From Aestuariivirga litoralis (GTDB lineage: Bacteria > Pseudomonadota > Alphaproteobacteria > Rhizobiales > Aestuariivirgaceae): a stretch of DNA of 64,000 bases. A program made the position numbers and the translations under genes. The notes below the pieces were generated by a model. The model ran no database searches and was not told where the DNA came from. It saw only the letters and a list, made by a program, of their open reading frames with translations. Shown here piece after piece: positions 1 to 64,000 of the stretch (the first letter of the stretch is position 1; each line of letters starts with the position of its first letter). Location: assembly GCF_003234965.1 (NCBI RefSeq), contig NZ_QKVK01000008.1, positions 62,001-126,000 on the forward strand, in the 5' to 3' direction.

Positions 1-905
1 ACTACTGGGACAGCACGGTGCGGCAGATCTGGGGCCTCGGGCCCGAGGACGAGGTCACCGACGCCGTCTACTGGGACTCGCTTCACCCGGAGGACAAGCC
101 CCGCATCATCGCCGTGGGCGAAGAGATCATGGCCAGGGCGGCGCCCCGGCGCATCGATTCGCAATACCGCATCATCCGCTGGTCGGACGGCGCGGTGCGC
201 TGGGTGAATGTGGCGCTCGACATCATCTGCGATGCGCAGGGTCCCTACAAGATGATCGGCACCATCCAGGACATCACCGAGCGCAAGGCGGCGGAGGAAC
301 ATGCGCAGCTGCTGATGCGCGAGATCAACCACCGCTCCAAGAACCTTCTCGCCGTGGTGCAGGCCATCGCCCAGCAAATGGCAAAGACCAGCGACATCGA
401 AACCTTTCCGCAGCGCTTCGCCGAAAGGCTGGCGGGGCTCGCCTCGTCACAGGACCTGCTGGTCAGGAACTACTGGAAGGGCGTGCCGCTGCGCGAACTC
501 GTCGCCTCGCAGCTGTCCCACTACCAGCACCTGATCGGCGGCCGCATCCTGCTGCAGGGGCCGGAGGTGCGCATCGCGCCCGGCGCGGCGCAGAACCTCG
601 GCATGGCGCTGCATGAGCTTGGCACCAATGCCGCCAAGTACGGCGCCCTCTCGGGCGACAGGGGCGAGGTGGTGATCGCCTGGCAGCTGGCGCCCGGCGC
701 GGAGGGGGAAAAGGACTTCGTTCTGAGTTGGACGGAGCGCAACGGGCCGCCGGTCACGCCGCCGACGCACAAGGGCCTTGGCTCCTTCATCGTGATGCGG
801 CTGTTCAAGCATGCGCTCAGCGGCGAGGTGACCCAGGACTTCGCGCCCGACGGCGTCTGCTGGTCGATCCGCGCCTCCGCCGGCTCGATCCTCGAGGGCG
901 ACTGA
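1..905 (+). CDS. PAS-coupled HWE-family sensor histidine kinase, 5' end outside window
   Basis: This is the C-terminal 300 residues of a signal-transducing histidine kinase. The frame is open to the left edge (first whole codon at base 3), so the GTG at 18 is not the true start. The first 95 visible residues are a PAS/PAC tail ending in GTIQDITERK. Then come the phospho-accepting His (about visible residue 110, in INHRSKNLL), the N-box HELGTNAAKYG (about residue 204), the W-x-E motif in SWTERNG, and a GLGS nucleotide loop. The HRxKN H-box and the W-x-E signature mark the HWE/HisKA_2 class common in Rhizobiales. The signal and the partner response regulator are not visible. It converges on the LysR gene with only 2 bp between the stops. 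Confidence 0.9.
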   Translation, partial: YWDSTVRQIWGLGPEDEVTDAVYWDSLHPEDKPRIIAVGEEIMARAAPRRIDSQYRIIRWSDGAVRWVNVALDIICDAQGPYKMIGTIQDITERKAAEEHAQLLMREINHRSKNLLAVVQAIAQQMAKTSDIETFPQRFAERLAGLASSQDLLVRNYWKGVPLRELVASQLSHYQHLIGGRILLQGPEVRIAPGAAQNLGMALHELGTNAAKYGALSGDRGEVVIAWQLAPGAEGEKDFVLSWTERNGPPVTPPTHKGLGSFIVMRLFKHALSGEVTQDFAPDGVCWSIRASAGSILEGD

Positions 906-907
906 GG

Positions 908-1789
908 CTATTCCGCCGCGATCATGCCGGGGCTGAGGTTGCCGAGGCTTTCCGCCACGTGGCGGGCCAGCGCATCGACCGCCGAACTCGCCCGGCCGGG
1001 CTTGCGCATCAGGCCGATCTGGAACTCGCCCAGCGACGGGAACCCGTCCTTCTCGGTCAGCACGCGCATGCCGGGGCGCACGCACATTTCAGGGACGGCG
1101 CCGACCGCCAGGCCCGACTGAACGGCGGCATTGACCGCGTTGGAATTGGGGCTCGAATAGGCGACGCGATACTTGCGGCCGGTCTTGTCCAGCGCGGCAA
1201 GCACGGTCGAGCGCCACTCGCAGCCGGCATGCGAGATGGCGAGCGGCATGACCTCGAGCAGATGCGTCGAATGGCGCGCCGAGGTGACCCAGACGAGCGG
1301 CTCGCGGCGCACCGGCTCATCGGTCTTGACGTTGCAGCCGAAGGTGACGAGTGCGAGGTCCATCTCGCCGCGCTTGGTGCGCTCGAAGAGAACGGAGGTG
1401 TTGAGGCAGTCGACGTCCACCGTCACCAGCGGATGGGTGCGCGCGAAGCGGGCGAGGATTTCCGGCAGGTAGCGGTCGGCATAATCGTCCGGCGTGCCGA
1501 AGCGCACCGTGCCGGTGAGTTCCGGGCGCTTGAAGGTGGCCACCGCCTCGTCGTTCAGCGCCACCAGGCGGCGGGCATATTCGACCAGCCTTTCGCCATC
1601 GGGCGTGAAGCGGCTGGCCCGGCCGTCGCGCGCGAAGAGCGGGCGGCCCAGGAGTTCCTCCAGCCGCTTCATCTGCATCGAGACGGCGGACTGGGTCTTG
1701 TTCACCTCCTCGGCGGCGCGGGTGAAGCTGCCGGTGTCGGAAATGGCGAGGAAGGTCTTGAGGAGGTCGATGTCGAGATTGGGGATCAT
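908..1789 (-). CDS. LysR-family transcriptional regulator
   Basis: A 293-residue DNA-binding regulator. Residues 1-60 form the winged helix-turn-helix (DIDLLKTFLAIS...TRAAEEVNKTQSAVS) and about 90-290 the periplasmic-binding-like effector domain. I chose ATG 1789, so the protein starts MIPNLDIDLL, because LysR proteins begin just before this helix; a longer start at 1834 would add 15 unconvincing residues. It is divergent from the small DUF1127 gene, an arrangement often seen in Rhizobiales, so that gene is a plausible target. The effector is unknown. A sigma70-like promoter lies just upstream. Confidence 0.9.
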   Translation of the reverse strand: MIPNLDIDLLKTFLAISDTGSFTRAAEEVNKTQSAVSMQMKRLEELLGRPLFARDGRASRFTPDGERLVEYARRLVALNDEAVATFKRPELTGTVRFGTPDDYADRYLPEILARFARTHPLVTVDVDCLNTSVLFERTKRGEMDLALVTFGCNVKTDEPVRREPLVWVTSARHSTHLLEVMPLAISHAGCEWRSTVLAALDKTGRKYRVAYSSPNSNAVNAAVQSGLAVGAVPEMCVRPGMRVLTEKDGFPSLGEFQIGLMRKPGRASSAVDALARHVAESLGNLSPGMIAAE

Positions 1790-1820
1790 GGCAGCGCATC
1801 CATCACTGATCGTGATCGTT

Positions 1821-1850
1821 ACTATAAAATACATTCGTTGGATAAATCAA
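1821..1850 (-). promoter_or_regulatory. Candidate promoter of the lysR gene
   Basis: On the minus strand, TTGATT (1850-1845) lies 16 bp from TTTATA (1828-1823), or 18 bp from TATAGT (1826-1821). The stretch is AT-rich in an otherwise GC-rich region. Transcription would start about 30 bases before the chosen ATG. The dyad-like TGATCGTGATC at 1807-1817 lies between promoter and gene and could be an operator. The assignment is inferred from sequence only. Confidence 0.4.
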
Positions 1851-1943
1851 TGGGCCTCGTGCATTCTGCAACCATCGCAAGACGGAAACGGCAGACACGG
1901 CGGGTGAGGAATGGTCCTTCCCGTCCACGAGGAGGATTTTGCC

Positions 1944-2195
1944 ATGAGAGACTATGCCCTGCACCGCGCCGAAGCCTCGGAAGCCACCGGCAGCCTGGCG
2001 CTGCTGTGGACCGTCATCCGCAACTGGCGGGCCCGGCGCGCCGTGGCGCGACTGGACGCGCTGGATGACTTCCTGCTGCACGACATCGGCGTCACCCGCA
2101 CGGAGGTGCGCTGGGCCGCCGGCCTTCCGCTCACCGTCAATGCCGCGCTGGAACTGGAGGAGCAGGCCACCCGCCGGCGGCGGCGCGGACAGTGA
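1944..2195 (+). CDS. DUF1127 small basic protein
   Basis: An 83-residue protein with the DUF1127 core: WTVIRNWRARRAVARL followed by LDDFLLHDIGVTRTEVRWA. Proteins of this family are short, basic and arginine-rich; some alphaproteobacterial members influence RNA or phosphate and stress physiology, but the molecular role here is unknown. ATG 1944 is preceded by a good ribosome site (GAGGAGG, 1929-1935), which decides the start over a GTG at 1911. It is transcribed divergently from the LysR gene and ends in an arginine run. Confidence 0.85.
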   Translation: MRDYALHRAEASEATGSLALLWTVIRNWRARRAVARLDALDDFLLHDIGVTRTEVRWAAGLPLTVNAALELEEQATRRRRRGQ

Positions 2196-2200
2196 CGAGT

Positions 2201-2887
2201 TCACTTGCCGAGGTTGCCCAGAATCTCCTTGAACACGTCCTCGACCGAGGCGCTGGCCGTGCGGCGGCGGGCGGGGGTCCGGCTGCGGCCTGAGGTCGTC
2301 CGCCGCTGGGTACGGCTGCGGGAATAGGTGGTGCGCCGCCGCCGCGTAGAGGCGGTGAGCTTCTTCGTCAGAGCCGAGACGATGCCGGCAATGATGGCCG
2401 CGATCAACGCGCTGAAGAAGCCCTGGCCGCTGGCGGCCCCCGCTGCGGGCAGCGGCCCCGCTGCAAGCGCGAGTGGCCTGTTGGCCTGTGCCAGCGCGGC
2501 CACCACGGCGGTGGCGGAAAGGGGTGCGAGCTTCGCCAGTTCGCGCTCGGGGAGGCTCGCATCCGCCGCACGCAATGCCGCCATGGCCGCACTGCGCGAG
2601 CCGAAGACGTCATCGAGGATGGCATTGCCGTCGGAGACGGCCTCGGCACCGGTCAGTGCCTCGGCATCCTCCAGCGGATTGCTCGCGCCATTGTCTGCGA
2701 TGAGATCGAGGAGGGACTGGAACAGCTCCTCGTCCCTGGCGGCCCTCGCGTGCAGCCGTTCGGCGATGGCGGGGCAGAGCCTGCCCATCGCCTTCTGCGT
2801 CTGGCCCGCATCGAGGTCTACGCTGCGCGCCACGAGCGCGTAAAGCCGGCCGCCCTGGGCCTGGTCCAGCATGCTCATGAGGCTCAT
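2201..2887 (-). CDS. DUF937-domain protein
   Basis: A 228-residue protein. The N-terminal part resembles DUF937: Leu/Ala/Gly-rich helices with repeated ALTGAEAVSDGNAIL-type segments, as in YidB-like proteins. About residues 150-170 form a hydrophobic GFFSALIAAIIAGIVSAL segment. It is followed by a strongly basic Arg/Ser/Thr-rich tail (about 172-212) that could bind nucleic acid or membrane phosphate. The start overlaps the MATE gene stop in an ATGA, so the two are translationally coupled. Function is unknown. Confidence 0.75.
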   Translation of the reverse strand: MSLMSMLDQAQGGRLYALVARSVDLDAGQTQKAMGRLCPAIAERLHARAARDEELFQSLLDLIADNGASNPLEDAEALTGAEAVSDGNAILDDVFGSRSAAMAALRAADASLPERELAKLAPLSATAVVAALAQANRPLALAAGPLPAAGAASGQGFFSALIAAIIAGIVSALTKKLTASTRRRRTTYSRSRTQRRTTSGRSRTPARRRTASASVEDVFKEILGNLGK

Positions 2888-4239
2888 CGTGCGGCTCCCG
2901 TTTCGCTGCGCCGCACGATGTTATAGGCGGTGATCACCGATGCAATGCCGAAGATGACGGAGCCCGCCGCCGTTCCCGCCAGCAGTCCTTCCGGCCCGCC
3001 CAGCCTTGCGCCGATGATGGCGAAGGGAATGGTGCCGAGCGTCGCCTTGCCCCAGTTGAACCAGCTCGACAGCGCCGCGCGGCCGAGATTGTTGAAGGCC
3101 GCATTGGCCACGAACTGCCCGCCCGCGAAGGCCCAGCTGATGCCGATGAAGGTGCAGAAGAAGACCACGAGATCGCGCGAGCGGCCGGCCGCATTGAAGG
3201 CCTCGGCGATCTGGTGGCGGAACAGGAAGAGCAGGAACGAGGTGGCGAGCGTGTAGAGGCCCGCGAAGATCAGCCCGTCCGTCAGCGTGCGGCGTACCCG
3301 GTCATGGCGCTTGGCGCCGTAGTTCTGGCCGATGATCGGCCCCACCGAGCCCGCCAGCGAGAAGATGATGCCGAAGGCCACCGGAACGAGCCTGCCGACG
3401 ATGGCGAAGCCCGCCACCGATTGATCGCCGAAGGGCGCGATCTCGTAGGTGATGTAGGCATTGGCGAAGGGCTGGGCGAGCTGCGTGAGGATGGCCGGGA
3501 AGGCGATGGCCCAGAGCGGCGGGAAATCCCGCCTGAGGCCCGAAAGCCGGAAGGGGTTGATGTAGCGGTGCACGCGGACGACGCCGTGGAGCCCGATGCC
3601 GAAGGACACGACATAGCCCAGCACGGTGGCCGCCGCCGCCCCCTGGATGCCCCAGCCCAGCCCGAAGATGAAGACGGGGTCGGCACAGGCGGTGACGAGT
3701 GCCGTGGAAAGCGTGATGTACATGGCGCGCCGCGCATCGCCGAGGCCGCGCAGGATGAAGGAGCAGCAGATGGCGCCGGCGATCAGCACATAGCCGGGCG
3801 ACAGCGTCCAGATGAAGAGCTGGGCGAGCCGTTTCGCCTCGCCCGCCGCACCGAGCAGCGAGAGGAGTGCGCCGCTCCCCAGGTCGATCGCCAGCGTGAT
3901 GGTGGCCGAGGTGATGAGCGAGAACAGCAGGGCGCTCGTCGCGAATTCCTTCGCCCGCGCCTGGTCGCCCGCGCCGACGTTGCGCGCCACCAGGGCGGCG
4001 GCGGCAATGCCGCAGCCGATCGACACCGAGAGGTTGGAGAACACGATGGTGCCGGCATAGCCGATGGCGGCGGTCACTTCCGTGTTGTCGAGCAGCGAGA
4101 GAAAGAACAGGTCGACGAGGTCGACCATGAACAGCGCCATGAGGCCCACGGCACCGGTGAGCGTCATCACCACAACGTGGCGCATGATGGAGCCGGTGAC
4201 GAAGGGGGCCGGACGCCGTCCTCCGCCCGCGTGGCTCAT
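2884..4239 (-). CDS. MATE-family multidrug/organic cation exporter
   Basis: A 451-residue integral inner-membrane protein with the two-bundle, twelve-helix hydrophobic pattern of MATE (NorM/DinF-like) antiporters, which expel organic compounds using H+ or Na+ gradients. Family features include the early GSIMRHVVVMTL helix, the VGAGDQARAKEF loop after helix 2, and the GQNYGAKRHDRVRR loop opening the second half. It overlaps the HAD gene by 4 bp upstream and the DUF937 gene by 4 bp downstream, so it sits within a tldD-HAD-MATE-DUF937 operon. Substrate cannot be predicted. Confidence 0.9.
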   Translation of the reverse strand: MSHAGGGRRPAPFVTGSIMRHVVVMTLTGAVGLMALFMVDLVDLFFLSLLDNTEVTAAIGYAGTIVFSNLSVSIGCGIAAAALVARNVGAGDQARAKEFATSALLFSLITSATITLAIDLGSGALLSLLGAAGEAKRLAQLFIWTLSPGYVLIAGAICCSFILRGLGDARRAMYITLSTALVTACADPVFIFGLGWGIQGAAAATVLGYVVSFGIGLHGVVRVHRYINPFRLSGLRRDFPPLWAIAFPAILTQLAQPFANAYITYEIAPFGDQSVAGFAIVGRLVPVAFGIIFSLAGSVGPIIGQNYGAKRHDRVRRTLTDGLIFAGLYTLATSFLLFLFRHQIAEAFNAAGRSRDLVVFFCTFIGISWAFAGGQFVANAAFNNLGRAALSSWFNWGKATLGTIPFAIIGARLGGPEGLLAGTAAGSVIFGIASVITAYNIVRRSETGAAR

Positions 4240-4847
4240 GCGGCGAGACCCATGGCGCGCAGTTCGGGCAGCAGCTGCTCATGACTGACGAAGTGGTGGC
4301 CCCTGAGGCCCGCCATGCGCGCGCCCGTCACGTTCGATTTCTTGTCGTCGATGAACCAGCAGCGCGCAGGGTCGGTGCCCATGCGCTCCATCAGTTTCGT
4401 GAAGCTCTTGGGATCCGGCTTCTTCAATCCGAACTCGAAGGAATGGTAGTGCTCCGCAAAGATTTCAGCACAGGCGGGGAACAGGTCATCGAGTGCGGCC
4501 TTGGTGAGCGGGCCGTTGTTGGAATAGATGGCGATGCGGGTCTGGCCGCCGATCGATTTCGCCAGCGCCAGCATGTCGGGCCAGGGCTGCATGGCCTCGC
4601 GCCGCGCCGCCACCCACTGCGCGCGGGTAAGCGGGAAGCCGAGGCGGCTCGCGAATTCCCGGAGATAGTCATCGGGATCGGGGTAGCCGCCTGAATCCGC
4701 CGCATCCTCGAAGCCCGAATCCCAGATGGCGGCGCGGATGTCGCGCGGTGTCTGGCCGGTGATGCGGGCAAGCGCCCTCAGCCTGCGGCCGAGGTCGTAG
4801 CGGCACAGCACGTCGTCCATGTCGAAGATGACGGCCTCGGGCTTCAT
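4236..4847 (-). CDS. HAD-superfamily hydrolase
   Basis: A 203-residue phosphatase-like enzyme. Motif I is FDMDDVLCRYD with the nucleophile Asp9 and acid/base Asp11, motif II is YSNNG, motif III is the Lys of LKKPDPKSF, and motif IV is FIDDKKSN. The cap is helical (about residues 18-85), as in subfamily I HADs that act on small phosphorylated metabolites. The gene begins 5 bp after the tldD stop and overlaps the MATE start by 4 bp. Substrate is unknown. Confidence 0.88.
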   Translation of the reverse strand: MKPEAVIFDMDDVLCRYDLGRRLRALARITGQTPRDIRAAIWDSGFEDAADSGGYPDPDDYLREFASRLGFPLTRAQWVAARREAMQPWPDMLALAKSIGGQTRIAIYSNNGPLTKAALDDLFPACAEIFAEHYHSFEFGLKKPDPKSFTKLMERMGTDPARCWFIDDKKSNVTGARMAGLRGHHFVSHEQLLPELRAMGLAA

Positions 4848-4852
4848 GTGCC

Positions 4853-6280
<1,428 letters not shown>

Positions 6281-6345
6281 GGTGTCACCTGTCAGTCAGA
6301 GGCTGTCTGGGCCAAGATAGGTGAGCGGCGCACATTCTGCCAGAA

Positions 6346-6376
6346 ATGAAAAGGGCCGTTCCGGCGGAACGGCCCT
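6346..6376 (-). terminator. Intrinsic terminator of the ialB-like gene
   Basis: A perfect 11-bp stem (6352... arms AGGGCCGTTCC / GGAACGGCCCT, 6352/3-6376) with a 3-base loop. On the minus strand the hairpin is followed by TTTTCATTTC. It lies 25 bp beyond the ialB stop and ends that transcript before tldD, which would therefore need its own promoter in 6281-6345. Confidence 0.8.
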
Positions 6377-6401
6377 CGACCTTCGGGACAGAAGCGTCGG
6401 G

Positions 6402-7079
6402 TTACTTGGGCGCGCTGGCCTTGTCGAGCGCCGCGAGCGAGGCCGAGAAGCCCTCGAGCGACAGCTTCATCGGCAGGCCGATGCCCGGCGCCTCGTAGAT
6501 GATGAAATTGGCCGCCTTGCCCTTCTTCATCTTGCCCAGCGTGTCGGCGCTGGCTTCGGCGAAGGCCATGCAGATCTGCGGCATGCAGCGGGTGAAGGGC
6601 ACGCGGCCGACGGCATTGCCATCGATCTCGAGGGCGACGCCGGTCGGCAGGAACACGCCGATGGGGGCGATGACGCGCATGTTGTAGAGCGCCTTGCCGT
6701 TCTGCTTGGTGCTGACGATGACCAGGGTGAGCGAGGCCTTCGGGTTCTTCTCGCTGCGGGTCACCTGGATCATGCCGCACTGGCGGCCGGCGGGCTGGCC
6801 CTCGACGGCCGGCACGTCCTCGCACTGCACCTTCCACTGGCCGTTCTCGGCAATGAGGTCGATCTTCGGGGCCGGCTGCTGCTGGCCGGGCTGGGCCTGC
6901 TGCTGGTTGCCCTTCTTGGCGCGCGGGCCGAACTGCGGCTGGCCCTGCTGGTCGCCCGCGGCGGGAGCCTGCTGCTGCGTGTCGTCCTGGGCGGCGGCGA
7001 TGCCGGGCAGGCCGAGGCTGAGCGCCAGGCCAAGGGAGGTGAGGGCGAGCAGGTGGCTCAGCTTCATGTTAATTCGCAC
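6402..7079 (-). CDS. Invasion-associated locus B (IalB) family periplasmic protein
   Basis: A 225-residue exported protein. A signal peptide (about residues 5-30, LLALTSLGLALS...GIAAA) is followed by a low-complexity Gln/Pro/Ala segment (about 33-75). The IalB domain then contains WKVQCEDV, RQCGMIQ and TRCMPQICMAF, with cysteines likely to form disulfides. The family is named for a Bartonella invasion locus but is widespread in non-pathogenic Rhizobiales, where its role is unclear. The GTG at 7079 has the better-spaced ribosome site (AGAAGG); ATG 7067 is the alternative and would still give a complete signal peptide. Confidence 0.85.
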   Translation of the reverse strand: MRINMKLSHLLALTSLGLALSLGLPGIAAAQDDTQQQAPAAGDQQGQPQFGPRAKKGNQQQAQPGQQQPAPKIDLIAENGQWKVQCEDVPAVEGQPAGRQCGMIQVTRSEKNPKASLTLVIVSTKQNGKALYNMRVIAPIGVFLPTGVALEIDGNAVGRVPFTRCMPQICMAFAEASADTLGKMKKGKAANFIIYEAPGIGLPMKLSLEGFSASLAALDKASAPK

Positions 7080-7397
7080 GGAGTTCTACCTTCTGGTTCC
7101 CGATTCGGCGGGTTTAGCGCCGCGGGGTGGCTTGCACAACCGCCATTCGCGGCAATTTCTGCCGTTGCGCTGCATGCTTGCCGGGTTGACGGCGGGCGGT
7201 TTCGGGGGGAATTGGGGCGGAATTCCGGTTGCGGCCGGGGCGGACCACGGCACGACGTTTTGCCGCGCCTGCCCAAAGTTGCGGCGGACGGTCGAATGTG
7301 GTTCACAATCGATGTTTGGAGTGGGGGCTCCAAGGGACAGCTATGGCCCCCGCAACCTTGCGCGAAAGCCGCAAGGCGTTGATGAGAGAGGGTGACG
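7080..7397. promoter_or_regulatory. Divergent promoter and leader region between ialB and ctaC
   Basis: 318 bp without a gene between divergently transcribed ialB and the cytochrome oxidase operon. Just before ctaC there is a stem-loop (CCTTGCG 7356-7362 pairing with CGCAAGG 7370-7376). A second possible pairing is GGGGGC near 7323 with GCCCCC near 7346. These would fold in the 5' leader of the oxidase mRNA. I could not fix a convincing -35/-10 pair. Confidence 0.45.
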
Positions 7398-9964
<2,567 letters not shown>

Positions 9965-9980
9965 CCGGACGGACAACAGG

Positions 9981-10937
9981 ATGAGCGACATCAACGCCCA
10001 GATCGCCGAAGCCCCGGCCGCCGTCGCAGGCGGCCAGGGGACGGTGAAGGACTATTTCGCGCTGCTGAAGCCGCGGGTGATGTCGCTCGTCATCTTCACC
10101 GCCTTCGTGGGCATCATCGCCGCCCCCGGCACGCTGCACCCCTGGCTCGCCTTCGTGGCGCTGCTGGCGATCGCGGTGGGCGCGGGCGCGGCCGGTGCCC
10201 TCAACATGTGGTATGACGCCGACATTGACGCGGTGATGAAGCGCACCGCGAAGCGCCCCGTCCCCGCCGGTGCCGTCACCCCGTCGGAAGCGCTGGGTTT
10301 CGGCATGGTGCTGGCGGTTGGTTCCGTGCTGGTGCTGGGCCTGCTGGTCAACGTGCTCGCCGGCGCCCTTCTGGCCTTCACCATCTTCTTCTACATCGCC
10401 ATCTACACCATGTGGCTGAAGCGCCTCACGCCGCAGAACATCGTGATCGGCGGTGCGGCCGGTGCCTTCCCGCCCATGGTCGGCTGGGTCTCGGTCACGG
10501 GCTCGATCGACCTCGGCTCCATCGCGCTGTTCCTCATCATCTTCACCTGGACGCCGCCGCATTTCTGGGCGCTGGCGCTGTGGAAGAAGATCAACGCGGA
10601 CTATTCCAATGCCGGCGTGCCGATGCTGCCGGTGGTGGCCGGCACGGATGAGACGCGCCGCCAGATCCTGCTCTATTCGCTGCTCCTGTTCCCGGTGACG
10701 CTGTTCCCCGCGCTCACCGGCACGGTGGGCTGGCTTTACCTCGTTGCCAACATTGCACTGGGTGTGGTCTTCATCTGGCATGCGTGGCGGGTCTACCGCA
10801 TCCGCGAGGGCCAGGAAGCGGAGATCGCCTGCAAGAAGCTCTTCGGCTTTTCCACCATGTGGCTGTTCATCGTCTTCGCGCTGATCCTGGTGGAGCGCGC
10901 CATCGGCCTTCCCAGCTTCGCGCCGGTCTTCGGATGA
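9981..10937 (+). CDS. ctaB: Protoheme IX farnesyltransferase (heme O synthase)
   Basis: A 318-residue UbiA-family membrane prenyltransferase that attaches farnesyl to heme b, giving heme O on the route to heme A. The first Asp-rich motif is [15 protein letters not shown] with RPVPAG, and the second conserved loop lies around [10 protein letters not shown]. It has about nine membrane helices. The stop overlaps the ATG of the next small gene, so they are coupled in the oxidase operon. Confidence 0.96.
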
Positions 10938-11095
10938 AGGATGCCATGACCAACCAGCCCTTCGGCCCCGAGGACATGGCACGCCGCAAGAAGCGGGCGC
11001 TGGCCATGGCGCTGATCCTCGTGGCACTCGCCGTGCTGTTCTTCGTCACCACCATCGTGCGCCTCGGCGGCTCGGTGGCGATGCGGAGCATGTGA
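10934..11095 (+). CDS. Small single-span membrane protein of the cox operon (CoxF-like)
   Basis: A 53-residue protein with a polar N-terminus ([17 protein letters not shown]) and one hydrophobic span (about residues 22-42, [21 protein letters not shown]). Short proteins of this pattern lie between ctaB and ctaG in many alphaproteobacterial cox operons and are sometimes called CoxF; their role in oxidase assembly is not settled. ATG 10934 overlaps the ctaB stop (ATGA); ATG 10946 is an alternative. Its stop abuts the ctaG start. Confidence 0.8.
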
Positions 11096-11676
11096 TGGCC
11101 AAGACCCACCGCAACACCCGCGTCGTGCTGATGTCCACCGCCACCGTGGTGGCGATGGTGGGGCTCACCTTTGCCTCGGTTCCGCTCTACCGGCTGTTCT
11201 GCCAGGTGACGGGCTTCGGCGGCACCACGCAGCGCGCGGACGCCGCGCCCCGGCAGGTGCTCGACAAGATGGTATCGGTGCGTTTCGACGCCAACACCTC
11301 CGGCAAGCTCGAATGGGCCTTCCACCCGGTGAAGCCCGCGGTGAAGGTCAGGTTCGGCGAGCAGGAGATGGCCTATTACGAGGCCGTGAACCGCTCCGAC
11401 AAGACGCTCACCGGAACCGCCGTGTTCAACGTCACGCCACCGCAGGCGGGCGCGTACTTCAACAAGATCCAGTGCTTCTGCTTCACCGAGCAGACGCTGA
11501 AGCCCGGCGAAAAGATCGAGATGCCCGTGACGTTCTTCGTCGATCCGGACATGCTGAAGGATCCGGACGCGGCGGGCGTCGATGAAATCACCTTGTCCTA
11601 TACCTTCTATCCGGTGGACAAGCCCAAGGCTGTGACGGAGGCCAAGACAGCGGCCCCCGCCAGCGTCGCGAATTAA
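11095..11676 (+). CDS. ctaG: Cytochrome c oxidase assembly protein CtaG/Cox11 (copper chaperone)
   Basis: A 193-residue Cox11-family protein that delivers copper to CuB of subunit I. One N-terminal membrane anchor (about residues 10-32) is followed by a periplasmic beta domain with the copper-binding CFCF motif (in NKIQCFCFTEQTL). The start ATG overlaps the preceding stop as TGATG. A GTG 3 bp upstream would add one residue. Confidence 0.96.
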   Translation: MAKTHRNTRVVLMSTATVVAMVGLTFASVPLYRLFCQVTGFGGTTQRADAAPRQVLDKMVSVRFDANTSGKLEWAFHPVKPAVKVRFGEQEMAYYEAVNRSDKTLTGTAVFNVTPPQAGAYFNKIQCFCFTEQTLKPGEKIEMPVTFFVDPDMLKDPDAAGVDEITLSYTFYPVDKPKAVTEAKTAAPASVAN

Positions 11677-11688
11677 GGAGTAGGGGAT

Positions 11689-12540
11689 ATGGCTGACGCT
11701 CACGCTAAGAATCACGATTACCACCTGGTCGACCCGAGCCCGTGGCCGTTCGTCGGCTCGGTTTCCGCCTTCGTGCTCGCGGTCGGCGCCGTCACCTGGA
11801 TGCACGGGTCCAACCCGGCGATCATGATCATCGGCCTGCTCGGCGTGCTCTACACCATGTTCATGTGGTGGCGTGACGTCATCATCGAGGGCAACCAGAA
11901 CCACCACACGCCGGTGGTGGCGCTGCACATGCGCTATGGCATGCTGATGTTCATCGCCTCCGAAGTGATGTTCTTCGTCGCCTGGTTCTGGGCCTTCTTC
12001 GACGCCAGCCTGTTCCCCGGCGAGGCCATCCAGGCCTCGCGCGCGGCGGCCACCGGGGGCGTCTGGCCGCCCGAGGGCGTGGTGATCTTCGATCCCTGGC
12101 ACCTGCCGCTGGTCAACACGCTGATCCTGCTCACCTCGGGCACCACGGTCACCTGGGCCCACCATGCGCTGCTCAACAACGACCGCAAGGGCCTACAGAT
12201 GGGCCTGCTCGCCACGGTGCTGCTGGGCCTGCTGTTCACCGCCATCCAGGCCTATGAATATGCCCATGCCGCCTTCGCCTTCAGCCGCGACCATGGCGGC
12301 AACATCTATGGCTCGACCTTCTTCATGGCCACGGGCTTCCACGGCTTCCACGTCATCATCGGCACCATCTTCCTGCTCGTGTGCCTGATCCGCGCCTCGC
12401 GCGGGGCCTTCACGCCGAAGGCGCATTTCGGCTTCGAGGCGGCGGCCTGGTACTGGCACTTCGTCGACGTGGTGTGGCTGTTCCTGTTCGCCACCGTCTA
12501 TATCTGGAGTTCGGCGGGCGTGATCATTCCGGAGCATTGA
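11689..12540 (+). CDS. ctaE: Cytochrome c oxidase subunit III
   Basis: A 283-residue, seven-helix subunit III that stabilises subunit I and lipid/proton uptake. Recognisable segments are WWRDVIIEG with its amphipathic loop, [14 protein letters not shown], the [10 protein letters not shown] helix and the C-terminal [14 protein letters not shown]. It follows ctaG by 12 bp with an AGGAG ribosome site. A strong hairpin terminator follows 20 bp after the stop. Confidence 0.97.
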
Positions 12541-12560
12541 TCCGCCGTCCCTGCTAGAAT

Positions 12561-12600
12561 GGGGCCGCAGCGGTTCACCCGCTGCGGCCCCTGTGCTTTT
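12561..12600 (+). terminator. Terminator-like hairpin after ctaE
   Basis: A perfect 13-bp GC-rich stem (12561-12573 with 12579-12591), a 5-base loop, then TGTGCTTTT. It sits between ctaE and the DUF983/SURF1 pair, so it should end or attenuate the main oxidase transcript before the assembly genes. Confidence 0.75.
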
Positions 12601-12610
12601 CGAGGCTGCC

Positions 12611-12985
12611 ATGAGCGAGAATTATTACCCCGACCTGTCGCCCCTCAAGACCGGCATCGCCGGCACGTGCCCGCGCTGCGGCCGGGGAAAGCTGTTCGAC
12701 GGCTATCTCACCCTCGCCGAGAAGTGCCGGAGCTGCGGCCTGTCCTATGAATTCGCCGATGGCGGCGATGGCGCGGCATGGTTCGTCATGCTCTTCGTCT
12801 GCGTTGCCGGGGTGGGGTCGATCCTCGGCGTCGAGGCCGCCTACAGCCCGCCCTACTGGGTGCATGCGCTGATCGCCGTTCCGGTGCTCATCGTGCTGCC
12901 GCTGCTGCTGCTCCGCCCGGTCAAGGGCGTGCTCATCAACCAGCAGTGGAAGGCCGATGCGCGCGAGGGGCGGCTCGGCAAATGA
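12611..12985 (+). CDS. DUF983 membrane protein
   Basis: A 124-residue protein with two CxxC zinc-ribbon-like pairs (CPRCGRG and CRSCGL, about residues 20-45) followed by two membrane helices (about 56-75 and 82-105). DUF983 proteins are regularly found between the oxidase subunit III gene and SURF1 in alphaproteobacteria, suggesting a part in oxidase biogenesis; this is association only. ATG 12611 begins MSENYYPDLSP, matching the family start. Its stop overlaps the SURF1 ATG. Confidence 0.88.
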   Translation: MSENYYPDLSPLKTGIAGTCPRCGRGKLFDGYLTLAEKCRSCGLSYEFADGGDGAAWFVMLFVCVAGVGSILGVEAAYSPPYWVHALIAVPVLIVLPLLLLRPVKGVLINQQWKADAREGRLGK

Positions 12986-13728
12986 TCCGCCCGCATCAGC
13001 GCCCGCCGCGCATCTGGCCGGTGGTCATCGCCACCCTCGCCGGCTTCGCCATCCTCATGGCGCTGGGCGCCTGGCAGGTGAAGCGGCTGGCCTGGAAGGA
13101 AGCGCTGCTCGCGCAGCTCGCGGCCAATGCCGCCGCCCCGCCGGTCGATCTTCCCACCGCCTTCAACATGTCGCGGGCCGGCAGCAACGTGGAGTTCGTG
13201 CGCGTCACCTTTACCGGCACCTACAAGACCGATGCCTGGATGAAGATGCTGTCGAGCTACCAGGGCGGCCAGGGCTGGACCATCCTCGAACCGGCCGCCA
13301 GCAGCGACGGCTGGGCGGTAATCGTCGACCGCGGCAAGCTGCCCGGCCAGCGGCTGGAGCATTTCGACCAGCCCGCTGGCCCGCAGCAGATCGAGGGCGT
13401 CATCCGCACCCATCCTTACGGCCAGGGCTTCTTCGACCCCGCCAATGACCCCAAGGGCAACATGTGGTACTGGTGGGACGTCAAGGCCATGCTGGCAGCC
13501 AGCGGCCTGCCGGCCGAGCTCCGGCCCTTCCCCTTCATCGTGCAGCTGCTGCCCTCCGCCACCACGGCGGAATTCCCCCGGCCCGAGGAGCCCAAGGCCG
13601 ACCTCGCCAACAACCACCTGGGCTATGCCATCACCTGGTTCGGGCTTGCCGCCACGCTGCTGGGGGTGGCGGGCTTCTACATCTACGACCTGAGGCGGCG
13701 GCGCCGGAACTGGGACGCCGGACGGTGA
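12982..13728 (+). CDS. SURF1-family oxidase assembly protein
   Basis: A 248-residue SURF1/Shy1 family protein with N-terminal (about residues 13-32) and C-terminal (about 215-235) membrane anchors around a periplasmic domain. SURF1 supports heme a insertion into cytochrome oxidase subunit I. Family landmarks are LGAWQVKRLAWKE near the start, the WAVIVDRG core strand and the NNHLGYAITWFGLA helix. The ATG overlaps the DUF983 stop by 4 bp, so earlier in-frame starts are discarded. Confidence 0.92.
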   Translation: MIRPHQRPPRIWPVVIATLAGFAILMALGAWQVKRLAWKEALLAQLAANAAAPPVDLPTAFNMSRAGSNVEFVRVTFTGTYKTDAWMKMLSSYQGGQGWTILEPAASSDGWAVIVDRGKLPGQRLEHFDQPAGPQQIEGVIRTHPYGQGFFDPANDPKGNMWYWWDVKAMLAASGLPAELRPFPFIVQLLPSATTAEFPRPEEPKADLANNHLGYAITWFGLAATLLGVAGFYIYDLRRRRRNWDAGR

Positions 13729-13799
13729 GGGAAACCATCGCTTGATGGGCCGGTAGGGCAGGGCTAAAGCTGCCCCGAATTGCTTGAGGGGTCACGGCC

Positions 13800-15191
13800 T
13801 TGCGTTATGTGTCGACCCGGGGCGAGGCCCCGGAACTCGGTTTCGAAGACGTTCTGCTCACCGGTCTCGCCCGTGACGGCGGTCTCTATGTGCCCGCCGT
13901 CTGGCCGGAACTTTCCAGCCGCGCCATCACCCAGCTCCAGGGCAGGAGCTATGAGGATGTGGCCTTCGCGGTGATGCACCCCTTCATCGGCGGCGCCATC
14001 CCCGATGACGAGCTGAAGCGCATGATCGGCCAGGCCTATGCCAGCTTCGGCCACCCCGCCGTGGCGCCGCTCAAGCAGCTCGACGACAACCAGTTTCTGC
14101 TTGAGCTCTTCCATGGCCCCACGCTGGCCTTCAAGGACGTGGCGATGCAGCTGCTCGCGCGGCTGATGGACTGGGCGCTGGCGCGGCGCCGCACCAGGGC
14201 CACCATCGTCGGCGCCACCAGCGGCGACACCGGCGGTGCGGCGATCGAGGCCTTCAAGTCCTCGCACCATGCCGCCGTCTTCATGATGCATCCGCATGGC
14301 CGTGTCTCGGAGGTGCAGCGCCGCCAGATGACGACTGTCGAGTCCCCCTCGGTCCACAACATCGCCATCGAGGGCAATTTCGACGATTGCCAGGCCATCG
14401 TGAAGGCGCTGTTCAACGACCACGCCTTCCGCGACCGTGTGGGGCTTGCGGGCGTCAACTCCATCAACTGGGCGCGCATCATGGCGCAAACGGTCTATTA
14501 CGTGACCGCCGCGCTGTCGCTCGGTGCCCCGGGCCGCGCCGTGAGCTTCTGCGTGCCGACAGGCAATTTCGGCGACATCTTCGCTGGCTTCGTCGCCAAG
14601 CGCATGGGATTGCCCGTCGACCGCCTGGTGATCGCCACCAACGTCAACGACATCCTCGACCGCACGCTGAAGACCGGCCGCTACGAGCAGCGCGGCGTGA
14701 AGGCCTCCACCAGCCCGTCGATGGACATCCAGATCTCGAGCAACTTCGAGCGCCTGCTGTTCCTGGCCTATGGGCGCGATCCCAATGCGGTGCGTCACCT
14801 GATGGCGGGACTTGCCCAGTCCGGCAGCTTCACGATCGGTGACCGCGAGCTTGCGCAGATCCGCCACGAGTTCGGCTCCGGCGCGACCGATGAGGCAGAG
14901 ACGGCGCTGACCATCCGCCAGACGTTGGCGGAGACGGGCGAGCTGCTCGATCCGCACACGGCGGTGGGTTATGCCGTCGCGCGCAAGGCGGAGGCCTCGG
15001 CCAGCCCGATGGTGACGCTCGCCACCGCGCACCCCGCCAAGTTCCCCGACGCCGTCGAGAAGGCTTGCGGCATCCGCCCCGGACTGCCGCCGCGGCTTTC
15101 CGGCCTGCTGACGGCGAAGGAACGGTTCACGGTATTGCCCAATGACGTGGGCCGCGTGCGCGACTTCATCCTGTCGCAGCAGCAGGCGTGA
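13800..15191 (+). CDS. thrC: Threonine synthase
   Basis: A 463-residue PLP enzyme converting O-phosphohomoserine to threonine. The cofactor Lys is K112 in HGPTLAFKDVAMQ, and the phosphate loop is GATSGDTGGAA. It starts with an unusual TTG at 13800 (MRYVSTRGEAPELGF), supported by GAGGGG about 8 bp upstream and by the family's typical N-terminus. No in-frame ATG would keep this conserved start. It is followed at 10 bp by the M16 peptidase. Confidence 0.95.
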   Translation: MRYVSTRGEAPELGFEDVLLTGLARDGGLYVPAVWPELSSRAITQLQGRSYEDVAFAVMHPFIGGAIPDDELKRMIGQAYASFGHPAVAPLKQLDDNQFLLELFHGPTLAFKDVAMQLLARLMDWALARRRTRATIVGATSGDTGGAAIEAFKSSHHAAVFMMHPHGRVSEVQRRQMTTVESPSVHNIAIEGNFDDCQAIVKALFNDHAFRDRVGLAGVNSINWARIMAQTVYYVTAALSLGAPGRAVSFCVPTGNFGDIFAGFVAKRMGLPVDRLVIATNVNDILDRTLKTGRYEQRGVKASTSPSMDIQISSNFERLLFLAYGRDPNAVRHLMAGLAQSGSFTIGDRELAQIRHEFGSGATDEAETALTIRQTLAETGELLDPHTAVGYAVARKAEASASPMVTLATAHPAKFPDAVEKACGIRPGLPPRLSGLLTAKERFTVLPNDVGRVRDFILSQQQA

Positions 15192-15201
15192 GAGCAGCAG
15201 C

Positions 15202-16461
15202 ATGAGCGTCGAGATCACCCGCCTCAACAACGGCATCCATGTCATCACCCACCACATGCCGCATCTCGAGACGGCGGCACTGGGCATCTGGGTGAAGGCC
15301 GGCGCGCGCGACGAGCGGGCGGAGGAAAACGGCATCGCGCATTTCCTCGAGCACATGGCCTTCAAGGGCACGCCGAAGCGCTCGGCGCGTGCCATCGCGG
15401 AGGAAATCGAATCGGCGGGCGGCGAGATCAATGCCGCCACCGGCATGGAAACCACCACCTATTACGCCCGCGTGCTGAAGCAGGACTGGGCGCTGGCGCT
15501 CGACATCCTGGCCGACATCTTCACCGCGCCGGAACTCGACGAGGAGGAGCTCGAACGCGAGCGCGACGTGATCCTGCAGGAAATCGCCGCGGCGCATGAC
15601 CAGCCCGACGACCTGGTCTTCGACCTCGCCCAGGCGGCAAGCTTCGGCGGCCACCCGCTGGCGCGCTCCATCCTCGGCACGCAGGAACTGGTGGGCGGTG
15701 TCACGCGCCAGCAGATCCTCGACTGGCGCAACCGCAATTACTGGGGCGCACGCATCGTCGTGGCCGCCGCGGGCCACATCGACCACAAGGCCTTCGCGGC
15801 GGAGGCCGAAAGGCTGCTCGGCCACATCGAGCAGGGGGTCGACCCGCAGCGCGAGACGCCGAGCTTCCTGCCCACCTGCTGCACGGCGGAAAAGCCGCTC
15901 GACCAGGCCCACATCGTGCTGAGCTTCGAGGCGCCGAGCTACCGCGACCCCGACATCTATGTGCTGCAGGTTCTTTCCAACATCCTCGGCGGCGGCATGT
16001 CGTCCCGCCTGTTCCAGGAGGTGCGCGAGAAGCGCGGCCTCTGCTACAGCGTCTTCTCCTTCGGCTCGGCCTATGAGGATGCCGGGCAGGTGGGGGTCTA
16101 TGCCGCGACCAGCCCCGAGCATGCCAACGAATTGCTCGACCTCACCTCGGAGGTGATGCTGTCGGTGGCGCAGGAGGTGACGGAGGCCGAGGTGGCGCGC
16201 GCCAAGGCACAGCTCAAGGCCAGCCTGGTCATGAACCTCGAAAGCGCCTCGGCGCGGGCCGACCAGATTGCCCGGCAGTTCCTGGCCTTCGGCGAGGTGC
16301 CGGCGATCGCCACCCTGACCGCCAAGATCGAGGCGGTGACGCCGGAACAGGTGCGGGCGCTGGCAGAGCGGCTGTTCCGCCACCACAAGCCGGCTTTCAG
16401 TGCTGTCGGCCACATTGGCGACATGGCGGGATATGATACGATTGCCCGGCATTTTGCGTAA
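15202..16461 (+). CDS. M16-family zinc metallopeptidase (processing-peptidase-like)
   Basis: A 419-residue M16B peptidase resembling the beta subunit of mitochondrial processing peptidase. The inverted zinc motif HFLEH is at residues 47-51, with the third ligand Glu in the ERERDVILQEI helix around 125. The C-terminal half is the inactive M16 domain with GGGMSSRLFQEVREKRGLCYSV. The natural substrate in rhizobial bacteria is unknown. It follows thrC, a conserved neighbour pair in Rhizobiales. Confidence 0.93.
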   Translation: MSVEITRLNNGIHVITHHMPHLETAALGIWVKAGARDERAEENGIAHFLEHMAFKGTPKRSARAIAEEIESAGGEINAATGMETTTYYARVLKQDWALALDILADIFTAPELDEEELERERDVILQEIAAAHDQPDDLVFDLAQAASFGGHPLARSILGTQELVGGVTRQQILDWRNRNYWGARIVVAAAGHIDHKAFAAEAERLLGHIEQGVDPQRETPSFLPTCCTAEKPLDQAHIVLSFEAPSYRDPDIYVLQVLSNILGGGMSSRLFQEVREKRGLCYSVFSFGSAYEDAGQVGVYAATSPEHANELLDLTSEVMLSVAQEVTEAEVARAKAQLKASLVMNLESASARADQIARQFLAFGEVPAIATLTAKIEAVTPEQVRALAERLFRHHKPAFSAVGHIGDMAGYDTIARHFA

Positions 16462-16469
16462 CAGGTGAC

Positions 16470-17045
16470 ATGGCTTTCCTGCGCTCACCCTTTGCCGGCG
16501 ATCCACCGCCCTCCCTGAGGGATGGCCGCGCGCTGATCCGGGTGCCGGACATGGGGGATTATGACCAGTGGTCCACGCTGCGCGCCGAGAGCCGCCACTT
16601 CCTCACCCCGTGGGAGCCGGTCTGGCCCGCCAATGACCTCACCCGCACCGCCTTCCGGAGCCGCATCCGCCAATACTGGCGCGACATCGACGAGGACCTC
16701 GCCTACCCCTATTTCATCTTCACCGAGGATGGCGAAACGCTGGTGGGGGCGCTCACCCTCTCCAACGTCCGGCGCGGCGTGGCGCAGACGGGAACCCTGG
16801 GCTACTGGATCGGCGAACCCCACGCCCGCAAGGGCTACATGACGTCCGCCGTGCGGCTGATGTGCGACTTTGCCTTCCGCCATCTGGGGCTCCACCGTGT
16901 GGAGGCCGCCTGCCTGCCGCAGAACACGCCCTCCATAGGCCTCCTGCGCAAGACGGGCTTCGCCCAGGAGGGGCTGGCGCGGGGCTATCTCAAGATCGCC
17001 GGGGAATGGCGCGATCATCTTCTTTTTGCACGGCTTTCAGACTGA
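16470..17045 (+). CDS. GNAT-family N-acetyltransferase (RimJ/RimL type)
   Basis: A 191-residue acetyltransferase with the RimJ-like pattern: LTLSNVRRGVAQTGTLGYWIGE, then the acetyl-CoA loop HARKGYMTSAV, then the ACLPQNTPSIGLLRKTGF strand-helix. Such enzymes modify ribosomal protein N-termini or other amines; the target here is not deducible. It starts 8 bp after the M16 gene and probably shares its transcript. Confidence 0.88.
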   Translation: MAFLRSPFAGDPPPSLRDGRALIRVPDMGDYDQWSTLRAESRHFLTPWEPVWPANDLTRTAFRSRIRQYWRDIDEDLAYPYFIFTEDGETLVGALTLSNVRRGVAQTGTLGYWIGEPHARKGYMTSAVRLMCDFAFRHLGLHRVEAACLPQNTPSIGLLRKTGFAQEGLARGYLKIAGEWRDHLLFARLSD

Positions 17046-17079
17046 CGCTCGGTAACCCTATGGTGTAACGTCCCTTGTC

Positions 17080-20000
17080 ATGAGGGCGCGGGCCAGCTTA
17101 GGTGACCGGATGAGGTGGGGTGGACACAGGGCGGGAAGCTTCCCGGCCAGCAATCTGCTGTTCGTCGTCCTGCTGCTGGCTGCCGCACTGGGGCTGGCGC
17201 GGCCCGGCCATGCCGTGGACATCGTCGAGGTGTCGCGGCCGATCGCGCAACAGGACCTCGCCAGCTTCCTTGCCGGACTGCAGACGCCCGAGCGCGAGAT
17301 CACCATCCAGCGGCCGGATGGCGGCCTTGGCCCCGATGGCCAGATGACGCTGACGGCCAAGGGACCGGGGCCGCTCTACAACTGGGTGGCTGCCGCCTTC
17401 GCCAACCGTTCCGACCAACCCGTCTCGGTCATACTCGCCGTGCCGCACCAGGGCTTCACCGGGTCGGGCTTCTATCCGCCGCGGCTGGTGGGGCCGCGGG
17501 TTTATGGCACGGCGCTTGCGGGCAGCGGCCAGCTCAGCAGCCTGCCGCCGGTGCCGGGGGAGAATGCCTATCTCCTGACGCTGCCGCCCGGCGGCACGGC
17601 GTCGGTGGCCTTCGAGGTGACGGGTGGCCCACTTCCCGTCACCCTGTGGCAGCGCGCGGCCTATGACGCGCACAAGGACTTCACCTCCTTCTTCCGTGGC
17701 GCGCTGCTGGGCATCTCGGTGCTGATCGCGCTGGCCATGCTGCTGCTCTATGGCTTCCGGGCGCGGGCCCTGTTTCCGGTGGCAGGCGGCTTCGCGCTTG
17801 CATCGATCGGCTTCATGCTGCTGGAGGCGGGCCACCTCACGGTGCTGACGGCGCAGTCCGGCATGACGGGCTTCACGCTGCAGGTGCTGCGCGCCGTGGT
17901 CGAGGGGTTGATGGCGGGCTTCCTGCTGCTGCTTCTCGCCATGCTGGCGGATCTCGGCCGCATGTCGCGCATGGCGGCCAACCTGCTGCTCATCGCCGCC
18001 TGTCTCGCCTTCGCCATTCCCATCTATGGGGTGGCCGAGCCGCTGCTCGCCACCGCGCTGGCGCGCCTCGTCTTTGCGGCCACCGCATTGGGCGGCTTCG
18101 GCCTCATCATCTATCTCTGGTACCGTGGCGAGGTGAAGGCGGAAACGGCGGTGCTGAGCTGGACCGCGGTGCTGTTGTGGACCATGCTCGCGGCACTTGC
18201 GGCGCTGTTCAGCGAGCCCGGCTCGTCGATCGCCAACGTGGTGGTGATCGGGCTCGCCATGCTTCTCGTGCTGCTGGGCTTCGTGCTGGCGCATCATGCC
18301 TTTGCCCAGGGCTACCTGTCGCGCCACTTCTTCCGCGAGGCGGGCCGCCATGCGCTGGCGCTGGCCGGCGCACGCGCCTTCGTGTGGGACTGGCAGCCGG
18401 AAGAGGGCGAGCTTTTCCTCAGCCCGGAAATCGCGCGGGCGCTGGCCCAGCCGCCCAACGCCTTCGAGGACGCGGCGGGCGAGGCCTTCCTCGAGCTCAT
18501 GCACCCGGCAGACCGTTCCGCCTATCTCGCCACCATCGCCGAGGCCGAAGCCGACGGCAGAAGCCCGATCGAGCGCAAGTTCCGCCTCCGCCATGGCGAT
18601 GGCAGTTACCGCTGGTTCGAATTGCGCGCCCGGTCCATCACTGGCGGCAACGGCTATCGCGCGGCGCGCTGCATCGGCACCATCACCGATGTCACCAGCG
18701 CCAAGATCGCGGAGGAGCGCCTGCTGAAGGACGCCGTCTACGACATGGTGACGGGCCTTCCCAACCGCGCGCTGTTCACCGACCGCCTGCAGCGGGCGAT
18801 CGACGGGCTTGAGCCCGGCGCGGCGACGGCGCTGTTCGTGCTGCTCGTCGACCTCGACCGCTTCAAGATCGTCAATGATGCGATGGGCCACGAGGCGGGC
18901 GATGCGCTGCTCTCGATCATCGGCCGCCGCCTCAAGGCCGAGGCGGAGGCGGTGGACACGGTGGCCCGCCTGCCGGGCGACCAGTTCGCCATCCTTTATC
19001 ACGAGGTGCCGGGCGGGCGCGGCGTCGACGCCTTCGCCCAGGCGCTGCTCGGCACCGTGGGGCGGCCCGTCAAGTTCGAGGACCAGGAATATTTCCTCTC
19101 GGCCTCGATCGGCGTGGCGCAGTACCGTCCCGAGGTGCAGGATGCCGACAAGCTGCTGAAGGATGCCGCCGTGGCGCTCTACGAGGCGCGCCGCAAGGGC
19201 ACGGGCGCGGTGGAGCTGTTCAACCCCTCGATGGTCGATGACCGGGCCGAACTGGTGGTGCTCGAAGCCGAGATGCGCCGTGCCATCGAGCGCAACGAGA
19301 TCGAGGTGCATTACCAGCCCATCGCGCGGCTCGCCGACATGCACCTCGCCGGCTTCGAGGCGCTGGTGCGCTGGCGCCATCCCTCGATGGGCCTTCTCGC
19401 CCCCGAAAGCTTCCTCGGGCTTGCCGAGGAGACGGGCATGATCCGCGACATCGGCCGCGTGGTGCTGAACGAGGCGGGCCGCCAGCTCGGCATCTGGCAG
19501 CGCGCCTACCGCTCGGCGGAGCCGGCCTTTGTCGCCGTCAACATTTCGTCGGCCCAGCTGATCGAGCCGAGCCTGCTCGACGACGTGAAGCAGATCATCA
19601 GCCGCGAGGGCCTGCTGCGCGGCAGCTTCAAGATCGAGGTGACGGAATCGCTCGTCATGGAATATCCGGAGCGCGCCGCACAAATCCTCGAGCGCTTCCG
19701 CGAACTCGGTGTGGGCCTGTCCTGCGACGATTTCGGCACCGGCTATTCCTCGCTGTCGAGCCTGCGCAAGCTGCCCTTCGACACGCTGAAGGTGGACCGC
19801 AGCTTCATTTCCTCCGAGGCGCAGGACCATCGCGCCGTGGTGATCCTGCAGTCGATCATCGCCATGGGCCATGAGCTGGGCCTCGCCATCGTGGCGGAAG
19901 GCATCGAGAACCAGGACCAGGTGGACAGGCTCGGCGAACTCGGCTGCGACTATGGCCAGGGCTATTTCATCGGCAAGCCGATGTCATCGAAGCAGGTCAA

Positions 20001-20511
20001 CGATGCGCTGGCGGGCCTGCCCTATGCCCACACCTCGGGGCGCACCGCCATCACCTGGCTGTGGGAGCGTGCCATCAAGGACCCGCCGCCCGAGCCTGCA
20101 TTGCGGCGCGTGACAGCGAAGGACGTGCAGCGCCCCGAGCCCGAAAAGCGGCCGGCCCGCCCCTATCCGCGCCGCCGCATGGAACCCGACCCGGTGCCAA
20201 GGCCGGATGCAGCGCCGCCGACTTTGCCCGAAACCCTGCCACCACCCGGGGACGCCCGGCCGATGGTCGATTTCGATGCGCCTCCCCCCGCCCTCGAGGA
20301 GGCTGCCGCAGCGCCCGCTGCCGTGGAGGTTGCCCTGGAGGTCGTGGAGGTCATCGCACCTGCGGAGGATGCCACGCCGGAGGCGCCTGCCGACCGCCCT
20401 ACGCCGGAGCCTGCCGCCGAACCCGTGCCGGCGGATCCGCCTCCGCCTGCCGCACGGCGGCGGCGCAGGCGGCAGCGCCAGGTTTCCCTGCCCGGCGAAG
20501 GCGAAGCCTAG
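17080..20511 (+). CDS. Membrane-anchored PAS-GGDEF-EAL cyclic-di-GMP phosphodiesterase
   Basis: A 1143-residue c-di-GMP signalling protein. It has a signal/anchor (about residues 26-45), an extracytoplasmic sensor region (about 46-205), about seven membrane helices (about 206-410), PAS (430-545), GGDEF (550-720) and EAL (730-965). A Pro/Ala/Glu-rich tail (about 1000-1143) ends in an Arg cluster. The GGDEF signature is degenerate (LPGDQF), so cyclase activity is unlikely. The EAL domain keeps FEALVRW, VAVNIS, EVTES, CDDFGTG, LKVDRSF, AEGIE and QGYFIGKP, so hydrolysis of c-di-GMP is predicted. The layout resembles 7TM sensor (7TMR-DISM-like) proteins. The upstream sensor ligand is unknown. Confidence 0.92.
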   Translation: MRARASLGDRMRWGGHRAGSFPASNLLFVVLLLAAALGLARPGHAVDIVEVSRPIAQQDLASFLAGLQTPEREITIQRPDGGLGPDGQMTLTAKGPGPLYNWVAAAFANRSDQPVSVILAVPHQGFTGSGFYPPRLVGPRVYGTALAGSGQLSSLPPVPGENAYLLTLPPGGTASVAFEVTGGPLPVTLWQRAAYDAHKDFTSFFRGALLGISVLIALAMLLLYGFRARALFPVAGGFALASIGFMLLEAGHLTVLTAQSGMTGFTLQVLRAVVEGLMAGFLLLLLAMLADLGRMSRMAANLLLIAACLAFAIPIYGVAEPLLATALARLVFAATALGGFGLIIYLWYRGEVKAETAVLSWTAVLLWTMLAALAALFSEPGSSIANVVVIGLAMLLVLLGFVLAHHAFAQGYLSRHFFREAGRHALALAGARAFVWDWQPEEGELFLSPEIARALAQPPNAFEDAAGEAFLELMHPADRSAYLATIAEAEADGRSPIERKFRLRHGDGSYRWFELRARSITGGNGYRAARCIGTITDVTSAKIAEERLLKDAVYDMVTGLPNRALFTDRLQRAIDGLEPGAATALFVLLVDLDRFKIVNDAMGHEAGDALLSIIGRRLKAEAEAVDTVARLPGDQFAILYHEVPGGRGVDAFAQALLGTVGRPVKFEDQEYFLSASIGVAQYRPEVQDADKLLKDAAVALYEARRKGTGAVELFNPSMVDDRAELVVLEAEMRRAIERNEIEVHYQPIARLADMHLAGFEALVRWRHPSMGLLAPESFLGLAEETGMIRDIGRVVLNEAGRQLGIWQRAYRSAEPAFVAVNISSAQLIEPSLLDDVKQIISREGLLRGSFKIEVTESLVMEYPERAAQILERFRELGVGLSCDDFGTGYSSLSSLRKLPFDTLKVDRSFISSEAQDHRAVVILQSIIAMGHELGLAIVAEGIENQDQVDRLGELGCDYGQGYFIGKPMSSKQVNDALAGLPYAHTSGRTAITWLWERAIKDPPPEPALRRVTAKDVQRPEPEKRPARPYPRRRMEPDPVPRPDAAPPTLPETLPPPGDARPMVDFDAPPPALEEAAAAPAAVEVALEVVEVIAPAEDATPEAPADRPTPEPAAEPVPADPPPPAARRRRRRQRQVSLPGEGEA

Positions 20512-20514
20512 TGC

Positions 20515-21099
20515 TCAGGCGTGGCCTGAATCGCTCGACAGCATGGCGGGGTCGATCTTCAGCTTGCGCAGGGCCGCAAGGTAGCGCGCGTCGAAATCGA
20601 GGCCGAACAGCAGTTCCTCGTCGGCCTGGCAGGTGAGCCAGCCATTGTGCTGGATCTCGTTCTCGAGCTGGCCGGGCGCCCAGCCGGCATAGCCGAGCGC
20701 CAGCACGGCGCGTTCCGGCCCTTCGCCCCTTGCCATGGCGCGCAGGATGTCCACGGTTGCGGTGAGCGCGATGTTCTCCGACACCGGCAGGCTCGAATCC
20801 TCGGTGAAATAGTCGCTGGTGTGCAGCACGAAGCCGCGCCCCTGTTCCACCGGCCCGCCGAACAGCACCGGCATCTGCATCAGCTGGTCCGGCGGCGACA
20901 GGGCATCCTCCTCCGCCAGGTCGAGCTGCGACAGCAGCTCGCCGAAGGACATCATGGGCGTGGTCTTGTTGATGATGATGCCCATGGCGCCCTGTTCGGA
21001 GTGGGCGCACATGTAGATGACGCTGCGGTCGAAGCGTGGATCGCTCATGCCCGGCATGGCGATCAGCAATTGCCCGTCGAGATAGGGACCCTTGGTCAT
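20515..21099 (-). CDS. YqgE/AlgH-family protein
   Basis: A 194-residue UPF0301 (YqgE/AlgH) protein. Conserved parts are [46 protein letters not shown] and [13 protein letters not shown]. AlgH was named for alginate regulation in Pseudomonas, but its biochemical role is uncertain. ATG 21099 with GAGGGA 6 bp upstream fits the family start MTKGPYLDG; the longer frame to 21177 adds an unrelated extension. It converges on the EAL gene. Confidence 0.9.
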
Positions 21100-21257
21100 G
21101 CCGTTTCCCTCGCTGTCCTTCAAGACTAGCGCAGCGGCTTCCCGAGGGGAACCACTTGCAGGGCACACAAGCGCCATGCCGCAGGCCGGGTTCCGCCCTG
21201 GCCGGTCTGACGCGAAGGTGATTGGCCGCGGCCGGATTTTCTTTCATATAGGCGCTC

Positions 21258-22016
21258 ATGTGGAACCGCCTCCTCGCCGGCTTGCTGTGCCTCGTCCTTG
21301 CCGCCTTCGCCGCGCGCGCAGACGAGAAGCCCTACCGCGTCTCGCTGATCGGCGATGGCTTCGACGGCACGTCCTGGCACACCGGGGTCCTGGTCGAACT
21401 CGCCCCCGGCTGGAAGACCTACTGGCGCATGCCCGGCGATTCGGGCGTGCCGCCGGATTTCACCTGGACCCCCTCGCAACCCGCCCGGATCGAGGTCGGC
21501 TATCCCACCCCCGCCCGCCATGCCGACAAGAGCGGCGAAGCGGTGGGCTATGACCGGGAGGTGCTGTTCCCCGTCACCGTGACGCCGGACAAGCCGGGCG
21601 ATATCGACCTCAAGCTCGATCTGTTCTTCGGCGTGTGCAAGGACATCTGCATCCCGGCCCAGGCCTCGGCCAGCGTGAGCCTCGGCACCAGTGCGCGTGA
21701 TCCTCTGGGCAGCCTGCGCGTAGACACGGCGAGGGCAGCCCTTCCCACCCCGGGCGATGCCGTCACCGCGGCGGAGGTCGTCACGCGTGATGGCAAGCCC
21801 GCGCTGCAACTGACACTGAAGGAAAGGCCGGAGGACATTTTCGTCGAAAGCACCACCTCCGCCTATTTCCGTGCGCCCGTGTTTTCCGATGACGGGCGGC
21901 AGGCGCTGCTGCCCATCGGCAGCCTGGGCGACGCCTCGAAGCTGAAGGGCCAGGCGCTCACCATCACCTATCTCACCGGCGGCAAGGGTCATGAGCAGAC
22001 CCTCATGCTGCCCTGA
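21258..22016 (+). CDS. Periplasmic DsbD N-terminal-domain protein
   Basis: A 252-residue exported protein with a signal peptide (about residues 1-21) and the immunoglobulin-like domain found at the N-terminus of the thiol-disulfide transporter DsbD. The redox cysteines are Cys-x3-Cys in FGVCKDIC (about 127-131). Here the domain stands alone, without the membrane or thioredoxin parts, so it probably relays electrons to or from a separate CcdA-like transporter. It is followed by a peroxiredoxin, suggesting a shared thiol-oxidation theme. Confidence 0.85.
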   Translation: MWNRLLAGLLCLVLAAFAARADEKPYRVSLIGDGFDGTSWHTGVLVELAPGWKTYWRMPGDSGVPPDFTWTPSQPARIEVGYPTPARHADKSGEAVGYDREVLFPVTVTPDKPGDIDLKLDLFFGVCKDICIPAQASASVSLGTSARDPLGSLRVDTARAALPTPGDAVTAAEVVTRDGKPALQLTLKERPEDIFVESTTSAYFRAPVFSDDGRQALLPIGSLGDASKLKGQALTITYLTGGKGHEQTLMLP

Positions 22017-22043
22017 ACCACACCCCCAACAAGGACACTGCAG

Positions 22044-22532
22044 ATGACCATCCAGCCTGGCGACAAGCTGCCCAACGTCGAGTTCACCGTGACCACCGCC
22101 GAAGGCCCGCAGAAGATGTTGACAGACGTCCTGTTCAGCGGCCGCAAGGTGGTGCTGTTCGGCCTGCCCGGTGCCTTCACGCCGACCTGCAGCATGAACC
22201 ACCTCCCGGGCTTCCTGCTCGCCCATGACGACATCAAGGCACAGGGGGTCGACACCATCGCCTGCACTGCGGTGAACGACATCCACGTGATGAAGGCCTG
22301 GAGCAAGGACACCGGCTCCGAGGGCAAGATCATGATGCTGGCCGATGGCAATGCAGAATTCGCCAAGGCGGCGGGCCTCGATCTCGACCTCGCGGTGGCC
22401 GGCATGGGGCTCCGCTCCAGGCGCTATTCGATGATCGTGGAAAACGGCGTGGTGAAGACGCTCAACATCGAGACCGAGAGGGGCGTCAACGTCTCGGGCG
22501 CCGAGACCATCATGCAGCAGCTCAAGGGCTGA
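22044..22532 (+). CDS. Peroxiredoxin, Prx5-like
   Basis: A 162-residue thiol peroxidase of the Prx5 group, reducing peroxides with glutathione or thioredoxin. The peroxidatic cysteine is Cys49 in LPGAFTPTCS. NDIHVMKAW and LRSRRYSMIVENG are typical of the group. It lies 27 bp after the DsbD-N gene, so probable co-transcription links periplasmic and cytoplasmic thiol defence. It converges on the DUF1989 gene with adjacent stops. Confidence 0.95.
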   Translation: MTIQPGDKLPNVEFTVTTAEGPQKMLTDVLFSGRKVVLFGLPGAFTPTCSMNHLPGFLLAHDDIKAQGVDTIACTAVNDIHVMKAWSKDTGSEGKIMMLADGNAEFAKAAGLDLDLAVAGMGLRSRRYSMIVENGVVKTLNIETERGVNVSGAETIMQQLKG

Positions 22533-23126
22533 TCAGCCGAAGACCACCACCTCGATGGCCGTCGGATCGAAGTTGTTGCAGGGGTTCAGCACCTGCGGGC
22601 AGTTCGAGATGACGGCCAGCACATCCATCTCGGCGCGGATGTCGACATGATCGCCCGGCTTCGATGAGCCCAATGCGATGGCCGCGTCACCCGCTGCGCC
22701 CACCGGCACGGTCATGAACCAGTTGACGTTGGGCACGATGTCGCGCCAGCCCAGCCCATGCGGCTTCAGTGCCGCGAGGAAGTTCTCGCGGCAGCCCGTG
22801 TTGGGAACGCCATAGAGCATGCGGTTCGAGGGTTCCGAGCAGCAGCCGCCGATCGTGTCATGCCCGCCGAAGGTGTCGGCGGTAATGGTGAAGAGCGGAT
22901 TGGCGCGGTCGGAATAGAGCACGTCGCCGACGCTCAGCAGGATATGCCCGGCCTTCTTGATGGTGTTGGGCTCATGGTAGCGCTCGTCGAAGTCATGGGC
23001 GTTGTAGCACAGGAAGTCGACGGCCTGCTGGCCATGGGTGTCGATGATGCGCAGCGTCTCGCCCTTGTTGATGACGCGGCTCCACGGCGCGCGGGCCGGG
23101 ATCATCTCGCGGTGCAATTCCTGCAT
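22533..23126 (-). CDS. DUF1989 (urea carboxylase-associated) family protein
   Basis: A 197-residue protein of the DUF1989 family, whose members often accompany urea carboxylase or amino-compound degradation genes. Conserved stretches are GQQAVDFLCYNAHD, YHEPNTIK, the cysteine-rich GGHDTIGGCCSEPSNR and the NVNWFMTVP strand. Metal binding is plausible but unproven. The ATG overlaps the stop of the upstream isomerase-like gene (TGATG), so the two form a coupled operon and probably one small catabolic step. Confidence 0.82.
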   Translation of the reverse strand: MQELHREMIPARAPWSRVINKGETLRIIDTHGQQAVDFLCYNAHDFDERYHEPNTIKKAGHILLSVGDVLYSDRANPLFTITADTFGGHDTIGGCCSEPSNRMLYGVPNTGCRENFLAALKPHGLGWRDIVPNVNWFMTVPVGAAGDAAIALGSSKPGDHVDIRAEMDVLAVISNCPQVLNPCNNFDPTAIEVVVFG

Positions 23127-23926
23127 CACGCGATCTGCGCCTCGAACAGCCTGCCCCATTGCGGCATCACGTCGTCGACGCCCGCAAGCCGCAGCGCATG
23201 CCAAGCCATGGCATGGTTCGATGAGGTGATGGGAACCCCCGTCTCGGCCTCGATCCCGCGCGCAGCTTCGGCCAGCCGCACCGAGGTGCAGGAGACGAAG
23301 ACCGCGTCGACCGCTGCATGCGACAGGATCGTCTCTACGCCGCGCTTGATCGAGGCCGGCGTGATGCGTGCAACGATGCCGTCATCCTGCTCGTTGAAGG
23401 AGCCGAAGACCGGCACCTCGAAGCCGCGGGCAGCGATGTATTCGGCCACGATGCGGTTGACGTCGGCGCGATAGGGCGTGAGCACGCCGATGCGCCGGGC
23501 CTTCAGCGCGCGGAAGGCGGCGAAGGCGGCGGTGATGGGGGTGGTGCACCTGGCATGAGGGCGCACCTCGCGGATGCGGGCGAAGACCTGTTCCTCGCCG
23601 ATCGCCATCGAGGCCGAGGTGCAGCCATAGGCGACGACGTCGAGCGGGCTTCCGGGCAGGATCACGTCGGTGGCGGCCGCAATCCTCGGCTCCATGGCGC
23701 GCAGCGTTTCCGGCGTGATCTGGGCATCGTTGAGGATGCGGCTCTCATAGAGGGCAACCCCGTCGAGGCCCGCCATGATTGCGCGCCATTCATGCTCGAT
23801 GGTGAAGTCGGTGGCGAGAACCATCAGCCCGATGCGGGCCCGGCTGGCGATGCCCTCATCGGTGTCGAAGGGCAGGTGCTCGATGAGCGTCATGCCGCCG
23901 GTGGCGGCAGGTGTCCTGTCGTTCAT
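23126..23926 (-). CDS. Maleate isomerase / Asp-Glu racemase superfamily enzyme
   Basis: A 266-residue enzyme of the Asp/Glu racemase, arylmalonate decarboxylase and maleate isomerase superfamily. It has the two catalytic-type cysteines expected: Cys102 in AYGCTSAS and Cys213 in VSCTSVR. IGVLTPYRADVN marks the second domain. The family includes EutA-like proteins of ectoine breakdown, but no other ectoine genes are visible. Substrate is unassigned; the DUF1989 partner suggests an amino or dicarboxylic acid. Confidence 0.85.
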   Translation of the reverse strand: MNDRTPAATGGMTLIEHLPFDTDEGIASRARIGLMVLATDFTIEHEWRAIMAGLDGVALYESRILNDAQITPETLRAMEPRIAAATDVILPGSPLDVVAYGCTSASMAIGEEQVFARIREVRPHARCTTPITAAFAAFRALKARRIGVLTPYRADVNRIVAEYIAARGFEVPVFGSFNEQDDGIVARITPASIKRGVETILSHAAVDAVFVSCTSVRLAEAARGIEAETGVPITSSNHAMAWHALRLAGVDDVMPQWGRLFEAQIA

Positions 23927-23992
23927 GGGCGTTCTCCCGAAACGTGACGATTCCTATCAGAGAAGCGAGCCCACTCCTATAGTTCCTGCCGC

Positions 23993-25570
23993 ATGATTCG
24001 ATTGTTCCAACGCATGGCCAGCCTGCCTCCGGCGGCGCGTGGCGCGCTGTCGGTGCTGGCCGGCGCCATCATCGCCATCGGCCTGCCGCCGCTCGGCTGG
24101 TGGCCGCTGGCCTTCCTGGGCTTCCCGCTGTTCCTGATGCTGCTCGCCAGCGGGCCGCGCAAGGGCTGGCGCGATGGCTTCGGGCTCGGCTGGGCCTTCG
24201 GGCTCGGCTACTTCGCGGTGGCCTTCCACTGGATCGGCTTTGCCTTCCTCGTGCAGGCGGACACCTATCTGTGGATGATGCCCTTCATGCTGGGCATTCT
24301 CGCCGGCGGCATGGCCATCTACTGGGGCCTTGCCGCGCTGCTGGCGCGGCGCTTCGGCGGCAACGGCCTGCAGCTCGCTCTCACCTTCTCGGCCGTGCTG
24401 GCCGGCGCGGAATGGCTGCGCGGGCACCTGTTGACGGGATTTCCCTGGGCCGCGCCCGGCCTGCTGGTCGACGGCATGGGCGGCGTGGCGCAGGCGGCAG
24501 CGGTGATCGGCATGACGGGGCTGTCGCTGCTCGTCATCCTCTGGGCCTCGCTGCCGCTGGTCTTCCTGCAAGGCGGCAGCAGGGCGTCGCGGGTGGCCGC
24601 GGCGGTGATCCTGCTCTCCCTGCCGGCGGTGTGGATATGGGGCGATGCGCGGCTCCGCACGGCGCGTGACGACATGGTGCCGGGCGTTGCCATCCGCATC
24701 GTGCAGCCCAACCTGCCGCAGGACGAGACATGGCGGGAGGACAATGCCCGCCAGATCCTCGACGATCTGGAGCAGCTTTCTGCCCTGCCGACGGCGGAGC
24801 GGCCGGAGGGCATCGGCGGCATCAGCCATGTGGTCTGGCCCGAATCGGCGGTGCCCTTCCTGATCGATGAAAGTCCGGTCGCCCGAGCGGAGCTGGCGCC
24901 GCTGCTCGGCGGGCGCACGGTGCTCCTCACCGGCGCGGTGCGGCTGGACCGCAAGGGCGAGGGCGAGGACCCCGATGCCCACAACAGCATCATTGTCTTC
25001 GATGGCCGGGCCGAGCCGGTGGCCCGCTACGACAAGTGGCGCCTGGTACCGGGCGGCGAGTTCCTGCCCCTGGCGTGGCTGCTGGAGCCGCTGGGCTTCC
25101 GCAAGGTTGTGCAGACGCCGGGAAGCTTCGTGCCCGGCCCCGGGCCCCGCACGATCACCCTTCCCGGCGGGCTGCGGGCCGCCCTCACCATCTGCTACGA
25201 GGCGATTTTCCCGCAGCGGCTGGTGGATGATGCCGAGCGGCCGCAGGTGATCGTGAACGTCACCAATGACGGCTGGTTCGGCCGCTCGACAGGCCCCTGG
25301 CAGCACCTCGCCCAGGCGCGGCTGCGGACGATCGAGCAGGGGCTGCCGATGATCCGCGCCGCCAACACCGGGATATCGGCGGTGATCGACCCCTACGGCC
25401 GCACGCTCAGGATGTTGCCCCTCATGGAGAAGGGGGTGGTCGATTCTCCCCTTCCGGTGGCGCTTTCGCCCACTCCTTATGGCCGGTGGGGCGACTTTTG
25501 GTTGGTTCTGCTCGCCACAGCCGTCCTTGGGTGTGCGTATCTGGCGGGAAAATCTACCTCAAGGGGATAA
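23993..25570 (+). CDS. lnt: Apolipoprotein N-acyltransferase
   Basis: A 525-residue inner-membrane enzyme adding the third acyl chain to lipoproteins. About six N-terminal helices (residues 10-215) are followed by a periplasmic nitrilase-like domain. Its catalytic triad is seen as Glu in WPESAVPF (about 284), Lys in YDKWRLVPGGEF (about 347) and Cys in TICYEAIFP (about 401). It leads a gene order (lnt, XRE regulator, metK, trmB) conserved in Rhizobiales. Confidence 0.96.
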   Translation: MIRLFQRMASLPPAARGALSVLAGAIIAIGLPPLGWWPLAFLGFPLFLMLLASGPRKGWRDGFGLGWAFGLGYFAVAFHWIGFAFLVQADTYLWMMPFMLGILAGGMAIYWGLAALLARRFGGNGLQLALTFSAVLAGAEWLRGHLLTGFPWAAPGLLVDGMGGVAQAAAVIGMTGLSLLVILWASLPLVFLQGGSRASRVAAAVILLSLPAVWIWGDARLRTARDDMVPGVAIRIVQPNLPQDETWREDNARQILDDLEQLSALPTAERPEGIGGISHVVWPESAVPFLIDESPVARAELAPLLGGRTVLLTGAVRLDRKGEGEDPDAHNSIIVFDGRAEPVARYDKWRLVPGGEFLPLAWLLEPLGFRKVVQTPGSFVPGPGPRTITLPGGLRAALTICYEAIFPQRLVDDAERPQVIVNVTNDGWFGRSTGPWQHLAQARLRTIEQGLPMIRAANTGISAVIDPYGRTLRMLPLMEKGVVDSPLPVALSPTPYGRWGDFWLVLLATAVLGCAYLAGKSTSRG

Positions 25571-25749
25571 ACTGGCGCCAAAGGACAAAAATTGCATCGC
25601 GCGGCACGGTTTTGGGGGAAAACCAATTGCGCGTTGAGATTATGTATATTAAGCGGGAAAGGGCTTAGGAAATTGCAGGCAAAGTCATGACGGACAACTT
25701 TGTAGCAGTGCCGGGCATCAGACCGGGGGGCATCAGGTCTGAGGATAAA
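25571..25749 (+). promoter_or_regulatory. AT-rich control region before the XRE regulator
   Basis: The 179-bp gap is much more AT-rich than its flanks. It holds a palindrome GGTTTT-N5-AAAACC (25608-25624), which could be a weak lnt terminator or an operator for the adjacent XRE protein, then an AT stretch ATTATGTATATTAAG (25639-25653) suitable for a promoter. No precise -35/-10 pair is claimed. Confidence 0.35.
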
Positions 25750-26151
25750 ATGACACGACGTGATCCGAACTTTGTAGACGTACATGTGGGCAGCCGCATC
25801 CGCATGCGCCGCCAGCTCATCGGCATGAGCCAGGAGAAGCTGGGCGAGTTGCTCGGCATCACCTTCCAGCAGGTCCAGAAGTACGAGAAGGGCGCCAACC
25901 GCATCAGCGCGAGCCGCCTGTACTTCACCGCCAAGATCCTTGGCGTTCCGGTCCAGTTCTTCTTCGAGGAACTGCCGGGCGTGGAGGAACACGGCGGAAT
26001 GGGCGAAGCCCGCGAGGAGGATGCAGTGCTCTCCGCCCTGATGAATGTCGAGGGCGTGACGCTGGCCAAGGCTTTCCGCGACGCCGACAGCGTCAACAAG
26101 CGGAAGCTGATCTCCACCATCGCCCGCGTGATCGCCGAAACCAAAGAGTGA
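25750..26151 (+). CDS. XRE-family helix-turn-helix regulator
   Basis: A 133-residue Cro/C1-type regulator. The HTH lies near residues 18-65 (SQEKLGELLGITFQQVQKYE), followed by a linker and a C-terminal helix pair (VNKRKLISTIARVI). Close relatives occur next to metK across Rhizobiales and are often annotated as stress or growth-phase regulators. I prefer ATG 25750 (MTRRDPNFVDVHVGSRIR), with GAGG 7 bp before it and the family's usual N-terminus. ATG 25687 would add 21 residues. Its target is unknown. Confidence 0.88.
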   Translation: MTRRDPNFVDVHVGSRIRMRRQLIGMSQEKLGELLGITFQQVQKYEKGANRISASRLYFTAKILGVPVQFFFEELPGVEEHGGMGEAREEDAVLSALMNVEGVTLAKAFRDADSVNKRKLISTIARVIAETKE

Positions 26152-26247
26152 CATTGACGGTCACCCCTTAGCCCGGGTCGCCTTGACCAGCGTTCACAAC
26201 GCTGTCAAAAAGCCCGCGGCTTGAGGCAAGGGGGTCCTGAGAATCAC

Positions 26248-27444
26248 ATGTCACGCAAGAATTACGTGTTCACCAGCGAGTCGGTCTCCGAAGGCCACCC
26301 GGACAAGGTTTGCGACCGGATTTCTGACGAGATCGTCGACCTGTTCTACCGCGAATCGCTGGAGCAGGGTTTCGATCCGTGGGCAGTGCGTGTGGCTTGC
26401 GAAACGCTGGCGACGACCAACTACGTGGTGATCGCGGGTGAAACCCGCGGTCCCGCGTCCGTCACCAAGGCCAAGATCGAGGCCGCGGCGAGGAAGGCCA
26501 TCAAGGACATCGGCTACGAGCAGTCCGGCTTCCATCACCAGGATGCCAAGGTCGTCATCCTCCTCCACAGCCAGTCGGCTGACATCGCGCAGGGTGTCGA
26601 TGCCGCCGGCGAGAAGAAGGAAGAGGGTGCGGGCGACCAGGGCATCATGTTCGGCTATGCCTGCGACGAAACACCGGAACTCATGCCGGCGCCGCTCTAC
26701 TACTCCCACAAGATCCTGAAGCTCCTCGCCGATGCCCGCCATTCCGGCAAGGAAAAGCATTTGGGCCCGGACGCCAAGAGCCAGGTCTCGGTCGTCTACA
26801 AGAACGGCAAGCCCGTCGCGGCCTCGCAGATCGTGGTGTCTCATCAGCATACGGACGAAAGCCTGACCTCCGCGCAGGTCCTGAAGATCGTGAAGCCCTA
26901 TGTGCAGAAGGCCCTGCCCAAGGGCTGGATCACCAAGGACACCGTCTGGCACGTCAACCCCACCGGCAAGTTCTTCATCGGTGGTCCCGACGGTGATTCA
27001 GGCCTCACCGGCCGCAAGATCATCGTCGACACCTACGGTGGTGCTGCCCCGCATGGCGGCGGCGCCTTCTCCGGCAAGGACCCGACCAAGGTCGACCGCT
27101 CGGCAGCCTATGCGGCGCGCTACCTCGCCAAGAACGTGGTGGCGGCGGGCCTTGCCAAGCGCTGCACCATCCAGCTGTCCTATGCCATCGGCGTGGCGCA
27201 GCCCCTCTCGGTCTATGTCGACACCCATGGCACCGGCAAGGTGCCGGAGGCCAAGATCGAAAAGGCGCTCACCAAGGTCATGGACCTTTCGCCCCGCGGC
27301 ATCCGCACGCATTTGAATCTCAACCGCCCGATCTACGCGCGCACGGCGGCCTATGGCCATTTCGGCCGCGCGCCCGAGAAGGACGGCGGCTTCTCCTGGG
27401 AGAAGACCGACCTCGTGAAGGCGCTCAAAGCCGCGGTGAAGTGA
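26248..27444 (+). CDS. metK: S-adenosylmethionine synthetase
   Basis: A 398-residue enzyme making SAM from ATP and methionine. It has [15 protein letters not shown] at the N-terminus, the [12 protein letters not shown] hexapeptide region, and [25 protein letters not shown] near the C-terminal third (read as two overlapping motifs). ATG 26248 gives the family start [13 protein letters not shown]. The 96-bp leader after the XRE gene has no SAM riboswitch that I can recognise. The stop overlaps the trmB GTG. Confidence 0.97.
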
Positions 27445-28097
27445 GCGAGCCCAGCGAAAAGCGGTTCCAGTTCTACGGGCGGCGCAAGGGGAAATCCTTG
27501 CGCCGTCATCATTCCGAGCTGATGGACCAGTTGCTGCCGCACCTCCGGGTGGGGCTCGCGGATCCCTTGTCCGGCATGGGCGGGCAGCGCTGGCTGGAGA
27601 TCGGCTTCGGCGGTGGCGAGCATCTGGCGCACCAGGCGGAGCTTCATCCCGATGTGTCATTCATCGGCGCCGAGCCCTTCGTCAACGGGGTGGCCAAGAT
27701 GCTGGCGCTGGTGGAGGAGAAGAACCTCGCCAATGTGCGGATCCACGACGCCGATGCGCGCCCGCTGCTCGAGGCGCTGCCCGCAGCGAGCTTCGAGCGC
27801 ATCTACCTGCTTTATCCCGACCCCTGGCCCAAGGCGCGGCACAACAAGCGCCGCTTCGTGAGCCCGGAGAACCTCGCCCATTTCCACCGCATCCTGAAGC
27901 CCGGGGGCCTGTTCCTCTTCGCCAGCGACATCGAGGACTATGTGGCCTGGACGCGGGAGCACGTGGCCGAACACGGCGGCTTCGCGGAGGAGGGCGATCC
28001 GTCAGAGCCTTACGAGAACTGGATCGAGACACGCTACGAGGCCAAGGCCCGGCGCGAAGGGCGGGGATCGGCTTATCTGAGGTTCCGGAAGGACTAG
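27441..28097 (+). CDS. trmB: tRNA (guanine-N7-)-methyltransferase
   Basis: A 218-residue SAM-dependent enzyme methylating G46 of tRNA. The SAM loop is [11 protein letters not shown], the catalytic region [17 protein letters not shown], and the C-terminal [12 protein letters not shown] recognises tRNA. It begins with GTG overlapping the metK stop (GTGA), so supply of SAM and a SAM consumer are coupled. It ends in RFRKD, normal for the family. Confidence 0.95.
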
Positions 28098-28104
28098 GCT
28101 CTGG

Positions 28105-28124
28105 GACGGCCTTGGATGGCCGTC
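28105..28124 (+). terminator. Weak terminator hairpin after trmB
   Basis: GACGGCC (28105-28111) pairs with GGCCGTC (28118-28124) around a 6-base loop, 7 bp after the trmB stop. There is no real T-run after it, so it is a candidate terminator or mRNA 3'-end hairpin only. Confidence 0.4.
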
Positions 28125-28210
28125 TGTATAAGCGTGTAGGGGGATAGTGGGGAGCTCACAGAAGCCAAAAAGCAATCGTTACGAAGTCGATTAAAGCTGC
28201 ACACCGCATG

Positions 28211-28312
28211 ACCCCTGCCCCTACCCTCCCACAGGGTAGGGGGGAGGGACACAGGCACGGACACTCCAGCACGAGTCCCCCTCCCCCTCGTGGGGAGGGG
28301 CAGGGGTGGGGG
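28211..28312. repeat. Intergenic inverted-repeat element, copy A
   Basis: A long imperfect inverted repeat in the 377-bp gap before rimP. The left arm is about 28211-28250 and the right arm about 28275-28312, each rich in CCCCTCCC/GGGGAGGGG runs. The right arm closely resembles the arms of the element at 43957-44067, so both are copies of one dispersed palindromic family. It could fold into a cruciform or a strong RNA hairpin. Confidence 0.7.
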
Positions 28313-28346
28313 GCGCTGGCGGGGGCAAGGGGGAAACCGCAACCAC

Positions 28347-28375
28347 TTGCGGACGGGCCCGGAAAAGACTATATC
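28347..28375 (+). promoter_or_regulatory. Candidate sigma70 promoter of the rimP-nusA-infB operon
   Basis: TTGCGG (28347-28352), a 17-bp spacer and TATATC (28370-28375) make a good housekeeping promoter. It would start a leader near 28382 that contains a hairpin with a T-run before rimP. It lies just after inverted repeat copy A. Confidence 0.6.
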
Positions 28376-28423
28376 CGCCCCAACTTAGGTTCACTCACAT
28401 AGCCACGAAAGTGGAGATCGAGA

Positions 28424-28454
28424 GTGGGTCCCGGTCCCGGGGCCCGCTTTTTTT
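28424..28454 (+). terminator. Attenuator-like intrinsic terminator in the rimP leader
   Basis: An 11-bp stem with two G-U pairs (28424-28434 with 28437-28447; the top pairs must open for the loop) is followed directly by seven T residues (28448-28454). It lies between the promoter at 28347-28375 and the rimP ATG at 28475, so it can stop transcription before the operon. The operon encodes NusA, a termination factor, so autoregulation is a natural hypothesis. Confidence 0.75.
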
Positions 28455-28474
28455 ATTGCCTGAAAGGGCTTTCG

Positions 28475-29083
28475 ATGACGACCGAAACGGAAACCAGACT
28501 GGCCCGCGAGACGGGCCCCGCGCAGCGGGTGGCGGCCCTGGCCGAGCCCGTGCTCGCCGACATGGGCTTCAGGCTCGTGCGGGTGAAGATGAGCGGCCCC
28601 ACGCTGCAGATCATGGCGGAGCGGCCTGACGGCACCTTCACCATCGACGACTGCGAGGCGGTGAGCCGGGCGATGTCGCCCATCCTCGACGTCGAGGACG
28701 TGGTGTCGTCGCGCTACCATCTCGAGGTGTCTTCGCCCGGCATCGACCGGCCGCTGGTGCGCCCGTCGGATTTCGAGTCCTGGGCAGGCCATGAGGTGAA
28801 GGTCGACATGGCGGTGCCGGTCGCCGGCCGCAAGCGCTTCAAGGGAACCCTCGAGGGCTTCCACGAGGGCGAGGTGCGCCTGTTCATCGAGAACCCGGAA
28901 GGTGCCACGAAGGAGCCCGTCCTCATCGGTGTGCCCTTCGCCGACATTTCCGATGCCAAGCTAGTTCTGACCGACGCGCTGATCGAGGCCGCCAAGGCGC
29001 GCCTGCCAAAGGGCTATGGCGACGGCGCCGAGATCGACGAAGACCAGATTTCGCAGAAAGGGAGCGAAGACGACAATGGCTGA
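28475..29083 (+). CDS. rimP: Ribosome maturation factor RimP
   Basis: A 202-residue protein needed for 30S subunit maturation. The N-terminal alpha/beta domain carries [17 protein letters not shown] and [14 protein letters not shown], and the C-terminal SH3-like domain carries the [11 protein letters not shown] strand. ATG 28475 has GAAAGGG upstream and follows the leader terminator. The last 8 bases overlap nusA, the usual order rimP-nusA-ylxR-infB. Confidence 0.95.
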
Positions 29084-30677
29084 TTATGGCGTGAGCGCTA
29101 ACCGCCTTGAGCTGCTGCAGATCGCGGACGCCGTGGCGCGCGAGAAGTCGATCGACAAGTCGGTCGTGCTGCATGCAATGGAAGAGGCGATCACCAAGGC
29201 CGCCAAGGCGCGCTATGGTGCGGAGAACGAGATCGTCGCCGAGATCGACCCGCGCAGCGGCGAGACCCGGCTGCAGCGTCTGCTCCTCGTCGTCGAGGAG
29301 GTCGAGAACGAGGCCACCCAGATCAGCCTCGCCGATGCCCAGCGGAGGAACCCGGCCGCCAACATCGGCGACCAGATCGCCGAGAGCCTGCCGCCCATCG
29401 AGTTCGGCCGCATCGCGGCGCAGAACGCCAAGCAGGTGATCGTGCAGAAGGTGCGCGATGCCGAGCGCGACCGGATGTATGCCGAATACAAGGACCGGAT
29501 CGGCGAGATCGTCCATGGCGCCGTGAAGCGCGTGGAATATGGCAATGTCATCGTCGACCTCGGCCGTGGCGAGGGCATCATCCGCCGCGACGAGTCGCTG
29601 CCGCGCGAAACCTTCCGCCCCGGCGACCGCGTGCGCGCCTATGTCTACGACGTGCGCCGCGAGCAGCGTGGGCCCCAGATCTTCCTGTCGCGCACGCACC
29701 CTGAATTCATGGCCCGCCTGTTCGGCCAGGAAGTGCCGGAAATCTATGACGGCGTGGTCGAGGTCGTTTCGGTGGCCCGTGACCCGGGCAGCCGCGCCAA
29801 GATCGCGGTGCGTTCCAAGGATGGTTCGATCGACCCGGTCGGCGCCTGCGTCGGCATGCGCGGCAGCCGCGTCCAGGCCGTCGTCAACGAGCTCCAGGGC
29901 GAGAAGATCGACATCATCCAGTGGACGCAGGACGTCGCTTCCTTCGTGGTGAACGCGCTGGCGCCTGCCGAAGTCTCCAAGGTCGTGCTCGATGAGGAAT
30001 CCGAGCGCATCGAGGTGGTGGTGCCGGACGAGCAGCTGTCGCTCGCCATCGGCCGCCGCGGCCAGAACGTCAGGCTCGCCTCGCAGCTCACCGGCTGGGA
30101 CATCGACATCATGACGGAAGCCGAGGAGTCCGAGCGCCGCCAGAAGGAATTCGCCGCCAGGACCGAGCTCTTCGTCTCGGCCCTCGACGTCGACGAGACG
30201 CTGGCCCAGCTGCTCGCCTCCGAAGGCTTCGCCACCGTCGAGGAAGTGGCCTATGTGGATGCCCGCGAGGTGGCCTCCATCGAGGGCCTCGACGACTCGA
30301 CTGCCGAGGAGCTGCAGAACCGCGCCCGCGAGTTCCTGGACCGCCAGGCCGCCGAGCTCGACGCCCGCCGCGTCGAACTGGGTGTGCTGGACGAGCTGAA
30401 GGAGATCGACGGCCTGACCCCTGCCATGCTGGTTGCCCTGGGCGAGGCCGGCCTCAAGTCGGTCGAGGACCTCGCCGGCTGCGACACCGACGAGCTGATC
30501 GGCTGGACCGAGCGCAAGGCCGGCGGTGCGGTGAAGCACAAGGGTGCCTTCACCGACCTCGAGGTGAGTGCCGAAGAGGCCAATGACCTGATCATGAAGG
30601 CGCGCATCCATGCGGGCTGGATCGAGGCCCCGGTCGAGCCCGAGGCCACCGAGGAAGAGGGCGAGGTGGAAGCCTGA
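29076..30677 (+). CDS. nusA: Transcription termination/antitermination factor NusA
   Basis: A 533-residue NusA with an N-terminal RNA-polymerase-binding domain (about 1-125), an S1 domain (about 135-200, [16 protein letters not shown]), two KH domains (about 230-345, [14 protein letters not shown]) and C-terminal acidic helix-hairpin-helix repeats (about 370-525, including the TELIGW-like DTDELIGW). It modulates pausing, termination and rRNA antitermination. The start [13 protein letters not shown] overlaps the rimP stop by 8 bp. Confidence 0.97.
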
Positions 30678-30712
30678 GCGCAGCCCAACTGAGCGAGGAG
30701 GCGGACCTGCCC

Positions 30713-31318
30713 TTGGCGGACCGCATGTGCATCGTCACCCGCGAGGTCAAGGACGAGGCGGAGCTGGTCCGCTTCGTCCGCAGCCCGGACGGCGTGGTGG
30801 TGCCCGACCTTGCCCGCAAGCTGCCGGGCCGCGGCGTCTGGGTGAGCCTGGACCGCAAGCTGCTGGACCAGGCCATTGCCAGGAAGCTGTTCGCCAGGGG
30901 CTTTCAGGCGGAGACCACAATCCCGCCCGATCTGCCCGCTATCGTCTCGAAACTCCTCCGCCAGCAGGCCTTGTCGCTGCTCTCGCTCGCCAAGAAGGCG
31001 GGTGAGGCCGTGTCGGGCTTCATGAAGGTTGAGGAGATGCTGGGGCGGGGCCGGGCGCGGCTGCTGTTTCATGGAACCGATGCCAAGCCGGACGGTTGCC
31101 GCAAGCTGGACAAGCTCGCCCAGCCGGGGGTCGTCGAAAAGATCGTTCTTTTCGAAATCGATGAATTGGATTTGGCTTTTGGCCGTCCAAATGTGGTACA
31201 TGCTGCCGTGGCGAAGGGAGGGCTTGCCGAAAAGCTCTCCGCTGCCGTGCGCCGGATCGAGATGTTTGAGGGCCTTGTGAGCGGCCCAGCCGAGGACCTG
31301 AAGAGAAAAGATGACTGA
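30713..31318 (+). CDS. YlxR/DUF448 RNA-binding protein with L7Ae-like C-terminal domain
   Basis: A 201-residue protein in the YlxR slot between nusA and infB. The N-terminal YlxR fold has [21 protein letters not shown] and [10 protein letters not shown]. The C-terminal part (about 85-185, [14 protein letters not shown]...) resembles a ribosomal L7Ae/L30e fold. It probably binds RNA during ribosome biogenesis. The start is uncertain: no ATG or GTG fits. TTG 30713 is used, with GAGGAGG at 30695-30701 upstream; a CTG at 30707 is better spaced. The stop overlaps infB. Confidence 0.88.
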
Positions 31319-33932
31319 TAACAACGACAAAGACCGCAAGCCCGAGGTCAACCGCCCGGCTGGGGGAACGCTGACCCTCAAGCGGCCTTCGATCGAGCAG
31401 AGCAAGGTCAAGCAGAGCTTCGGCGCAGGCCGCTCCAAGACCGTGGTGGTCGAAACCAAGCGCAAGCGCTTCGGCGACGACAAGCCCGCGACCCCGCTGG
31501 AGCCCAAGGCAGCCCCGCGCGTCACCCCCGTGACGCCCTCGCCGCCGTCCAACACCCAGACCCCCGCGGCCCCCAAGCCGCAGCCCACCCAGCGCTCCGG
31601 CGTCGTGCTGCGCACGCTCACCGCCGAGGAGAAGGAGGCGCGCGACCGGGCGCTTGCCGGCGCCCGCGTGCGCGAGGCGGAAGACCGCAAGCGCCAGGAA
31701 GAAGACGCCAAGCGCCGCGCCGAACAGGAAGCCCGTGACGCCATCGAGCGCGAGGCCGCCGCCCGGCGCAAGGCCGAGGACGACGCCCGTCACCGCGCCG
31801 AGGAAGAGGCCCGCCGCAAGGCCGACGAGGCCGCCAAGAAGCTGGCGCCGAAGTCGGCGCAGAACAATATCGTGACGCCCGCGACGGCGCCGACGAAGCC
31901 CGTGACCGGCAAGGCGATGCCCGCCCCCGTCAAGCGCACGCATGACGAGGAGGAGGCCCCGCGCCGCACCTTCGGCGGCCCGATCAAGCGCGAGATCAAG
32001 GCACCGGTTCCGGCGCGCCCGACCAAGGTGGGCGAGGCCGACAAGCGCCGCGGCCGCCTCTCGGTCGGCAACGCGCTGAACGAGGACGACGAGCGCAACC
32101 GCTCGGTCGCGGCCTTCCGCCGCCGCACCGAACGCCTGAAGAAGCAGACCCAGGGCTTCCAGATGCCCACCGAGAAGGTGAGCCGCGAGGTCACCATCCC
32201 GGAGGCGATCACCATCCAGGAGCTCGCCAACCGCATGGCCGAGCGCGCGGTGGACATCATCAAGTTCCTGATGAAGCAGGGCGAGATGCATACGATCAAC
32301 GACGTGATCGATGCCGACACCGCCCAGCTCGTCGCCGAGGAAATGGGCCACAAGGTCAAGCGCGTGTCCGAGTCGGACGTCGTCGAAGGCCTGTCGGGCG
32401 ACACCGATGCGCCGGAGCAGCTCAAGGCCCGCCCGCCGGTGGTCACCATCATGGGCCACGTCGACCACGGCAAGACCTCGCTGCTCGATGCGCTGCGCAA
32501 GACCAATGTGGTCTCGGGCGAAGCGGGCGGCATCACCCAGCATATCGGCGCCTACCAGGTCGAGACGCCCAATGGCATCGTCACCTTCATCGACACGCCG
32601 GGCCACGAGGCCTTCACCTCGATGCGTGCCCGCGGTGCGAAGGCGACGGACATCGTCGTGCTCGTGGTTGCCGCCGATGACGGCGTCATGCCGCAGACGG
32701 TCGAGGCCATCAACCACGCCCGTGCGGCCGATGTGCCGATCATCGTGGCGATCAACAAGATCGACAAGCCCGCCGCCAACCCGGTGCGCGTCAGGAACGA
32801 GCTCCTCAAATACGAGATCGTGGTCGAAAGCATGGGCGGCGACACCCTCGAAGTCGAGGTGTCGGCGCTCAAGGGCACCAACCTCGACAAGCTGCTCGAC
32901 GTGATCCTGCTGCAGTCGGAAGTGCTCGACCTCAAGGCCAACCCGGACCGCGAGGCCGGCGGCATGGTGGTCGAAGCGCAGCTCGACAAGGGCCGTGGCC
33001 CGGTTGCCACCGTGCTCGTGCAGCGCGGCACGCTGAAGCTCGGTGACATCTTCGTCGCCGGCTCCGCCTGGGGCCGCGTGCGCGCCCTCGTCAACGACAA
33101 GGGTGTTCAGGTCAAGGAAGCCTCGCCCTCGACCCCGGTCGAGGTGCTGGGCCTCAACTCGGCTCCGGAAGCGGGCGACCAGTTCGACGTCGTGCCGAAC
33201 GAGGCGCGTGCGCGCGAGGTCACCGAATACCGTGAGCGCAAGCGCCGCGAGACCCGCGGTGCGGCGTCGGCGCGTTCTTCGCTCGAGCAGATGATGTCGG
33301 CCATCAAGGAGGGCGCCACCGAGTTCCCGATCCTCGTCAAGGCCGACGTGCAGGGCTCTGCCGAGGCAATCGTCCAGGCGCTCGAGAAGATCGGCAACGC
33401 CGAGATCAAGGCGCGCGTCATCCACTACGCCGTGGGCGGCATCAACGAGTCCGACATCGGGCTTGCCGAAGCCTCCAAGGCGGTGGTGCTGGGCTTCAAC
33501 GTCCGTGCGTCTTCGCAGGCGCGCGATGCGGCCGAGCGGGCGGGGATCGAGATCCGCTACTACAACATCATTTACGACCTGGTGGACGACATCAAGCAGG
33601 CCATGGCCGGCAAGCTGGCGCCCGAACTGCGCGAAACCTTCCTCGGCAATGCCAAGATCCTCGAGGTCTTCAACATCACCAAGGTCGGCAAGGTCGCCGG
33701 TTGCCAGGTCACCGAAGGCAATGTCCAGCGCGGCGCCAAGGTGCGCCTCATCCGCGACAACGTGGTCATCCACGAAGGCACGCTCTCGACCCTCAAGCGC
33801 TTCAAGGACGAGGTCAAGGAAGTGCCGGTCGGCCAGGAATGCGGCATGGCCTTCGAGAACTACCAGGACATCCGCGCCGGCGACGTCATCGAATGCTTCC
33901 GCGTGGAAAAGGTCCAGCGCACGCTGGATTGA
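31311..33932 (+). CDS. infB: Translation initiation factor IF-2
   Basis: An 873-residue GTPase that brings initiator tRNA to the 30S subunit. A long charged Ala/Glu/Arg-rich region (about 100-190, coiled-coil-like) precedes the IF2-N helices. The G domain starts near 375 with [22 protein letters not shown] and NKIDKP. Domains II-IV end in [13 protein letters not shown]-like sequence. The ATG overlaps the ylxR stop by 8 bp. Length fits alphaproteobacterial IF-2. Confidence 0.97.
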
Positions 33933-33942
33933 GGTCTGAGAG

Positions 33943-34326
33943 ATGAGCAAGGGCAGCGCCCCCTCCCAACGCCAGCTGCGCGCCGGCGAGCTGATCCGCC
34001 ACGCGCTGGCGGACATCTTCCTGCGCGGAGAATCGGGTGACCCCGATCTCGAGCGGCTGAACCCGACCGTCGTCGAGGTGCAGATCTCGCCCGACCTCAA
34101 GATCGCCACCGCCTTCGTGCGCACCCTGGTGCCCGGCAAGGAGAAGGCGCTGCTCGAGGCGCTGAACCGCAACCGGCGCTACATCCGCGGCCTCGTGGCG
34201 CCGAAGCTCGAGATGAAGTTCACGCCGGAGATCCGCTACCGGGTCGACACGGCGCTGGATTACGCCAACCACATCGACGAGATCCTCCGCAGCCCGGAAG
34301 TGCAGCGGGATCTGGAGAAGAAGTAG
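33943..34326 (+). CDS. rbfA: Ribosome-binding factor A
   Basis: A 127-residue KH-like protein that binds immature 30S subunits and helps process the 16S 5' end. QRQLRAGELIRHALADIFLRGE, then TVVEVQISPDLKIATAFV and IRYRVDTALDYANHIDEIL, follow the family pattern. It begins 10 bp after infB. A long hairpin element separates it from truB. Confidence 0.95.
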   Translation: MSKGSAPSQRQLRAGELIRHALADIFLRGESGDPDLERLNPTVVEVQISPDLKIATAFVRTLVPGKEKALLEALNRNRRYIRGLVAPKLEMKFTPEIRYRVDTALDYANHIDEILRSPEVQRDLEKK

Positions 34327-34340
34327 CACTCCCTCAGCCC

Positions 34341-34414
34341 GTCACCCCGGCGAAAGCCGGGGCCCAGCTTTGGCGGCCCCAAGGAAGCTGGGTCCCGGCT
34401 TTCGCCGGGATGAC
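34341..34414. repeat. Long intergenic palindrome between rbfA and truB
   Basis: Two 30-bp arms (34341-34370 and 34385-34414) are inverted copies with two mismatches, around a 14-base loop. The arm core, CCCGGCGAAAGCCGGG with a CCAGCTT flank, is a pattern repeated between genes in many alphaproteobacteria. It lies inside an operon, so it can form a strong mRNA hairpin that might stop exonucleases or lower truB expression. Confidence 0.8.
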
Positions 34415-34435
34415 GGCATTGAGGGCGGAGAAATC

Positions 34436-35353
34436 ATGGCCAAGACCAAGCGCACCCCGGTCCACGGCTGGGTCATCCTCGACAAGCCTTACGGCATGAC
34501 CTCCACCCAGGCGGTGGGCAAGATCCGCTGGCTGTTCAATGCCGAGAAGGCGGGCCATGGCGGCACGCTGGACCCGCTGGCCTCGGGCCTTCTCCCCATC
34601 GCGCTGGGCGAGGCGACCAAGACCGTCTCCCACGCCATGGATGGCCGCAAGGTCTATCGCTTCACCGTCGCTTTCGGCGAGGAGCGGACGACGGACGACC
34701 TCGAGGGTGAGGTGACCGGCACCTCGGATCGTCGGCCATCACAATCAGAAATAGAATCCATCCTGCCCCGTTTCACCGGCGAGATCATGCAGGCGCCCCC
34801 GGCCTTCTCCGCCATCAAGGTCGATGGCGAGCGGGCCTATGACCTTGCCCGGGCCGGCGAAGCCGTGGAACTGGCCGAACGGCCGGTCCTGATCGAGGCC
34901 CTGACCCTGGTGGATATCCCTGACCCTGACCACGCCACCTTCGAGGTGACCTGCGGGAAGGGCACCTATATCCGCTCGCTGGCCCGTGACATGGGCCGGG
35001 CGCTGGGCACTGCCGCGCACGTCTCGATGCTGCGGCGGGTGGCGGTCGGCCCGTTCACCGAAGCCCACATGATTTCGCTGGAAAACCTAGCGGAACTCGG
35101 CCATAAGGCCCCCGGCGGAGACGCCAACAAAGGGGTTCTGCTCCCCATCGAGACCGTGCTGGACGGCATCCCGGCACTGGCCATCGACGAAGAGCAGGCC
35201 CGACGCCTGAAGCTCGGACAATCCGTCCTGCTCAGAGGCGCGAATGCTCCCATCGCGGAAGATTCGGTTCTGGTGATGAGCGGCGGCAAGCCGGTCGGAC
35301 TTGGAACCATCGAGCAGGGATCGCTCAAGCCGAAGCGTTTGTTCAACCTGTAA
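34436..35353 (+). CDS. truB: tRNA pseudouridine-55 synthase
   Basis: A 305-residue TruB enzyme making pseudouridine 55 in the tRNA T loop. The catalytic Asp is in HGGTLDPLASGLLPI, with the KTVSHAMDGRKVYRF strand, GEIMQAPPAFSAIKVDGERAY (nearby motif) and CGKGTYIRSLARD further on. ATG 34436 has GGCGGAGA before it, and the protein starts MAKTKRTPVHGWV. It follows the palindromic element and precedes rpsO, as in many bacteria. Confidence 0.96.
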   Translation: MAKTKRTPVHGWVILDKPYGMTSTQAVGKIRWLFNAEKAGHGGTLDPLASGLLPIALGEATKTVSHAMDGRKVYRFTVAFGEERTTDDLEGEVTGTSDRRPSQSEIESILPRFTGEIMQAPPAFSAIKVDGERAYDLARAGEAVELAERPVLIEALTLVDIPDPDHATFEVTCGKGTYIRSLARDMGRALGTAAHVSMLRRVAVGPFTEAHMISLENLAELGHKAPGGDANKGVLLPIETVLDGIPALAIDEEQARRLKLGQSVLLRGANAPIAEDSVLVMSGGKPVGLGTIEQGSLKPKRLFNL

Positions 35354-35356
35354 CCA

Positions 35357-35370
35357 TCCAATGTATTGGA
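35357..35370 (+). promoter_or_regulatory. Small hairpin over the rpsO ribosome-binding site
   Basis: TCCAA (35357-35361) pairs with TTGGA (35366-35370) around TGTA. The right arm contains most of the GGAG ribosome site (35368-35371) for rpsO. S15 is known to repress its own mRNA through varied leader RNAs, including in alphaproteobacteria, so this is a candidate translational switch; the stem is short. Confidence 0.3.
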
Positions 35371-35378
35371 GATGACCG

Positions 35379-35648
35379 ATGACCATGACTGCAGAGCGCA
35401 AGGTTGCGCTCGTGAAGGAATTCGCCACGAAGCCGGGTGACACCGGTTCGCCCGAAGTCCAGGTTGCGATCCTCACGGAACGCATCAACTACCTCACCGA
35501 CCACTTCAAGACCCACAAGAAGGACAATCACTCCCGCCGTGGTCTCCTGACGATGGTCAGCAAGCGCCGTTCGCTTCTCGATTACCTGAAGCGCATCGAC
35601 GATGCGCGTTACCAGACGCTGATCAAGCGTCTCGAGATCCGCCGCTAA
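35379..35648 (+). CDS. rpsO: 30S ribosomal protein S15
   Basis: An 89-residue primary 16S-binding protein. [21 protein letters not shown] and [21 protein letters not shown] are the conserved RNA-binding helices. It sits between truB and pnp, the standard order. A GC hairpin follows in the gap to pnp and could be a processing or termination site. Confidence 0.98.
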
Positions 35649-35669
35649 GCGGACCTCGCAATACGATCG

Positions 35670-35697
35670 AGCGGGCGGATCACCGAGTAGCCGCCCG
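35670..35697 (+). other. Hairpin in the rpsO-pnp gap
   Basis: GCGGGCGG (35670-35677) pairs with CCGCCCGC (35690-35697) around 12 bases. No T-run follows. In enterics the rpsO-pnp gap holds an RNase III-cut hairpin used in Pnp autocontrol; this one is a positional analogue only. Confidence 0.45.
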
Positions 35698-35813
35698 CGT
35701 CCCCATCTCAAGAGTCCGGCAATGGGGCCGGGCTCTCGGCCCAAAGGGGATGCCGTCCACAGTGGTGGTGCACGTCTTTCAAGCGGCGGCGAAGGGCACA
35801 AAGGAAGATCCAC

Positions 35814-37967
<2,154 letters not shown>

Positions 37968-37990
37968 TCGGCCTCATCGGTTTGAGTTCG

Positions 37991-38018
37991 AGGGCGCGGA
38001 CCGCAGGGTCCGCGCCCT
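37991..38018 (+). terminator. Terminator hairpin after pnp
   Basis: A perfect 12-bp stem (AGGGCGCGGACC 37991-38002 with 38007-38018) and a 4-base loop, followed by TCGCGTTTC. It closes the rimP-to-pnp gene block, though the T-run is poor. Confidence 0.7.
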
Positions 38019-38163
38019 TCGCGTTTCAGGGCTCGTTTTCCGTTGACCAATGTGCGCGCGAAGGTGTCAGAATGACTGGCGCGGGGAAGGTCTGTGACGT
38101 TCATCACAGATTTGCGCGGCTAGAGCGGCGAGACAGGCCGCCTCAAAACAGTGGGAGAACGAC

Positions 38164-38649
38164 ATGAAGACGTGGACTCTGGCCGCGGCCGCCCTGGGCG
38201 CCGTGGTCCTTTCGGGCAGTGCGGCGCTTGCAGGGGAAGTCTCGGTGGCGCGCGGGGCGCAGGTGGCCATCACCTCCGGCTGCCATGACTGTCATACAAA
38301 CGGTTACGCCGAGACGGGCGGCAAGATCGATCCGGCGGCGGCGCTGAAGGGCACGTCGCTCGGCTGGCAGGGCCCCTGGGGCACGACCTATCCGGCGAAC
38401 CTGCGCCGCGTCGTGAAGGAGAAGGGCAGCGAGGACGCCTTCCTGCAATATGCCAAGACCTTCCAGGCGAGGCCGCCCATGCCGGCCTTCAACGTCCATG
38501 CCATGGACGAGAGCGATATCCGCTCTCTCTACCAGTACATCGTCTCGCTCGGCGATGCGGGCGATGCGGTGCCGGACTATGTACCGCCAGGCCAGGAGCC
38601 GAAGACGCCCTATATCGTGATCGCCCCGCCGATCATGCCGAAGGGCTGA
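38164..38649 (+). CDS. Exported mono-heme cytochrome c family protein
   Basis: A 161-residue protein with a signal peptide (about residues 1-23) and one heme-binding CHDCH motif (about 40-44). The likely sixth ligand is a Met in the PPMPAFNVHAMDESDI stretch, which precedes the terminal helix RSLYQYI. It is a small periplasmic electron carrier or sensor. The partner is not obvious: it is a lone gene between pnp and the convergent fasciclin gene. Confidence 0.85.
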   Translation: MKTWTLAAAALGAVVLSGSAALAGEVSVARGAQVAITSGCHDCHTNGYAETGGKIDPAAALKGTSLGWQGPWGTTYPANLRRVVKEKGSEDAFLQYAKTFQARPPMPAFNVHAMDESDIRSLYQYIVSLGDAGDAVPDYVPPGQEPKTPYIVIAPPIMPKG

Positions 38650-38655
38650 TGAGTT

Positions 38656-38684
38656 GGCCCTCTCCCCGCGCCGGGGAGAGGGCC
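38656..38684. terminator. Bidirectional hairpin between cytochrome c and fasciclin genes
   Basis: A perfect 12-bp stem (38656-38667 with 38673-38684), loop GCGCC, lies between two convergent stops (38649 and 38693). It can serve both transcripts, although flanking T-runs are weak. Confidence 0.65.
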
Positions 38685-38692
38685 GCAGTCAC

Positions 38693-39178
38693 TTACTTGC
38701 TGGGGATGAGCACGGTGTCGATCACGTGGATCACGCCGTTGTCCGTCACGATGTCGGCCTTGATCACCTTGGCATTGTCCACCGTCACGCCGTCGGCGTT
38801 CTTGGTGATGGCAAGCGTGCGGTCCGGCTTGGCCTTCAGCGTGCGCACGTGAAAGGGGCCTGCAAGCATCTGCTTGGACTCAAGCTCGCGCGGCAGCACG
38901 TGATAGGTGAGGATAGCGACCAGCTGATCCTTGTTCTCGGGCTTCAGCAGCGACTCCACCGTGCCGGCCGGCAGCTTGGCGAAGGCCTCGTCGGTGGGTG
39001 CGAAGACGGTGATGTTCTTGGTGGTGGCCAGCGCATCGGCGAGGCCCGCTGCCTGCGCGGCGGCAATCAGGGTCTTGAAGCTTCCCGCCTGCTGGGCGGT
39101 TTCGACGACGTTGGCGGCCGAGGCCGAAGCCGCGCCGAGGCAAAGTGCAGCCGTGGCCGCAAGAATGATCTTGTGCAT
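38693..39178 (-). CDS. Secreted fasciclin (FAS1) domain protein
   Basis: A 161-residue exported protein with a signal peptide (about residues 1-22, MHKIILAATAALCLGAASA) and one FAS1 domain: the H1 motif NITVFAPTDEAFAKLP, the H2 region ILTYHVLP, and the terminal NGVIHVIDTVLIP. Such proteins mediate adhesion or stress responses at the cell surface. ATG 39178 follows CCGGAG at 7 bp. It stands alone. Confidence 0.93.
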   Translation of the reverse strand: MHKIILAATAALCLGAASASAANVVETAQQAGSFKTLIAAAQAAGLADALATTKNITVFAPTDEAFAKLPAGTVESLLKPENKDQLVAILTYHVLPRELESKQMLAGPFHVRTLKAKPDRTLAITKNADGVTVDNAKVIKADIVTDNGVIHVIDTVLIPSK

Positions 39179-39353
39179 GTAAGACTCCGGGAAATGATAA
39201 ATCATCAGGAACGTGCGTGGCCGTGGCGCTGATGTGGCGATGTTGCCTGCACCGTGCGTTCAAACGAAGCCGCGCGTGAAACGGATTTCCGCAGGCCTGT
39301 GTCTTCACTCACGTGTTCGTGAGACATAAGTTACCGCTGAGCCTCAAAAGCAA

Positions 39354-39378
39354 AACGCCGGGCGCGAGGCCCGGCGTT
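39354..39378 (-). terminator. Intrinsic terminator of gabT
   Basis: AACGCCGGGC (39354-39363) pairs with GCCCGGCGTT (39369-39378). On the minus strand the hairpin is followed by TTGCTTTTG. It lies 21 bp past the gabT stop. Confidence 0.75.
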
Positions 39379-39399
39379 GCCCATTCGGATGTCGATGGC

Positions 39400-40701
39400 T
39401 CAGTTGCCGAGGATGGCGCTCTCGAGAATGTCGAGGCCTTCCTTCAGCACCATTTCGGAGGCCGTCAGCGGGGTGAGCATGCGCACCGTGTCGGCATAGA
39501 CGCCGCAGGTGAGGATGAGGAGGCCGCGCTCCAGGCACTTGGCGGCGAGCGCCTTGGCCGCACCCGCATCCGGCTCATTGCCGCCATGCTGGGTGACGAG
39601 CTCGAAGGCGCACATGGCGCCAAGCCCGCGCACGTCGCCGATCGGCATGCCCTTGCCCTTGGCCTTGATCGCGGTCATGCGCTCCATGATGAGCTTGCCC
39701 TGCTTCTCGGCCTTCTCGAGCAGGCCTTCCTGCTCGAAGGCGTCGAACACGCCAAGCGCCGCGGCGCAGGCCACCGGATTGCCGGCATAGGTGCCGCCGA
39801 TGCCGCCCGGCTCAGGCGCGTCCATGATCTTGGCGCGGCCGACGACGGCGGCGAGCGGGAAGCCGCCCGCCAGCGATTTGGCCGAGGTGATGAGATCGGG
39901 CTCCACGCCATAATGCTCCATGGCGAAGAACTTGCCGGTGCGGCCGAAGCCGGACTGGATCTCGTCGGCGATGAGCAGGATGCCGTGCTCGTCGCACAGC
40001 TTCCGGAGCTTCACCATCAGTTCCTTCGGCGCGATGTAGAAACCGCCTTCGCCCTGCACAGGCTCGATGATGATGGCCGCGACGCGCTGCGGCTCGACAT
40101 CCGCCTTGAACAGCCACTCGATGGCATGCATCGTCTCGTCGATGGTCACACCCTTGTGGGCGACGGGGAAGGGCACATGCCACACGCCCGGCGCCATGGG
40201 GCCGAACTTGGCCTTGTAGGGAACCACCTTGCCGGTGAGCGACATGCCGAGCAGCGTGCGGCCATGGAAGCCGCCGTTGAAGGCGATGATGTCGGAGCGG
40301 CCGGTATAGGCGCGGGCGAACTTCACCGCGTTCTCGACGGCTTCGGCACCGGTCGTCACCAGCGCCGTCTTCTTTTCGCCGGAGATGGGGGCGACCGCGT
40401 TCAGCTTCTCGCACACCTCGATGAAGGGCGCGTAGGGCATCACCATGGCGCAGGTGTGGGTGAAGGCCTCGAGCTGCTCGTAGACGCGCTTCATCACAAG
40501 GGGGTGACGGTGGCCGGTGTTGACCACCGCGATGCCGCCGCCGAAGTCGATGTAGCGGTTGCCCTCGACGTCCCAGATCTCGGAATTCTCGGCCTTCGCC
40601 GCAATGACCGGGGCGCCGGCGCTGATGCCGCGGGAGACGGCCTTGGCGCGGCGCTCCACCCACTGCTTGTTCATGCCTGGGGCTGCGACCGGTGCGTTCA
40701 T
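39400..40701 (-). CDS. gabT: 4-aminobutyrate aminotransferase
   Basis: A 433-residue class III PLP aminotransferase converting GABA and 2-oxoglutarate to succinate semialdehyde and glutamate. The cofactor site has FNGGFHGRT, the LLIADEIQSGFGRTGK Asp region and Lys about 272 in SAKSLAGGFP. PIGDVRGLGAMCAFEL is near the C-terminus. Close relatives act on 5-aminovalerate or ornithine, so exact substrate is likely but not certain. Divergent from the amidase gene. Confidence 0.9.
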   Translation of the reverse strand: MNAPVAAPGMNKQWVERRAKAVSRGISAGAPVIAAKAENSEIWDVEGNRYIDFGGGIAVVNTGHRHPLVMKRVYEQLEAFTHTCAMVMPYAPFIEVCEKLNAVAPISGEKKTALVTTGAEAVENAVKFARAYTGRSDIIAFNGGFHGRTLLGMSLTGKVVPYKAKFGPMAPGVWHVPFPVAHKGVTIDETMHAIEWLFKADVEPQRVAAIIIEPVQGEGGFYIAPKELMVKLRKLCDEHGILLIADEIQSGFGRTGKFFAMEHYGVEPDLITSAKSLAGGFPLAAVVGRAKIMDAPEPGGIGGTYAGNPVACAAALGVFDAFEQEGLLEKAEKQGKLIMERMTAIKAKGKGMPIGDVRGLGAMCAFELVTQHGGNEPDAGAAKALAAKCLERGLLILTCGVYADTVRMLTPLTASEMVLKEGLDILESAILGN

Positions 40702-40808
40702 GATGCTCTCCTTGGGGATGCTTCTGTGTGAATGGCTGGGCGGCTTTTACGCCCGTTGACGGGGGGCGGGCAAACGGATTTCACTCTCTCCCGTCGAGGG
40801 GGATTTGC

Positions 40809-42215
40809 ATGACTGACCTGATCCGGATGACCGCCACCGAGGTGGTCCAGCGCCTGAAAACAGGCGACATCACATCTCTCGACTGTCTGGATGCGCTGGA
40901 ACGCCGGGTGGCGGCCGTGGATGGCGCCGTCAATGCCCTGCCGACCCGGTGTTTCGACCGGGCGCGCCGCCATGCCCGGACATTGATGGAAAGGCCCCTG
41001 GGCGAGCGGGGTCTGCTGGCCGGCCTGCCGGTGCCGATCAAGGACCTGACCGACGTGGGCGGGGTGCGGTCCACCCAGGGCTCCCCCATCTACAGGGACA
41101 GGATTGCCGAAAATTCCGACCTGCTGGTCACCCATCTCGAGGGCAATGGCGGAGTGATCTACGCCATGTCCAACACGCCGGAATTCGGGGCGGGCGCCCA
41201 CACCTTCAACGAGGTCTTCGGCATCACCCGCAACCCGTGGAACACGGCCCTTTCTGCGTCGGGCTCGTCGGGCGGGGCCGCCGTGGCGCTGGCCACCGGC
41301 ATGGCCTGGGTGGCGCATGGCTCCGACCTCGGCGGGTCGCTGCGCAATCCGGCGAGCTTCTGCGGTGTGGTCGGCATGCGGCCCTCGCCCGGCCGGGTGG
41401 CGGCCACCGTCTTCTCCAAGATCGACTCGACGCTCGGCGTCGAAGGCCCCATGGCGCGCAACGTCGAGGATCTGGCACTTCTCTTCGATGCCATGGTGGG
41501 CGAGGAGCCGGCCGATCCGCTTTCGCTTCCCTCCGACGGCACATCATATCTCAAGGCCGCCCGCTCCGGCTGGAAGCCGAAACGCGTCGCCGTCTCGCGC
41601 GATCTCGGCCTGCCGCCCGTCGACAGGCGCGTCGCCGACCTCGTCATGGCCGCGGCGCGCAAGCTGGAGGCCGAAGGCGTCATCGTCGAGGAGGCCCACC
41701 CCGACCTGCGCGAGACGCGCGAATGCGCCCAGACGCTGCGCGCCCTCTCCTATGCCAACATGGCACCGCTGCTGGAGAAGCACCGCGACCTCCTCAAGCC
41801 CGAGGTGGTGTGGAACATCGAGAAAGGCCTCAAGGTCACCGGTGCCGAAATCGCCCGGGCCGAGGCCCAGCGCGGCGAGATGTTCCGCCGCATGCGGGCC
41901 TTCTTCGAGACTTATGACCTGCTGCTCTGCCCCACCACCATCGTGCCGCCCTTCCCGGTGGAACAGCGCTACGTTGCGGAATGTGACGGCGTGACGCTCG
42001 AGACCTATGTCGACTGGCTGATGATCGTCCACGCCATCACGCTCACCGCGAGCCCCGCCATTTCCATTCCCTGCGGCTTCACGGCGGAGCACCTGCCGGT
42101 CGGGCTGCAGATCGTGGCGCCGGGGCGCGGCGAGGCGAAGCTGCTGGCCGGTGCGCGCTTCATCGAGCAGGTGCTGGGGCTGGGCGTCCTCACGCCGATC
42201 GATCCCAGAACTTGA
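40809..42215 (+). CDS. Amidase-signature family enzyme
   Basis: A 468-residue hydrolase with the Ser-cisSer-Lys triad: Lys78 in PVPIKDLTDV, cis-Ser about 153 in SASGSSGGAAVAL, and Ser177 in GSDLGGSLRNPAS. The family cleaves amides, from acetamide to amino-acid amides; the substrate is unknown. ATG 40809 follows GAGGGGG at 7-8 bp. Divergence from gabT across about 107 bp suggests shared regulation of nitrogen-compound use. Confidence 0.92.
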   Translation: MTDLIRMTATEVVQRLKTGDITSLDCLDALERRVAAVDGAVNALPTRCFDRARRHARTLMERPLGERGLLAGLPVPIKDLTDVGGVRSTQGSPIYRDRIAENSDLLVTHLEGNGGVIYAMSNTPEFGAGAHTFNEVFGITRNPWNTALSASGSSGGAAVALATGMAWVAHGSDLGGSLRNPASFCGVVGMRPSPGRVAATVFSKIDSTLGVEGPMARNVEDLALLFDAMVGEEPADPLSLPSDGTSYLKAARSGWKPKRVAVSRDLGLPPVDRRVADLVMAAARKLEAEGVIVEEAHPDLRETRECAQTLRALSYANMAPLLEKHRDLLKPEVVWNIEKGLKVTGAEIARAEAQRGEMFRRMRAFFETYDLLLCPTTIVPPFPVEQRYVAECDGVTLETYVDWLMIVHAITLTASPAISIPCGFTAEHLPVGLQIVAPGRGEAKLLAGARFIEQVLGLGVLTPIDPRT

Positions 42216-42287
42216 CCTAACAGCAGCGGAAGGTCATCTGGCGGGGGCACCTCATTCCCGTTACAGTTGGATCGGGGAGAACACGCC

Positions 42288-43922
<1,635 letters not shown>

Positions 43923-43956
43923 AACGCCGGGTTGTCAACTGGCTGCACTTGTATTC

Positions 43957-44067
43957 CCCTCCCCCTTGTGGGGAGGGGCAGGGGTGGGGGTGATGTCTGA
44001 CTTAGATTTCATGCATCCGCTACCCGGCGCCACCCCCACCCTTAATCCCTCCCCACAAGGGGGAGGG
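43957..44067. repeat. Intergenic inverted-repeat element, copy B
   Basis: The left arm (about 43957-43993) and right arm (about 44030-44067) are inverted copies of CCCTCCCCCTTGTGGGGAGGG followed by GGGTGGGGG. They flank an unrelated loop of about 36 bases. It resembles copy A at 28211-28312 in both arms. It lies between convergent genes and may also act as a terminator. Confidence 0.75.
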
Positions 44068-44075
44068 AAATCACT

Positions 44076-44957
44076 CTAGGCCGCCTCATAAACTCCCTCC
44101 ACCTTGCGCAGCTTGCCCTGCGCCACGAGGTGATCGAGATGCGCGGTGGTGGAGAGTGCGGCCGCGCCATGGAGCTTGGGGTCCACATCGGCATAGATCG
44201 CCGCGACGATCTCGCTGACGCTGCGCGCACCTTGCTCCACGCGTGCCCTGATCGCCTCCTCGCGCATGCGGCGATGCGCGAGATAGCCGCGCACCAGCGG
44301 CAGCGGATCGCGCCTCGAGGGGCCATGACCGGGGTGATAGACCTGCTCGTCACGGTCGAGGAGCTTCCTCAGCGAGGCGAAATACTGGCCCATGTCACCA
44401 TCGGGCGGGGCAATCACGCTGGTTGCCCAGGCCATCACATGGTCGCCCGCGAAGAGCGCCCGCTCCTCCTTCAGCGCGAAGCACATGTGGTTTGACATGT
44501 GGCCCGGCGTGAACAGGGCCTCCAGCGTCCAGCCGGGCCCCGACACCACGTCGCCATCGGCAAGCCGCGCATCGGGCACGAAATCGTGGTCGATGGAGGC
44601 GTCGAGCCGGAGGCCGGAGGAGGGTGGCGCCTCGACCGCGCCATAGGCGAGCGTCGCAGCCCCGGTCGCCTGCTTCAGGCGCCTGGCCAGCGGCGAGTGG
44701 TCAGCGTGGGAGTGGGTGACGAGGATGTGGGTGACGGTCTCGCCCTTCACGGCGTCGAGCAGGGCGGCAAGCTGTGCGTCGTCATCGGGGCCGGGGTCGA
44801 TGACGGCCACCCGACCCGTCCCGACGATGAAGCTGTTGGTGCCCTTGAAGGTGTAGGGGCTTGCATTGTTCACCAGCACCCGGCGCACGAGAGGGCTGAG
44901 GCGCTGGGGCTGGCCTGGGGTCACGTCGAAGTTGCGGTCGAAAGTCAGGTCGGTCAT
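44076..44957 (-). CDS. MBL-fold metallo-hydrolase (LACTB2-like)
   Basis: A 293-residue metallo-beta-lactamase-fold enzyme. The metal motif THSHADHS has His82, His84, Asp86 and His87; further ligands are in FTPGHMSNH and the FAGDHVMAW Asp. After the fold comes a winged-helix tail (about 225-290), as in LACTB2 and related nuclease or thioesterase-like hydrolases. The substrate is unknown. It is divergent from bioY. Confidence 0.9.
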   Translation of the reverse strand: MTDLTFDRNFDVTPGQPQRLSPLVRRVLVNNASPYTFKGTNSFIVGTGRVAVIDPGPDDDAQLAALLDAVKGETVTHILVTHSHADHSPLARRLKQATGAATLAYGAVEAPPSSGLRLDASIDHDFVPDARLADGDVVSGPGWTLEALFTPGHMSNHMCFALKEERALFAGDHVMAWATSVIAPPDGDMGQYFASLRKLLDRDEQVYHPGHGPSRRDPLPLVRGYLAHRRMREEAIRARVEQGARSVSEIVAAIYADVDPKLHGAAALSTTAHLDHLVAQGKLRKVEGVYEAA

Positions 44958-45036
44958 GCGGTGTGTTGCGGCGCGGAGTGGCCAACTCTATAAGCGTTGC
45001 ACGCAGTTTTCCTGAACAGGGTAGGGGTGAACCACC

Positions 45037-45588
45037 ATGAATGCCAGCCTTCTTTCCGACCGCCTGTGGCCCGAGACCGGCCTTGCCCGCAATGCCGCAC
45101 TCGCCATTGTCGGCTCGCTCATCGTTGCCGCCGCGGCACAGGTCAACGTTCCGATGATCCCGGTGCCGATGACGCTGCAGAGCCTCGCCGTGCTGGTGAT
45201 CGGCGCCGCCTATGGCTCGCGCCTCGGCGCTGCCACGCTGGCGCTCTATGCGCTGGAAGGGGCGATCGGCCTTCCGGTCTTTGCCGAATTCAAGTCGGGC
45301 GTCATGCTGGCGAGCTTCGGTTATGTGCTGGGCTTCATCGCCGCGGCCTATGTGGTGGGCTATCTGGCCGAGCGCGGCTGGGACCGTTCCGTGCCGAAGA
45401 TGTTTGCGGCCATGCTGCTGGGTGCGGCCGTCCTCTACGTGCCGGGCCTCATCTGGCTCTCGGCCTGGATCGGCTTCGAGAAGGCCATCCAGTTCGGCCT
45501 CACGCCCTTCCTGGTCGGTGACCTTGTGAAGGCCGCCGTGGCCGCTCTCGGCTTTCCCGCTGCCTGGACGCTGCTCGGCCGCCGCTGA
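45037..45588 (+). CDS. bioY: Biotin transporter BioY (ECF S-component)
   Basis: A 183-residue membrane protein with about six helices. It is the substrate-binding subunit for biotin uptake, alone or with EcfAT. The conserved IPVPMTLQSLAVLVIGAAYG and ALEGAIGLPVFAE region in the first half is diagnostic. No ecfA or ecfT gene is adjacent, which is common for rhizobial BioY genes lying apart. Confidence 0.95.
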   Translation: MNASLLSDRLWPETGLARNAALAIVGSLIVAAAAQVNVPMIPVPMTLQSLAVLVIGAAYGSRLGAATLALYALEGAIGLPVFAEFKSGVMLASFGYVLGFIAAAYVVGYLAERGWDRSVPKMFAAMLLGAAVLYVPGLIWLSAWIGFEKAIQFGLTPFLVGDLVKAAVAALGFPAAWTLLGRR

Positions 45589-45607
45589 GCCTCGGGCCCC
45601 AAGAAAC

Positions 45608-45639
45608 AACGGCGCGGAACCTGCCGGTTCCGCGCCGTT
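45608..45639. terminator. Bidirectional terminator between bioY and tRNA-Pro
   Basis: A perfect 14-bp stem (45608-45621 with 45626-45639), loop TGCC. TTTTC follows on the plus strand and TTGTTTC on the minus strand. It can end both bioY and the convergent tRNA-Pro transcript. Confidence 0.85.
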
Positions 45640-45644
45640 TTCAT

Positions 45645-45721
45645 TGGTCGGAGTGAGAGGATTCGAACCTCCGACCCCCTGCTCCCGAAGCAGGTGCGCT
45701 ACCAGACTGCGCTACACTCCG
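45645..45721 (-). tRNA. tRNA-Pro (anticodon CGG)
   Basis: A complete 77-nt cloverleaf on the minus strand with encoded CCA (complement 45645-45647). The acceptor is CGGAGTG/CACTCCG with discriminator A. The D arm AGCGCAGTCTGGTAGCGC, the anticodon arm CCTGC-TTCGGGA-GCAGG (anticodon CGG), and a normal T arm (GGAGGTTCGAATCCTCT-type) follow. It lies back to back with tRNA-Gln. Confidence 0.95.
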
Positions 45722-45801
45722 TCCTAGGCTCGGGGCGGCTTATAGACATGCTTTTCGGGCTAGGCAAGCACTGTTCCGCTGGCTATACGGGCCCCATCTG
45801 C

Positions 45802-45876
45802 TGGGGCGTCGCCAAGCGGTAAGGCAGCGGATTTTGATTCCGCCATTCGGAGGTTCGATCCCTCCCGCCCCAGCCA
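45802..45876 (+). tRNA. tRNA-Gln (anticodon TTG), attachment site of the island
   Basis: An intact 75-nt tRNA. The acceptor is TGGGGCG with CGCCCCA, then discriminator G and an encoded CCA. The anticodon arm GCGGA-TTTTGAT-TCCGC reads Gln (TTG), and the T arm is GGAGGTTCGATCCCTCC. Its last bases, CAGCCA (45871-45876), recur at 46148, 46425, 50215 and 52757, so the 3' end is the inferred integration site. The tRNA itself remains complete. Confidence 0.95.
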
Positions 45877-46147
45877 ATATTATTTTCCTAGTCTGTGCTT
45901 TTTTGTGTTTTAACCGATGCGTGCGGAATGTCTCCGACATGTCCGGGGCTTGCGCGAGGAGCAGCGGTGACGCCGTATCCAGAGACCGCTTTAGAGGGGC
46001 TCGGAGGCGGTGATGTGTGCGGAAAGTCTCTGAGAGCCTGAAATCCGGTTATGACGCGAGCCGGACGACCATCGTCAGGTGACCTGTGTAGGATTAAATG
46101 ACAGTAAAGGCGATGCTAACAATCGCTCTTTCGATCCACATCAAAGG
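45871..46147. repeat. tRNA-Gln junction repeat, unit 1 (277 bp)
   Basis: The unit runs from CAGCCA at the tRNA end to the next CAGCCA. It contains a T-rich stretch after the junction, GCGTGCGGAATGTCTCCG (45919-45936), an inverted CAGAGAC (45980-45986), GTGTGCGGAAAGTCTCTG (46015-46032), CCGGTTATG, and ends AATCGC-N4-TTCGATCCACATCAAAGG. No coding potential is seen. It is about 93% identical to unit 2 by hand comparison (about 18 differences). Confidence 0.9.
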
Positions 46148-46424
46148 CAGCCAATATTATTTTCCTAGTCTGTGCTTTTTTATGTTTTTGCCGATGCATG
46201 CGGAATGTCTCCGACATGTCCGGGGCTTGCGCGATGAGCAGCGGTGATGCCGTATCCAGAGACCGCTTTAGAGGGGCTCGGAGGCGGTGATGTGTGCGGA
46301 AAGTCTCTGAGAGCCTGAAATCCGGTTATGACGCGAGCCGGACGACCATCGTCAGCTGATCTATATAGGAGTAAATATCAGAAAAGGTGACGCTAACAAT
46401 CGCACTTTCGATCCACTTCAAAGG
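46148..46424. repeat. tRNA-Gln junction repeat, unit 2 (277 bp)
   Basis: Exact tandem neighbour of unit 1, with the same 277-bp period and order of motifs. Differences cluster in the last 80 bases before TTCGATCCACTTCAAAGG. Like unit 1 it has no gene, so it looks like an element reduced to its two ends. Confidence 0.9.
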
Positions 46425-46604
46425 CAGCCATTAATTCCTACTAAAACTTATCTTCCTGAGCCGTAGAAAATGTCCCCGACATGTCGGGGGCTTGCGCTGA
46501 CAGAACCGTCCATGTCGTATCCAGAGACCGCTGAATTGGGGTGTGGCGGCGGTGATACCTGTGAAAAGTCTCTGTGTGCCGGAAATCCGGTTATGGCGCC
46601 ACGC
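46425..46604. repeat. tRNA-Gln junction repeat, diverged copy 3 (left end of HNH module)
   Basis: It starts with CAGCCA, then diverges but keeps the order of motifs: a perfect 16-bp palindrome centred on CCGACATGTCGG (46474-46489), CGTATCCAGAGACCGCT, a GGCGGTGAT block, GAAAAGTCTCTGTGTGCC and AAATCCGGTTATGGCG. It lacks a nearby right end; the next CAGCCA is 3.8 kb on, after cargo genes. Confidence 0.8.
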
Positions 46605-47043
46605 GAGCGCCGTTGACCCTGTTAAATGTCTTGGAACCCAGCGGTTGAACATCTGGTTCGGAACCGGCGCCCAATCAACAGGAGCGACCTCTAGCACTCA
46701 GAACTTCCTACGGGTGACTGTTGCAACCCCGATAGCTCGGTATACCAGGAGAGTAGCAGCCCCGGAGATGTGAGAGCAGCTTTCAAGGGCGTCAAAATGA
46801 GTTGTGTTTGACCGCGAGTGCACTACCTCGCAGGCATCACAATATGTCCAGGACTCTGCCAGATGGATCTATCGCCCTCACTCTCGAGCTGGGATACATT
46901 GACTTCGCACTGCGCATGCCGTTTGCAATGTTGTGGGGATCGTTCATGACCAGCTGAACAGTTGTCCAGTTGCCGTTCGCGTTTTGATATTGAATGCTGA
47001 TCTCAGACAAGGTGCGTGTGCTCCGTTCTCCAGAAGAATTCGA
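46605..47043. other. Non-coding stretch at the start of the HNH module
   Basis: About 440 bp between junction copy 3 and the DUF3841 stop. Short open frames exist but none has a convincing start, ribosome site or protein-like composition. I see no tRNA, terminator or repeat here. Confidence 0.5.
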
Positions 47044-47613
47044 TCAGATTGGACGAACAGCGACCACCTCGTCACTTCGAATTTCACTGATGCAAGCCTG
47101 CAGGACCATTCTCTTTCGGAGGCGCCAAAATGGCTGCTCCCCTGCCTCTGGAGCAAACCGGAAGATGCGGGCCCATGTTGATCGGCACTCCTCAGTCCAT
47201 GCCGCGTTGTCCGTGCGCTCGAGTTGTTCTAATCGGCAATTCTCTCCCTCACTGATCGTCACGGGGCCTCCATTGAGGCAATTGTGCCACTGATCGTAAT
47301 CCGAGATCAGCAGTCGCTTTCGCGGAACAATGGCCGTGATGAGAAACTGCCCTCGATGTCGACGACGCTCCTTCCCAGTCAGCGAAGGCCTCTTGATCCA
47401 GGCCCATACAGGATATGCTCCACCTGAGAGTCCTGGTTGAGCGTGCATCTGTTCAACCATCCAGTCGTAGGCGTTCCACTTTCTTGGATCTGCGCCAGAG
47501 GTTCCTAGCAATTCCGAGTGCTCCTTCAGAATTTCCCTAATGCAGCTGAGAACGCCATTCCTTTGAAGTGCATCTAGTGCGGCGGCAGTTTGAAAGGTGT
47601 AGATTCGCAGCAT
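47044..47613 (-). CDS. DUF3841 family protein
   Basis: A 189-residue protein matching the DUF3841 pattern: an N-terminal strand MLRIYTFQTAAALDALQRNG, then AYDWMVEQM, YPVWAWIKRPSL, and the signature VPRKRLLISDYDQWHNCLN. The biochemical function is unknown. I start at ATG 47613; the frame continues upstream to 48165, but that part reads like the shadow of a plus-strand gene. No good ribosome site is seen. The C-terminal EIRSDEVVAVRPI ends the family region normally. Confidence 0.75.
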   Translation of the reverse strand: MLRIYTFQTAAALDALQRNGVLSCIREILKEHSELLGTSGADPRKWNAYDWMVEQMHAQPGLSGGAYPVWAWIKRPSLTGKERRRHRGQFLITAIVPRKRLLISDYDQWHNCLNGGPVTISEGENCRLEQLERTDNAAWTEECRSTWARIFRFAPEAGEQPFWRLRKRMVLQACISEIRSDEVVAVRPI

Positions 47614-47809
47614 GATGTCGGGATGTGCGTCGGCTATCCGGCGACACGCGCTGCTGGGCGTGAGCTTTGTCACGGCAGGAATCGCCTCCGGAACAAGGAC
47701 TTGTTCAAAGACTGATTGGCCCGCCGTGCGGCTCTGTCTGGTATGGCGCTCATGCTGATCATGCACTAGTATTGATCGCCTAGTGGGGCCGATCAACAGC
47801 AGGTTATTG

Positions 47810-48262
47810 ATGGTAGACCAATCGTCACTTCGAGCGGAAAGAGACCTGGTGCTCGCCCTTCCAACCGCCGCAGAGGTGACGGAACTTCGTGCCAAAGTGA
47901 AGCGTGCCAAGGCACCCAAGCTCATGGTTGGAGTAGAATGGAGCAACTCGATTGTCGGGCGCTTTTCAACAACGTCTGGAGACGACGGGACAATAGTCGA
48001 ATGGCAGATGGTCGGAGGCCTGAAGCATTCTCGGCCATTTGCCGCATTGAGTGAAGACCCTGAGCTGGAAACTGAACGCCTCGAGCTCGGCTGGATGATT
48101 GCAAACATGGCTCGTCTCGAGGGTGCACAAATGCTTCGGACGATACCGGGTCCAAGGGAGGCCATGGCAGAGGCCAGCCGATTTTACCGAGAGGAGGAGC
48201 GCTGGAGATGTTGGGCACTTTGGGGCCCCAATCCCCCTCCCAAGAGGGTGCGAACAAAGTGA
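47810..48262 (+). CDS. Hypothetical protein
   Basis: A 150-residue protein of no recognised family. It has an Ala/Lys/Leu-rich N-terminal helix (TAAEVTELRAKVKRAKAPK), a central beta-like part (LMVGVEWSNSIVGRFSTT...TIVEWQMVGG), and a charged C-terminal helix (REAMAEASRFYREEERWR). ATG 47810 has AGCAGG about 6 bp upstream; a GTG at 47783 is the alternative. It is divergent from the DUF3841 gene, with about 200 bp between starts. Confidence 0.55.
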   Translation: MVDQSSLRAERDLVLALPTAAEVTELRAKVKRAKAPKLMVGVEWSNSIVGRFSTTSGDDGTIVEWQMVGGLKHSRPFAALSEDPELETERLELGWMIANMARLEGAQMLRTIPGPREAMAEASRFYREEERWRCWALWGPNPPPKRVRTK

Positions 48263-48332
48263 AATTTGTTCCGAAAATGCGAGCGCTAGCAACTCAGGAT
48301 CAAGTGAGTGGTGACGTATTGTAAGTCACGGA

Positions 48333-48629
48333 TCACTTCGTCTGCTCGGCACGCGCTTCGTCGATTGTTCTCTCTAGATCGTCTGAGGACCGAGCTTCTG
48401 CTCGATCGTAGATTTCCTTTGTCATCCTGGCGAACTCCCTCTCATCTTCGAGGGCCTCGTTAAGTGTGGCACGGGGGCGTGGTCCGCCGCTTTCTTGGCC
48501 GGTTGCTGCCTCCGCTTTGGAGACAGAACCTATCTCTGAAGCGTTGCTTGATCTTGCGGACAGACGTTGGGCAACATAGTCCATAAAGCTAAAGGCTCCT
48601 TTGGCTTCTGCATCGACTTCGCTGGACAC
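48333..48629 (-). CDS. Small hypothetical acidic protein
   Basis: A 98-residue, Glu/Ala/Arg-rich, probably helical protein (ALEDEREFARMTKEIYDRAEARSS region). No family is recognised. The start is a GTG 3 bp after the stop of the preceding small gene (48633), so the two are likely one transcript. An internal ATG at residue 16 (FMDYVAQ) is an alternative start. Confidence 0.5.
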   Translation of the reverse strand: MSSEVDAEAKGAFSFMDYVAQRLSARSSNASEIGSVSKAEAATGQESGGPRPRATLNEALEDEREFARMTKEIYDRAEARSSDDLERTIDEARAEQTK

Positions 48630-48632
48630 GAA

Positions 48633-48890
48633 TTAGTTGTACCCGAGTAGCGACAACTGCTCTTGGGCCTCGGCAATAAGCTTAGCGGAGTCTGCCTCAT
48701 TGGCTTCGGAAGCCTGAATGTAACCAAGAATCTGATCGTCTATCTTGAGTTTGCAATAGGCTACTGCATCATGGAGCCATCGAAAGCTTGCGTTCAGGTG
48801 GAAATCGTCATCCTCACCATGCATGTGGAAGCAGTCGTAAGAGTAGACTCGATATGGCAGATCAGGAGTCGAAGCCTCTTCTTGTGACAT
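48633..48890 (-). CDS. Small hypothetical protein
   Basis: An 85-residue protein with a YRVYSYDCFHMHGEDDDFHL N-terminal part (His/Asp-rich) and a helical C-terminal half (DSAKLIAEAQEQLSLLGYN). I chose ATG 48890 because GGAG lies about 8-12 bp upstream; a start at 48944 adds 18 residues. The family is not recognised. It precedes the 48333-48629 gene with 3 bp between. An upstream element (48927-48975) resembles one before the HNH gene. Confidence 0.55.
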   Translation of the reverse strand: MSQEEASTPDLPYRVYSYDCFHMHGEDDDFHLNASFRWLHDAVAYCKLKIDDQILGYIQASEANEADSAKLIAEAQEQLSLLGYN

Positions 48891-48926
48891 TCGGTATCTC
48901 CACTCCCTAGAGCAGCGCCTCTTCAA

Positions 48927-48975
48927 GAAGCTTCCTATGGACAAAAGCGATCAGTCAACCAGGAACATTCTTTGA
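48927..48975 (-). promoter_or_regulatory. Shared upstream element, copy 1
   Basis: Reading minus-strand, TTGACTGATCGC then CCATAGGAAGCTTC lies 37-85 bases before the ATG at 48890. A related block precedes the HNH gene (50084-50134). The TTGAC...ATAGG arrangement is promoter-like but the spacing (13-14 bp) is short for sigma70. Confidence 0.4.
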
Positions 48976-49059
48976 ATGAGCGGCCTTTGATGGCCATGTG
49001 ATCAAGATATCGTCGACGAAACGATCTCAACAATCGTGATATCGATCAGGCCCCAGGAC

Positions 49060-50049
49060 CTATTGCTGCCTCTCCCGCCAGATCTTCCAGCGGCTCTCAA
49101 GAGCTTGATTTGATGGCTTCCTAATTCCAACCAGCAATGTCCTGCCGTGAATATCTTGATACCCGGACCGTTGGATACCTTTATCAAGGTGAATGGTGAG
49201 GTCGCCGGGATCGATTGCAATCAGGTTGAGATCAAACAAGGTGTGGATGTCTGCCCTGAGCAACAGGCCATTTCCCGGGTGATTGTCACCATCGCCACGA
49301 TAAGGCCAGATGTGCGCGGCCTCCAGCAAGTCCGTGATGTCACAACCTGTGATCTGGCAGCGGGCCCCATAGCGGCGAATGAGTCCCTTTCGAAATCTCT
49401 GCTGACCACGGCGAGCGCGTACCTCTCTTAGCACCTTGTTCCGTTGATCAGCCGCAGACTGAACATAAGCTGTCTCTTCAGTCTCATCGGAGCTCTCGTC
49501 TGGCCCAATGACACCACTCATGATGGCGGAGGACAGCTCGTCCAAGGCGCGGTTGGACAGTGGGACAAGTAGCTTCTCGAGCTGAACCGGATCCAGTTCT
49601 TCTATCGATATCTGGTCACTTGGACGAAGAGCTATGCCCTTCAACTGGCTCTTCGAAATACCGCTCGGCAGATCAACGTATGTGCCGCCGAAATCCGCAG
49701 TGTAGTGTTCCACGGGTTCTTCGGTGATCGCAGGCTCACCGAACTCGTGTCCCGCAGAACATCGCCATCGAGGCGTAACAGTACGGCGTTCCTTGATATT
49801 CGTTTTGCCACATTGGGGACATCTCTGGATGGCCTTCAGGCCGCTTGACTTCTGGATGCCGACAACTCTTGCCACGCCAATGGCCGCTTCGCTGTTTCGT
49901 ATAACAACCAAATCCCCCTGGGCTATCTGAAGGTGATTTACTACGTTGCTATCGTAGCGGTAGAGCCGTCGAGGCTCATCGTCATAGCCGCGATTTCCGC
50001 CATATTGGCGGTCGGCCCCTAAGGTAATGATGCTCCAGGCTCGCCCCAT
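49060..50049 (-). CDS. HNH endonuclease with N-terminal PUA/EVE-like and zinc modules
   Basis: A 329-residue nuclease. Residues about 30-70 (VVNHLQIAQGDLVVIRN...VGI) look like a small PUA/EVE-type beta-barrel, a fold used for modified-base reading. A zinc module follows (Cys77, Cys80, Cys97, His101). The C-terminal HNH domain has Cys231/Cys236, the AAHIWPY His246, Asn260 in HPGNGLLL and His269 in ADIHTLFD. Such architecture occurs in modification-dependent restriction enzymes. Its role here is inferred; no methylase is adjacent. Confidence 0.8.
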   Translation of the reverse strand: MGRAWSIITLGADRQYGGNRGYDDEPRRLYRYDSNVVNHLQIAQGDLVVIRNSEAAIGVARVVGIQKSSGLKAIQRCPQCGKTNIKERRTVTPRWRCSAGHEFGEPAITEEPVEHYTADFGGTYVDLPSGISKSQLKGIALRPSDQISIEELDPVQLEKLLVPLSNRALDELSSAIMSGVIGPDESSDETEETAYVQSAADQRNKVLREVRARRGQQRFRKGLIRRYGARCQITGCDITDLLEAAHIWPYRGDGDNHPGNGLLLRADIHTLFDLNLIAIDPGDLTIHLDKGIQRSGYQDIHGRTLLVGIRKPSNQALESRWKIWRERQQ

Positions 50050-50083
50050 TTCAGCCTACCTAGCTATAACTCACTCCAGCTAT

Positions 50084-50134
50084 GAAGCTTCCTATAGATC
50101 CCCGCGATCGGTCAACCGGTGAGCCCTCCTTGAA
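50084..50134 (-). promoter_or_regulatory. Shared upstream element, copy 2
   Basis: Reading minus-strand, TTGACCGATCGC then CTATAGGAAGCTTC lies 35-85 bases before the HNH start. It matches the block at 48927-48975, both upstream of minus-strand genes in the same module, so a common promoter or operator is likely. Confidence 0.4.
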
Positions 50135-50197
50135 CGACTGACGTCTGGTGACCGAGTTATCGGACTTGGGGCCTAGCAGATCCCCACAATCGCAAAT

Positions 50198-50400
50198 TCG
50201 ATCAACATCAAAGTCAGCCAATATTTTTTTCCTAGGATGTGCTTTTTTATGTTGTTGCCGATGCGTGCGGAATGTCTCCGACATGTCCGGGGCTTGCGCG
50301 AGGAGCAGCGCTGACGCCGTATCCAGAGACCGCTTGAGAGGGGCTCGGAGGCGGTGATGTGTGCGGAAAGTCTCTGTGTGCCTGAATTCCGGTTATGGCA
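50198..50400. repeat. tRNA-Gln junction repeat, copy 4
   Basis: The right end of the HNH module (TTCGATCAACATCAAAGT then CAGCCA 50215-50220) joins a well-preserved left end, AATATT-T-run-CCTAGGATGTGC, GCGTGCGGAATGTCTCCG, ATCCAGAGACCGC and GTGTGCGGAAAGTCTCTG, ending CCGGTTATGGCA near 50400. It closely matches units 1 and 2. It divides the HNH module from the dehydrogenase module. Confidence 0.88.
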
Positions 50401-50502
50401 TGAAGCCCGGGGCCATCCAAACTCGCGGCCGCAACACGCAATCTTGCCGGACGTGCGGGAGTCAAACGCGCGATGATGTTGTCTCGTGATGACTCAAAGA
50501 GT
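50401..50502. other. Short spacer between junction copy 4 and the dehydrogenase gene
   Basis: About 100 bp rich in GC, with no gene and no hairpin followed by T-run. It is the 3' side of the dehydrogenase gene. Confidence 0.4.
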
Positions 50503-52122
50503 CTACTGTCGGGCTGTCGAGGCTATGGTGTCAGCAAGCCTGAGAGCCAGGGCTGCGATCGTCAGCGTTGGATTGGCCGTGGCCGAGGTCGGGAACACCG
50601 CCGAACCGGACACGAACAGATTGGGGTGGTCGTGGCTCCGCAACTCGCCATCGATCACTGAACTTCCGGCGTTGGTCCCCATGCGCAGCGTTCCGATGAT
50701 GTGACCCGCCCCCTGCACCAGCGGGCTATGCTGCTTTTCGCTCACACCCAGCCGCTCGAATATCTCGTCGTGCGCCACCCGGGCAGCCGCCAGCCCCGCT
50801 TGGACATAAGTGTCGATGCTGTAGGAAAGGCGAGGGAGCGGCACGCCATAGACGTCGCGCTTCTCCGGGTCGAGTGTCACCCTGTTGCCTGTATCGGGAA
50901 GTTGCTCGACCAGAGAGGCAAGGCGAACGTGCCGCGAGGTCTGCTGGCGCAGTGCGGTGTCGAGATCCTTGCCACGCAGGCCCTGATTGGCAAGTTCCGC
51001 CGCGGTCGTGATCGGCGCACCGGTCGGCCAAGACCATCCGTCATTGCCGATCTCGATGCGGAAGGCGCCCCGGGTGCGGCGGAAGTCGCCATCTCTCAGG
51101 TTCTCGATTCCAGAGGTGGAAAGCGGTCCTCGATAGGGATAGACCGGCTTCTCGGCCAGCGCCCATGAAAGCTGCGTCGGGTGGTCCATCAGGTTGCGGC
51201 CGACCTGGTCCGAACTGTTTGCCACGCCCTTCGGCAAGCGTTCAGTTGCCGAATTGAGAAGCAGCCGGGGGCTTTCGATCGCATGTGCGGCCAGCACGAA
51301 ATAGCGAGCCTGTAGCGAACCGGCACTGCCGTTCCAGCGGATGAACCGGGCGGCCGTGATCCTGTTGTCGTCGCTGGCATCCAGAGACACGACATTGGTC
51401 TTGCTGAGAAGAACGGCGCCGGCCTTCACGGCCCGGGCGACATGCACGGTGGCATCGTATTTTGCCTGCACTGGACAGACGGGGATGCAGCTTGCATTGC
51501 CGCAGCAGGCGGGTCGGTCGGACTGATCCTTCGAGTTCCGTGCCTGAGGCGTGGATCTCACATCGTAAGCAGATCCCTGAAGGGCTGCTGCGAAGGCCTT
51601 GTCCAGGTAGGTCTGCGGAATGGCCGGCATGGGGTAGCCGGCTGATCGGGGAGAGCCGAGATCCGACGTCCCGTCTCCTGATACGCCGAGTTCATCCTCT
51701 GCCCTGTTGTAATAGGGAGAGAGCGCTGCATAGTTGATCGGCCAGTCCTCGCCCTGCCCGAATCGCGTCCTCAGCTCAAAATCCGCAGGAACGAATCTCA
51801 ATGCGGTGCCGAGCCAATGCCAAGTGGTTCCGCCGACTGTCTTGATGTAGGTGCTCGCGAATTTGTCTGGTCCCGTTTGCTGGTACCAGAAATCGAGATT
51901 GTCCGAGACCGGGTGCATGGCCTGCGGCACGGGAGGGTAGGGACACTCCGGCACCTTGATGGCAGCCGACCAATAGCGATCGACCGCTGCCGACCGGTCG
52001 ACCTCCTCTCCCGCCTCCAATATCGTGACCTTGAAACCGCGCTCGGCCAAGTGTGCAGCGACCAGTGCGCCGGCGACACCTGAGCCGATGATGGCGACGT
52101 CGGTTATCATGCTGTCGCTCAT
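50503..52122 (-). CDS. FAD-dependent GMC sugar/alcohol dehydrogenase, large subunit with iron-sulfur motif
   Basis: A 539-residue GMC oxidoreductase. The FAD loop is VAIIGSGVAGALVA (about 8-22). A cysteine cluster of CC-x4-C-x3-C (in PACCGNASCIPVCP) matches the [3Fe-4S] site of bacterial FAD glucose/gluconate dehydrogenase large subunits. C-terminal active-site His/Asn are in GAGHIIGTLRMG and SATANPTLTI. It oxidises a sugar or polyol at the periplasmic face. ATG 52122 with GAGGAG 10 bp upstream. Its small subunit is encoded just upstream; the cytochrome subunit is missing. Confidence 0.9.
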   Translation of the reverse strand: MSDSMITDVAIIGSGVAGALVAAHLAERGFKVTILEAGEEVDRSAAVDRYWSAAIKVPECPYPPVPQAMHPVSDNLDFWYQQTGPDKFASTYIKTVGGTTWHWLGTALRFVPADFELRTRFGQGEDWPINYAALSPYYNRAEDELGVSGDGTSDLGSPRSAGYPMPAIPQTYLDKAFAAALQGSAYDVRSTPQARNSKDQSDRPACCGNASCIPVCPVQAKYDATVHVARAVKAGAVLLSKTNVVSLDASDDNRITAARFIRWNGSAGSLQARYFVLAAHAIESPRLLLNSATERLPKGVANSSDQVGRNLMDHPTQLSWALAEKPVYPYRGPLSTSGIENLRDGDFRRTRGAFRIEIGNDGWSWPTGAPITTAAELANQGLRGKDLDTALRQQTSRHVRLASLVEQLPDTGNRVTLDPEKRDVYGVPLPRLSYSIDTYVQAGLAAARVAHDEIFERLGVSEKQHSPLVQGAGHIIGTLRMGTNAGSSVIDGELRSHDHPNLFVSGSAVFPTSATANPTLTIAALALRLADTIASTARQ

Positions 52123-52126
52123 GGAG

Positions 52127-52579
52127 TCAGGGCTCCTCACCCGCAGGCAGCTCACTCCAGTATCCCATCTCTCCCCCACAGTTTCCCCATGGCTTGGTGT
52201 AGGACATGGCATTCCAGACTAGCGCTTCGTTGAACCCCGTCACCTCGCGGGCACCAGGCACGGGGGACAGTCCACTGTACCAAGCTGCGACGACCGCATC
52301 GGCAATCTTCGACTGGCTGCGCTCAGGAGCCGGGTCCGAGATCAGTGTCGCCAAGTTCTCGGCTTGTCCTGCTGAAACAAACGCATCGAGGATGTTCCTG
52401 CACATGTCCATGTCGAGCGCTGACTGCCCTGTCAGCTTTCGGGAAACATCGGAAAACTGATCTAGGCTGGAGGGTGTTGCAGCGTGTCCGGGAGCAGTGA
52501 ACTGCATGCCAACGACGAGTATGGAAGCTGCCGATGTGCCGCTTCTCAGCAAGTCCCGACGCGAAAGATTTCCGATCAT
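52127..52579 (-). CDS. Sugar dehydrogenase small subunit (TAT-exported)
   Basis: A 150-residue protein with a twin-arginine signal (LSRRDLLRSGTSAASILVVG, about residues 5-24) and the body of the FAD-dehydrogenase small (gamma) subunit, ending NAMSYTKPWGNCGGEMGYW. The small subunit carries the folded large subunit through the Tat system. ATG 52579 is preferred because GCAGGA lies 6 bp before it; ATG 52585 is possible. It is coupled to the large subunit, 4 bp before its ATG. Confidence 0.88.
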   Translation of the reverse strand: MIGNLSRRDLLRSGTSAASILVVGMQFTAPGHAATPSSLDQFSDVSRKLTGQSALDMDMCRNILDAFVSAGQAENLATLISDPAPERSQSKIADAVVAAWYSGLSPVPGAREVTGFNEALVWNAMSYTKPWGNCGGEMGYWSELPAGEEP

Positions 52580-52738
52580 GGTCATCCTGCAACCTACTGA
52601 CTTCGAGGCTAGCACTCGAAACTCTGTCGTGCCAACGGTGTCTCGCAGTCCTTTGGGCTTGGCCGCTCAAGAATTGCAAGCAGCATCCGCGACAATTTCA
52701 AAGAAAGGGCGATACCAAGCTCTCCCGACGATCGTGAA

Positions 52739-52935
52739 TTCGATCCACATCAAAGTCAGCCAATCCACCCTTGTCGAACCATGAGAATGACAGCTGTCGG
52801 AGAACTCTCCGACATATCCGAGGCTTGGACCGCACAACGGGCGGCAGGCATGCCGGAGAGACGGATTTGGCGCTCTGGCTGGTGGATTTCACTCGGAAAG
52901 TCTCTGCTGCTCCGAATTCCGGTTATGGCGCGCCG
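52739..52935. repeat. tRNA-Gln junction repeat, copy 5
   Basis: The right end TTCGATCCACATCAAAGT plus CAGCCA (52757-52762) closes the dehydrogenase module. The following left end is the most diverged. It has a perfect 9-bp inverted repeat TGTCGGAGA-AC-TCTCCGACA (52795-52814), GGAAAGTCTCTG and TTCCGGTTATGGCGCG. It adjoins the serine recombinase gene, whose stop is at 53011. Confidence 0.78.
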
Positions 52936-53010
52936 TGCCGTGTATCATAATAGTTGCGGAACGGCTTCCCACGGATCTGTCCCGGCAAAGACAGACTGTC
53001 AGTGTGGAGT

Positions 53011-54705
53011 TCAGGCCAGCAGGAGGGCGCGCTGCTCTTCCCAGGAGGCGGGTAGCGGGCAGGCCTTCTTGAGCCGTTCCGGGGTAAGGGACATCGGCTG
53101 CATGCCGTCGACGATGGTCTCAACGATGTCTGGTGCGAGGAAGGCGAGACTTATCTTGAGGCTGATGTAGGAAGCCGAGACGCCCTCGGCCCTAGCAAGG
53201 GCGGCGATGGTCGGGACCTCCCCGGATGAGAGCGCATCAAACCACCGACGGGCTCTCAGGATTTCGGCGACGAGGCGGGGGTGGGGATCGGAATATGGCT
53301 GGTCCCCGGTTTCGTCAACCACCAGTCTTACCTGCTTCCCACACCGGAGGAGGTGGCCGGTGATGTCGATCACGAGGGGCAGACTATCCAGCGGCGACTG
53401 TGCGTCCTCGGGGAGTCGGCCGGTGAGGAGGGCGACAAGCTGATCCCTGTTGACCCTGAGATGTATGTTTCTCTTATCCATGGTGATACGGGTAACGAGG
53501 TCGCCGATCATTCCGGTGTTCATGATCGGCTGCCTCTCGATATCGACCGCAATGCCCTGTGCTTTTTCAAGTGCGGGCGGAAGGTCTCCGGGACCGGGTA
53601 CGAGCGCAGCAACCCATTGCCTTTTTCTCAGGTGGCCTGCCAATGAACGGATGACGATCATCTCGAGGTCAGGAGCGGGAACCCGAAACCCGCTCGTCGC
53701 CTGCTGCCTCCCCTCCTTCAGCAGCGATTTCGAAGTGTAGTACCGGTACTTCTTCCTCCCCTTGCTGCAATGGGTTGGCTGCAGCCGCTCGCCTTGAGCA
53801 TCGAACACCAGCCCCTTGAGCAGGGCAGGGGAGGACAGCTTGCGGCGCGCCTTGTCCCCGGGCCCCTGCTGTTCTAGGACTCGCTGGACATCCGAAAACA
53901 GCTTCTCCTCCACGATTGGCTCGTGCTCCCCGGGAAAACACTCACCCTTGTGTTGGATCAGGCCCCGGTAAATCGGGTTCTTCAGGATCGTATACAGGGC
54001 GCCCCGGGAGAAGCTAACACCACCCACCACCGAGCCATCCTGGAGGACCTTACGTTTCGATCGCCTCCCGGAGCTGGCCAGTTCCCTTCGCAGGAGCTGC
54101 ACGGATCGAAGCTCCAGGTAGCGGTCGAAGAGGTGACGGACGGTCTCGGCCTCCTCCGGAACGACGACCAGCTTTCTCGCCTTCACCTCATAGCCATGCG
54201 GTGGATGCCCTCCCATCCAAATGCCCCGCCGCTTGGAGGCGGCGATCTTGTCCCGGATACGCTCGCTGGCAACTTCCCGCTCGAACTGGGCAAAGGAGAG
54301 CAACACGTTGAGCGTCAGTCGACCCATTGAGGTCGACGTATTGAACTGCTGGGTGACCGCCACGAAGGACACGTTGTGCCGGTCCAGGACGTCCGTGAGC
54401 TTGGCGAAGTCTGCCAGGGACCTGGTGAGCCGGTCGATCTTGTAGACCACGATGATGTCGATCTCGCCCCTGGCGATGTCCTGCATCAGGCCCTCGAGCG
54501 CTGGCCGCTGGAGGTTGCCGCCTGAGAAGCCGCCATCGTCGTAGGCTTTTGGGACCAAGGTCCAGCCCTCATGCTTCTGGCTGGCGATGTAGGCCGTACA
54601 GGCATCCCGTTGGGCCGCAAGGGAGTTGTAGGCCTGATCCAACCCTTCCTCTGAGGACTTGCGGGTATAGATTGCGCAGCGGCGGATTGTGGGACAATCA
54701 GCCAT
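53011..54705 (-). CDS. Large serine recombinase
   Basis: A 564-residue serine recombinase. The N-terminal resolvase domain has YTRKSSEEG (nucleophile Ser17), YDDGGFSGGNLQRPAL and YKIDRLTRSLADF. The recombinase domain (about 160-290) is followed by a partial zinc-ribbon/coiled region and a C-terminal helix-turn-helix-like part (IAALARAEGVSASYISLKISLAFL). ATG 54705 overlaps the DUF2924 gene by 8 bp. It probably mobilises this module, but could be a resident resolvase; target sites are unproven. Confidence 0.93.
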   Translation of the reverse strand: MADCPTIRRCAIYTRKSSEEGLDQAYNSLAAQRDACTAYIASQKHEGWTLVPKAYDDGGFSGGNLQRPALEGLMQDIARGEIDIIVVYKIDRLTRSLADFAKLTDVLDRHNVSFVAVTQQFNTSTSMGRLTLNVLLSFAQFEREVASERIRDKIAASKRRGIWMGGHPPHGYEVKARKLVVVPEEAETVRHLFDRYLELRSVQLLRRELASSGRRSKRKVLQDGSVVGGVSFSRGALYTILKNPIYRGLIQHKGECFPGEHEPIVEEKLFSDVQRVLEQQGPGDKARRKLSSPALLKGLVFDAQGERLQPTHCSKGRKKYRYYTSKSLLKEGRQQATSGFRVPAPDLEMIVIRSLAGHLRKRQWVAALVPGPGDLPPALEKAQGIAVDIERQPIMNTGMIGDLVTRITMDKRNIHLRVNRDQLVALLTGRLPEDAQSPLDSLPLVIDITGHLLRCGKQVRLVVDETGDQPYSDPHPRLVAEILRARRWFDALSSGEVPTIAALARAEGVSASYISLKISLAFLAPDIVETIVDGMQPMSLTPERLKKACPLPASWEEQRALLLA

Positions 54706-55147
54706 TGGAAGTAGTCCTCTTCCGGTCCCTGGTGCCGAAGAAGCGGGGTCCGGACCAGCGCACTCCTGTGATCTCACGGGCAATCTCGCTCAGGGACCTC
54801 CACACCTTACCCCCGTAGGCAAACCGTCCGTCCTCCAGAGCTAGAACTTCATGAGCCTTGCCCTGCCACTCGCGCAGCAGCATAACCCCCGGCTTCAGAG
54901 GCAAGGTCTCACCACTTAGTTGTAAGCTTCCCCTGCCGCCACTGCGCAGTGCCCTCAGCCGGATGGAGGTCCGGCGGCTGAAGCCGCCGAACTCCTGTTC
55001 CTGTCTCCTGTAGGCGATGGCGAGCCGGAGCAGTTCCTTGCTCATCGCAGGCGGAGCATCATCGTCAGAAAGACGCTTCCACTCGACCCGCAGGCTCTTC
55101 AGATCCATCCCGGCTAGTTCTGCCAAGAGCTCTTCCGTCCTACTCAC
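54698..55147 (-). CDS. DUF2924 protein
   Basis: A 149-residue DUF2924 protein, a regular companion of large serine recombinases in alphaproteobacteria. LKSLRVEWKRLSDDDAPPAMSKELLRLAIAYR and YGGKVWRSLSEIAREITG with VRWSGPRFFG are the family landmarks. It probably binds DNA or assists recombination. It starts with GTG overlapping the DUF3489 stop by 4 bp, and overlaps the recombinase ATG by 8 bp. Confidence 0.85.
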   Translation of the reverse strand: MSRTEELLAELAGMDLKSLRVEWKRLSDDDAPPAMSKELLRLAIAYRRQEQEFGGFSRRTSIRLRALRSGGRGSLQLSGETLPLKPGVMLLREWQGKAHEVLALEDGRFAYGGKVWRSLSEIAREITGVRWSGPRFFGTRDRKRTTSNG

Positions 55148-55449
55148 GAGTTGGCAGCTTCGGTGAGCCGATAGCGGCGGCCACCCTGGCCTTTGGATGA
55201 ATCTAGTGTGAGACCCAGCTTTTTCTTCAATGTCCCCGAGAGGTATCCGCGCACGCTATGAGCCTGCCAGCCGGTAGCCCCTGAGAGTTCCGAGATAGTC
55301 GCTCCCTGCGGACGAGCTAGAAAGGCCTGAATGGTCTCGGACTTGCTCATTGGTGCGGGCGACAGCTTCTTGGCGGGCTGCTTCGAACGAGTACCGGGCG
55401 CTGAATTCTTGGTCTGCCTGGAGGTTAAGCCGGATTTCTTGATGGTCAT
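55144..55449 (-). CDS. DUF3489 small DNA-binding-like protein
   Basis: A 101-residue protein with a basic N-terminal half (Lys/Ser/Thr-rich) and a C-terminal winged-helix-like DUF3489 domain: TIQAFLARPQGATISELSGA, then TGWQAHSVRGYLSGTLKKKLGL, KGQGGRRYRLT. It probably regulates or assists the recombinase. ATG 55449 has AGGAGAA 7 bp upstream. It is the first gene of the DUF3489-DUF2924-recombinase operon. Confidence 0.85.
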   Translation of the reverse strand: MTIKKSGLTSRQTKNSAPGTRSKQPAKKLSPAPMSKSETIQAFLARPQGATISELSGATGWQAHSVRGYLSGTLKKKLGLTLDSSKGQGGRRYRLTEAANS

Positions 55450-55615
55450 GGTGGTTCTCCTGTTCCGGAGGCTTAAGCAGCCTCCCACCACCGCAAGCCC
55501 GCTCAGGGCGGGCTGTCGACGCCGTCAGTCAATCAGCTAGGCGTCGTGGCACAACAAATGCTTCCTTTCGGTAGGAAGTCGAGTGGAAATCTGTAAGGAA
55601 GAGAAGCCGTAACAT

Positions 55616-55641
55616 CGGTTCGATTCCCTCTCGGTGCGCCA
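55616..55641 (+). other. tRNA 3'-end-like fragment, possible attachment remnant
   Basis: The sequence reads like a T arm and acceptor end: CGGTTCGATTCC then CTCTCGGTGCGCCA, close to tRNA-Arg/Lys 3' ends in alphaproteobacteria. No matching 5' acceptor strand is found upstream, so it is not a whole tRNA. Such fragments mark attachment sites of elements that insert in tRNA genes. Confidence 0.4.
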
Positions 55642-55717
55642 TTTAGCCCTTCGGCAAAGCTCTCTCGCCGAAATTCCAGCGTTGAAAATCCCTCAGTAAT
55701 TGCGGGCTTCTTTGCAA

Positions 55718-55792
55718 AAAGCTCCTGACTGCCGGAGTGGCCGTGAGGCCGAATTTCTTCTCTCCCTGCTATTCTCCAAAGCTCCTGACTGC
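55718..55792. repeat. Direct repeat pair of 15 bases, 60-bp period
   Basis: AAAGCTCCTGACTGC occurs at 55718-55732 and 55778-55792. The period is 60 bp. It lies in the non-coding gap of the recombinase module. Function unknown; candidates are recombinase or regulator binding sites. Confidence 0.6.
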
Positions 55793-55893
55793 TCGGAAAG
55801 AGCACGACGGCGGTAAGTAATTGAAAGACAGAAGTTTTCTTTTGGGCTCACCGCCGTACTTTGCATCTTCCATCCAGAGCGCGAGAGGCTCTC

Positions 55894-56178
55894 TCATCCA
55901 ACCTTCGCGTAGTCTCTGGCATTCGGGCCGCCTGACCAAACCACGCCTTTGAGGTAATCGTCTTTCGCCAAAAATAATGTCGGCTGCGCATTAACACCTG
56001 CCGACGCGAAAGTCGGCAATGTGTCGATAATGGCCCAGGCGACGAAACCGCGAAGCTGACATATCGTAACTATGGGCGTGGCAATCGTGTCGCCATCGCT
56101 CAGACTGCGGCTAGGCCAAGGTAATCCATGCGGCGTTCCAGAACCGGCAAAGTGTTCTGATCGCCAGATGGCAGCATG
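55894..56178 (-). pseudogene. In-frame 94-codon open stretch after the UvrD helicase stop
   Basis: Directly after the TAA of the helicase (56179-56181) the same frame stays open for 94 codons to TGA at 55894-55896. The peptide is protein-like (for example GFVAWAIIDTLPTFASAG and VVWSGGPNARDY). It has no ATG or GTG start at its beginning; the first usable start (TTG) would leave only 41 residues. It may be a decayed gene, a C-terminal extension lost by a stop mutation, or a chance open frame. I do not recognise the family. Confidence 0.35.
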
Positions 56179-58251
56179 TTAGTCGAGCTCCACAATCATG
56201 GCTGCTCGTTTGGCGCGAGTGAGAGAGACATACATCAATCTACGCTGATTGATGGTCTTGTCTGGAGGCCCAAGATAATCCACTGGGGTCACGATTGCCA
56301 CAGCATCGAACTCCAATCCCTTGGCACGGTGCATTGTCGCAAGGTGAATTACGTTCTGGGCATCGGAGTGGTTAGATTGTGCATCAATGGTGATGCAGCG
56401 AAGCCCAGAGCGCTGTAACTCTGCTGCCAAAGCGTCTCGGATCTTTTCGCTGGGAGCGATCGTGCAGAAAGAGGCCCTCTGTCCATCGGCAGTAAACTCT
56501 GCGTGGAATTTCTTAATTTGCTCGGCTGCTTCCCGGACATCGCCGGCCTTTGCCACTGACGGAGCTGGGCCGTGTGATAAGGACTTATAGCGCCGATTTT
56601 CGTCGTGACCATCGTCCAGATCATCAATCTCACAACCCTCAAGCAATGCTACAGCGTGGCGGCGGATTTCGTCTGTCGTTCTGTAGTTGAGATATAGCTT
56701 TCGTGCTCTTCCGCGGATGTCTATTCCGCATTTTCCCATCGAGGCCCGGTTGCGACTATATATTCGTTGATGGCCGTCACCGACGAAGAACAAATCATTA
56801 CTTCCAGCCGCGATCATTGCCCGGAGAAGCTTGAGTGCTTGGGGGCCAAAGTCCTGTGTTTCGTCTATCACGATTGCGCAGAGCGGCGGCCGCGAAATTG
56901 GATCCGATGTCAGCATTTCGGCGATTTCGCGGTAGGCGTCATCTACCTCCTTGAGGTGCCGAGAGGCGAGCTGCCCTCGGTACTCTTCGAACACTGGCCA
57001 AATAGCGTCGCGACTTGCCCGATTCAGTGTTCCGGATCTGCCGACCCGGCGAGCCATGCGGTATTCGTCCAGGCTGGTGATGCCTTGCGCGAGGATCACT
57101 TGCTCTAGCTCACGCTCATAGAAGTCATCTGGAAGATCCAATGTCGTATTTCGTGAGGCAAGGGCGGACTCCCACGCCTGCTTTGCTGCATCTTGCTGAC
57201 GGTTGTAGACGATACGATGCTCGATTTTTCGTGCCCGCATAAATCCGTGGACCCATGCATCAAGGTTTTTCACCTCGATACGCGCCATGACCTGCGAATC
57301 ACACAAACTCTTCAAATTGCTCTCGATGTCTGCAGCAAGATTTCGGGTGAACGTTGTGAATAGGACCCGCTGACCGTCTGCACAGCGATTCTCGGCGAGC
57401 CATTTTGCCCGATGCATGGCTAGAACGGTCTTTCCCGTTCCTGCACCCCCAAGAATACGCACCGGTCCACTGCGATCCCCCGAGGCAAACTTGATCTGGG
57501 TTGGATGAAGAAAGATCCGCCACTGCGCTAGAGGTGCATTGAGAATGGCAGCCATGGCCTCGTCAGTATTGACCACGACAAACCGCGACTTCGATTCTGG
57601 TGTTTCGAGTGCCTTGGCAAAATCGAGAACATCCACCTCGCGGTCGACACGTGTCTCGCGGGCACTGAGAATCTGGCTGACAGTGTCGCCAGCGGCTAGC
57701 AAGAACAAACTCTCATACGCCTCAACCGGTAGATCCTTTTGGATGTTGTCCAAGTCATCTTCTGACGAGATGGTCCTAACGACCCCGATCAATTCCTCAG
57801 GCAGTCCCAAGCTGATTAGTTCACGGTCTGTTACTGCAGAGAATAGAGGAGCCGAAGCGTTCCAACTGGCGTCAAGATCCGCTGAAGGTGGCTGCACTGC
57901 GTGCGTGCTTAACTCAATGTTTATTAGCTGCATTGCACCCGTTACAGGGTTGACCGTCAGCTTCCGGTTCTCTGCCCAGCGATATGCCGCATCATGATGA
58001 TCGACATATAGCAGAACATAAAGGTCGCCATTATCTGGCTTGAACACAATCCCACGCCAGTCCTGGTCGATCCTTACAGACTTAAGCGATCGGTCTCTGG
58101 CTCCCTTTATGCTTTCGTAGTTGATACCAGGATTCCTTGGGTCTGCCTGGAATTTGACAGCCCACTTAAGGACCTTGCCCTGGATAGATAGAGGCAGGTC
58201 ACCAAGCTGTAGAATGAATTCCTGCGAAAGAGCGACCTTGGGCTTCAACAT
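56179..58251 (-). CDS. UvrD-like helicase with RelE/ParE-like N-terminal domain
   Basis: A 690-residue SF1 helicase. Residues 1-95 look like a RelE/ParE toxin fold (SIQGKVLKWAVKFQADP, SLKSVRIDQDWRGIVF, then VLLYVDHHDAAYRWAEN). The helicase has Walker A GGAGTGKTVLAMHRAKW (about 267), TTFTRNLAADI, the DEXX box IVIDETQDFG (about 460), VGDGHQRIYS, LNYRTTDEIRR and C-terminal ATMHRAKGLEFDAVAIV with YVSLTRAKRAAMIV. Its ATG overlaps the giant helicase stop by 7 bp, so the two act in one operon. It is probably a defence helicase. Confidence 0.88.
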   Translation of the reverse strand: MLKPKVALSQEFILQLGDLPLSIQGKVLKWAVKFQADPRNPGINYESIKGARDRSLKSVRIDQDWRGIVFKPDNGDLYVLLYVDHHDAAYRWAENRKLTVNPVTGAMQLINIELSTHAVQPPSADLDASWNASAPLFSAVTDRELISLGLPEELIGVVRTISSEDDLDNIQKDLPVEAYESLFLLAAGDTVSQILSARETRVDREVDVLDFAKALETPESKSRFVVVNTDEAMAAILNAPLAQWRIFLHPTQIKFASGDRSGPVRILGGAGTGKTVLAMHRAKWLAENRCADGQRVLFTTFTRNLAADIESNLKSLCDSQVMARIEVKNLDAWVHGFMRARKIEHRIVYNRQQDAAKQAWESALASRNTTLDLPDDFYERELEQVILAQGITSLDEYRMARRVGRSGTLNRASRDAIWPVFEEYRGQLASRHLKEVDDAYREIAEMLTSDPISRPPLCAIVIDETQDFGPQALKLLRAMIAAGSNDLFFVGDGHQRIYSRNRASMGKCGIDIRGRARKLYLNYRTTDEIRRHAVALLEGCEIDDLDDGHDENRRYKSLSHGPAPSVAKAGDVREAAEQIKKFHAEFTADGQRASFCTIAPSEKIRDALAAELQRSGLRCITIDAQSNHSDAQNVIHLATMHRAKGLEFDAVAIVTPVDYLGPPDKTINQRRLMYVSLTRAKRAAMIVELD

Positions 58252-61200
58252 GTTGCATCCTTCTGGCCAGCGCCTGAAACGCCTAGGGCTTTTGCGAGTG
58301 CTAATTCAATGGGGGTACCGTCCACGGTCTGATTTTCGTCTTGCATCTGAACGACCATCCAACCCTCGTCGGACCAAATCTTGGCCATATCATCCTGGTC
58401 AGACCTCAGCAGTACCAGCTTCTTCTCCGGCCATGCCGCTTCGCACTCTGCGACGATCGTACCGTCCGGCCCCGCCAACTCCATGCCAACCTCCGGCGGT
58501 CGCACAGCGTGCTTCTCAAGTTTTAATAATGCCGGCTTGAGAAAGGGTGCACAGGATTGTACTGCATCGCGCCACAACCCGGGCGGAACCATCTCACTTT
58601 GCTGATGTGATGCAAGTTCGGCGGCACCTTCAAACAGGCCGTAGTCACCCTCAACGAGACCCCGCTTGGTGGCCATCAGCATCCCGGGGAGGAACTGGAA
58701 GATATTGCAGGCTTGAAGCCATTGGCGCCACCTGAGGTGAAGTCCCTGCTCGCCATCGCCTGAGGATTCATCAAGTATAACGAATCCAGGAACCGGAGTT
58801 GCAGCAGATGGACCGGAGAGTAACGTGTGCGCCCACCACCCAACTACCGTAACAGGTGCTTCTGCAACAGATAAGAATGCCGTGTGATGTTTGCCCGAAT
58901 GTTTGAGCCACTCGGGGATCAAGGCCTTCCATGCGTTCATCTGCGCTTTTGCTGCCTCTTGATCCTCCGGTGTCGTCGGGAGCAGCCGCGTGACGAGCGA
59001 TGCTGCATTGCGCCGAAGCGAGCCTTCAGCCACGACGTCATTCTCAGGCGAGGCGAGATGATGGAGGAGCTGCGCAACTGCATTTTGGCTCAGCGGGTAG
59101 ACCTCACTTGGCTTGAACCAGGTGGCAGCTTTTAGCGAATCATGACGATTAAGCGTTGTTGCGGTAGAAGGCAGGTCGGTCTCAAAGCCTCCACCGATCG
59201 AGGTTGTGATGTCTTCGTGAGTGATAGACCATACGACGTATCTGGAACTTGCTAGTAATGCGCTGCGCTTGCGGGCGTCTTCCTGCAGAGTTGACTTATG
59301 GTAAGTCCATCCGTCGCAAAAAACCGCGACGGGTTTTCGGGTCGAGCTCTCGCTCCACGGCCAGATAATGAAGTCGGGCTTGCTCGGCACCGTGATGCCA
59401 TCACTACTGGCGAGATTTCTTTGAGGCTCTACACGATAACGGTTAGGCCCCACTTGAAGAATAAAACCGGATTTTCCGAAAACGATGTCCTGCAGCAAAG
59501 TGATTGGTGGCAGCTTGCCAATCCCGCTGAGTTTGCGAAGACACTCAATAAAGCGCGCTTCCAAAACAGAGTCGAAGTTGGGATTGATGTAGATTTGCGA
59601 GATGGTCTTTACACGCACTTTTGCATGCAGAGCTCCAGTGAGCTCTCGCAAAACGTCTTGGGCAATGCTGCGCGAGACTTCATCGAGGCTGCGGCCAATG
59701 CGATACTGGTATAGGCAGCGATAACATCCGTCCTTTTCCGGATCCTTGTTACAACTGCATGCATCTAGTGCCGCCAGTGACTCCTTGAAAACGCGGTCGA
59801 GCGCATCCGCCTCATGGGCAAGCAACTCATTCAGATAGCCTGTGCCGCCAGGGACTGAATCATACAGCAACACGAACTGTCGGCGAGGGCCATTGTCCTG
59901 CCCCGGTTCATCCTGAAGGGTCATGCGCAGGTGGTCCACCTTTCCACCGAAGCAGCGCTTCAGCCCCAACTGGATGGCCGCCATAAAAGACTGAATGACC
60001 TTTTCGTCCACGCCGTACTTGGTGAAGGGCACGAGAATGCGCAACGCTTCTGAGGTGAATTCCCTGTACAGGTACAAGCATTCGATCAGGGCGTCAGGAT
60101 TGTCTCTGCTTCGGTGTGGGCAGTCTAGGCTATGCTGCTCTTCAGCATGATATGACGACTGCACCTTGCCGCAATCGCGGCAGAGCTTAAAGCCCGGGCG
60201 AGGAGCTTCACGGTCCGCCACCTTGAACGTGTCGCCAGGATTGGATATCTCGCCAAAGTTGATGTCGCGGAATGTTACTCGAGCAAGAAACTCGAAGCCA
60301 AATGGCGGCATACCATCTGGAAGCTGCCACGCCTCCCGCACTGTGGACGGCTCGAAATTCGCAAGCAGTTGCCTTGTATAGAAGGCAGGCTCACGTTCCT
60401 CGGCTGCATCATCGATCCGTACTTGAGAATCGTCGCTGTTCGCTATCGCTTGGCGAAAGCGTAGAAGGGTGCGCTTCTGGGATACGTTACCCCAGAGGGC
60501 ATCGCTACATCGAGGGCAGGTGCCGTACTCATCGACAGAGATGCTGAGGTTTTGTACGTGCTGGCAGGCCGGACAGAACCTCCATTCTTCTGTGCTGGTC
60601 AGAGACATGTTGATCTGGTCGATCTCCACTTTTCTCTGATTTGCGTAGAAGCGGTTTTCCGGTGCGAATTCAGACAAGGCGGAATTGGCCGGTCGCTCAT
60701 ACTTCAGCGTCTCAAGCGTCACGTATTTTCCCGGGCCCGTGTCATCGTCACCCTTTCGCCTCCACAGCACTGATTTGAGTTCGATACCGGCTTCGGGGAA
60801 TGCATAATTCGGAATGAGACCCGCATCTGTCAGTGTGTTGAGCAGGTCGCGGGTGTTTATCTCCTTGACCAGCTCAAGGATCTTATTCTTCTCGCTAATC
60901 AGCTCTGCGATGGTGTTCTGGGTGGCTTGGTCTTGCGGACCTTGCTCTGCCTTGATGCGTTGCCGATCAACCTCTTCTTTACGCTCACGCCAGACCTTTC
61001 GTTCCCTGACCAGGTCCTGCAGTGTTTTCATCAGGCGGATTTTCAATCCGTCATCCTCGCCTTGGCCTTCGATGAAGTCTCGAAGGCGGTCGATTACGAC
61101 CTTGTCCGCATCCGACCCAAGGAGGCTGACAAATCCGTCGAATAACCGAACCTGATTTGTGACTACGTGATCGAGAAAGACGTAAGGGAAGCGATCTATC

Positions 61201-64000
61201 TTTACCTGTTCAACTGCGTCCAGCGCGGGCGAGGTCTTGTCCGGCAGGACTGCCAGGTTCTTCAGACCGGCAACCCAGTCATCCATGCAGAACGCAAAGA
61301 GCTGACGACGGAGCACTTCCACAGCCTTGAGAAAGACGCCTAGTGCTTCGACCGGACCTGCGATCATCTCTTCGGTTTCGGCGAAAAAATAGAGGTCATG
61401 AGGGCTATTGCCATCCGCCAGTGTTGTCGTCATTGCATTTCCGTCGCGGCGGCCAGCTCGGCCGATACGCTGCAGAAAGCTGGCCTGGTTTGGCGGGACG
61501 GAACACAGAAGGACGGATGACAGATCACCGATGTCCACGCCCATCTCGAGAGTAGGGGTGGCCGAGAGGAGGTTCTCGTACCACGGCTGTGGCTTCTTTG
61601 CCTTGAAGCGCGCTTCGAGTGCCTCACGTTCGGGCCGTGGCAGGAGGCCTGTGTGCTCGGCTGCGATAACGCGCTTCAGATCTCCGCGACTGAACCTGTC
61701 CGACCACCAGCCGGCCGCGTCCGGGATCGTCTCGACATAGGGCGATCTCAGATCCTCCAGGCTCGGCATCCCCAAGAGAGGCTCCGCCTCGTTTCGCGGC
61801 ACCGCCAGCCGTCGTGTATTGCCGCGTGTGGTGACAAAGGCCAGATCGGTGCGGAGTACCAGCGCTTCGCCGGATAGGCCAAGGTTGGTTCCAGATAGTT
61901 CAAGGACGCCATCTTCCTGCAGCGCCTTCAGGGCGATGCTGTACATATCCGCAAGCAGGCTGTTGTTGAGGAGCACTTTGGACTCAAAACACGCGAAGCC
62001 CCATTTCTCGTACCAACTCCTGGCGGCGCCGGTTCCACGGAGCTTGTCGAAACGGCCTTGGTTCGTTGCGCTTAGAAAGACAGGGCGAGGGCCACCCTTG
62101 GCCATCCGGGGCATCCATTCGCCCCGCCCACCGAGACTTATCAATTTGAAGTGGTTCTCGTCCTGGGCGTACTCGATCAACATTGGATGCATGACGCCGC
62201 CGCGTTGCCGCATGTGGGTGAGCATACCCCAGAGCCACTGGGAGATCTGCTTGCCGGACAACTCCCGTATACCGAGGCGCTCGCCGAACACCGGCAGAAG
62301 GTTCGCGGTCACGCGTTCGACGCGCTCCCAGGGAACGGTCAGCACGGCCTTGCCGATACGTTCTAGGGAGCGGCCGCGCTGGCTCTGATAGGTGAGGTCG
62401 GAGAACAGCTGCCAGAGCAGGCGTTTCTTGACCTTGTCGGGCAGACGCGAGCCGGCTGGCAGCGCCTCGTTTGTGCGGAGCTCGCTCCAGCCGCGCTGCC
62501 AGGTCATGTCGGGTGCCAGGAACTCGGCGACGAGTGTTTCCTTCGGCATGCACAGGACGGAACCGGCCGAGGTGAACTGCGCTTCGGCCAGTTCCAGCAC
62601 CTTGCTCCAGTTCTTTCCCGAAGCGCCCATCATATCGAGGCTTTGAACCCATGCGGTACGGACGTTGTTCTGCCAGGTGCGCGCGCCGAAGAAGCCAGCC
62701 CGGTGAGCGGCGTCCTGAACGGAATCGGAGAACGCGATGAGCTTCTTGTCGTCATTGAAAAGGCTTGCCCAGGAGGCATCGATGACCTGCGCGCCGAGCG
62801 TGGCGTTGCGTGCGCCGAGCAGGATCAGTGCCCCATGCGCACCACAGCTGGGACAAGTGTCGTCATGGCGGGTGATGTTGGCGCCTTGGCGTTGAATTTG
62901 CCTTGAGCCAGTGGCGAGGAACACACCCAACAGCTCGCGCTGGCCGCATCCGCCGCAGATGTCGGCCCCGTTTTGCAACGTCCCGCAGGACGTGCAGAGC
63001 TGCTTGCGGATGCCGTCAGCGTGGTCCCCAGTCTCGCTTTCGAGGGCATAGATGCGCACGGCTTCCGGATCCTGGCGGAACCAGGCTTCGTAGATCTTGT
63101 CGAGTTCGGAAGAAAGTTTCGGATGTGCCGGGGGTCGGCGCGAGAGCCAACCCGTCGTGCGGCACTGGTTGCATTGAAGGAGCGGAAGATAGACGCCGCC
63201 TCTGTCGGCCGGAAGATCGCGCTCGGGTACCAGCCGCAGCTCGGCAGAGTTCCTGACGACCTTGCTGACCATGCGCCTCAGCTCGCGGACCCATAGCTGC
63301 ATGCGCAAGGTGACGAGCGGCAGATTGTTCTCGCGGAGTGCCCATGCGACGAGGACGAGCAGGGCGTCGAGCACCTTCTCCACCTCCTGCGGCGTGGCCG
63401 TGGGCATACTGCGGGCGAAGGACTGCTTGAGGTCGGAATAGGGCACTACTCCGCTACGCAAGAGCTTCAGCAGGTTGACGAAAAGTTGGTGCTGCTTCAG
63501 CCGCTCGCCGAGGCTGCGTCGCCACGCCCGGTCCTTCACGTCCGCTGGCGCGGCCTCGCCATTGAAGAAAAGGGGATACCATGCCTGCACTGCTGCCTCG
63601 GGGCTGGCATAGGCATCGGGCGACAGGACTGGCACTAGGGCAGGCTGGAAGAGGAACATGTATTCGACGGTCGCTTCGTCGAGGAAGGAGGCGACCGACC
63701 GTCGGTTCTCCATGATAACCGAATCCGTGTCGAAAGCAGTGCTGAAGATCTGGCGGGCGTAGTCACGCAGTGCGGTGGTATCGTTACCGTGACCGAGCGT
63801 AGCCGAGGTGCCGGCGCAGATCAGATGGTCCTCAGGAATCTTTAGACGGGCGCGGAGGCGCCTCAAGAGAAGTGCGAGATCGGTTCCCTGGGCACCGTCA
63901 AAGGTGTGGAGCTCATCGACCACAACGTAGCGCAGTGTCTCGGGGCCGTTAGACTCCCACAGCTGCCGGTCTTTCGGGCGCAGCATGAGGTAGTCGAGCA
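58245..64000 (-). CDS. Giant DEAH/DUF1998 helicase with nuclease-like C-terminal region, N-terminus outside window
   Basis: At least 1917 codons; the frame is open to the right edge, so the N-terminus with Walker A is missing. The visible part has a DELH box (VVVDELHTFDGAQG, near the edge), SAT motif CAGTSATLGHG and QRIGRAGRR (about visible residue 841). Several Cys4 zinc clusters and a DUF1998-type Cys cluster (CSCNKDPEKDGCYRC, about 1411-1425) follow. The C-terminal stretch (PDFIIWPW, then VAVFCDGWTYHKST and EDARKRSALLASSRY, about 1541-1580) resembles a Vsr/DUF559-like nuclease. The architecture matches DruE-type phage-defence helicases. Confidence 0.88.
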   Translation of the reverse strand, partial: LDYLMLRPKDRQLWESNGPETLRYVVVDELHTFDGAQGTDLALLLRRLRARLKIPEDHLICAGTSATLGHGNDTTALRDYARQIFSTAFDTDSVIMENRRSVASFLDEATVEYMFLFQPALVPVLSPDAYASPEAAVQAWYPLFFNGEAAPADVKDRAWRRSLGERLKQHQLFVNLLKLLRSGVVPYSDLKQSFARSMPTATPQEVEKVLDALLVLVAWALRENNLPLVTLRMQLWVRELRRMVSKVVRNSAELRLVPERDLPADRGGVYLPLLQCNQCRTTGWLSRRPPAHPKLSSELDKIYEAWFRQDPEAVRIYALESETGDHADGIRKQLCTSCGTLQNGADICGGCGQRELLGVFLATGSRQIQRQGANITRHDDTCPSCGAHGALILLGARNATLGAQVIDASWASLFNDDKKLIAFSDSVQDAAHRAGFFGARTWQNNVRTAWVQSLDMMGASGKNWSKVLELAEAQFTSAGSVLCMPKETLVAEFLAPDMTWQRGWSELRTNEALPAGSRLPDKVKKRLLWQLFSDLTYQSQRGRSLERIGKAVLTVPWERVERVTANLLPVFGERLGIRELSGKQISQWLWGMLTHMRQRGGVMHPMLIEYAQDENHFKLISLGGRGEWMPRMAKGGPRPVFLSATNQGRFDKLRGTGAARSWYEKWGFACFESKVLLNNSLLADMYSIALKALQEDGVLELSGTNLGLSGEALVLRTDLAFVTTRGNTRRLAVPRNEAEPLLGMPSLEDLRSPYVETIPDAAGWWSDRFSRGDLKRVIAAEHTGLLPRPEREALEARFKAKKPQPWYENLLSATPTLEMGVDIGDLSSVLLCSVPPNQASFLQRIGRAGRRDGNAMTTTLADGNSPHDLYFFAETEEMIAGPVEALGVFLKAVEVLRRQLFAFCMDDWVAGLKNLAVLPDKTSPALDAVEQVKIDRFPYVFLDHVVTNQVRLFDGFVSLLGSDADKVVIDRLRDFIEGQGEDDGLKIRLMKTLQDLVRERKVWRERKEEVDRQRIKAEQGPQDQATQNTIAELISEKNKILELVKEINTRDLLNTLTDAGLIPNYAFPEAGIELKSVLWRRKGDDDTGPGKYVTLETLKYERPANSALSEFAPENRFYANQRKVEIDQINMSLTSTEEWRFCPACQHVQNLSISVDEYGTCPRCSDALWGNVSQKRTLLRFRQAIANSDDSQVRIDDAAEEREPAFYTRQLLANFEPSTVREAWQLPDGMPPFGFEFLARVTFRDINFGEISNPGDTFKVADREAPRPGFKLCRDCGKVQSSYHAEEQHSLDCPHRSRDNPDALIECLYLYREFTSEALRILVPFTKYGVDEKVIQSFMAAIQLGLKRCFGGKVDHLRMTLQDEPGQDNGPRRQFVLLYDSVPGGTGYLNELLAHEADALDRVFKESLAALDACSCNKDPEKDGCYRCLYQYRIGRSLDEVSRSIAQDVLRELTGALHAKVRVKTISQIYINPNFDSVLEARFIECLRKLSGIGKLPPITLLQDIVFGKSGFILQVGPNRYRVEPQRNLASSDGITVPSKPDFIIWPWSESSTRKPVAVFCDGWTYHKSTLQEDARKRSALLASSRYVVWSITHEDITTSIGGGFETDLPSTATTLNRHDSLKAATWFKPSEVYPLSQNAVAQLLHHLASPENDVVAEGSLRRNAASLVTRLLPTTPEDQEAAKAQMNAWKALIPEWLKHSGKHHTAFLSVAEAPVTVVGWWAHTLLSGPSAATPVPGFVILDESSGDGEQGLHLRWRQWLQACNIFQFLPGMLMATKRGLVEGDYGLFEGAAELASHQQSEMVPPGLWRDAVQSCAPFLKPALLKLEKHAVRPPEVGMELAGPDGTIVAECEAAWPEKKLVLLRSDQDDMAKIWSDEGWMVVQMQDENQTVDGTPIELALAKALGVSGAGQKDATC

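Follow-up and report, generated by a model that had tools for sequence, protein, structure and literature searches.

The tRNA-Gln gene at one locus of Aestuariivirga litoralis is followed by two nearly identical, apparently gene-free stretches of DNA that join exactly end to end, raising the question as to whether these are mobile elements reduced to little more than their ends, or the products of a local duplication that never moved at all. The window analysed here is a 64,000-nucleotide stretch of contig NZ_QKVK01000008.1, and the gene, tRNA-Gln(TTG), occupies positions 45802–45876 of its forward strand (ARAGORN; Rfam RF00005). Its 3′ end, CAGCCA (45871–45876), forms the first of a series of junctions, the hexamer occurring again, in phase with the repeat, at 46148, 46425, 50215 and 52757. 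A first-pass annotation of this DNA had placed the first three copies 277 bp apart and had counted by hand about 18 differences between the two units that they delimit. The spacing agrees with the positions, and a recount gives exactly 18 differences in 277 positions (10 transitions and 8 transversions) between the first unit, E1 (45877–46153, including its closing CAGCCA), and the second, E2 (46154–46430), both on the forward strand. A repeat search of the window returns the same two 277-nt copies at a spacing of 277 and an identity of 94%, together with a third copy, restricted to the inner part of the repeat and diverged (131 nt, 78%), that lies 12 bp nearer; in the organism's own genome E2 is recovered as the second copy with E = 8.7e-118. 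A gapless 277-bp repeat at 94% identity is far beyond chance. The units were also said to have no coding potential, which is borne out in that no open reading frame of at least 100 aa in the window overlaps E1 or E2, the longest stop-to-stop stretch within them being 75 codons, on the minus strand of E1.

The junctions define a stack of elements at the tRNA-Gln 3′ end, in the order E1, E2, E3, E4 and E5, each spanning from just past one CAGCCA through the next; E1 starts directly past the CCA end of the tRNA and E2 directly past the right end of E1. E3 (46431–50220, 3.8 kb) and E4 (50221–52762, 2.5 kb) are recognised by their junctions and shared ends and carry cargo, and E5, recognised by its junction and left end, begins at 52763 and runs past the end of the window (52763–64000); all three are given on the forward strand. 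E1 and E2 are built of a left arm of about 181 bp, a spacer of about 55 bp and a right end of about 42 bp. The left arm of E1 (45877–46057, forward strand) is 96.7% identical in E2, and it recurs after three further CAGCCA copies, at 46431, 50221 and 52763: the arm of E4 matches it at 93% (50215–50397), that of E3 is diverged and 12 bp shorter, and the left end of E5 is a weak match, with 66% identity over 134 aligned columns. The right end of E1 (46112–46153, forward strand) is common to the right ends of E2, E3 and E4 and recurs just before 46431, 50221 and 52763. The earlier description of the units as a left end and a right end alone is therefore supported by their cargo-bearing neighbours, on which both ends recur; as elements reduced to their recognition sequences they are aptly described insofar as only ends remain, but the left arm exceeds a recognition core.

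A repeat that is non-coding, partly conserved, equipped with an inverted repeat and arranged in tandem copies downstream of a tRNA could also be a duplicated functional RNA, a tRNA-processing sequence or a terminator, and not be mobile. We find this scarcely credible, as the repeat has no Rfam family match (the sole matches in the E1/E2 region are two tRNAs upstream), the arm is also present at junctions inside the stack, kilobases away from the tRNA (50221 and 52763), and the arm is wholly absent from relatives in which the site is empty.

The Pfam-assigned genes of E3 and E4 and those of the recombinase module of E5 lie on the minus strand. E3 encodes a DUF3841 protein (47044–48165) and an HNH_2 protein (49060–50049), the latter also matching PADLOC HNH restriction models (E = 7.6e-15), and E4 encodes a GMC oxidoreductase (50503–52212) and an FAD-SLDH-type small subunit (52127–52615). 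E5 opens with a large serine recombinase of 590 aa (53011–54783; Resolvase and Recombinase domains, PF00239 and PF07508), a DUF2924 protein (54698–55147; PF11149) and a DUF3489 protein (55144–55491; PF11994). Just upstream of the DUF3489 gene, at 55617–55641, is a T-arm-to-CCA-like piece, GGTTCGATTCCCTCTCGGTGCGCCA (TTCGA-N15-CCA, ending GCGCCA), which may be the right end of a ~2.9-kb element nested in E5 or the displaced end of another tRNA. The cargo of E5 at 56179–63986 adjoins the recombinase module and includes two genes that, to judge from their similarities, are probably defence genes: one encodes a UvrD-type helicase with NERD+UvrD and GajB as its best PADLOC matches, the other a helicase of 1913 aa that matches the DruE models of Druantia (best E = 2.5e-69). 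E1 and E2 have no recombinase, DUF2924 or DUF3489 gene, whereas E5 has all three, and being without genes, E1 and E2 could belong to tRNA-associated serine-recombinase elements only as non-autonomous members. This is the reading that we favor: E1 and E2 are probably cargo-free, non-autonomous elements of such a family, in effect minimal attP arms, that were moved in trans.

Of 248 genomes, 63 have relatives of the E5 recombinase at E ≤ 1e-60. We examined 57 distinct full-length loci, leaving aside partial matches (the alignment of many of these stops near residue 390), and in 36 of the 57 the stop codon of the recombinase has the 3′ end of a tRNA facing it, 195–464 bp away. There is no tRNA at the expected place in the remaining 21 loci, four of which meet a contig edge within about 510 bp; others lie at internal junctions, and several show neither edge nor junction. 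Tandem arrangements recur: in genomes G098 and G216 a tRNA-Gln or tRNA-Arg gene is followed by two consecutive recombinase modules, and where one element gives way to the next in the G216 arrays, the right end mimics the T arm of a tRNA (GGTTCGAATCC...CAGCCA). At a tRNA-Ser gene in G441 (locus L181) the left arm is repeated (82%) about 3.3 kb past its first occurrence, giving a stacked pair of elements. A second set of fetched loci has DUF2924-like sequence beside nearly all of the recombinases and DUF3489-like sequence beside most. On a tree of 37 recombinases, built by a quick method, tRNA isotypes cluster (14 changes against a shuffled mean of 22.6, with none of 200 shuffles as low), and the recombinase of the window forms a group (support 87) with the G034 recombinase, which is located at tRNA-Gln. 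A search of plasmids with the recombinase protein gave 11 records, two of them covering at least 80%. These comparisons favour a serine recombinase, acting site-specifically, as the likely machinery.

The stack lies within an island whose size we put near 100 kb from relatives with an empty site: in G028 and G031 tRNA-Gln directly joins sequence that is found here at ~147240 (in coordinates that extend those of the window), about 101 kb from tRNA-Gln in this genome. In G001, sequence like that at 145608–146195 is within about 1.5 kb of tRNA-Gln, and the right limit of the island is therefore uncertain by 1–2 kb. Past 52763 the next recognisable junction is at 138490 (extended coordinates), where an E5-like left end is preceded by a right end of another type, common to G018. 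Right ends of this second type have repeated AATTCCCTG-like motifs ahead of the CCA core, in what looks like an array of accessory sites, and are seen in several genera (in L118, in L112, in L019 at 7076–7283, and here at 138330–138490 of the extended coordinates). At the far right of the island there is a second serine recombinase (G000:C25:191739-193448; L128), 50% identical to that of E5, at whose 3′ side no junction or repeat was found, and about 1.5 kb beyond it a tyrosine integrase (G000:C25:194935-195414). With tRNA 3′ ends being classic targets of tyrosine integrases, as documented for Islander, and with this one such enzyme in the island, it could be asked whether the stack is the work of the tyrosine integrase, with the serine recombinase simply carried along. 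We regard that as very improbable: the integrase, the only Phage_integrase match in the island, coincides with no recognised junction and lies about 80 kb away from the tRNA, whereas the serine recombinase adjoins the junction in the 36 loci just described. In addition, the shared core is about 6–8 bp, and the gene-free units of G316, described below, contain the 3′ end of a serine-recombinase gene.

The arm between the tRNA and the recombinase holds an inverted repeat, (C)AGAGAC-N36..40-GTCTCT(G), the first half of which lies 81–114 bp past the CCA. Scores of at least 10 of 14 are reached in 30 of 36 arms (dinucleotide shuffles: mean 2.43, maximum 7), and scores of at least 12 in 15 of the 36, against 0.03 in shuffles. 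E1 to E4 all attain the maximum of 14; in E1 and E2 the repeat begins at position 103 with a spacing of 39, motif scoring of the E1 arm placing the halves CAGAGAC at 45980–45986 and GTCTCTG at 46026–46032 of the forward strand. An independent pattern, TTCGA-N15-CCA-N86..112-GAGAC-N37..41-GTCTC, used with its reversal as a control, matches in 52 of 397 genomes of the order (reversed control 3), in 22 of 103 genomes of one family (control 0) and in 30 of 387 genomes of the class (control 0). In 40 regions fetched from the matches in the order, a tRNA was found at 38 of 43 sites, counts that are biased by the choice of tRNA-like regions, and a recombinase is detectable downstream in 22 of those 38. 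A second feature of the E1 arm is the block CTCCGACATGTCCGGGGCTTG (45932–45952, forward strand), which on visual inspection has similar counterparts in other family arms. The longer string GTCTCTG...TCCGGTTATG was dropped as a family signature; only two features held family-wide, the inverted repeat and the CCGACAT block, the latter as judged by eye. The same inverted repeat with a different left end (...GAAATTCCTTTTGG...) is present at a group of tRNA-Ser loci (L160, at G000:C12:629998-630156 in the organism's own genome, and L161, L162, L164 and L171), some with a partly matching recombinase clade nearby.

Sequences of the E1 type have a much narrower distribution, with matches in 5 of 150 genomes, its own included. 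In G011 an E1-type left end, without the second half of the inverted repeat, stands at the same tRNA-Gln with other cargo, the next gene encoding 317 aa and being read from its sequence as a homocysteine S-methyltransferase. In G018 the left end is at an internal element junction and is followed by sequence 77% identical to the E4 oxidoreductase gene. Matches in G037 and G029 were set aside as short (51 and 37 bp) and with no tRNA on their loci. The contig of G025 stops 38 bp past tRNA-Gln, within a similar left end, and there is no PF07508 match in G025. The pattern GACATGTCNNGGGCTTGCGC gave 12 loci in GTDB genomes, two of them genuine (L093 and L095, the G011 and G018 contigs) and the other 10 rejected as having neither a tRNA nor further similarity; the pattern GTCTCTGNNNNNCNGAANTCCGGTTATG, with up to two mismatches, was found in the organism's own genome only among 397. 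The left arm had no match in viral contigs, plasmids or phages. In the collections searched, with one genome per species and many of these fragmented, exact E1-type sequence is confined to one genus and none of the recombinase-bearing elements found has a left end of the E1 type. The first-pass annotation would have taken its reading as refuted if such units occurred only as this pair in one strain and never at a mobile junction elsewhere; G011 and G018, as well as the genome considered next, show a wider occurrence.

A second gene-free pair is found on contig 33 of G316, a genome from another family of the order, in which tRNA-Gln is followed by two 353-bp units that differ from each other at 26 positions, and then by an element with a left arm, recombinase, DUF2924 and DUF3489. 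The units match the left arm of this adjoining element over 244 bp at 86% identity, and the match extends beyond the recombinase stop codon, which is 183 bp past the CCA. They accordingly hold the last ~20 recombinase codons (WQSQR..GFAAAQAHSRD), with the stop codon altered in both units, and because these codons are kept the G316 units are internal-deletion derivatives of a recombinase-bearing element. By analogy, G316 is the strongest support for E1 and E2 having arisen as internal-deletion derivatives too. The two pairs differ in sequence, and both stand at tRNA-Gln, in different genera; no remnant of a recombinase gene was seen in translations of E1 and E2, and as the G316 contig stops short of the right end of its recombinase-bearing element, the likeness seen there is one of left arms. 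Among 91 distinct tRNA flanks in the fetched loci (a set that omits loci before L055 and has the window's own pair outside it), self-repeats occur in G316 only, and with a strict pattern applied to 861 distinct genomes same-strand sites less than 700 bp apart are likewise found in G316 only. The strict pattern misses E2 and E3, in which the distance from TTCGA to the CCA end is 24 nt and not 23, and the count of gene-free units is therefore a lower bound.

That cargo-free units are found in pairs only, and in two genomes only, lends itself to a different history, in which one such unit arose by deletion in place, was duplicated by unequal homologous exchange and has since decayed, without ever being mobile. 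It would account for E1 and E2 being adjacent, of equal length and 94% identical, and for the G316 pair being likewise adjacent and of one length. Against it, the left arm of E4 is equidistant from those of E1 and E2, with 15 differences from each, as is the case for separate family members. The differences between E1 and E2 also avoid the left arm (6 in 181 positions versus 12 in 96 elsewhere, p = 0.005), which is unexpected for a decaying duplicate and fits divergence while the arm was under constraint. This is nonetheless a weak argument, because the bias in G316 runs the opposite way, with 18 of its 26 differences concentrated in the first 90 bp (p = 1.3e-6). The first-pass annotation had offered an old duplication or two separate insertions as the origin of the pair, and on this choice the two genomes point in opposite directions. 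On balance we consider duplication without mobility unlikely, if well short of negligible.

If E1 and E2 are instead non-autonomous elements moved in trans, their arrangement could have come about as follows. A large serine recombinase of the DUF2924/DUF3489-linked family would be supplied in trans, and the attP of a circular unit (right end / CAGCCA / left arm) would join the tRNA-Gln 3′ end, near CAGCC. The tRNA sequence would be kept up to the CCA and the landing site beside the tRNA renewed by each insertion, such that elements would pile up head to tail from E1 to E5; we assume that newcomers enter beside the tRNA, the youngest being nearest to it. An accessory protein, DUF3489 or DUF2924 for example, may bind the inverted repeat. 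We infer this role, as we do the movement in trans and the direction in which the elements stacked, from the arrangement of the DNA. A dyad around the proposed recombination point can be made out by eye in G034, between the T arm GGTTCGAT and the left end ATCGAACC, and it has a counterpart in E5 (GTCGAACC, also by eye). The first bases past CAGCCA differ between E5 and E1–E4, and because E1–E4 are without the dyad we do not name E5 as their helper. A broader proposition, for and against which we see the case as evenly balanced, is that a widespread alphaproteobacterial family of large serine recombinases with two helper genes (DUF2924 and DUF3489) and an unusually long, conserved attP arm, marked by the CCGACAT block and by AGAGAC/GTCTCT halves about 45 bp apart, inserts elements at the 3′ ends of a wide range of tRNA genes and spawns stacks of gene-free attP arms of ~280–350 bp. 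Such units would stand to serine recombinases as MITEs stand to transposons, and would show by natural deletion what the recombination site requires.

MITEs are short gene-free derivatives of autonomous elements that have terminal inverted repeats and derive from transposons. The suggestion in the first-pass annotation that the units are MITE-like holds by analogy only; a repeat search finds no inverted pair at the ends of E1 and E2, so these are not strict MITEs, and both they and the G316 units differ from MITEs in having direct-repeat cores and a fixed tRNA target. The G316 units resemble MITEs as gene-free deletion derivatives with a remnant of the recombinase gene; for E1 and E2 neither a remnant nor a parent element was found. 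CIMEs carry cargo, unlike E1 and E2, which carry none; SCC elements use Ccr recombinases at a protein-gene target and have no tRNA arm, and mycobacterial phiRv2 has a serine integrase at a tRNA gene. E1 and E2 have two attachment ends and no recombinase gene, as CIMEs do, and CIMEs, formed by accretion, also occur in tandem with recombinase-bearing elements (PMC3146451). SCC resembles the stack in its serine recombinases, its gene 3′ end target and its composite tandem elements (PMC3146451).

From the portion of the account available, the nearest known system in behaviour is that of the Dehalococcoides ssrA islands, in which a serine recombinase adjoins attL, the tmRNA 3′ end is the target, and islands occur in tandem; 15 of them have no integration module and were read as possible cis-mobilizable elements (PMC3146451). 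With these and with SCC, E5 and the 36 of 57 loci share a serine recombinase beside attL at a gene 3′ end, in tandem. In the ssrA islands a CcrB-like recombinase is accompanied by a second, small one and by further genes, whereas the neighbours of the E5 recombinase are DUF2924 and DUF3489; the ssrA islands insert into the T loop and have a direct repeat of 20 bp, as against a core of about 6–8 bp at the CCA end in E1–E5, and gene-free units have no mention in the excerpted text of that account (PMC3146451). The tRNA islands of Islander share with the stack a tRNA 3′ end target and tandem arrays, but have a tyrosine integrase and a longer displaced tRNA fragment (PMC4383910). Phage WO is similar in being an integrated element of alphaproteobacteria with a large serine recombinase, but the targets described for it are a magnesium chelatase gene or intergenic sites and not tRNA 3′ ends (PMC9203015); a DUF2924/RAMA domain is among the domains near Wolbachia CIF loci (PMC11342252). 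The open-licence literature, in the extracts covered, holds no recognised description of a DUF2924/DUF3489 recombinase module at tRNA genes, or of gene-free units.

What emerges is a recombinase family that has a long, conserved arm and is seen beside tRNA 3′ ends in many of the families that make up one order. The gene-free units delimit the DNA that may suffice in cis, about 280 bp, and the site is thus directly testable. They also suggest that islands linked to tRNA genes enlarge as elements stack up, the cargo in this one being defence-like and metabolic.

Follow-up and report, generated by a model that had tools for sequence, protein, structure and literature searches.

Genes and domains of the operon

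We analysed a stretch of DNA of 64,000 nucleotides (the window), which corresponds to C25:62001-126000 of a 4.23-Mb genome, and read the contig on both sides of it. At the right end of the window lies part of an operon of four genes in the order armA-armB-armC-armD, all on the minus strand and all with intact reading frames (Table 1). An earlier note, made from the letters of the window, had described a giant open reading frame overlapping by 7 bp an ORF for a UvrD-like helicase. Both are present as described: the former is seen in the window as 58245-63998, open at the edge, the latter encodes 690 aa, and the overlap occupies 58245-58251. Reading to the right of the window for the N-terminus and for partner genes, as the note had advised, recovered armB, armA and the first 204 residues of ArmC, which are encoded in the 610 bases of armC beyond the edge. 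The note had also regarded the two genes as a pair that matched no named system, with no methylase visible; this part is not supported, as a methyltransferase and an SNF2 helicase are encoded upstream, and the four genes together are those of ARMADA Type II (PMC12458937). The gap between armB and armC is 20 bp, and armA overlaps armB by 4 bp. The listed start of armA, a TTG, is uncertain; an ATG lies 22 codons further in.

Table 1. Features of the arm operon (window positions, unless given for C25 and L002)
Feature	Coordinates	Strand	Protein or residues	Basis or remark
armA	C25:131697-134711 (L002:11697-14711)	minus	1004 aa	outside window; DrmD/BrxHII-like SNF2 helicase
armB	C25:126631-131700 (L002:6631-11700)	minus	1689 aa	outside window; PglX/DrmMI-like methyltransferase
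armC, window part	58245..64000	minus	full protein 2121 aa (L002:245-6610)	YprA-like helicase
armD	56179..58251	minus	690 aa	RelE-UvrD fusion helicase; final operon gene
ArmC RecA1, in-window part	63693..64000	minus	PF00270 match as a whole: aa 77-273	PF00270 and conservation
ArmC RecA1 motifs			motif II DELH aa 232-235; SAT aa 269-271	Walker A just beyond window
ArmC zinc-binding CxxC pairs	62844..63173	minus	aa 480-589	inserted ahead of RecA2
ArmC Helicase_C/RecA2	61446..61670	minus	aa 981-1055	PF00271; QRIGRAGR motif
ArmC OB/CON zinc cluster 1	60507..60575	minus	C1346, C1349, C1365, C1368	invariant in 46
ArmC OB/CON zinc cluster 2	60120..60182	minus	C1477, C1480, H1493, C1497	invariant in 46
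ArmC DUF1998/MZB zinc domain	59712..59984	minus	aa 1543-1633	PF09369 E 2e-11; C1618, C1620, C1629, C1632 invariant
ArmC Vsr-like PD-(D/E)XK nuclease (putative)	59121..59573	minus	aa 1680-1830	conservation; profile match sub-threshold
ArmC C-terminal tail domain	58311..58547	minus	aa 2022-2100	HMM from ArmC tails; PADLOC ZorE2 model
ArmD RelE-fold domain	57916..58251	minus	aa 1-112	AlphaFold, Foldseek, conservation
ArmD UvrD/GajB-like SF1 helicase part	56182..57489	minus	~aa 255-690	PF00580, PF13361, PADLOC GajB and NERD+UvrD models

ArmC matches the Pfam families DEAD/DEAH (E 1.6e-21) and Helicase_C (1.2e-9), as well as the MrfA Zn-binding domain MZB (DUF1998), which bears out the DUF1998-type cluster that had been read from the window. 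The note had reported DEAH helicase motifs; motif II itself is DELH, not DEAH. Among the zinc-binding pairs ahead of RecA2, C480, C483, C586 and C589 are invariant in 46 homologues, and C539, C542, C552 and C555 are kept in 42 of the 46. Judged from sequence, ArmC has two zinc-bearing OB/CON insertions (C1346-C1368 and C1477-C1497), the number typical of ARMADA Type II, whereas ARMADA Type I has one.

Conservation of the ArmC-ArmD pair

A scan of genome contigs for ArmD yielded 68 loci, of which 58 kept the start of ArmD intact and had 1 kb or more of upstream sequence. ArmC lies directly upstream of ArmD on the same strand, ending within 1.3 kb, in 57 of these 58 informative loci; the pairing is not due to chance, and the functional pair proposed from the short overlap is in fact conserved as neighbours. 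The single exception, Vibrio albus, has ArmD without ArmC, and no ArmB was found in this genome. The order in this locus (L052:3076-12139) is zorA-zorB-zorE with the ArmC-type tail, a tail-like ORF of 107 aa, a tailed 1613-aa HATPase/DUF3883-like protein and ArmD, from which it seems that ArmD can work with a different partner. At the armB-armC junction, extra unrelated genes are frequent in other genomes and take up from <1 to >5 kb (L005, L011, L015, L017, L020, L023, L034 and others).

In a quick tree of ArmC, sampled without ARMADA Type I sequences and with long branches towards DruE, the protein from the window groups with homologues that are linked to ArmD, among them those of Burkholderiales and Acetobacterales. 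The ArmC of E. coli ATCC 8739 falls inside the wider clade, which excludes DruE I and DruE III, and helicases of ~820-900 aa from relatives form a separate branch. The nearest relatives of ArmC are those of Caenimonas and Belnapia, with 61% identity at best.

Assignment to ARMADA Type II and alternative readings

ARMADA Type II consists, in strict order, of a BrxHII-like helicase, a PglX-like methyltransferase, a YprA-like helicase and a RelE-GajB-like helicase (Bell et al. 2025, PMC12458937). The E. coli system protects against phage without killing cells, and this defence requires all four genes (2025 preprint, PMC12458937), as well as the motor and NPPW motifs (PMC12458937). The present operon has the same four-gene order as E. 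coli NCTC 12900 and ATCC 8739, including a GajB-like helicase with an N-terminal RelE-like domain directly after armC, as this order requires, and it has the same BrxHII-like, PglX-like, YprA-DUF1998-Vsr and RelE-UvrD domains, the Vsr part being putative. Identity lies in the range of 38-49%; end to end, ArmA, ArmB, ArmC and ArmD are 48.8, 47.6, 37.8 and 42.8% identical to those of ATCC 8739. Eight residues were tested in the published ArmA-D mutants (PMC12458937), and all eight are kept here: K157 and D257 in ArmA, G628 and N1028 in ArmB, K104 and D232 in ArmC, and K274 and D463 in ArmD, the last two being the Walker A and Walker B residues conserved with respect to ATCC 8739. The differences are that the host group is another one, that the C-terminus of the present ArmC has diverged, and that, unlike in E. 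coli, Zorya II and Druantia III are absent from beside the operon, whereas the same island has Mza, ShosTA-like and DrmAB genes. The four genes are also found together on plasmids, in Nostoc, Microvirga and Haematobacter, and in Tsukamurella with a split armC.

Profile searches gave mixed names of DISARM, Druantia and Gabija components, because PADLOC-DB, in its 2023 version, lacks a model for ARMADA. ArmA was identified as DrmD/BrxHII-like (PADLOC 1e-99; NF038317 2e-106), ArmB as Type IIG and DrmMI methyltransferase (PADLOC 7e-221 and 4e-49), and, by PADLOC/NCBIfam profiles, ArmC as DruE (4e-101) and ArmD as NERD+UvrD/GajB (2e-30). These matches agree with the relatedness to DruE and DISARM that the earlier note had stated, and they are also what would favour reading the operon as a DISARM or Druantia system. 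The resemblance to class 1 DISARM lies in the DrmD-like SNF2 helicase and the DrmMI-like methyltransferase; however, the match of ArmA to NF038317 (DrmD), at 357 bits, is below the curated cutoff of 610. In DISARM, moreover, the helicase (DrmA) is encoded apart from the DUF1998 part (DrmB) and DrmC is a PLD nuclease, whereas here MZB is inside a 2121-aa fused helicase, and neither DrmC nor any other PLD gene was found among the four operon genes. A separate DrmA-DrmB pair lies ~48-56 kb from the operon in the same island. As for Druantia III, DruE is a YprA-family helicase with DUF1998, most of its zinc clusters align with those of ArmC, and the solved structure closest to ArmC is 9tu7, a DEAD/DEAH helicase of 2108 aa, which we take to be DruE. 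However, the tree separates ArmC from DruE I and DruE III, the operon is without DruH and DruA, and DruE III has lost part of the Vsr-like site and carries PLD nucleases (PMC12458937). The similarity to Gabija is confined to the UvrD-family helicase of ArmD, which differs from GajB in the RelE domain fused at its N-terminus and in the absence of a GajA partner. We regard a DISARM or Druantia system as very unlikely.

The reading that the two helicases act alone, as a new defence system of two genes, would fit the observation that ArmC and ArmD are the tightest pair (57/58 loci), and that in other genomes further genes often come between ArmB and ArmC. Yet armA and armB lie directly upstream here, and of 18 genomes with ArmC that were inspected, 16 also have ArmB, the two exceptions being metagenome assemblies that may be incomplete. 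This reading was rejected when the upstream sequence revealed armA and armB, and we consider it very unlikely. Equally to be weighed is a set of DNA-repair helicases (MrfA-like or ligase-associated) with no role in defence, the housekeeping reading that the note had named as one that would refute its proposal and to which the MZB/DUF1998 domain shared by ArmC and MrfA lends some colour. The tree places ArmC with ArmD-linked defence helicases and not with the short helicases of the relatives; ArmC and ArmD were not found in 36 other genomes of the same genus at the thresholds used, apart from one weak partial match to the helicase core of ArmC; and many other defence genes lie in the island. 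Given the island context and the tree, we rejected this reading too, and its chance appears minute.

We therefore conclude, with a probability of roughly 0.88, that the locus is a complete and apparently intact ARMADA Type II operon, carried by an acquired defence island at tRNA-Gln, and we propose that it acts directly on phage DNA. The suggestion of a defence system in an island setting, made from the window, is borne out by the match to ARMADA Type II and by the other defence genes of the island. Membership, intact genes and conserved catalytic sites are what the present analysis establishes. ARMADA Type II has already been named and tested with phage; the present locus adds a member, with all four genes intact, from a different bacterium and so widens the range of hosts known for the family.

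Putative nuclease and RNase sites

The Vsr-like nuclease region that had been noticed in the window is supported by its residues and not by its profile: E1684, D1746, D1766, H1771, D1778 and R1782 show no variation among 46 ArmC proteins, whereas the Vsr-like profile PF18741 matches ArmC at a sub-threshold E of 0.017 (11 of 33 homologues match, the best at 0.0037). A Foldseek search with the C-terminal 482 aa of ArmC gave no significant match, probably because several domains were searched together. Against the Vsr gene of the island itself, the C-terminus gave a weak match in which the PD...DG/HG...H motif stretch was aligned. In DruE III, four of the seven aligned Vsr-like positions are replaced (E1684, H1771, D1778 and R1782), as expected for an active site that belongs to ARMADA and is absent from Druantia III. 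A C-terminal Vsr-type nuclease, predicted to be active, is a feature of ARMADA Type II; in the present ArmC its residues are invariant, whereas the profile and Foldseek matches are non-significant. The C-terminus of ArmC has been called an inactivated Vsr (PMC12458937).

The toxin-like N-terminus ascribed to the UvrD helicase is supported by structure prediction. The N-terminal 125 aa of ArmD are predicted to adopt a RelE fold (AlphaFold pLDDT 91), with the archaeal RelE 1wmi as the best Foldseek match (E 2.8e-5) and the toxins YoeB and YafQ as further structural neighbours; the remainder is UvrD (Pfam E 9.6e-20). R60, R66 and H86 of ArmD are invariant, and E46 is kept in 59 of 60 homologues. 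The catalytic residues of E. coli YoeB are E46, R65 and H83, to which those of ArmD presumably correspond by position and order. The comparison of the ArmD RelE domain with YoeB by hhalign was weak, though the E...R...R stretch was aligned; since this direct profile comparison is weak, the assignment rests on the fold match. A RelE-profile match to a Legionella protein was also weak by sequence and was set aside as spurious.

Because their residues are near-invariant, the Vsr-like site of ArmC and the YoeB-like site of the ArmD RelE domain are both probably active. Neither site is among the mutants in the main text of PMC12458937, and the homologue set points to a small number of residues, unchanged across broad phyla, as targets for mutating them.

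Proposed mode of action

Representing the defence as a barrier at the DNA level, i.e., as direct action on incoming phage DNA rather than suicide of the cell, we propose the following three steps, in which the division of labour among ArmA-D, as well as the nuclease and RNase activities, is what we infer: (i) ArmB, a PglX-like methyltransferase, and ArmA, a RapA/BrxHII-like translocase, would inspect DNA and separate self from phage; (ii) ArmC would load on single-stranded or replicating phage DNA, translocate by means of its YprA/DUF1998 helicase and cut with the Vsr-like nuclease; (iii) ArmD would serve as a second motor, while its RelE RNase head might clear or cut transcripts, or RNA:DNA hybrids, that are exposed at this site. 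Mutation of the NPPW motif of ArmB abolishes protection (PMC12458937), which shows that ArmB is needed for attack, and not merely for marking self. The loading and cutting by ArmC are made plausible by findings on the related DruE of Druantia III, which loads on 3' single-stranded DNA and turns into a nuclease upon assembly (2026 preprint, PMC13192584).

The C-terminal tail of ArmC

An HMM built from ArmC tails alone, with E-values that refer to a small ORF database, matches the C-terminus of ZorE in ATCC 8739 (E 3.8e-7) and in Vibrio albus (2e-14). It also matches the C-termini of two proteins whose HATPase/DUF3883 label is our reading of the sequences: the one of 1613 aa (5.7e-10) that immediately precedes the ArmC-less ArmD of Vibrio albus, and a similar one (2.9e-8) encoded upstream of the Colwellia ArmC. 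In 10 of the 399 genomes of the phylum the tail is present, seven times on ArmC and three times on ZorE. ArmD is adjacent in all six tailed-ArmC cases besides the present locus, and no ArmD, DruE or DruH was found within ~20-37 kb around ZorE in the three tailed-ZorE genomes. The tail therefore does not depend on ArmD, and docking of the tail to ArmD, which we had considered, is unsupported for ZorE, where the tailed loci have no ArmD nearby.

At the level of these profile matches, the tail of ArmC is homologous to the "nuclease-like" C-terminal extension of ZorE. Among Druantia-associated ZorE proteins, 53 of 59 carry at the C-terminus a nuclease-like region for which no family assignment was possible (PMC13192584), and the homology joins this remark with that on the inactivated Vsr (PMC12458937); we came across no mention of it in the main text of the two papers. 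We speculate, as a tentative idea that is rather less than probable, that the tail of ~75 residues may be a transferable module common to defence nucleases that are otherwise unrelated (ArmC, the ZorE of Zorya II and the DUF3883-like ATPase beside ArmD), coupling these systems to one common partner or target. If so, the shared tail could underlie part of the synergy reported for the Zorya-Druantia-ARMADA array. The tail homology and the list of residues are the parts worth following.

The defence island

Between C25:108 kb and 199 kb, the GC content drops from ~0.66 to 0.53-0.61. In two relatives (G028 and G031), a homologue of the sequence at C25:209.2 kb follows tRNA-Gln at a distance of no more than ~20 bases, and in a third (G001), sequence homologous to C25:207.6 kb begins ~0.9 kb after tRNA-Gln. 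These flanks indicate an insertion of ~90-100 kb behind tRNA-Gln in the present genome, the right end being approximate; no clean att repeat was found.

Besides the arm operon, the island carries MzaB-E with a C5 methyltransferase, Vsr, ShosTA-like genes, DrmA-DrmB with two UvrD-type helicases, and PDC-M61A. Outside the window, the ShosTA-like genes (the ShosT part being fused to a HAD domain), Vsr, the C5 methyltransferase and MzaB-E form one block at C25:140167-151842. At C25:167525-176617, also outside the window, are DrmA (1052 aa), DrmB (606 aa), a NERD-UvrD-like helicase and a GajB-like helicase, with no DrmC recognised in this set, which is possibly a DISARM variant.

A second, divergent S-adenosylmethionine synthetase is encoded in the island, outside the window, at C25:137454-138611 (L002:17454-18611), near two methyltransferases, and is 52% identical to the other copy of the genome (window 26242-27372); it could make up for SAM that phage enzymes destroy. 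A gene for an SNF2-SWIM helicase is present in the island in two copies (C25:134912-136897 and 182873-184857) with 82% DNA identity, and nowhere else in the genus. Roles in ARMADA for metK and for the neighbouring SNF2 gene were considered and dropped, as neither recurs in the ArmD loci, which extend no more than ~10 kb ahead of armD and rarely beyond armB.

A serine recombinase with DUF2924 is found at both ends of the island (window 53011-55491, where DUF3489 is also present, and C25:191661-193875). The recombinase at 53011-54783 does not recur in the ArmD loci; a similar one follows tRNA-Gln in another relative (G034). Direct repeats of ~180-450 bp (window 45871-46599 and 50186-50397) are located directly after tRNA-Gln and again 4 kb further on. 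Between them lies a small block that contains an HNH-like gene.
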